This document shows positions 1-24,344 of a DNA stretch of 24,344 bases, piece after piece. Each line of letters begins with the position of its first letter. The first letter of the stretch is position 1. The stretch comes from a virus: the IMG/VR virus record IMGVR_UViG_3300010430_000434, positions 1 to 24,344 of that record. One strand, 5' to 3'. Under the pieces are notes generated by a model. It saw nothing but the letters and a program-made list of their open reading frames with translations. It had not been told where the DNA came from and ran no database searches. The position numbers and the translations under genes are program-made.

Positions 1-49
1 GGTATTGAATTGCTACCAAAAAGTAAAGCGTCACTAATGGTTTGTAGCC

Positions 50-92
50 CCTTTGTAACGCCCTACTATCTCAAAAATCAACACTACAAAGG
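50..92. repeat. 8-bp inverted repeat in the gene-free left end
   Basis: CCTTTGTA at 50-57 is exactly complementary to TACAAAGG at 85-92, with a 27-nt spacer. The spacer carries a plus-strand copy of the AAAATCAACA leader box (72-83) otherwise found before minus-strand genes. Positions 1-119 contain no ORF I can support on either strand. The repeat could be an operator or a weak RNA hairpin; no T-tract follows it on either strand. Confidence 0.4.
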
Positions 93-119
93 AATGTTAA
101 TTTTTGTTGTGCATCAAGT

Positions 120-509
120 TTAGAGATCGTCCAGAATGATTTCGCCAGGCAAAGGAACAATGATTCCTTCCTCGGCTGCACACCAGATACGGACGTTCTC
201 CATGAACTCGCTATGCTCTTGTGTTGAGAGTGTTGATGTTCCTCGTACACTTTTAAAAGTATGGTCACCGATGCTGTCAGTAACCTGTAGAAATAATGTT
301 GAAAAGAAATCGTGGACCTGTTCTTTTGTCGTGCCTAATTCCTGGGCTATTAGCTCAAAGCAATACCACTGATAACGATTCTGATCGCCGGAACGACTTC
401 GTTTAACCGGTACGATCTTGGCTTTGTATGGTCGGGTTTCAATTGGTAGCCTGTAGATGTACTGGACGATTGCGTTCCTTGTGTCAATGGTATGAATCAG
501 GAAATCCAT
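120..509 (-). CDS. NinB-like recombination protein
   Basis: A 129-aa protein whose middle reads S40-G-D-Q-N-R-Y-Q-W48, followed by an S/T-rich 'GTSTLSTQEHSEFMENV' segment (about 90-106) and a C-terminal 'GIIVPLPGE'. In lambda NinB and its relatives, an 'RS.DQNR..W' motif, a 'STS.L...EF..F' segment and a short acidic end occur in the same order at about the same length. Family members are thought to bind ssDNA and help phage recombination. The start abuts the stop of the 68-aa gene upstream (TAA then ATG, no gap), indicating translational coupling. It is the last gene of the early operon in this window, next to a replication protein and two genes from an exonuclease, which fits a recombination role. 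The family assignment is by motif only. Confidence 0.6.
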   Translation of the reverse strand: MDFLIHTIDTRNAIVQYIYRLPIETRPYKAKIVPVKRSRSGDQNRYQWYCFELIAQELGTTKEQVHDFFSTLFLQVTDSIGDHTFKSVRGTSTLSTQEHSEFMENVRIWCAAEEGIIVPLPGEIILDDL

Positions 510-716
510 TTAAGCCCGGTTTTCCCAACCGACCACCAGGGCATACTTCAAATGTTCAATCACTACTTTTAGCTGACCGGCGTTTAATGGATTGTCCCCT
601 GACGCTTCGTAGATGCTGTTTAGTATCTGGTTTAAGCGTAGGCTAACATCCAAATCAGTAGGTCGCTTTCTTCGCCGTCCGATTCGTGCGGTTCGTTTTT
701 TTGTTGCTGCTTCCAT
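510..716 (-). CDS. small basic hypothetical protein
   Basis: A 68-aa protein with a strongly basic N-terminus (residues 6-19 are mostly K and R) and a helical C-terminal half ('LNQILNSIYEASGDN'). I do not recognise the family. The basic patch suggests nucleic-acid contact, which is inference only. The ATG at 716 is preceded by the AAAAATCAACA box (minus-strand reading of 721-730) that marks many early genes here, which supports the start. Its stop touches the start of the NinB-like gene downstream, so the two are probably co-translated. The DUF4373-like gene ends 32 nt upstream. Confidence 0.7.
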   Translation of the reverse strand: MEAATKKRTARIGRRRKRPTDLDVSLRLNQILNSIYEASGDNPLNAGQLKVVIEHLKYALVVGWENRA

Positions 717-720
717 TGTG

Positions 721-730
721 TTGATTTTTG
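721..730 (-). promoter_or_regulatory. leader box CAAAAATCAA before the 68-aa gene
   Basis: One copy of the recurring early-gene leader motif; the ATG follows 4 nt after it. Other copies facing a start codon lie at 2575-2584, 3477-3486, 4141-4149, 5755-5764, 6530-6538 and 8971-8979, and a variant at 6991-7000. It occupies the place of a Shine-Dalgarno site, so it probably acts in translation initiation. Confidence 0.6.
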
Positions 731-748
731 GTAAGTTATTGTTTTATG

Positions 749-1504
749 TCATATCCTATGGCCCTTACTTTTCATGGCACCAAACAAAGTACGGATTAGC
801 TTTTCAGATTCGGGGCTACGGGGGGTTACTTCCTTTAGTTGTCTTTGTTTGCCTCCGCTTTGTTTTTCGGCATACCATCCGTAGAGGGTTCTGCGGCGTT
901 CAGGATTGTTGAAACAATTAATAGCCTTACCAGGGTGAAGCCCCTTTAGCACCAACAATTCGTAAAGCTCTTTATCCTGTTCACTCTTAAACTCAAAATC
1001 AATTTCTTCTTTAATTAATTTAGTTTCTTCTGTTCTGTTCTCTTCTCTTCTCTTCTCTTCTTGCTTGAGCTTACCTTGAGGGTTACCTTGAGGGTTACCT
1101 TGGGAACCATCGTCAACAGAGGCTTGTAGCGATCTCATGTTTTCGGTTCTGATTTTTGCCCCCTTCTTTCCGCCTACTGATTGCTTCAATCTTTTAATGT
1201 CCCAGGGCTGCATCCGGTTAATCAGCGAATCACTAAAAAAGAAAGCATCGTCACTGACCTTGAATAAATCGAATTCGGTAATCACTGAAAGAATCTTCTC
1301 CCGGCTAATATGCCATTCATAGGCCAGGTCCTCCACCCCTGCCAATTTGTAACTATACCCTGGCTGATCCCTGAGTATTTCCACAAGCATGAAATAAATA
1401 CCATAGCCCTCTATACCCAGGATGCGACGTAGCCGTAGCACCTTTGGATCATTACGGGCGTTGGAATCATGCGGAAACCAATAACTGTCTTTGTCGTTTT
1501 TCAT
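749..1504 (-). CDS. DUF4373 / Lin1244-like replication protein
   Basis: A 251-aa protein. Residues 1-95 match the Lin1244/Lin1753 N-terminal (DUF4373) pattern: 'YWFPHDSNARNDPK' then 'LRRILGIEGYGIYFMLVEILR', a winged-helix fold related to phage replication initiators and DnaD-like proteins. A hydrophilic linker (about 125-170) holds QGNP repeats and a run of E/K/R. The C-terminal part contains 'KGLHPGKAINCFNNPERRRTLYGWYAEKQ', resembling the DnaD-type tail that contacts DNA or helicase. The probable role is replisome organiser. No leader box precedes the ATG at 1504. A terminator-like hairpin lies 27-59 nt upstream, so expression may need read-through or antitermination. The linker DNA holds two short tandem repeats, listed separately. 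Confidence 0.75.
   Translation of the reverse strand: MKNDKDSYWFPHDSNARNDPKVLRLRRILGIEGYGIYFMLVEILRDQPGYSYKLAGVEDLAYEWHISREKILSVITEFDLFKVSDDAFFFSDSLINRMQPWDIKRLKQSVGGKKGAKIRTENMRSLQASVDDGSQGNPQGNPQGKLKQEEKRREENRTEETKLIKEEIDFEFKSEQDKELYELLVLKGLHPGKAINCFNNPERRRTLYGWYAEKQSGGKQRQLKEVTPRSPESEKLIRTLFGAMKSKGHRI
1038..1060. repeat. pentanucleotide repeat (TTCTC)n inside the DUF4373-like gene
   Basis: About 4.6 copies of TTCTC on the plus strand (GAGAA on the coding strand) encode the charged linker around 'EEKRREEN'. The unit is not a multiple of three, so gain or loss of one unit would shift the reading frame. Confidence 0.85.
1071..1104. repeat. 12-bp tandem repeat encoding QGNP units
   Basis: TTACCTTGAGGG is present twice in full and a third time partly (TTACCTTGGG). 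It encodes the QGNP-QGNP-QGK stretch of the linker. The unit is a multiple of three, so changes in copy number would keep the frame. Confidence 0.85.
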
Positions 1505-1530
1505 CGTTCAAATGAATTATGTTAGTAAAC

Positions 1531-1563
1531 AAAAATCCCCGATAACTTGAGAAGCTACCGGGG
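1531..1563 (-). terminator. Rho-independent terminator between exonuclease and DUF4373-like genes
   Basis: On the minus strand, positions 1563-1537 form a 12-bp stem (CCCCGGTAGCTT with AAGTTATCGGGG) around a CTC loop, followed by ATTTTTG. Two of the pairs are G-U on the minus-strand RNA and would be A-C mismatches on the plus-strand RNA. The T-tract is also only on this side, so the element is directional. It would stop or attenuate transcription coming from the exonuclease gene. Confidence 0.75.
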
Positions 1564-1575
1564 ACACTGAAATTC

Positions 1576-1606
1576 GGAAGGGTCCACCCCAACAGTTTAC
1601 CCTTCC
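1576..1606 (-). other. RNA hairpin upstream of the terminator
   Basis: GGAAGGGT (1576-1583) pairs perfectly with ACCCTTCC (1599-1606) around a 15-nt loop. Flanking AATTC/GAATT segments could extend it across a bulge. With the terminator at 1531-1563 it fills most of the 148-nt gap between two genes, suggesting a structured attenuator or leader. There is no evidence of a separate ncRNA promoter. Confidence 0.5.
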
Positions 1607-1652
1607 AGCCATGGAATTCAACCCGTCTTACTGGGTAAATACACATAGCAAG

Positions 1653-2570
1653 TTATGAAAGATTCATAAACTTTTCCCTATCGGCCTCAAACATTTCCAT
1701 CAGGCTAAGCGGCTGAACCTCATCCACCGGGTCGCTCTTTACGCCGGTGTCAGGGGCCTGGTCCAGGGTAAGTATGGAAGGTAAGACCATGTTTTTAGGT
1801 TTCGGATCAGGGGTTTCGTAATAGTAGATCCCCATTATCCGCACAAAGTTTTCCCAAACCACTTCGTAAGGATCTGCTTTGTGGAGCTTTGCTTGCTCCT
1901 TAACGCTGCTATTGTGCATCGGGTCTACCAGTTGCCATCCTACACCCTGGTAAATCCCTTTTTCGACGTCCGCTTTAGCTGTGCGAGTCTTTGCCTTGAG
2001 ATGCAGCACTCCGACACGATCTATTTTTAAATTGGGGTTCATTTCCTCGGCAGCTACTTTGTATGCGATAAGCTGCATGAAGTAGGTCGGGTATATGGCG
2101 TTTCCGAACTTGTGATCAATCAGCCAGGTTTCTTCGCCTATCTTGCAAATCAAATCGGACGTTCCGGCGTACCGGTATTTGTGGCTGTAAACATTACCCT
2201 CGATAAGCATCGGCTCCACCTGGGTAACCTTATGGAAATCCATGTACCGGTTCAAACCTTGCCATTCTTCCAGGCTGTAGTTCTCCCCACTGTCTCCCCA
2301 TGAAACGGGTAAGCCATTAAGAATCTGCTCGATCCCGTTGTGGACTTTCGACCCGGCCTCCTTTGCCCGGTCAGCAATCAGGGTAGCCGATTGTCCGACG
2401 TCTTTGAGCCATTGGGTAAACGCTGCTCCTTTTGGGTAGAGATTAAGAATATGCGTAACACTTGGATAGTACTTATCCTTCCCGTTTTCGTCTTGCCCTG
2501 CGTGATAAAATCGTTCATCTAAAAAATTGATTTGCTGCAATTCTGCATCTACAAATGCTTTCTGTTTCAT
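1653..2570 (-). CDS. RecB/Cas4-like PD-(D/E)XK exonuclease
   Basis: A 305-aa phage nuclease of the PD-(D/E)XK superfamily. Visible motifs in order: H77 in 'AGSKVHNGIE' (motif I), D139 in 'AGTSDLICKIG', D152-H-K154 in 'TWLIDHKFG' (the D-x-K catalytic pair), and Q166-L-I-A-Y170 (the QxxxY motif of RecB-family nucleases). Such enzymes process DNA ends for recombination or packaging and need Mg2+. The C-terminal 60 residues are Pro/Asp-rich and look disordered. The ATG at 2570 is preceded by the AAAAATCAAC box (2575-2584). It sits between the HNH gene and the DUF4373-like gene and is close to an OB-fold protein and a NinB-like protein, so it probably belongs to a phage recombination set. Confidence 0.85.
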   Translation of the reverse strand: MKQKAFVDAELQQINFLDERFYHAGQDENGKDKYYPSVTHILNLYPKGAAFTQWLKDVGQSATLIADRAKEAGSKVHNGIEQILNGLPVSWGDSGENYSLEEWQGLNRYMDFHKVTQVEPMLIEGNVYSHKYRYAGTSDLICKIGEETWLIDHKFGNAIYPTYFMQLIAYKVAAEEMNPNLKIDRVGVLHLKAKTRTAKADVEKGIYQGVGWQLVDPMHNSSVKEQAKLHKADPYEVVWENFVRIMGIYYYETPDPKPKNMVLPSILTLDQAPDTGVKSDPVDEVQPLSLMEMFEADREKFMNLS

Positions 2571-2605
2571 ATCGTTGATTTTTGAGTTTTTAAAGCTATC
2601 TATTT

Positions 2606-3097
2606 TCAGCCGGTATTTAAAACGGTCCGACGAAACCCCGTATGGATATGGCTAATCATTGAACGGGAAACCCCGTACCTATCTGCGATGGCTTGCTGCG
2701 TAGCCTGGCCCTTCATTAGCTTGATCTCTAAGACCTGGCTATGCGTTAGCTTTAGGTTACACATCTCATGAATGACTGAGTGATGTTGATTTTCTACGTT
2801 GGTCATCCATTCGAGATTCGTGGCCCGGTTATTATCCTTGTCGCTGTCTTTGTGGTTTACCTCTGGCTTACCATCCGTGTTAGGGATGAAAGCATGAGCC
2901 ACTAATCGGCTAACTACATGGGTCTTTTTCCGGCCCTGGTTCTGTAGAATAACAAAGTGATATCCGTTCTGATTAATACCAGGTTTAAGTACCAGGGGAT
3001 TCGCCCAACGAAGCGAACGAATTCGCCCGAAGTTGCTTACCTGGTACAATCCTACCCATCCATTAATCGGTCGCCACTGTTCAATAATTTTTGCCAT
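2606..3097 (-). CDS. NUMOD4/HNH homing-type endonuclease with C-terminal HTH
   Basis: A 163-aa protein with three parts. Residues 6-30 are a NUMOD4 motif ('EQWRPINGWVGLYQVSNFGR'). Residues about 58-105 are an HNH_3-type nuclease: H68 in 'VSRLVAHAF', N81-H-K-D84, then 'NNRATNLEWMT' and N103. Residues about 131-155 are a helix-turn-helix ('QQAIADRYGVSRSMISHI'). This is the architecture of free-standing group I intron-type homing endonucleases such as the I-HmuI class, which cut an unoccupied allele of a nearby locus and spread by repair. It sits between the OB-fold gene and the exonuclease gene, probably as an insertion. No adjacent intron is recognisable. It lacks an exact leader box, although AAAAATAAAC lies upstream. 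Confidence 0.88.
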   Translation of the reverse strand: MAKIIEQWRPINGWVGLYQVSNFGRIRSLRWANPLVLKPGINQNGYHFVILQNQGRKKTHVVSRLVAHAFIPNTDGKPEVNHKDSDKDNNRATNLEWMTNVENQHHSVIHEMCNLKLTHSQVLEIKLMKGQATQQAIADRYGVSRSMISHIHTGFRRTVLNTG

Positions 3098-3107
3098 TAG
3101 TTAAAGT

Positions 3108-3470
3108 TTATTTTTGCAGCCATTCCAGGAACTTATCAGCCCGGCGTATGATGTCGGCCCCGTCATTGGACCCGAGTCCCATACTGTGAGCGGCTGCGTC
3201 CAGGGCTGTTTTCTTCTGGTTAAAGTCCAGATTGAAACCCCCTCCCCGGCCTCGGCCCCCGGAATTCGGTGCATTGATTATGTATTCTACTTTGCCATTG
3301 TACTCGCTCTGCTTAATTTCCACCTCGATTTCCTGGTTCATCTTTTGCGATATCTCGGCATCGAAACAAGTACAGTCCCTGCCATCCGCCAGGCGAACGG
3401 TAAAGAATGGATTTCCTTTTTTGGTAAGCCCTTTCTGAAAGGACCCCGTGATCGTTACTTTCTCTGTCAT
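3108..3470 (-). CDS. OB-fold protein, probable ssDNA-binding protein
   Basis: A 120-aa protein. Residues 4-68 have the strand pattern of an OB fold: 'VTITGSFQKGLTKKGNPFFTVRLADGRD', then 'IEVEIKQSEYNGKVEYIINA'. 'SEYNGKVEYII' resembles the nucleic-acid-binding strands of small SSB-like proteins. A Gly/Arg-rich linker (70-78) follows, then a helical tail (83-120). It lacks the acidic C-terminal tip of bacterial SSB. ssDNA binding is inferred from the fold and from its place next to exonuclease and replication genes. The ATG at 3470 follows the CAAAAATCAACAAC box. The 93-nt upstream gap can form a strong stem (3498-3562), which might allow autoregulation. Confidence 0.6.
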   Translation of the reverse strand: MTEKVTITGSFQKGLTKKGNPFFTVRLADGRDCTCFDAEISQKMNQEIEVEIKQSEYNGKVEYIINAPNSGGRGRGGGFNLDFNQKKTALDAAAHSMGLGSNDGADIIRRADKFLEWLQK

Positions 3471-3497
3471 TTGTTGTTGATTTTTGATTATGTAAAA

Positions 3498-3562
3498 GGG
3501 AGGGCGCGACCGGGACCATAACTGGCCCTGTGGAATAACTTATCCTTCCAGTGGCCCCTCCC
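3498..3562 (-). other. structured 5' UTR ahead of the OB-fold gene
   Basis: GGGAGGG (3498-3504) is exactly complementary to CCCTCCC (3556-3562), closing a 65-nt segment that can form smaller inner hairpins such as TGGAA/TTCCA. On the minus-strand RNA the stem is followed by TTTTACA, so a weak terminator is possible. The outer stem begins 2 nt past the stop of the HTH gene upstream. Confidence 0.45.
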
Positions 3563-3563
3563 C

Positions 3564-3932
3564 CTATTTCAGCTTACTGGACAGGGCCTTTAGCCCTAAC
3601 TCTACGGCCTGATGGTAGATGTCACCTTCGTTCATTGGCTTACCGGCCATAGCTACCTGGATGGCGTATTGCTTTACTCCCAGGTGGACGTTCTCTGATA
3701 CTTTTATGTTCTTGGTTCTCATCTTGATTTTCTTTTTTTTGCTTTTGAAATAATACGTTTCGTTATCGGCAGCCTGGCCGGTCTCTACAGGGTAACCCAC
3801 ATCTCTCAATTCCTTGATACGTGCCGGTAGGCTTCGCACCTGGAACAGGGTCCCGGCTTCTTTCTTAGTAAGCTGTTTACCTGAATCCAAATACGCTTTA
3901 ATGTTCTCTAATTGGTCACTCGTCTTTGTCAT
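3564..3932 (-). CDS. helix-turn-helix protein (HTH_39-like) with RHH-like tail
   Basis: A 122-aa probable DNA-binding protein. Residues 5-52 ('LENIKAYLDSGKQLTKKEAG', then 'SLPARIKELRDVGYPVET') match the pattern of the small phage HTH family PF14090: an 'LT..EA' helix, then 'ar.ReLr..Gy.i' and a wing. A basic stretch 'KSKKKKIKMRTK' (63-74) links it to a second module 'IKVSENVHLGVKQYAIQVAMAG', which looks like a ribbon-helix-helix or a second HTH. It probably regulates early transcription or replication. It sits directly upstream of the OB-fold gene, with the structured UTR between them. A leader 'TTAAAAACAATTCCA' precedes the ATG. Confidence 0.6.
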   Translation of the reverse strand: MTKTSDQLENIKAYLDSGKQLTKKEAGTLFQVRSLPARIKELRDVGYPVETGQAADNETYYFKSKKKKIKMRTKNIKVSENVHLGVKQYAIQVAMAGKPMNEGDIYHQAVELGLKALSSKLK

Positions 3933-3953
3933 TGGAATTGTTTTTAAGGGTTT

Positions 3954-4136
3954 CTAATTTGGTTCTCTATTGATCCACTCGCCGAAGGTGCCTACAAAAT
4001 ATCCTTCTGTTGCCATATAAATCGTGACAGACCATTCGGACTCGTTGCCGGTGTAGTTCTCCCCGGTACGGCGTTTAAATAGTTCCCTGGCTTCGGGCAA
4101 AGTTTTAGCATACTGCTCTTGTAATTGCGTTTCCAT
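3954..4136 (-). CDS. small hypothetical protein (60 aa)
   Basis: Starts 'METQLQEQYAKTLPEARELF' and ends 'GEWINREPN'. The frame is open for 18 more codons upstream (to 4190), but that extension would overlap the predicted promoter (4160-4190). The ATG at 4136 sits just after the AAAATCAACA box (4141-4149), so I use the shorter form. The composition is that of a soluble alpha/beta protein; no family is recognised. It is probably the first gene of a sub-operon running to the HTH regulator and OB-fold protein. Confidence 0.65.
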   Translation of the reverse strand: METQLQEQYAKTLPEARELFKRRTGENYTGNESEWSVTIYMATEGYFVGTFGEWINREPN

Positions 4137-4159
4137 AATGTTGATTTTGAGATTCGCCA

Positions 4160-4190
4160 CAAAAATAATAAATATAACCTTTGTAATCAA
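4160..4190 (-). promoter_or_regulatory. Bacteroidota-type promoter
   Basis: On the minus strand, TTG (4190-4188) is followed after 20 nt by TATTTTTG (4167-4160). This matches the known primary sigma pattern of Bacteroidota (-33 TTTG/TTG, -7 TAnnTTTG). Transcription would begin near 4150, just upstream of the leader box and ATG of the 60-aa gene. The surrounding A/T bias fits a promoter. Confidence 0.55.
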
Positions 4191-4198
4191 GATTATAA

Positions 4199-4564
4199 TT
4201 ATGCTTGATAGCCCTTATCCTTCATGATGCCCTGTAACAAATCGGCTACATCCACCGGTACGTCGGCGATGTCCATCTTTCCCAGGTTGTAAATCGGGCA
4301 ATCATCTTTTTCCTCACAAGTGGAGCAATCCCTTTCGGCTTCGGCGTGATCCTGTTTAGTGTCCAGGTATTTAATGGCTAACTCAAACGGCTCACGTAGC
4401 CGGGGTTCGGCGTCCATAGCCCTAACGATCATCATGGTTAGCTCCTTTAGGTTTCCGCCCATAGCGGCGGCGGAATTGTCGTCACCCCTGGCAAGGATAA
4501 TAAAGGGTTCACCGTTCTCTAATGCTGATTGAATGATTCTGAGTACTTCTTCTTTCGGGTTCAT
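4199..4564 (-). CDS. hypothetical protein with Cys cluster
   Basis: A 121-aa acidic protein, family not recognised. The N-terminal half is helical ('VLRIIQSALENGEPFIILARG', 'LKELTMMIVRAMD'). A C-x2-C-x5-C cluster ('CSTCEEKDDC', about residues 80-89) may bind metal. The last third is acidic and helical ('VPVDVADLLQGIMKDKGYQA'). The start at 4564 follows TTAAAACCAAGAT, a divergent form of the A-rich leader. It lies 61 nt downstream of the DUF932 gene and just upstream of the promoter at 4160-4190. Confidence 0.7.
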   Translation of the reverse strand: MNPKEEVLRIIQSALENGEPFIILARGDDNSAAAMGGNLKELTMMIVRAMDAEPRLREPFELAIKYLDTKQDHAEAERDCSTCEEKDDCPIYNLGKMDIADVPVDVADLLQGIMKDKGYQA

Positions 4565-4625
4565 ATCTTGGTTTTAAGGGGTAAAAGCGATCCATTTGGA
4601 CCACTTCTACCCGGTAGTTGGACAA

Positions 4626-5750
4626 TCACATTACCTGGTTCACATAGTTCGCTGTTACCTTTTCAAGCTCTCTTTTGCGTTCCGGCTTCGAATCCCTCGC
4701 CATAGCGGTTAAGCCCTGGGCGAATTTCCAAAGGGTGTTTCCACCTTCCAGACCGTTCAAAGGATCGTTCTCCATAAGGATTTTGGTTAGTAACTCGGTG
4801 TCCTTCTTTTTGAAGGTGGACCGGGGTAGCTCCTTGACAGCTTTATCGAAGTCCAGGTCCCGGCGGCTTGCCTCACGAATCCACTCGGCTTGATGCTTCA
4901 AGTTGTCCGTAGTGAACACTGAACCCATAATGTCGGTCACCAGGGCCGACTTCGCTTTGGTGTCCAGTATCATTGTCTCTTCCGATACCTGAATGTTCTG
5001 TGGAATCTTGCTGCCGATGTGTACCTCACTAAGCATTGAATCACTGACCATCCCATTTAAACAAACGACGTTCATCATAAAGGTACGTAATTCCAGGCGA
5101 CCGTCTCCGAAGTTGCTGTTTCTCAGCCTGGAACCGAATGCTACCGGTACATCGCCGTTCTTTGGTGTCTCGACCCACTCAATTTCGGGGCGAACAATTT
5201 CCAGGTATTCTTTCGTGTCACCGGCATGACTGTCAACCAGGACGGCGTCGTGCTGACGGGCTGCCAATAGGTAGCTTAAGAATATCTGCATGGAGTTCAA
5301 CCGGCGGTACTGGTCGCTAAGCACTCCCCTCACCTGGCCGTCCACTGTACGAATCAGGAGGCGGTCTTTGTTGTAGTTCTCGGCATGGATGTTCAGGGCG
5401 TTAACTGCTACGTCCCTTTGCCAATCTGTCCCGAAATATTCAGGCTTCAAGAACATCGGCTGTATGCCTAACTTGTCACCTAACTGCCATACGGCATGAG
5501 GGTGAACCGTGAACGGGTCGCCGTTGACCCCTTCCAGGTTAATGTTCTGCCCGGTGTTAACGAACTTCATTGCATCGGGGCTAATGAGATAATCATTCAG
5601 CATAGCACCATCATGCTCGATTTTCTGCATAGCTGTTTGGATATCCTGGCTCTTGCCCTCGATCCTGGCCCGTAGGCGTTCTTCCATAATTTGTTGACGT
5701 TCACTGGTTGCGATACCTGTCGCTGCTTGTACTAAAGTTCCTTCGTTCAT
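4626..5750 (-). CDS. DUF932 phage/plasmid-like protein
   Basis: A 374-aa protein with DUF932 hallmarks: 'QVRGVLSDQYRRLNSMQIF' (about 139-157) corresponds to the family's 'vRa.lSdrY..l.n...', and 'GDGRLELRTFMMNVVCLNGM' (216-234) to the conserved strand ending in 'C.NGm'. Family members occur in phages and plasmids next to recombination genes. Their biochemical role is not established; some carry the TIGR03299 'phage/plasmid-like' label. The N-terminal 60 residues are a helical extension. The ATG at 5750 is immediately preceded by CAAAAATCAACAAA, which sets the start. The length is typical for the family. Confidence 0.8.
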   Translation of the reverse strand: MNEGTLVQAATGIATSERQQIMEERLRARIEGKSQDIQTAMQKIEHDGAMLNDYLISPDAMKFVNTGQNINLEGVNGDPFTVHPHAVWQLGDKLGIQPMFLKPEYFGTDWQRDVAVNALNIHAENYNKDRLLIRTVDGQVRGVLSDQYRRLNSMQIFLSYLLAARQHDAVLVDSHAGDTKEYLEIVRPEIEWVETPKNGDVPVAFGSRLRNSNFGDGRLELRTFMMNVVCLNGMVSDSMLSEVHIGSKIPQNIQVSEETMILDTKAKSALVTDIMGSVFTTDNLKHQAEWIREASRRDLDFDKAVKELPRSTFKKKDTELLTKILMENDPLNGLEGGNTLWKFAQGLTAMARDSKPERKRELEKVTANYVNQVM

Positions 5751-5767
5751 TTTGTTGATTTTTGGAT

Positions 5768-6037
5768 TTAACTTTTATCTATAATGATGTTTAACGCTGC
5801 TTGCTTTAATGTCTTGGTTCTACCGGCTACAGAGGCCAGTACACCATCCATACGTAAGAGGGTTAGATTCTCGGCACATCGGTCGCAAAGGGTCCGCCCT
5901 TCGATGATTATCGGGTCGTCCTGTTCGCCTTCGTTTAATTGCTTGTAGCAGCAATCGCATTCAAATGGTCGGGGGTCCGGTTCCTGGAACCAGGGTGCCG
6001 ACGGATCATTGTCGGCTCCCCAGGGTACATTACTCAT
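5768..6037 (-). CDS. small Cys-rich protein, probable zinc ribbon
   Basis: An 89-aa protein starting 'MSNVPWGADNDPSAPWF'. It carries two CxxC-type pairs, 'CDCCYKQL' and 'LCDRCAEN', spaced as in a four-Cys zinc knuckle or LIM/RING-like ribbon. I use the ATG at 6037, not an in-frame ATG 60 nt upstream, because it overlaps the upstream stop as TAATG, a coupling typical of phage operons. DNA or RNA binding is possible but not shown. The C-terminus is 'KTLKQAALNIIIDKS'. The DUF932 gene starts 17 nt downstream. Confidence 0.7.
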   Translation of the reverse strand: MSNVPWGADNDPSAPWFQEPDPRPFECDCCYKQLNEGEQDDPIIIEGRTLCDRCAENLTLLRMDGVLASVAGRTKTLKQAALNIIIDKS

Positions 6038-6528
6038 TAGCACTTTACTTTGAAGCGTTTCACCTCTTGCATTTCGGTTTCCTCTACCACTTCGCAACCG
6101 TCAAGATTCTCGATGGTTCTAAACTCGATGCCATAGTTGCACGAATACTTGATGCGACGGTTTAGTTCGTGGCGGAAGGTGCCGGAAGTAGAATTCAAAA
6201 CCTTGTCGAAATTCCACTTGTCCATATTGGCACAGAAGTCAGTAATAAGAAGCGTATCGTGTTCGGTGAAATGCTCGCCGAACTTTGGCTTGATAACGGC
6301 GTAAACATAATTGGACCATCCCTCGAATTCCACTGAGCAACGATTCAAAACTTTCTTCGGTAAGCTGCTTTGAAGGATTCGGGCCAGGGCTTCGGTCCGA
6401 CGCTTACGGGTTTCCAGTTCTTTAATTTGGTCAAGGAGTGAATTGTGATCCCTGTTCATGCGTTCGCTTGCTTGAGCTACAAGATTAACCTGGTTAGTCT
6501 TGGCTACTTTTGTTGTTGTTGTTTCCAT
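6037..6528 (-). CDS. hypothetical early protein (163 aa)
   Basis: No family recognised. Residues 20-55 are strongly helical and charged ('NRDHNSLLDQIKELETRKRR'), likely a coiled coil. The rest is mixed alpha/beta with aromatic residues ('GWSNYVYAVIKPKFGEHF') and ends in a basic tail 'QEVKRFKVKC'. The ATG at 6528 directly abuts the AAAATCAAC box (6530-6538). The stop overlaps the next start as TAATG, so it is coupled to the Cys-rich protein. Confidence 0.75.
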   Translation of the reverse strand: METTTTKVAKTNQVNLVAQASERMNRDHNSLLDQIKELETRKRRTEALARILQSSLPKKVLNRCSVEFEGWSNYVYAVIKPKFGEHFTEHDTLLITDFCANMDKWNFDKVLNSTSGTFRHELNRRIKYSCNYGIEFRTIENLDGCEVVEETEMQEVKRFKVKC

Positions 6529-6550
6529 GTTGATTTTGAGATTTGAGATA

Positions 6551-6739
6551 TTAATAAATTGCTACTACTTCGAATTCTACGTCACCATGTGCTTGACGAA
6601 TCATTTCTTCCAGACCGAAATAATTTACGGTATGGTAATGTGATGTGAACTTGATCATTTCGCCTTTCTGTTCGGCTACTATTTCAACTTCGTATAATCT
6701 GAAGTTGATCTCCCTGGTACTCTTGGTTGTCATGCTCAT
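6551..6739 (-). CDS. small hypothetical protein (62 aa)
   Basis: Starts 'MSMTTKSTREINFRLYEVEI'; a second Met at position 3 could be the true start (6733). The body looks like a small beta-rich domain ('FRLYEVEIVAEQKGEMIKF') followed by a helix 'GLEEMIRQAHGD'. No family recognised. It lies 3 nt downstream of the 81-aa gene, with an A-rich leader AAATAAATAAACC before the ATG. Confidence 0.65.
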   Translation of the reverse strand: MSMTTKSTREINFRLYEVEIVAEQKGEMIKFTSHYHTVNYFGLEEMIRQAHGDVEFEVVAIY

Positions 6740-6742
6740 GGT

Positions 6743-6988
6743 TTATTTATTTAATTGGGTTCTTAATTGTTTTGCACAAGCTAAATCCATTTGGTAACTC
6801 ATGTGTACCAGGTGGATCGGTTCACCGTGACGATACTTGCTACCCTTTAAAATAGATGCTCTCAGGTCTGCAATTTCGGCGGTCAGAATGTTGATCTCTT
6901 TTGTGTTAGCTGCTTTCTGTGCTTTGATTGTTTTCTTGGCCTGTTCTGCTGCTACTGCTTTTTTGGTTTCTTCGCTGTAAGTTTCCAT
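6743..6988 (-). CDS. small helical hypothetical protein (81 aa)
   Basis: Ala/Lys-rich N-terminal helix ('ETKKAVAAEQAKKTIKAQKA') followed by a likely coiled coil 'INILTAEIADLRASIL' and a C-terminal helix 'MDLACAKQLRTQLNK'. No family recognised. It is the first protein-coding gene after the predicted early promoter and the tRNA-like element. The ATG at 6988 follows CCAAAAATCTGAAC, a variant of the leader box. Confidence 0.7.
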   Translation of the reverse strand: METYSEETKKAVAAEQAKKTIKAQKAANTKEINILTAEIADLRASILKGSKYRHGEPIHLVHMSYQMDLACAKQLRTQLNK

Positions 6989-7014
6989 GTTCAGATTTTT
7001 GGTTTATAAAGAAG

Positions 7015-7106
7015 CGACGAGCAGGGGAGTCGAACCCCTGGGTAAGCATCAGCATACCATCGTAAAAAAATTACGGTGCCTATAGCCTACTTAAACCCTT
7101 CTCGCC
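7015..7106 (-). tRNA. tRNA-like gene, class II shape, anticodon uncertain
   Basis: A 92-nt element on the minus strand. The acceptor strands GGCGAGA and GCTCGTC pair at 6 of 7 positions (one G-U, one A-G mismatch), with discriminator G. The T-arm is textbook: AGGGG-TTCGACT-CCCCT. A long variable arm GGTATGC..GCTTACC points to class II. The D-loop has AA, GG and A at expected places, but the D-stem is weak. The anticodon arm CCGTA-ATTTTTT-TACGA gives UUU by position, with U at position 37 and a C-A closing mismatch, both unusual; UUU (Lys) does not normally go with a class II shape. No CCA is encoded. It lies 26 nt upstream of the first early coding gene, so it would be cut out of the early transcript. 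It may be degenerate, or a tRNA-derived attachment site. Confidence 0.55.
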
Positions 7107-7361
7107 ATTCATCGCCCTTCGTTTTTCGTTCCGCAGCCCACAATAAAAAAATGTGAACGGGTTTCCCGCCGGTGACCTGGCGACCTTACACTACCTCGAT
7201 GAAAAAATGTGAATACTGAAAACGGCCCTCAGCCTACCTACGGCCCTACTCCCTTCAAATCGGTTTCGTGGCTAACTACGGGGACAGGCAAAAAATGCGG
7301 CCCCCTTGCTTCGGGTGTCATTTTCAGAATGAGAAAGAACGCTGTCGCCGTAACGACACAA
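7107..7361 (-). other. early leader region with repeats and T-tracts, no gene
   Basis: This stretch between the early promoter and the tRNA-like element has no supported ORF. It holds AAAAAATGTGAA twice (7146-7157 and 7202-7213, offset 56), ACGGCCCT twice (7222-7229 and 7240-7247) and three A-tracts that read CATTTTTT on the transcript (7290-7297, 7202-7209, 7145-7153). GC-rich potential hairpins lie before each, the clearest being CGGG-TTT-CCCG at 7158-7168. It could be a multi-step attenuator; this is inference. Confidence 0.4.
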
Positions 7362-7392
7362 CAAATATAATAAATATAATCTTTATTACAAA
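7362..7392 (-). promoter_or_regulatory. early promoter, Bacteroidota type
   Basis: On the minus strand, TTTG (7392-7389) is followed after 19 nt by TATATTTG (7369-7362). Both elements and the spacing match the Bacteroidota primary sigma consensus TTTG-N19-21-TAnnTTTG. The segment 7360-7415 is very AT-rich against GC-rich flanks. It lies between the virion-operon terminator and the early genes, exactly where an early promoter is expected; the start should fall near 7355. Confidence 0.75.
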
Positions 7393-7579
7393 TATTACCT
7401 TTATTAGGAATAGTTACGCCCAAAGTTGGGACGGCCCTGGTCCTCTGCGTAATCCCTACCACCACTCAAATTTCTATTATCGGGATCAAAAAGGTACAAT
7501 CACCTTGCTAATTCACTAATGCGGCATTTGGAGCTATAATCGGCCTTAAACGCTTTGTCGATTTTTATTGAAAATAAAT

Positions 7580-7612
7580 AAAAAAACCCCCAAACCTGAA
7601 CAGATTTGAGGG
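7580..7612 (-). terminator. Rho-independent terminator of the virion operon
   Basis: On the minus strand, positions 7612-7587 form an 11-12-bp stem (CCCTCAAATCTG with CAGGTTTGGGGG) with a tiny loop, followed directly by seven T residues (7586-7580). Two pairs are G-U only on the minus-strand RNA, so it is directional. It lies 33 nt past the last gene of the long structural operon and upstream of the early promoter. Confidence 0.9.
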
Positions 7613-7645
7613 CCTTGAACGAAGAAAAATAGCAGCCAGGTATCG

Positions 7646-7849
7646 TTACTGCTGAACCATATTTTGCAAGATACGACTTTTTAAGCTCCCTAAAATCTGC
7701 TTCAACCGGCAAGGTGTACTACATGAATTTAGATGAATCGGTCGCTCATTTGGTCGTAGCCTGGAATTAAATTCTTCTACTAATTGCTGTTTTAAGTTTA
7801 GGTCCCAGGTCCTGTTCTGCAAGAATTCGTTCAATTCCTGATCTGTCAT
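7646..7849 (-). CDS. small hypothetical protein ending the virion operon
   Basis: A 67-aa protein starting 'MTDQELNEFLQNRTWDLNL'. It is mainly helical, with two Cys in 'LNSCSTPCRLKQIL'. Family not recognised. The start overlaps the stop of the upstream gene by 4 nt (ATGA), good evidence that it is translated. The strong terminator follows its stop. Its position after the tail-fibre cluster would suit a late accessory or lysis function, but no membrane segment is visible. Confidence 0.65.
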   Translation of the reverse strand: MTDQELNEFLQNRTWDLNLKQQLVEEFNSRLRPNERPIHLNSCSTPCRLKQILGSLKSRILQNMVQQ

Positions 7850-8193
7850 TTTTTGCCCTTTGCATCATAATACCTGTTCAGGTGGACAAGCATATTTTTG
7901 AAAATGTACGGCGGAACTCGATGCTTGCTCCATCCTGTTCCATGCGTTTTGTTATATGTTTCCACCACTTCGGCGTATTCTTTCGTGCCGATTGTGAATT
8001 CAAACGCTGTCTTTTTCAGGAATAAAGGCTTTCCGCCCCGGTCAGTAGCAGGGCCAGGTCCTTTGACCTCGGCTACAGGGGAGTCCTTTTTTGGGACCTT
8101 CGCCGCTTTGGTGGATGGTTGTCCCCCTTCTGGGCTTGCCTTTGTTTTTGGGGCTGTTTTAGGCTTCTTAGTCTGTGCTTTCTTTTGTGCCAT
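7846..8193 (-). CDS. Lys/Ala/Pro-tailed hypothetical protein (115 aa)
   Basis: Residues 1-50 are low-complexity K/A/P/T ('AQKKAQTKKPKTAPKTKASP' and on), like a histone-H1-type tail or disordered DNA-binding arm. Residues 55-115 form a compact aromatic domain ('FLKKTAFEFTIGTKEYAEVV', 'VPPYIFKNMLVHLNRYYDAK'). No family recognised. It could be a nucleic-acid-binding late protein or a disordered virion component. It is followed by an ATGA overlap with the 67-aa gene and preceded by the 120-aa gene with a 6-nt gap. Confidence 0.65.
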   Translation of the reverse strand: MAQKKAQTKKPKTAPKTKASPEGGQPSTKAAKVPKKDSPVAEVKGPGPATDRGGKPLFLKKTAFEFTIGTKEYAEVVETYNKTHGTGWSKHRVPPYIFKNMLVHLNRYYDAKGKK

Positions 8194-8199
8194 GATTGA

Positions 8200-8562
8200 T
8201 TACTTTTTGGTTAGTATCTTTAATTCCTTCCATCCGGCTACATCCACCGGCGTAACTGGCAATCCGTTTAGGTCTGCGATGATCAGCTTTGGAAAGGTCA
8301 GCTTGACATCCACCTGGGACAGCTTCTTTAATTCCGTTTCGATGGGTTGCGGATCCTTCACGGTGTATTGCCCTGGTTGATCCTCTACCGGGGTTCCGTG
8401 CTTCTCTAAAAGCTCGTTCCGCTTATCATCCCATTTCTTAAGATGGTTGTTTGCCTGGTCAATGCTCTCGGCCATGTCCCAGGCTGTTTGAGCGTCTTTC
8501 ATTGCCATCTTTTGCAACGACTCTAACGATTGACGATGTGTGATTAATAATTCAAGTTTCAT
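8200..8562 (-). CDS. hypothetical late protein (120 aa), DUF1617-like layout
   Basis: N-terminal long helix ('LESLQKMAMKDAQTAWDMAE', 'WDDKRNELLEKHGTP'), then 'ETELKKLSQVDVKLTFPKL' and 'IIADLNGLPVTPVDVAGWKEL'. The order (coiled helix, 'LL.k.g', then 'e...l...ev.l..pki...dl....i.p.d...L') resembles the small DUF1617-type proteins found near tail genes in siphophages. That is a resemblance by eye, not a confirmed family. It lies 11 nt after the winged-helix gene in the post-fibre cluster. Confidence 0.6.
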   Translation of the reverse strand: MKLELLITHRQSLESLQKMAMKDAQTAWDMAESIDQANNHLKKWDDKRNELLEKHGTPVEDQPGQYTVKDPQPIETELKKLSQVDVKLTFPKLIIADLNGLPVTPVDVAGWKELKILTKK

Positions 8563-8573
8563 ATTTCGGGGGT

Positions 8574-8966
8574 TTAATTAAATGTCATTTCAGCCTGTTT
8601 AGCTGCGAACTTATTATCCTTTTGTCGCTTCGTCGCTTTCCAGACGGCTCTTTGTGCCTCGATGCGCTGATCCAGGCTTTCCAGGTACGCTACGGCCTCG
8701 GCCTCGGTTTCGGCGATGTAGTAACCCTTGCTCGTTGCAATCAAACAATTCACCAGGCCGTTTATTCGAATATGGTTTATGATCTTCCGTACCCTGGGAT
8801 CGCCCACCTTGTAACCGGCGTTTCTCAGCCCTTTCCGCATCTGCGTATTAGTGACTGCATGACGCTCCCCGAATTTCTCACTTAAGCCCTTAACGAATAG
8901 GGGCAAAAGGACTTCCCGTTCATGGTCAGTCAAGGGAGCTGTTTCTCTTTCAAATCCTCTTAGCAT
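8574..8966 (-). CDS. winged-helix DNA-binding protein (late cluster)
   Basis: A 130-aa protein. Residues 15-85 look like a winged helix: 'VTNTQMRKGLRNAGYKVGDP' then 'RVRKIINHIRINGLVNCLIA' and the wing 'SKGYYIAE'. This pattern (T..ql...L...Gy...d.rvRk.In.iR..glv) recurs in small phage HTH proteins. A charged helical tail follows ('LDQRIEAQRAVWKATKRQKD'). It could regulate late genes or act in DNA packaging; the sequence does not decide. The ATG at 8966 is preceded by TTAAAATCAACATT (box at 8971-8979), the only virion-operon gene with that early-type box, which overlaps the tail-fibre stop codon. Confidence 0.65.
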   Translation of the reverse strand: MLRGFERETAPLTDHEREVLLPLFVKGLSEKFGERHAVTNTQMRKGLRNAGYKVGDPRVRKIINHIRINGLVNCLIATSKGYYIAETEAEAVAYLESLDQRIEAQRAVWKATKRQKDNKFAAKQAEMTFN

Positions 8967-8976
8967 AATGTTGATT

Positions 8977-11826
8977 TTAAGGTTCGACTATTTTTAACCT
9001 GGCATCCAGTTCTTTTAGGGCTACAATGATCCAGGGGATCAGGGTCGTATCGGAATACATTGGGGTTTCTTTGCCGTTCTCATCCTTTGGGCGTTTCACG
9101 GCGTCGGGGAATATCTGTTCCAGGTCCTCGATAACAAAACCGATTAGCTCAGTCGGGTCGCCTCCCCTGCTTGCAATCTCGGCCCGTTCTTCATCTGTTC
9201 GCCCGATGTAGTTGTATCGCTTCGGTTGAGCCCTGCGGTCCCTGAACTTTGCCATAGCATCATCGGAGATATCCCTTATGTTAGTCTTGTAGTCCCGGCT
9301 TGAAACGGCGTTGAATAACCGGAAACTGGTAGTGTCGGCCAGAAGTGTTCCGACGGTCGTCCCGTTGCCATCAGCGCACCATAGATAGTTATTGTCGCTA
9401 CTGGTTAAGGTGTCAAGTCCGCACTGAATATAAATACCCTGGGCGTTGACGTTATTCCCATCCGACCAAATCCTCAGCCCATACCAGATAGCAGCCGTAT
9501 AAGAATCATAAATGTAAAGCCGGTTAGTAGCATGAGGTATGACCCCTAACCCGATAGCCCCGGTTTCGGCTATTTGAAAATCGGCTGTCGTAGAGTACGA
9601 CGTACTCGAATGAATCTGAAATCGACTTACTGAAGCATCGTGACCCATGATAAACCGAGTCGAGGTATTTTCACGGAAATAGATTGAAGCATCAGAACCA
9701 GTATTCGCTTGTAAATAAATATAAGCTGTGGACGTTGCTGCATCCACATACATTGAAGCCGAGGTCGATCCGTAATATCCATAATGAGTAGTTCCAACGT
9801 AGAAATAAGGGGCCGTCCCTAATCCCTGTGATCCGACTTGCATCTTGATTTGAGTTGTACTATAATCCCATCCGATCATCCCGACCGTCGTAGATGATTC
9901 GATGAAGATATGTCGGATATCCAGGGTCGTCGATGGGCTACGCCATAGGAACGTAGAATTGTAATCGGCAGAAAAAACAGTTTCGTAATCAGTTGACCCC
10001 GATCCCCGAAGCAAGACATTAAACCGGGAGGAATTATTTGTGGCCGACAAAGCTGAAACAGCCAAGACGCAATAGCTGGCATACGATGCTCCCCCTTTAC
10101 AGGCAAGCGATAGAGCTGTATAATCACTCAATCCACCAGTAACAGCTCCCCCGGCTCGGTGCATTCCGAGGACCCGGTTCGGAAGGGCTGTCGGAAAATT
10201 GTTCCATGCAACAAAGGGTCTGTCATGCTGTCCGACCATGATCCAATCGTCCGTATCACCCTGGACATGGATTCGCTGATTCGCTACAGGGTCCGTATTG
10301 ACCCCGATGGTTCCCGATGCACCTATTGTCATCGCATTGACGAACCCGGTGTTGTAAGTCCAGAATCTTATCCCCTGTTCGTTGCTGTCGGCAAACCGAT
10401 AACCGGAGATTTCAGAGTAGCGTCCGACGGTGTCCGATTCAAACCTTAGGTAGCCCGTAACGATGTTCGCTGTCGAGGCATTTCGGTGGATTAGAATACC
10501 CTGGGTAGCGGTATCGAAAATAGTTAGTCTATCGTTTGGTGTTGAATCCCCGATCCCTACGTTTCCATTGGTGTCGATGGTGAAATAATCATCGGTTCCA
10601 AACGCTCCGAATCCCTTTGAGATTTTAAAGTAATCGGCTGTTCCATCATTACCGATTGACCACTTCGTCGAGGCGTTATTCTGGAAGCCTACCTGGGTAT
10701 CGCCCCCGGCAGATTGATTAACTACGATCCTACCATAACCTGATACAGAACCGGAATTCCAGGTGCCTACATCCGTGAGGGTGCTTGTCACTTCCATGAC
10801 TCCGACCTGGTCATAGTTTCCGACAAGGTAGAGCGTTGCTCCGGTAAACCTGAAATTTGTCGAATAATCGAAATCCGTTCCCCCGGAATTCACGTAAGGG
10901 ATTTCATCATTCAATCCGAATGAAATCGGTGGAGGGATTGCGCCTATGGCAGTGAAAACGGCTCCCGACGTTGGTATGTGATCATTGTCGTTGGTGAGCG
11001 TTGTTTCGATGGTGTCTACGCTTGTCCCTGACGATAAAGCAATCTCAGTAACATCTAAAGTCGTGCCGTCAAAAGTCATGTTCGACGATCCTCTTACCTG
11101 GCCTGTTGCCAGGGTAGAATAAAGCACATAAGCTCCCCCGGCGATGGATGATATTTTAAGCTGTCCGGCAACTAAAAAACCTGTGGTATATGTCAGCGAA
11201 GATGTGTAAATGAAGTCTGTTCCCAGGGCGTTCATTATTGGAATCTGACCATCGGTTCCCAGGGCCGGTTTAATGGTACTGGAAGCCCGTTTGGATAATA
11301 GCCCGGTAGCGTCGTCGATGGCTACCAGGTGATCCTCGGTGTCGTCTGATGGGAGTCCAGATAAAGTAACTCCCGGATGTATTTCAAATTGACCCCCTCG
11401 ATGCGCTGTTACGATTTGAACCGTTCCGCCTGATAATTCCCTGATAGTAAAATTGTCATTACCAGATACATCTATGTTCACTCCAAAATCATAGCCATAC
11501 GTGCCTGAAGGACCTAACAGATATTGAGTCAAAGCACGACTTGAAACGGTGTCGTCCGTATGAATTCTTTGCAGGATCGTTCCGGTTCCATAGATGTATA
11601 ATTCAACTCCGGCATTAGGGGCGATCCCAATAGATACGACCCCATCAAAACGAGTGTCCGCACTAAAGGTCTTTAACCCTCCAATCGTTTCGGCTGATAT
11701 CCTATCTACTAACAGTCCCATGTCGTACTTATGCGCTGCTATCTGTGCGTTGGAATCCATAGCCAGGAACTTCGATGTCCGAACGGTCGAAGTCGTTGCT
11801 AATTCCCATATTCTTTTATCTGCCAT
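8977..11826 (-). CDS. tail fibre / receptor-binding protein with S74 chaperone domain
   Basis: A 949-aa protein, the largest here. The N-terminus ('MADKRIWELATTSTVRTSKF') likely docks on the virion. The middle is a long S/T/G/N-rich beta-structured region with repeated 'GNVGIGDSTPNDRL'-like segments, as in trimeric fibres with alternating shaft and knob modules. The C-terminal 107 residues (843-949, starting 'SRDYKTNIRDISDDAM') match the Peptidase_S74 intramolecular chaperone: a cleavage Ser at or next to 843, then 'ELIGFVIEDLEQIFPDAV' and a terminal 'LIPWIIVALKELDARLK' coiled coil. In this family the chaperone trimerises the fibre and then cuts itself off. It probably sets host range. It is preceded by the second tail-tube-like gene with a 5-nt gap. 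Confidence 0.92.
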   Translation of the reverse strand: MADKRIWELATTSTVRTSKFLAMDSNAQIAAHKYDMGLLVDRISAETIGGLKTFSADTRFDGVVSIGIAPNAGVELYIYGTGTILQRIHTDDTVSSRALTQYLLGPSGTYGYDFGVNIDVSGNDNFTIRELSGGTVQIVTAHRGGQFEIHPGVTLSGLPSDDTEDHLVAIDDATGLLSKRASSTIKPALGTDGQIPIMNALGTDFIYTSSLTYTTGFLVAGQLKISSIAGGAYVLYSTLATGQVRGSSNMTFDGTTLDVTEIALSSGTSVDTIETTLTNDNDHIPTSGAVFTAIGAIPPPISFGLNDEIPYVNSGGTDFDYSTNFRFTGATLYLVGNYDQVGVMEVTSTLTDVGTWNSGSVSGYGRIVVNQSAGGDTQVGFQNNASTKWSIGNDGTADYFKISKGFGAFGTDDYFTIDTNGNVGIGDSTPNDRLTIFDTATQGILIHRNASTANIVTGYLRFESDTVGRYSEISGYRFADSNEQGIRFWTYNTGFVNAMTIGASGTIGVNTDPVANQRIHVQGDTDDWIMVGQHDRPFVAWNNFPTALPNRVLGMHRAGGAVTGGLSDYTALSLACKGGASYASYCVLAVSALSATNNSSRFNVLLRGSGSTDYETVFSADYNSTFLWRSPSTTLDIRHIFIESSTTVGMIGWDYSTTQIKMQVGSQGLGTAPYFYVGTTHYGYYGSTSASMYVDAATSTAYIYLQANTGSDASIYFRENTSTRFIMGHDASVSRFQIHSSTSYSTTADFQIAETGAIGLGVIPHATNRLYIYDSYTAAIWYGLRIWSDGNNVNAQGIYIQCGLDTLTSSDNNYLWCADGNGTTVGTLLADTTSFRLFNAVSSRDYKTNIRDISDDAMAKFRDRRAQPKRYNYIGRTDEERAEIASRGGDPTELIGFVIEDLEQIFPDAVKRPKDENGKETPMYSDTTLIPWIIVALKELDARLKIVEP

Positions 11827-11831
11827 GATGG

Positions 11832-12458
11832 TTATCCTTTATAGTCAAGTCGGTTATTTGGGAATGGATTGGCTTTGTAATATTCCCCTGCATCATTGTA
11901 GGTTAATAGGCCGGGTGCCTGGTCGTACCGGGGGTGCATAATGATATCAGGAAAGTTATCGAATGGGAAATTGGTCCACTGTTCCAGGAACGGGGCATAG
12001 GCCCCCGTAATACCCTGGAAACTTAGGTTCGTGTACCGGCTGTCGCCTGGCCCCTGGCCCGATTGGTCGATGCCCGTCGTTTGCGACATTGGGGTGAACT
12101 CGCCCATCAGCCTAATCTTATCTTTCATGTCCAGGAAAAAGATCGCCCATAAGCCATTCTTTAGGTAATTAATGGATGTATAGAATTCAGGGTTTATGTA
12201 GAAAACGGTCATGTCAATTTGTTGCCTCAGATATTGGGTTTCATCCGTTCCCCTGACGATCTCCTGTATTGCCGTTCCATGCCATTCATCTTGTTCGAAG
12301 CGGTACACATCAGCCGGTCCCAGGGTGTCAATCTCCCCGGCTAAGTTTTTGGTGAATTCTAACAATTTATGGTTCATGAAATACACGGTCTTAACCCCTG
12401 CGATATCATCCAGGCAATCATCATATAGCCGTCCGGCCTGTATGTCGCAATTAGCCAT
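11832..12458 (-). CDS. tail-tube-like virion protein, copy B (208 aa)
   Basis: A paralogue of the 183-aa gene at 15673-16224. Both start 'MA.CD', continue 'GRL.DDCL...AG.KTV', then 'YRFE', 'I.MT.F.I.P', a 'G.W..'+'D....IR..G' segment and a 'PFDNF' near the C-terminus. The strand-rich middle resembles siphophage tail-tube or major tail proteins, but that assignment is inference. It lies just upstream of the tail fibre, with its start abutting the stop of the connector candidate. The copy is longer than copy A, with an extra 25-residue tail ('YNDAGEYYKANPFPNNRLDY'). Confidence 0.6.
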   Translation of the reverse strand: MANCDIQAGRLYDDCLDDIAGVKTVYFMNHKLLEFTKNLAGEIDTLGPADVYRFEQDEWHGTAIQEIVRGTDETQYLRQQIDMTVFYINPEFYTSINYLKNGLWAIFFLDMKDKIRLMGEFTPMSQTTGIDQSGQGPGDSRYTNLSFQGITGAYAPFLEQWTNFPFDNFPDIIMHPRYDQAPGLLTYNDAGEYYKANPFPNNRLDYKG

Positions 12459-13028
12459 CTATAACCATCCTTTGTAGTAGTTCCTTAAACCGGCGTCAAA
12501 CTGTTTATTCTGTGCATACTTTTCCAGGTTCAGCCCACCGGAATAGTTCGTAGTCTCTACCTTCACCTCGTCGTATGTTTCGGTGCGGAATTCAGGGAAA
12601 TCGGTGCTATGGGCGCATAAATAATCAATGAGCCGTTGCTTATAGAATTCTGCTTTCTCCCGGCACATCTCTCGGAGCTTATCAATGTCGGTTAGGCTGA
12701 TAACGGTGCCATCGTCTACCACTCTTTGCACTACGCCACTGTTGACGAGTTTAATGCTCCAAAAAGGCATCCCCACAAAGCAAGTAAACCATACACATAC
12801 CCTGGCTACGTAATCCTCCACCAGGTCCTTATAGGGATTGGCCAGGGTGTTAGCCTTGATTTCGGTCATGATCTTCTCGTATAGCTTCTGTCCCAGGACC
12901 GGTTGAATCCATTCGTCTTGTGTGACCAGTATCAGGGGCCAAATGTATTCCCAATCCAGGTCGCCAGAAACGGGCGACAGGGCTTCGAACAATTCTTCGG
13001 AGATTATTAGCGATTCGTTACGTGCCAT
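12459..13028 (-). CDS. head-tail connector candidate (DUF6712-like)
   Basis: A 189-aa mostly helical protein. The N-terminal 'ESLIISEELFEALSPVSGDLD' and 'DEWIQPVLGQKLYEKIMTEI' are followed by 'LVEDYVARVCVWF' and 'DIDKLREMCREKAEFYKQRL'. Small helical-bundle proteins of this kind next to portal genes are often gp6/gp15-type connectors, and this sequence resembles the Bacteroidota phage family I know as DUF6712. It overlaps the 84-aa gene by 11 nt and abuts tail-tube-like copy B. The connector role is inferred from size, helicity and proximity to the portal. Confidence 0.6.
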   Translation of the reverse strand: MARNESLIISEELFEALSPVSGDLDWEYIWPLILVTQDEWIQPVLGQKLYEKIMTEIKANTLANPYKDLVEDYVARVCVWFTCFVGMPFWSIKLVNSGVVQRVVDDGTVISLTDIDKLREMCREKAEFYKQRLIDYLCAHSTDFPEFRTETYDEVKVETTNYSGGLNLEKYAQNKQFDAGLRNYYKGWL

Positions 13029-13272
13029 GAGTCATAGTTTTTTTGTGGTATAACACCTTCAATTTCAACCGGGATATGTTTTGCTTAAATAGTGCAATCT
13101 GGTCCCGAAGTGGTTCTTTCAATTCACCTTCCTTACAGGGGTCCTTCACCCTGATAGCGTTAATCAGGACCAATATCTCGTCCTCGTATTCTTCCTGTAC
13201 ATGATCCAGGCCCTGGAGAATCAAATAGATCTCCCGTTCGTTGAAGCGTCGCCAGTAGAATCGAGATTTCAT
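13018..13272 (-). CDS. small helical hypothetical protein (84 aa)
   Basis: Starts 'MKSRFYWRRFNEREIYLILQ' and continues as charged helices ('GLDHVQEEYEDEILVLINAI', 'LRDQIALFKQNISRLKLKVL'), a likely coiled coil with a basic end. No family recognised. Its start abuts the portal stop and its end overlaps the connector candidate by 11 nt, so it is part of the portal-connector translation unit. A neck or scaffold accessory is possible. Confidence 0.65.
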   Translation of the reverse strand: MKSRFYWRRFNEREIYLILQGLDHVQEEYEDEILVLINAIRVKDPCKEGELKEPLRDQIALFKQNISRLKLKVLYHKKTMTHGT

Positions 13273-15339
13273 CTAAGCCGGTTTAGGGTTTACGGTAGTG
13301 GCCTGTTCATCGTCAGGTATAACGGCTGCCGGGGTCGCTGCCGGTCCTACGAGCTTGTCATTTTCCAGGCCCTCCGCCGGTAGGAATTGCCCCTTGCTAT
13401 TCCGTTTCCGAAAAAAGACCAGGCGATGCCAACGATGGCGACAGCCGTATGATCCTTTGAAGTCCCAAATAGAGTATTCCCCGAACTCAGGGTTAGCACC
13501 TTCAATGCTCATTTCGTTGATGTCCTCAAACCGGTAGATATAGTTCAGGTCAAGGACGGCATGACAGAAGTCCCGGTTCTTTTTATCGAACGGCCCCCGG
13601 TACTCGTACCGTATTTTGTAAAGCCCGGTGTCAAGTACGCTCGGTTCTTCGGGTTCGCTGTCCAGTTTTGAGGTCGAAACCTGGAATTCTTCTGGCACCG
13701 GTTTTAGCTTTAACTTGATGCCCTCCTTTGTTAGCTTCTCATCCTCCTGAACCAGTACCCATCCCTCGGCCTCCAAATCGGCCCGTTTTTCGCCTTTACC
13801 CTTTAGGTAGGCAATCACTCCGGCTATGTGTTCTTTACCTATAATTTGGCTCCCCTGGTGACTAAAGGAGGCCATCAGGCCAGGGTCAACGGGTGTACCG
13901 GCTGTCACATTGATGTTATCCACCACCTCGGCAATCTGTTCGGGGGTGAAAGTTGGGAACGATGCCGATATGATTGCTTTAGCACTTTCTTTGGTAAGCA
14001 AGCCGGAAGTAACATTTCCAATAACCTCCAATAGGCTTGAAATTTGCGCTCCGTTCAGTGCTTGCTTTTGGATATCCCCGGCGTCGGCGGCTACCGGTTT
14101 CTTGGCACCTGGTTTAACAGGCTGACCAGGCTTAACAGCTTCACCAGGCTTAGCATCGCCGGTGTCGGCCTCTGCATCGCCCGTATCACCTTCAAGGAAT
14201 TGCCCTGGCTGCAAGGTTTCAATACTGATTTCAGTGTCCCATCCGTTTATCTTAAAGATTGTCAGTAGTTCGTTTATGATGATTTGCTGAAACGGCACAA
14301 TAACCATCTTATTCATCAGCAACGAGGACGATTCAAGTTCCTCGGCATTGTTCCCCAGGCCTCCGCCTTCACGTATGCCGAACAATAGGGGCGACGGCAC
14401 TCGGTGAGCGATCATGATGTTCTTTGCAATCTCCGGCATGAGGTCCCGAAAACGCTTGTCGATGTTTGCCGGTTCATAGGTTTGGAAATCTACCTGTTCA
14501 TCCCGGTTGTTATTGTAAACGAAAACGATCTTGCTCTGGCCCTTGCCGGTGAACTTGTCCATGAAGCCCCGTTCGATTTTCCGCTTCTCTTCTTGTGGGG
14601 GTTCACCGTTGTAAAACTGTACCACTGACGAGGGGAAGAACCCGTTCGCAATATTGTTCAAGTGGAATTCCCCGACTCGGTTATCCATAAGGATCCAGTT
14701 CAACCCTCCAATGTACGAAGGGGTGGAGTAGTAAAACTGCATAGGCCGGTACTGCTTGACGAAGATCATCTGCCGACCGGCTGACCGGTCCAATAGGTTC
14801 AGGGCCGGAATCCTGGTAGGTTCAAATTTCTTCTTTCGGAATTGCGTCCAATCCCAGGAAACATAGTAGTCCTCTATCTGCCCGTCGTCGTTCGCTTTTC
14901 CGCTTCTTATCTGCTCCGCCGGTGTATGGTATATCTCGACTATTGCTGTTCGTGCCTGGTTCCAAACCACTTGCCATCCATAGTAGCCGTGTAGGTACAG
15001 GTCGAAGGATGTCTTGTTGATCAGGTCGTCCAGGGTGTCACCGTGTCGATTGATCTTTGTTCTAAACTTTTCCACTTCGGGAATCACCTGGCTAAAGTTC
15101 AGCCCGGCACCGGCAATCATTTGGACAATACCGTTCGTTAGGGCGTTATGTATGGACGATTGCAGCCAGGCCACAATCACATCCACGGGAAACAAGTTAT
15201 CCTCCCCATACGTGACCCAATCCTCGTAGGATTTTTCGACAGCCTGTGGCAGATCGACCTCGGCGAAATTGTAAACCGAAAACTTATCTTCCGGCTTAGA
15301 GATGGCCTTTATACTCACCTCGTTCTTTGTCTGTTCCAT
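13273..15339 (-). CDS. portal protein with C-terminal minor-head-like module
   Basis: A 688-aa protein. Residues 1-385 look like a portal: 'DNLFPVDVIVAWLQSS', 'SIHNALTNGIVQMIAGAGLN', 'HGYYGWQVVWNQ', then 'EIAKNIMIAHRVPSPLLFGI' and 'ESSSLLMNKMVIVPFQQIII', as in phage portals that form the dodecameric DNA gate. A Gly/Asp/Pro/Lys linker (384-415) with 'DTGDA' and 'PGQPVKPG' repeats leads to a helical part typical of portal C-termini ('ALNGAQISSLLEVI'). An extra region (572-655) has 'GPFDKKNRDFCHAVLD' (C592) and 'GSYGCRHRWHRLVFFR' (C633), the R..C / C.H.W pattern seen at the end of MuF/minor-head proteins. Portal plus minor-head fusion is therefore likely. The start overlaps the upstream gene by 44 nt. 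Confidence 0.85.
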   Translation of the reverse strand: MEQTKNEVSIKAISKPEDKFSVYNFAEVDLPQAVEKSYEDWVTYGEDNLFPVDVIVAWLQSSIHNALTNGIVQMIAGAGLNFSQVIPEVEKFRTKINRHGDTLDDLINKTSFDLYLHGYYGWQVVWNQARTAIVEIYHTPAEQIRSGKANDDGQIEDYYVSWDWTQFRKKKFEPTRIPALNLLDRSAGRQMIFVKQYRPMQFYYSTPSYIGGLNWILMDNRVGEFHLNNIANGFFPSSVVQFYNGEPPQEEKRKIERGFMDKFTGKGQSKIVFVYNNNRDEQVDFQTYEPANIDKRFRDLMPEIAKNIMIAHRVPSPLLFGIREGGGLGNNAEELESSSLLMNKMVIVPFQQIIINELLTIFKINGWDTEISIETLQPGQFLEGDTGDAEADTGDAKPGEAVKPGQPVKPGAKKPVAADAGDIQKQALNGAQISSLLEVIGNVTSGLLTKESAKAIISASFPTFTPEQIAEVVDNINVTAGTPVDPGLMASFSHQGSQIIGKEHIAGVIAYLKGKGEKRADLEAEGWVLVQEDEKLTKEGIKLKLKPVPEEFQVSTSKLDSEPEEPSVLDTGLYKIRYEYRGPFDKKNRDFCHAVLDLNYIYRFEDINEMSIEGANPEFGEYSIWDFKGSYGCRHRWHRLVFFRKRNSKGQFLPAEGLENDKLVGPAATPAAVIPDDEQATTVNPKPA

Positions 15340-15670
15340 AGGTCTCTTTCGTTATGGGTGTTGTAATTGCTTCAAGTAGCCCTTTCTCGATTAATACAGG
15401 GGTAGCCGGGACGGTGTTATCAAAGATTGTGTAATCGTATTGCCCTGATTGTTTGACCCCTACCGATGTGAATATCGACGTCGGGATATCCTCTATGGTT
15501 AAGAAGCGATCCCCAGGGATTATAGTAGCCAGGGTTAGGTCGTATGTCCCGGTGAAGTTTGTTCCTCTCCTGGTGAACCCTAACAATAGGGGCGGAGGAC
15601 TGTTTGTGTCCTCATCCCCCAGTGTCAAAGTCAGGGTAAAATCTAATGCTAATAGATCAACGTATATCAT
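15296..15670 (-). CDS. hypothetical virion-region protein (124 aa)
   Basis: Beta-rich, with N-terminal 'MIYVDLLALDFTLTLTLGDE', then 'PPPLLLGFTRRGTNFTGTYD' and 'TIIPGDRFLTIEDIPTSIFT'. No family recognised. It lies 2 nt downstream of tail-tube-like copy A and overlaps the portal start by 44 nt, an unusually long overlap; the C-terminal 15 residues are coded in overlap. It may be a head decoration, neck or tail-terminator protein; nothing in the sequence decides. Confidence 0.6.
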   Translation of the reverse strand: MIYVDLLALDFTLTLTLGDEDTNSPPPLLLGFTRRGTNFTGTYDLTLATIIPGDRFLTIEDIPTSIFTSVGVKQSGQYDYTIFDNTVPATPVLIEKGLLEAITTPITKETYGTDKERGEYKGHL

Positions 15671-15672
15671 CG

Positions 15673-16224
15673 CTAATAGACTGGGTTTACAGTTACATTT
15701 GCGAAGTTGTCAAAGGGTGTGGTAGTGTATGCTGCCATAAAAAGAGCGTAGTAATCCTCTTCAGCGAGGAACACCTGGTCGAGGCCCTTCTTATCTCCGG
15801 CGGCTGTACCGGAATTCTCTACACCACCTGTAGAAGTACATCCGTTTGTATCACCAAATATTCTGATTGCTCCCTGGAAATCGAGGGTCCACATGGTCCA
15901 TCGTCCCAGCTTCAAAGCATCGAGATCAACCAGGTCCGCCGGTTTGATATTAAACAGCGTCATAGTGATGGTTTTTGCCAAGAAAGACGTACCGTTTTCA
16001 CGGGCCGTATTAATTGTTTCATCGAACATCCCTACGTTATCTGCCATTTCAAACCGATAGATCGTAATCGGGTCAGCTCCCAGGTCGGTATATTCTCCGC
16101 CGACAATCAGCTTTCCGGTCAGTGCTATGAAGTCATTGTATTTGGCATAAAAAACGGTCTTTATCCCTGCTCGGCCTACAAGACAATCGTCAAGTAATCG
16201 GCCATTTGTTAAGTCGCAAGCCAT
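15673..16224 (-). CDS. tail-tube-like virion protein, copy A (183 aa)
   Basis: Starts 'MACDLTNGRLLDDCLVGRAG' and contains 'ITIYRFEMAD', 'KTITMTLFNIKPADLVDLDA', 'LGRWTMWTLDFQGAIRIFGD' and a final 'TPFDNFANVTVNP'. The strand pattern with 'W.LD..G.IR.FG' resembles tail-tube proteins, inferred by shape only. It is clearly paralogous to 11832-12458. It follows the major capsid gene after an 85-nt gap, a common place for an abundant structural protein. Confidence 0.6.
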   Translation of the reverse strand: MACDLTNGRLLDDCLVGRAGIKTVFYAKYNDFIALTGKLIVGGEYTDLGADPITIYRFEMADNVGMFDETINTARENGTSFLAKTITMTLFNIKPADLVDLDALKLGRWTMWTLDFQGAIRIFGDTNGCTSTGGVENSGTAAGDKKGLDQVFLAEEDYYALFMAAYTTTPFDNFANVTVNPVY

Positions 16225-16286
16225 ATCTTAAAGGTTTTTAGTGATGGGATTAAAAGGGAAGCCCGGAACTATTGGTAGAAACCGAG

Positions 16287-16313
16287 CTAACCCTTTCCCC
16301 CCGTTCGGGTTAG
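16287..16313 (-). other. hairpin over the capsid stop codon
   Basis: CTAACCC and GGGTTAG (16287-16293 and 16307-16313) pair perfectly around a 13-nt loop. The capsid TAA (16310-16312) lies inside one arm. There is no T-tract, so it is more likely an mRNA end-protecting or processing hairpin than a terminator. Confidence 0.45.
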
Positions 16314-17227
16314 GTTGACAAGTGAAGAACAATTTCTTCGGGCCAGCCTATCTGAACGCCCATCACGGCATAGCTCCTGAAACGAACATTGTCCGACAGG
16401 TCTATTTCCGCCATATCTTTAAGAATGACCTCGTTTAAATTCGAAACGCTTTCGGTTCCGAAATAGAGATTTGATTTGTGAGATAGTACGAACTGGTTTG
16501 CGGCCATCCCAGGGGCTACAACTAATGGGATGCCTATGTAGTTCATCGGCTTATCACCGGCCTGATACTGATCCATGTAACCTTGACTCGCCAGAGCTTG
16601 CTTGTAAGCGGCTGCGACGTTCGGGGCTACCCAGTACATTAGGTCAGGGGCCTTAAACCAGGGCTGACCGGCTGCGAGGGTGTATGCACCTCCCAGGTCA
16701 GCTACGACAGTGGTTGCATCTACGGCGGAAGGTGTTAACTGATTTCCACCTGGTACATCGGCTGTCATGATCTTGATGAATCCGTCCATCAACTGCCAGG
16801 GTGCGACCAGGGTATCACCTTGCCACATAGTGTATTCTACCTCGTCGCCTACGTGTCCCAGTATTTCAGTAATCATTGCATCGACTACGTCCTGGGCGAG
16901 CTTCCGGTTTGCACCGGTTCCCATCCTGACCGAACTCCAATCTACGTGTTTGAAATCGGCTTTACACATTTGCAGATTCACTTCAAAGGGGGTAGCAGTT
17001 ATAATCCGCTCGTCGATGGTAACTGTTCCTACAGGTGTAAAGTCACAAGTCGGGACAGCGATCATTCCGGCAGCGGCTAACCGACGGATGTGCCAGGCTT
17101 TGTTAATGTCGTCCTTGATGGTGACATTACCATTACCTACCGTAAATGCTCCGAAGAACATTTTATTTATTAATTCTGTTGCGGCTTCGCCTACATACGA
17201 AGTCGTCAAGCTAAGTGTTGTTGCCAT
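16310..17227 (-). CDS. major capsid protein, HK97-fold candidate
   Basis: A 305-aa protein. Starts 'MATTLSLTTSYVGEAATELI', then 'AWHIRRLAAAGMIAVPTCDF' and 'DERIITATPFEVNLQMCKAD' (a likely E-loop/P-domain region), a helix 'NRKLAQDVVDAMITEILGHV', a central 'WQLMDGFIKIM' and a C-terminal 'NLYFGTESVSNLNEVILKDM' followed by 'VRFRSYAVMGVQIGWPEEIV'. Size, this C-terminal pattern and its place right after a protease-scaffold gene support a major capsid protein; the HK97 fold is inferred. Both its own stop and the upstream gene's stop lie in hairpins. An A/T-rich leader (TTAAATCAATTATT) precedes the start. Confidence 0.82.
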   Translation of the reverse strand: MATTLSLTTSYVGEAATELINKMFFGAFTVGNGNVTIKDDINKAWHIRRLAAAGMIAVPTCDFTPVGTVTIDERIITATPFEVNLQMCKADFKHVDWSSVRMGTGANRKLAQDVVDAMITEILGHVGDEVEYTMWQGDTLVAPWQLMDGFIKIMTADVPGGNQLTPSAVDATTVVADLGGAYTLAAGQPWFKAPDLMYWVAPNVAAAYKQALASQGYMDQYQAGDKPMNYIGIPLVVAPGMAANQFVLSHKSNLYFGTESVSNLNEVILKDMAEIDLSDNVRFRSYAVMGVQIGWPEEIVLHLST

Positions 17228-17256
17228 AATAATTGATTTAAGAGATAATAGATTTT

Positions 17257-17272
17257 GGACAACTATTTGTCC
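17257..17272 (-). other. hairpin over the protease-scaffold stop codon, upstream of the capsid gene
   Basis: GGACAA and TTGTCC pair perfectly around a 4-nt loop; the TAG stop of the protease-scaffold gene lies in it. The element ends 29 nt before the capsid ATG. It may protect or separate the capsid mRNA segment. Confidence 0.5.
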
Positions 17273-18408
17273 GTTTTGCTTTGCTTGACAAAACTGTTCA
17301 GACCGGTTATGATCTTTGCCTTTTCGTCTTTCTCAGGGGTTTCCGGTTTAGGGTCCTCTGCCGGTTTATTGAACTCTACACGGAGGGCATCGGTCGCCGT
17401 CTTAACGGTAGTCTCGATGTGGGTAAGCGTTTCCTTTTTAAAGTTCGTGAGAACCGAAGCCAGGTTATCAATCAGTTTCTCCATTTGGGAATCGGAAAGG
17501 GGTTCAGCCTTTTCCAGGTCCTCCTTTTCTTCCTCTACGACTTCTGCTTCTGCTACTCGTAGCTCGCCTACAATTCCGTCCTCAGTAACCACAAGTACAC
17601 CTCCATCGGCCAGGGTCCATTCCCCGGTAGGTAAAGGTTGTTCCTCGCCGTCTACTGTATGGGTAATTGCGGCTCCTACTGCCAGTGCTTCGCCAGGGAA
17701 GTTGATTGTCGCTTCTACGCCATCCGCATTAGTTCCTTCGATGCTACCGAACTTTTCTTCTTCGGCCTCATCAGGTTTCTCTTCTGCAAACAGGGTCTTA
17801 ATCCTGTTCAGGTATTCATCTAATTTTGTTGTTTTCATGGGTTTAGAATTTTCGATTAATTCACTTGCGAAAACACCTTCAACCGAGAAACCGGCAAGCT
17901 CTTTTCCCTTCACCAGGTTCCAGACATCATCGTTTAGCACTTTCACCTTAACGAACCATGATCCGACCGGCAGATTGAACCCATAGACGGCGGACTTATC
18001 CCGTTTGGAATCTTCCACTATCCATGACTCAATAACCGACAGGTCATTTAAAGTTGCTTCGTGTTCAAGTGTCATGTTATTCTGTTTACCCTGGTACAGG
18101 AACCGTTCCGATAACTCCCGAATGGTTTCCGCCTTGAAAAAGACAAAGGATTCTTCCCCTTCTTCGTCAAGTCTATAAATCAGTTTGTCAGGTATCATAG
18201 CTGGCCCTGCGACAATGCGCTGTGACTCGTCCAGGGTCTTGAACCTGAATTGTTTTTGGTTTTGCTTAATCGTGCCAGGGGTAACGATGGTTCCCTGGGC
18301 GTTGAATGCAATCCAGTTTTCTTCTATGGCAGGGTGTTTCACCAGGCTGATAGCGGTGATCCCTTCGCCCTTATTATCTAACTTCAATTTCAGTTCAACG
18401 ATCTTCAT
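17263..18408 (-). CDS. XkdF-type prohead protease fused to a scaffold-like domain
   Basis: A 381-aa protein. Residues 1-195 match the XkdF putative phage serine protease pattern: 'GITAISLVKHPAIEENWIAF', 'RIVAGPAMIPDKLIYRLDEE', a His in 'MTLEHEAT' (H116), 'VIESWIVED' and a Ser in 'AGFSVEGVF' (S175). H116 and S175 are the candidate catalytic pair; related prohead proteases use Ser/His. Residues 230-285 hold a small beta unit ('PTGEWTLADGGVLVVTEDG') often found in phage protease-scaffold fusions, then an acidic segment and a coiled coil 'MEKLIDNLASVLTNFKKETL' that would act as scaffold, ending in a basic 'LNSFVKQSKTDK'. It lies directly before the capsid gene, as expected for capsid maturation. 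Confidence 0.82.
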   Translation of the reverse strand: MKIVELKLKLDNKGEGITAISLVKHPAIEENWIAFNAQGTIVTPGTIKQNQKQFRFKTLDESQRIVAGPAMIPDKLIYRLDEEGEESFVFFKAETIRELSERFLYQGKQNNMTLEHEATLNDLSVIESWIVEDSKRDKSAVYGFNLPVGSWFVKVKVLNDDVWNLVKGKELAGFSVEGVFASELIENSKPMKTTKLDEYLNRIKTLFAEEKPDEAEEEKFGSIEGTNADGVEATINFPGEALAVGAAITHTVDGEEQPLPTGEWTLADGGVLVVTEDGIVGELRVAEAEVVEEEKEDLEKAEPLSDSQMEKLIDNLASVLTNFKKETLTHIETTVKTATDALRVEFNKPAEDPKPETPEKDEKAKIITGLNSFVKQSKTDK

Positions 18409-18418
18409 GGTCTTAGCT

Positions 18419-20041
18419 TTAAAGTGTTACATCTGCTTCCCTTTGCCGTTCGATATCCTGGGCGGCTGTTACGTCACTTTGCACTACATAGGTTTTCATT
18501 GCTCCCCTGGTAACGCCTCCCTGGGATATGGCTACTTCGTCTGGTATGCTGACATCGGTTTGCGTCAGGTCCTCCGATACTACATCGGTCTGCGGAGCGG
18601 CAAGCGACACGGATGGAACCGAGGCTCCACCACCAGGTACGCCAGGTGCCGTCTGTTGAGCTATTTTGCGGACGTTCGCCATCCCTGCGGCGAGTGCTGC
18701 GGCTGCGGCTACTACTGCCAAAACTGGGCCTACCACCGGAATAGCAGCTACGGACGAGTAAGTGGTGATTGCTCCCTGAATTGCTGACTTAGTGGCGTCG
18801 GCTATTTGGATTGCTCTGGCAGCTTTTGAACCCTCTCCCAGGAAACCAATCAGGGCGTTAAGTGAATTCTGGTAAATACCTTCCCGAACCGACTTAGCCA
18901 GTTCTTCATTCTTAAGCTGTTCGGCCAGTTGATCTTCCTCGGCCTTGTACCGGTCCTTGGTAATGTTGATCAGGGCTTCGGCTTCGGCCTGGCTGATGGC
19001 CTCCTTATCCTTTGCAGCTTGTTCCTCTGCTTTGATATCCTCCTGGCGAAACATTTCGTCCAGGTCCATTTCGTCCCGGCGGAGGTCGTCTTGCTGTCCT
19101 TTGAGAAAGTCAGCGAATTCTTCTTCTGCAGCTTGTTTTTCTTCAAGCTCGGTTAGGTATAATTGATGCTCCGCTTTACGGGCGGCGGCGGCCTGGTTAT
19201 CAATCTCATTTAACCGGTTCTTTAGTTCCCTTTGCTTTCCCAGGGATTCCGTCTGTAGGTTGATCAAAGCGGCTTCGGCTTCGGCCAGTAATCGTAGTTC
19301 TTCCCTGGTAGGAATCTCTTCGGCAGAGTTTTCAATAGCAGCTTGAGCCAGGGCTACCCGTTGCTCCTGTAGCTTGATGTTGTCAGCAAGGATTTCTTTC
19401 TCTATGGCATCGGCATCAATGATCGCCTGGCGACGTTCCTCTACCGACTTGGTAAGGTCCCTGGTCACGAATACCAGTTCTGCTATCTGTTGCCTACGTT
19501 CGGCGTTCGCCGTGATCACATCCGTTTCGGCTAAGAATAACGCTCTTTGTGCTTTCTCGAACTCGATGGCGGCGGCTGTCGCTACCCTGATCTCATCGCC
19601 TACACCCTTGACGGCGTCGCCCATCTCCTGAAACCCCTCTTTGAAGTTGCCCCTAAAGATTTGTCCCAGGGCCTTGAACAGCTTTGCGGCCCTTTGCGTA
19701 ATGACGTCCAGGGCTGCCGAAACAGCCTTCATAACGTCGTTCATCTTGTCGGCTCCCTCTTGTGTCTTTGTGAACGCTTTAAATAGGGCTGTGAGGGCTA
19801 ACACAATAGCGGCAAGGATGGCGACAATCGGGTTAGCGAGTAGGGCCTTGAATGCTTTGCCTACACCGGCGATACCTTGCTGAACTTTCCCCAGGGGACC
19901 AGGTAATGCTCCCAGGCTCTTGTCAAGCTCTTTGGTAGATTTACCGACCTCCTTCATCGTCCCGTCCACCTGCTTTAATTGCGCCTGAGTCCGTTCAGTT
20001 TTTATGTCAATCGTCCGACAGATTATTTCCTCACACGCCAT
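18419..20041 (-). CDS. tape measure protein
   Basis: A 540-aa protein. Long charged helices fill the middle (about 150-400; 'RRQQIAELVFVTRDLTKSVE', 'EEKQAAEEEFADFLKGQQDD'), with hydrophobic segments at 66-90 ('KALLANPIVAILAAIVLALT') and near 440-475 ('AIPVVGPVLAVVAAAAALAA'). This coiled-coil plus membrane-like layout is typical of tape measure proteins, which set tail length and help eject DNA. At about 0.15 nm per residue this predicts a tail near 80 nm, if the whole chain is used. A Pro/Gly-rich tail follows. It overlaps the 47-aa gene by 19 nt, and the protease-scaffold gene begins 10 nt downstream. Confidence 0.88.
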   Translation of the reverse strand: MACEEIICRTIDIKTERTQAQLKQVDGTMKEVGKSTKELDKSLGALPGPLGKVQQGIAGVGKAFKALLANPIVAILAAIVLALTALFKAFTKTQEGADKMNDVMKAVSAALDVITQRAAKLFKALGQIFRGNFKEGFQEMGDAVKGVGDEIRVATAAAIEFEKAQRALFLAETDVITANAERRQQIAELVFVTRDLTKSVEERRQAIIDADAIEKEILADNIKLQEQRVALAQAAIENSAEEIPTREELRLLAEAEAALINLQTESLGKQRELKNRLNEIDNQAAAARKAEHQLYLTELEEKQAAEEEFADFLKGQQDDLRRDEMDLDEMFRQEDIKAEEQAAKDKEAISQAEAEALINITKDRYKAEEDQLAEQLKNEELAKSVREGIYQNSLNALIGFLGEGSKAARAIQIADATKSAIQGAITTYSSVAAIPVVGPVLAVVAAAAALAAGMANVRKIAQQTAPGVPGGGASVPSVSLAAPQTDVVSEDLTQTDVSIPDEVAISQGGVTRGAMKTYVVQSDVTAAQDIERQREADVTL

Positions 20042-20166
20042 CGCTTTAGGTGTTTGAATCTGCTCGGCAGCCGACGGGAAACCTGGTCAAGATGGCGTTG
20101 ATCACCATACTGACAGGCTTCTAATAGCTGTCGCAAATTGGTTAATATGTACTGGTCGCCGTTCAT
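20023..20166 (-). CDS. small gene (47 aa) between tail-tip and tape measure genes
   Basis: Translates 'MNGDQYILTNLRQLLEACQY', then 'GDQRHLDQVSRRLPSRFKHL' and 'KRWRVRK'. Its ATG overlaps the stop of the upstream 696-aa gene as ATGA (20166-20163) and its end overlaps the tape measure start by 19 nt, so it fills an otherwise empty 121-nt gap exactly. A helical N-terminal half and a very basic C-terminus (R/K-rich) suggest contact with nucleic acid or an acidic partner. Family unknown. It could be a small tail-assembly factor, but it is far shorter than usual gpG/gpGT chaperones and shows no frameshift site that I can see. Confidence 0.6.
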   Translation of the reverse strand: MNGDQYILTNLRQLLEACQYGDQRHLDQVSRRLPSRFKHLKRWRVRK

Positions 20167-22253
20167 CGTATAAATGTTATCATAGCTTTTACCCTGGTAG
20201 ACTTTTTCACGTTCGGGGAGTAGTCCTTTATCTCCAATATTTTTAATCCTACCGGGGTGCCGTTCAGAGTGACAAGGATGGTATCTGCGAAGCTGAAATT
20301 TGCAATATCAACCCCGTCCAAAATGAAGGACAATTCGACTATCTTATTATTCTCGTCGTACCGTTCCCGAAGCATATTTGCGAAGTACCGGGTGAACAGG
20401 TTCTGTTCGGTTGGATCATCAACAATATCAGCCGGTGGAGTCATCCATGCAAAGTTCAAATCCAGGGTATCGTCTTGTACTTGCCAGGTGTCCACCTCGT
20501 ACAGCCGGAAGGCTGAGAAGTAAGGATATCTAACTCCCAGGGCGCATCCTGACCCCTGCGTAACCTGGTAATAGAAATTCGTCCCGGTTCCTATCAATGA
20601 TCGTTCCCCGTTGTAATAGGCTAATTGGAGGCCAGGGGCCTTAAACGAAAGGTCGTCCTCACTTACCCACCATCGCCCTATCACCATTAAAAGATTCTGA
20701 GCCGTTGGTACATCCGATAGCAATTCCTGAGTCGGAATGGGAGCAAAGATTTTGAACGGTTCTGCCGGGGGTTGAGTGAATGGTATTCGGGTATCTTCAC
20801 GGTACGAACCATAGGGCCGACCAATCACTTTTACATATTCCTGGTTAAGCACATCGGGAGCCTCTTTGTAGCTTAATACAATGGGATTCCGTAGCTCCCC
20901 GTTTATGGGTTTAATGACCGGCGTTTTGCTTAGATCGACCTTATCGGTCCAATCCTTTTTACTGCCATAGTTCGCCATGTAATAGTCCCAGGTGTCTATC
21001 CTCACATCCTGGGTATTTGGCATCCAAACAATCAGATTAAAGATTCCAATTATTTCACGTAGGAAATCTTTTTGCTTATAGTTTGCCAGGTGTTCCGAAG
21101 GGTCCTGGTCTGTGCCTGTCGGGGTTATATTTGTTAGCTCTAAATAGGTGTTATCCGTGACCAGGATGTTACCGTTTGTTGTACTGGTATTATCATCCTT
21201 GATTCGCATACGAAGCACATCCCCGGCAAGCATAGGAATGTTCTCAGGCCAGGCAGCGTTCCCGGTGTTCCACTGCCATACGGCGGTCGCCGGTGCATAG
21301 GCTACGGTGTTAATCTGGAATTCAAGTGTTAGGTTTACTGTAACTGGGTTCCCCCTTTGCAGTTGAACCGACCATCTGAATTGATAGGTCCCATCAACCG
21401 GGGCTGTATATTCATGCAGGATATCGTCCCACTCGGCAAACGAGGGGTTTCCGATTAGTGGAATGGTCTGTAGGTTTTGGTTGATTTCCAGGTCCTCGCC
21501 CATCTTGGTATTCCATGAGGTAGGGGTAGCAAAGAAACTCGAAAGCGGATTGTCCGATTGAACATAAATTTCTTCCGCTTCGGGTTCAGAGAACCAGGAC
21601 CCGGCGAGGTTCAAATTAACACCTGAAAACATCCGTCGCAATAATTCATTCAGCCGGAAACAGGGCAGCGTCTTTTCCAGGACCATAACATTCTGACAAG
21701 TGTTATCTCCGACCGTATCGACAAGCTCATTACCGGTATCGACTTTCTTGTACAGCCCATAACCGAATCCAAAGTCATGTATGGAAAAGATCATATCCCC
21801 ACCGAACAGCGACCCGTCCCAGGTACTATGAATATCACTCGCCGTATAAAGCCAATCGGACATATCTATGTCGCTCATGGACTTGTCACCTATGGCGTTC
21901 TTGATCGTGAAAACGGCACCGGAGATTGAACAGGTATATCGGGAATTATTCAGGTCGGTAGATTCCAGGCGAAGCGAACCCTCAATGATGATATCGGTGT
22001 CCTCCAATAACCAGGCTTTTGTATCTACCCTGGGCGTCCACTGTTGACCGAACGATGAGGGGTCACCAAACAGACCAAAGAAAGCATCGTTAGCCGGTGT
22101 ACGGGGTAATGCAAACGACATAGAGAAATCCCCTTTGCGCTTCTCGATATCGGTTAGTTCCAGGAACGATTTGTTCAAAGCTATTGGGAGGTCCTGGTTC
22201 AGGTCCAAGTTCAGGCGATTGCCGTTTATATCTTCTGTTATCAAACTGATCAT
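20163..22253 (-). CDS. large tail-tip / baseplate structural protein
   Basis: A 696-aa protein. The N-terminus 'MISLITEDINGNRLNLDLNQ' and 'SFLELTDIEKRKGDFSMSFA', then 'LPRTPANDAFFGLFGD', is the signature I associate with a large structural protein common in Bacteroidota tailed phages. The body is beta-rich with repeated Trp/aromatic strands and carbohydrate-module-like stretches ('APVDGTYQFRWSVQLQRGNP', about 290-310). The role is inferred as distal tail or baseplate hub. It joins the 393-aa gene upstream by a 4-nt ATGA overlap and the 47-aa gene downstream in the same way, making a tightly coupled tail block before the tape measure. Confidence 0.7.
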   Translation of the reverse strand: MISLITEDINGNRLNLDLNQDLPIALNKSFLELTDIEKRKGDFSMSFALPRTPANDAFFGLFGDPSSFGQQWTPRVDTKAWLLEDTDIIIEGSLRLESTDLNNSRYTCSISGAVFTIKNAIGDKSMSDIDMSDWLYTASDIHSTWDGSLFGGDMIFSIHDFGFGYGLYKKVDTGNELVDTVGDNTCQNVMVLEKTLPCFRLNELLRRMFSGVNLNLAGSWFSEPEAEEIYVQSDNPLSSFFATPTSWNTKMGEDLEINQNLQTIPLIGNPSFAEWDDILHEYTAPVDGTYQFRWSVQLQRGNPVTVNLTLEFQINTVAYAPATAVWQWNTGNAAWPENIPMLAGDVLRMRIKDDNTSTTNGNILVTDNTYLELTNITPTGTDQDPSEHLANYKQKDFLREIIGIFNLIVWMPNTQDVRIDTWDYYMANYGSKKDWTDKVDLSKTPVIKPINGELRNPIVLSYKEAPDVLNQEYVKVIGRPYGSYREDTRIPFTQPPAEPFKIFAPIPTQELLSDVPTAQNLLMVIGRWWVSEDDLSFKAPGLQLAYYNGERSLIGTGTNFYYQVTQGSGCALGVRYPYFSAFRLYEVDTWQVQDDTLDLNFAWMTPPADIVDDPTEQNLFTRYFANMLRERYDENNKIVELSFILDGVDIANFSFADTILVTLNGTPVGLKILEIKDYSPNVKKSTRVKAMITFIR

Positions 22254-23431
22254 ACAACGAAATTGTCTACTGATTTTCTAAACGACATTTGGTACTGTAC
22301 CATTCCATTCGCCCGGCTCGTTTTAAGGACCAAACTGCTCGGAACGACTACCACCTGGTCCAGGCTGCCATCGTCGGGGTCAACCAGGTATGCTTCCTCT
22401 GTTTGCACTAAGTCTCGCATAAGGGGGTTTTGTGCTTCGGACATGAAATCGGTGTTCAGTATTAGGGTGTCAGCCGCTTCCAGGTTATACTTAAACCGGC
22501 CCGGCGGATCGGCCTGTTCAACCAGTTCGCCCCGGTCGGCAGTTGTATCAATCCGCACACGATGAATCTTGCTGAACGACATAAAGGACCACTGAAAGAA
22601 CCGGTCCCGAAACATGATTAGGATTTCTGGATCCTCACAAACTGTAACCGTCTTGTTTATTCTGACGGTCTGCACCGGCGTTAATGCACCGAATTGAGTT
22701 ATTGATACGCCTACCTGGTATTGGATATAAGTCATGTCGGGGGCATCGGTCCACCCTGGGTAGTACATCGGACAATAGACCACTCGGGAATATCCAAAGA
22801 CTGAACGGTCGAACCAGAAGCTATCAAGCGTGACCCCTCCGTTCCCGTCCGTCGTGACGAAGATATTTACCCAATCGCCCGGCGTAACGATATCGGTTTT
22901 GATTGGGTAGACTTGAACGTGACTGCCGGAATATGGCATGAAGGATGACAGGCCGTTAAAGTCAAACCATGAAGCGTAGGTCCATTCGTTATCGGCCAGG
23001 TCCGAGAAGCCCCTGGCGAATACTACGGAGTCCGGAATTGCACTAACCGTATTTTCAGTGAATACCCCGTTGTCGTAATACTGTTCATAGAATAAAAAAT
23101 AGTAGATCGTCGTCACCAGGCTTTCGGTAGGTGTCGGGGTGCCGACCTGGTCAATGAAGGTGTTAGCCGGTGTAAGTGCTTTGTTAGACAGTGGGAGTGA
23201 AGCCTTGAGAAAATTACGGACGTCAAACGTGCCTCGCTTCTGTGCTTCATTATCGACGACGGTGTACTTATTACCCAGGTCCCCCAATAGGCCAGATTCA
23301 ATATTGATTCTGAAACGGTGCTGAGTGATTCCGGCTGTTCCATACTTGTCCGACTGCAAGACGAATAGAGCCTGGTAGCTTGCTGAAATTATCTTTGATG
23401 AATCCGGCGAGGATATAAGTGTTACAGCCAT
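22250..23431 (-). CDS. tail structural protein (distal-tail-like), 393 aa
   Basis: Beta-rich protein starting 'MAVTLISSPDSSKIISASYQ'. The early part 'FRINIESGLLGDLGNKYTVV' and 'KRGTFDVRNFLKASL', the central 'PEILIMFRDRFFQWSFMSFS' and the C-terminal 'VLKTSRANGMVQYQMSFRKS' resemble a protein family that accompanies the 696-aa type in Bacteroidota phages. A distal tail or tail-tip role is inferred. The end overlaps the 696-aa gene by 4 nt (ATGA); the start is 3 nt after the gp10-like gene. Confidence 0.65.
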   Translation of the reverse strand: MAVTLISSPDSSKIISASYQALFVLQSDKYGTAGITQHRFRINIESGLLGDLGNKYTVVDNEAQKRGTFDVRNFLKASLPLSNKALTPANTFIDQVGTPTPTESLVTTIYYFLFYEQYYDNGVFTENTVSAIPDSVVFARGFSDLADNEWTYASWFDFNGLSSFMPYSGSHVQVYPIKTDIVTPGDWVNIFVTTDGNGGVTLDSFWFDRSVFGYSRVVYCPMYYPGWTDAPDMTYIQYQVGVSITQFGALTPVQTVRINKTVTVCEDPEILIMFRDRFFQWSFMSFSKIHRVRIDTTADRGELVEQADPPGRFKYNLEAADTLILNTDFMSEAQNPLMRDLVQTEEAYLVDPDDGSLDQVVVVPSSLVLKTSRANGMVQYQMSFRKSVDNFVV

Positions 23432-23434
23432 AAT

Positions 23435-24001
23435 CTAAACTTTACATCGTGGTAAATTATCTTCTATCATATCGTCAAGTGAATCGTTAACTATTTGAGT
23501 CACCAGGCTATTGAGGGCCTTTTCGTACTCAGGAAAAAAGCGTTCCCAGGCTTCGCTAAAGAACCTGGACGGCTCAATACCAAACCGGCCTACCGAACGT
23601 CGTAACAAGAAGCTTGCTGTAGCCCTGGGGACGATCCTACCCCTGGCATCCCTGACGGCGATGTTCCTGGTTGCAATCCATTTCCGAAACGAACGGTCAG
23701 CATCAGGTCCGACGGGTCCCTTTGTAAACTTGTACCCGGCTAAAGACCTGGCTACCGACCTCGGGTTAGTGGCCTTGTAGGTAGCTCGTCCATGACCGGT
23801 TACACCCTGGTCTTGAAACGGCCCGTAGTCAGCCATAAAAAACTGTAGCTTCTCATTCTCTAACCGATATCCCAGGCTATTCCAAAGGTCCTTCGTCGCT
23901 ACCCGTTTCGACCTGGTTAGGTTTCCCCTGGCTCGTCGGATAACCCTCTTTGCGAAGGCTACCGTCAGCTCGTCTATTTTGGCTCTGCTTAACCTTGCCA
24001 T
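23435..24001 (-). CDS. HK97-gp10-like neck or tail-completion candidate
   Basis: A 188-aa basic protein. The N-terminal helix 'AKIDELTVAFAKRVIRRARG' is followed by 'QFFMADYGPFQDQGVTGHGR', reminiscent of the 'Y..yve.Gt..' strand of gp10-like tail-completion proteins, then 'FRKWIATRNIAVRDARGRIV' and 'FLLRRSVGRFGIEPSRFFSE'. The order (N-terminal helix, 'Y.pf.d.G', 'I..R...GI....F', C-terminal amphipathic helix) supports a neck/tail protein but not an exact family. It overlaps the 58-aa gene by 13 nt. Confidence 0.6.
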   Translation of the reverse strand: MARLSRAKIDELTVAFAKRVIRRARGNLTRSKRVATKDLWNSLGYRLENEKLQFFMADYGPFQDQGVTGHGRATYKATNPRSVARSLAGYKFTKGPVGPDADRSFRKWIATRNIAVRDARGRIVPRATASFLLRRSVGRFGIEPSRFFSEAWERFFPEYEKALNSLVTQIVNDSLDDMIEDNLPRCKV

Positions 24002-24165
24002 GCTCGGTAGAGTTTATTCTTGATTTCTTCATGTTCAAACTGCTCCACACAAACGGCGGCCCGTTGATCCAAATCCGGGAACTCGACCTTCATTTGGGGG
24101 TCAGTCATGCACCGGCTGATAAAGACCGGTTTTGGCTCCCCTGTTGATGGTGTCAGTAGTGGCAT
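23989..24165 (-). CDS. short protein with ISRCM/DQRAAVC motif (58 aa)
   Basis: Starts 'MPLLTPSTGEPKPVFISRCM' and continues 'TDPQMKVEFPDLDQRAAVCV' then 'EQFEHEEIKNKLYRAWQG'. The 'FisRCm.d......FPD..QR.AVC...w/f' pattern is a short conserved element I have seen in phage head-region proteins; no function is established. Two Cys (in RCM and AVC) could bind metal or form a bond. The frame is open to an earlier ATG at 24204, adding 13 residues; I prefer 24165 because known versions begin near this Met and the extra part looks non-coding. It ends inside the next gene (13-nt overlap). Confidence 0.6.
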   Translation of the reverse strand: MPLLTPSTGEPKPVFISRCMTDPQMKVEFPDLDQRAAVCVEQFEHEEIKNKLYRAWQG

Positions 24166-24280
24166 TTTGCGTAAAGAGTTTAAAACCGTGTAAGCTGTTA
24201 ACATTCAACACTATCTAATATTGACCATCTGGTCATTTAACATAATATTAATTCTAAGACATTTTAGGTTTTAATGGGTA
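24166..24280 (-). other. short gap with TGACCA..TGGTCA inverted repeat
   Basis: A 115-nt AT-rich gap between the partial gene and the 58-aa gene. TGACCA-TC-TGGTCA at 24222-24235 is a perfect 6-bp inverted repeat flanked by AATATT (24217-24222) and another AATATT to its right. It could be an operator site or a small hairpin; there is no T-tract to make a terminator and no clear promoter pattern. Confidence 0.4.
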
Positions 24281-24344
24281 TCAGTCCATTACAGCCTCGT
24301 CGTTGAGAACGTCCAATAGTTTTTGTTGAAATATGGCCTGGAAA
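24281..24344 (-). CDS. C-terminal end of an unidentified gene (partial)
   Basis: The minus strand reads 'FQAIFQQKLLDVLNDEAVMD' then TGA at the window edge. The 20 visible residues look like a C-terminal amphipathic helix. The start is outside the window. From context this is probably another virion-operon gene, but 20 residues do not allow a name. Confidence 0.5.
   Translation of the reverse strand, partial: FQAIFQQKLLDVLNDEAVMD

Follow-up and report, generated by a model that had tools for sequence, protein, structure and literature searches.

Many early genes of the virus studied here begin directly behind a short repeated box, which we regard as a phage-private start-associated element; judging from the sequence, this element probably acts at the mRNA level, and it may be read by a small antisense RNA of the phage itself. 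The window, by which we mean the whole stretch of DNA analysed, is an entire IMG/VR record of 24,344 bases, a virus record with unresolved ends. Its genes are encoded by the minus strand, with a virion module from 24204 to 8977 and, after it, early genes from 8966 to 120, which include a DUF932-like protein (phrog_1362), an exonuclease, a Lin1244-type replication protein and NinB. A second contig, IMG/VR 3300010392_000071 (L182), shares 262 nt with the left end of the window at 98% identity and continues for 8.8 kb, and L007, a sister contig of the same sample, aligns with the window over 7.3 kb at 99.85%. The host is probably a Bacteroidota-type bacterium, as indicated by phage relatives only. 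Such bacteria barely use the Shine–Dalgarno (SD) docking signal.

The box, AAAATCAAC (9–13 letters with variants), stands 0–5 nt before seven start codons of the window (Table 1). All seven had been reported in the first-pass annotation and were located where it had placed them, on the minus strand. The variant that it had added before 6988 does exist (AAAAATCTGAAC), but it contains an inserted TG and is no exact copy. On L182, five more of 18 starts are preceded by AATCAAC, at gaps of 3, 0, 4, 4 and 3 nt. In all, 12 copies lie 0–5 nt from a start codon, mostly in a register of 3 nt and in one orientation, and there is one reversed copy; the invariance of the AATCAAC core across the 12 results from the way in which the copies were selected.

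Table 1. Start boxes, anti-box and associated features of the window. Duplex and hairpin energies are predicted.
Feature	Position	Strand	Core AAAATCAAC to ATG (nt)	Context
Box AAAATCAACA	719..728	-	3	ATG 716 follows after 2 nt; basic protein of 68 aa
Box AAAATCAACG, one-letter variant	2573..2582	-	3	Before ATG 2570; phage exonuclease, phrog_298
Box AAAATCAACA	3475..3484	-	5	Before ATG 3470; 120-aa protein
Box AAAATCAACA	4139..4148	-	3	Before ATG 4136; sole boxed leader with an upstream TAnnTTTG match
Box AAAATCAACA	5753..5762	-	3	Before ATG 5750; phrog_1362, DUF932-like; P2559S orthologue bears the P2559S box
Box AAAATCAAC	6528..6537	-	0	Abuts ATG 6528 directly
Degenerate variant AAAAATCTGAAC	6989..7000	-		Before ATG 6988; inserted TG, inexact copy; anti-box duplex -9.9 kcal/mol
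Box AAAATCAACA	8969..8978	-	3	Before ATG 8966; 10-nt gap, overlaps stop codon of upstream tail gene
Capsid-gene leader TCTATTATCTCTTAAATCAATTATT	17228..17252	-		Gene 17227; no exact box; of all window leaders it forms the strongest duplex with the 25-nt anti-box (-22.1 kcal/mol), by itself not significant
Anti-box TGTTGATTTTTGAGAT	68..83	-		16 nt; predicted unpaired 5' part of putative small RNA
Intrinsic terminator	18..67	-		Directly after anti-box; hairpin about -20 kcal/mol, then TTTTT
TTCCTTTG, single mismatch to TAnnTTTG, the Bacteroidota -7 element	87..94	-		A few nt before anti-box; TTG at 117-115

The box is tied to the start codon and is more specific than A-richness, as had been argued before; its enrichment in front of starts is clear and exceeds that in shuffled sequences. 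With at most one mismatch, AAAATCAACA occurs 13 times in the window, where 2.8 are expected and 100 shuffles gave at most nine. The 8-mer AAAATCAA is found in seven of the 34 leaders (maximum of four in 100 dinucleotide shuffles), and exact AAAATCAACA in five (shuffle maximum of two). On the sense strand AAATCAAC occurs seven times in leaders, which make up 2% of the sequence, and twice elsewhere; the resulting p of 5e-11 is descriptive only, because the words were picked on the same data. L182 provides an out-of-sample confirmation: AATCAAC occurs five times in its leaders (3.2% of the sequence) and four times elsewhere (p 4e-6). Within the closely packed early region of the two contigs, AATCAAC precedes 12 of the 21 starts that lie 10 nt or more from the preceding stop codon and none of the 15 coupled or overlapping starts with a smaller or negative gap; two starts with a gap of zero are counted in both bins, and 6988, with its gap of 657 nt, falls outside them. 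No start above 8979 in the window has a box, and the box at L182:6420 precedes a gene with no clear role.

The register of the box points to the ribosome. In F. johnsoniae, whose initiation regions are SD-less and A-rich, A-3, A-6, A-12 and A-13 are positive determinants of initiation (PMC6847099). At a gap of 3, the box itself supplies A at -12 and -6, and most copies also have A at -3; among the boxed starts, A is found at -6 in 92% (28% of unboxed starts), at -12 in 75%, at -3 in 67% and at -13 in 42%. Core gaps of 1 and 2, at which C or T would replace the A at -6, are not used by any copy. The A's at the key positions, together with the lack of copies at gaps of 1 or 2, support action of the box at the ribosome, and it is quite likely from the sequence that the box works at the start site in the mRNA, in translation initiation. 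It shares with A-rich initiation in F. johnsoniae the A at most of -3, -6 and -12/-13; however, the latter consists of genome-wide position preferences, whereas here a repeated box has fixed T and C.

One might see in the box an ordinary SD-less Bacteroidota initiation region, governed by bS1 and the A-3/A-6/A-12 preferences, in which a good leader was copied or converged upon and no dedicated trans factor is involved. The A's at -6, -12 and -3 fit these determinants, A-richness at -12/-11 is shared by the unboxed leaders that have gaps, and the boxed leaders are just marginally less structured (p 0.07). Nevertheless, the T and C are as strictly fixed as the A's, and neither the fixed TC..C letters nor the use of a separate word by each phage is accounted for by a ribosomal preference for A. 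The boxes of other phages described below (CCGAGAGC, CGTTAATA) depart from the A pattern, each phage has its own box even though host ribosomes are nearly alike, and the reversed copy before a terminator is left unexplained. We give this explanation a modest chance.

Several searches place the element within this phage. Pairing with the 16S 3' tail, which had been raised as a possibility, is absent: the tails of Flavobacterium, Bacteroides and Nonlabens match the box over at most 3 nt, with no SD-type pairing. The box is no host-wide motif either, as the exact box with its ATG (AAAATCAACANNATG) occurs six times in about 33 kb of phage and at most seven times per genome in 395 Bacteroidota genomes. 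Nor is it conserved in related phages, another point on which the first-pass annotation had hung its claim; relatives with 70–83% identical capsid proteins lack it. No repeated box was seen in 22 related viral records reached through capsid proteins (70–100% identical, some 30–46%), many of which are fragments without the early region; one of the 22, G015, keeps orthologues of several early genes. The DUF932-like and exonuclease proteins led to no close relatives, and genome contigs to no prophage relatives. A scan of the collection for CAAAAATCAACA followed by ATG returned 120 stretches, only two of which encode any relative of a window protein, and was dismissed as background. A leader similarity in G007 and G008 (CCTTTTAAAT) was weak and not clearly above shuffles.

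Start boxes of other wording were found when the leader test was applied to a phage panel, in which it recovered the known start-associated sequence (SAS) of TM4. Croceibacter phage P2559S has the box AACCGAGAGC, with six of the seven copies of ACCGAGAGC at starts; Nonlabens phage P12024S has TTTCCGTTAATA, with CGTTAATA at five starts at a fixed gap of 4; Phocaeicola phage BM127P2 has AAACCAATTAA, with seven of the eight copies of AACCAATTAA at starts; and Flavobacterium phage 11b has a weaker box, AAACCAAATA. Most other phages of the panel have no start box. A candidate in phi38:1, ACACTATCA, was rejected and classed as an intergenic repeat only, because it lies anywhere from 0 to 21 nt from a start. 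Since unrelated Bacteroidota phages hold different private boxes, lack of conservation is typical of this kind of element and does not refute the box described here.

The DUF932-like gene is preceded by AAAATCAAC in the window and by ACCGAGAG in P2559S, and the two proteins are homologous over nearly their full length (35% identity, 1e-83); which box is present thus depends on the phage rather than on the gene. This bears on a further suggestion of the first-pass annotation, that the boxes are left over from a cassette-like exchange of genes. In favour of such exchange, at short stretches of shared homology, the boxes are intergenic and the early module differs between relatives, but similarity among the boxed leaders ends at the box, and orthologues that each bear the box of their own phage imply that boxes do not travel with genes; we attach almost no weight to such exchange. 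A box whose identity follows the phage does suggest a phage-encoded partner. This could be an RNA-binding protein that, like RegA of T4, represses or activates the early genes jointly, and for SAS Pope et al. raised an RNA or a protein encoded by host or phage. We consider a protein unlikely, since no candidate for it emerged and since in two to three phages an anti-box would be the simpler partner.

In the window this anti-box coincides with the only reversed copy of the box, at 74–83 on the plus strand, which scores 18.1 where 0.005 are expected per strand. The first-pass annotation had overlooked this copy. On the transcribed strand the anti-box reads 5'-UGUUGAUUUUUGAGAU, lies between NinB and the next gene and is largely unpaired in the predicted fold; the terminator that follows is among the strongest, and the element upstream suggests a promoter before the anti-box. 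Of the two roles proposed earlier, translation enhancer and site for a translational regulator, either may apply, and the second thereby gains a concrete candidate in the form of an antisense RNA. Predicted duplexes with the anti-box range from -14.9 to -21.5 kcal/mol for 11 of the 12 boxed leaders, the remaining one (L182_4592) pairing poorly at -9.4 kcal/mol. Unboxed leaders mostly give -4 to -11 kcal/mol, the exceptions being 17227 (-22.1), L182:4204 (-16.1) and 24204 (-11.5). The first of these, the capsid-gene leader, was considered as an extra target and rejected; it ranks third among window sites, and some leader that high is unsurprising. Rfam contains no family that matches the candidate RNA above the gathering score. 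The reversed copy may possibly be a decayed reverse gene start, because a 9-codon ORF lies downstream of it on the plus strand; with so few codons behind it, the copy does not mark a usable start.

A similar arrangement is present in P2559S, where the only reversed box is intergenic: TATATTTG stands upstream, followed by the anti-box CGCTCTCGGT and a terminator of -15 kcal/mol, before the boxed gene gp40, and 100 shuffles gave 0 copies of this anti-box. In 11b, a weaker case, TATATTTG is followed by the anti-box CTATTTGGTTTTAGC, a terminator of -13.6 kcal/mol and then a boxed gene. The anti-box lies roughly 100–150 nt upstream of the start of the boxed gene in all three phages. In a screen of 281 terminators from 23 sequences, P2559S and the window ranked among the better matches per terminator; P2559S reached p 0.0025 and the window p 0.0075, a modest value given that five of its terminators were tested; the other matches at similar p were low-complexity T/A words. 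When compared with shuffles of the AT-rich stretch around it, the 11b anti-box does not reach significance, and it fails the screen because of this AT-richness. Apparent minus-strand anti-boxes in BM127P2 and Mordin were discarded as trivial because they are the other strand of boxed leaders. No anti-box was found in P12024S, BM127P2 or phi38:1, which have start boxes or box-like repeats, and both box and anti-box are missing from Flavobacterium phage 1/32, TCUEAP2 and AS73P1. Tentatively, we propose an antisense RNA as the partner of the box, one that would be expressed and would silence the boxed genes. An equally cautious extension is that some Bacteroidota phages may use a private two-part code, in which a start box is matched by a small antisense RNA with an exposed 5' exact anti-box.

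A reversed copy would also be natural for a DNA site, and the boxes could be operators or promoter elements that lie near starts by chance. Four of the six P2559S boxes follow a repeated promoter-like block by 10–18 bp, and the P12024S boxes head separate units. However, the spacing is fixed relative to the ATG, boxes occur in 10-nt intercistronic gaps where they overlap a stop codon, and two P2559S boxes have no promoter-like block. The promoter element TAnnTTTG lies upstream of only one of the 12 boxed starts, with no link to the box. A role in DNA is very unlikely on these grounds.

We return to an mRNA element with an RNA partner, which might work as follows. In a host blind to SD signals, the box would serve as the landing stretch of the 30S subunit by providing A at -12, -6 and -3, and its additional fixed letters, TC..C, would permit a phage factor to recognize the whole gene set. 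The best candidate for this factor would be the phage small RNA, composed of the 16-nt anti-box and the intrinsic terminator, located after NinB and just before a boxed gene. When paired, it would mask the leader from about -16 to the AUG, so that the boxed early genes would be shut off together. The small RNA would address the gene set in trans, and with a box/anti-box pair of its own each phage would regulate only its own genes.

The nearest described elements are the SAS of cluster K mycobacteriophages and the repeat of Citrobacter phage Mordin, both of which contain an SD sequence that is missing from the box here. SAS/ESAS is a short asymmetric repeat present in one orientation in 11–19 copies a few bp before starts; it is found mainly in the non-structural half of the genome, is absent from the host and has no known function (PMC3203893). 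The K1 phages have a single reversed SAS copy away from starts (PMC3203893), and the one in Anaya has no adjacent terminator. SAS and box are alike as repeated asymmetric words near starts in one orientation (at about 3–9 bp for SAS and 0–5 nt for the box). Nevertheless, the SAS consensus GGGATAGGAGCCC pairs with 16S through its SD core AGGAG, whereas AAAATCAAC does not, and SAS is conserved across subclusters, whereas the box is absent from relatives. The 26-bp SAS-like repeat of Mordin (PMC4611695) also stands directly before the starts of many small genes; unlike the box, it is longer, contains an SD and has no reversed copy (15 forward and 0 reverse copies were counted). The role of SAS has been an open question since 2011, and the window presents a version without the SD part; since the hosts do not use SD pairing, the box must serve another role. 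Should the antisense RNA be confirmed, the phage would possess a system that places many genes under one small RNA by means of a single repeated start box. Small RNAs derived from operon ends (3' UTRs), such as OppZ and CarZ of Vibrio cholerae, repress their own operon. They resemble our candidate as transcript-end RNAs with an intrinsic terminator that pair at starts in the same operon; in contrast, the putative phage RNA would reach a dozen starts by way of a box common to all of them.

Among the early genes of the window, a NUMOD4/HNH homing-type endonuclease (2606-3097) is flanked by a gene encoding a 120-aa protein and by the exonuclease gene, and its start lacks the box, the short word repeated before many early-gene starts of this phage. 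Also encoded among the early genes, at 3564-3932, is a small protein that matches HTH_39 and, weakly, a ribbon-helix-helix domain of the Omega repressor-like kind; it is a candidate regulator. The roughly 650 nt at 7000-7640 hold no convincing sense gene, and within them a terminator-like hairpin followed by T's lies near 7583.

Several genes of Croceibacter phage P2559S that carry that phage's own private start box are preceded by a repeated promoter-like block, AGTTTTGACAATTAAAGAAAAAGTTTAATTTAGC and its variants.

Location of the repeated promoter-like block
Feature	Genome	Coordinates
Promoter-like block	P2559S (L144)	1460-1506, 28205-28250, 30630-30665, 37350-37395

The minus strand of Cellulophaga phage phi38:1 carries at least 11 copies of ACACTATCA in the replication half (within 1-30000), often directly 3' of a stop codon and at varying spacing to the following start; in the structural half the word is rare. 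Citrobacter phage Mordin has a 1.5 kb stretch without annotated genes (15880-17377) that contains fragments complementary to the phage's own start repeat, with CAGATTCTCCA at ~16845. Shine-Dalgarno (SD) pairing is said to be unused in the host phylum of Alistipes phage AS73P1, five leaders of which carry the strong SD-like word AAAGGAGG.
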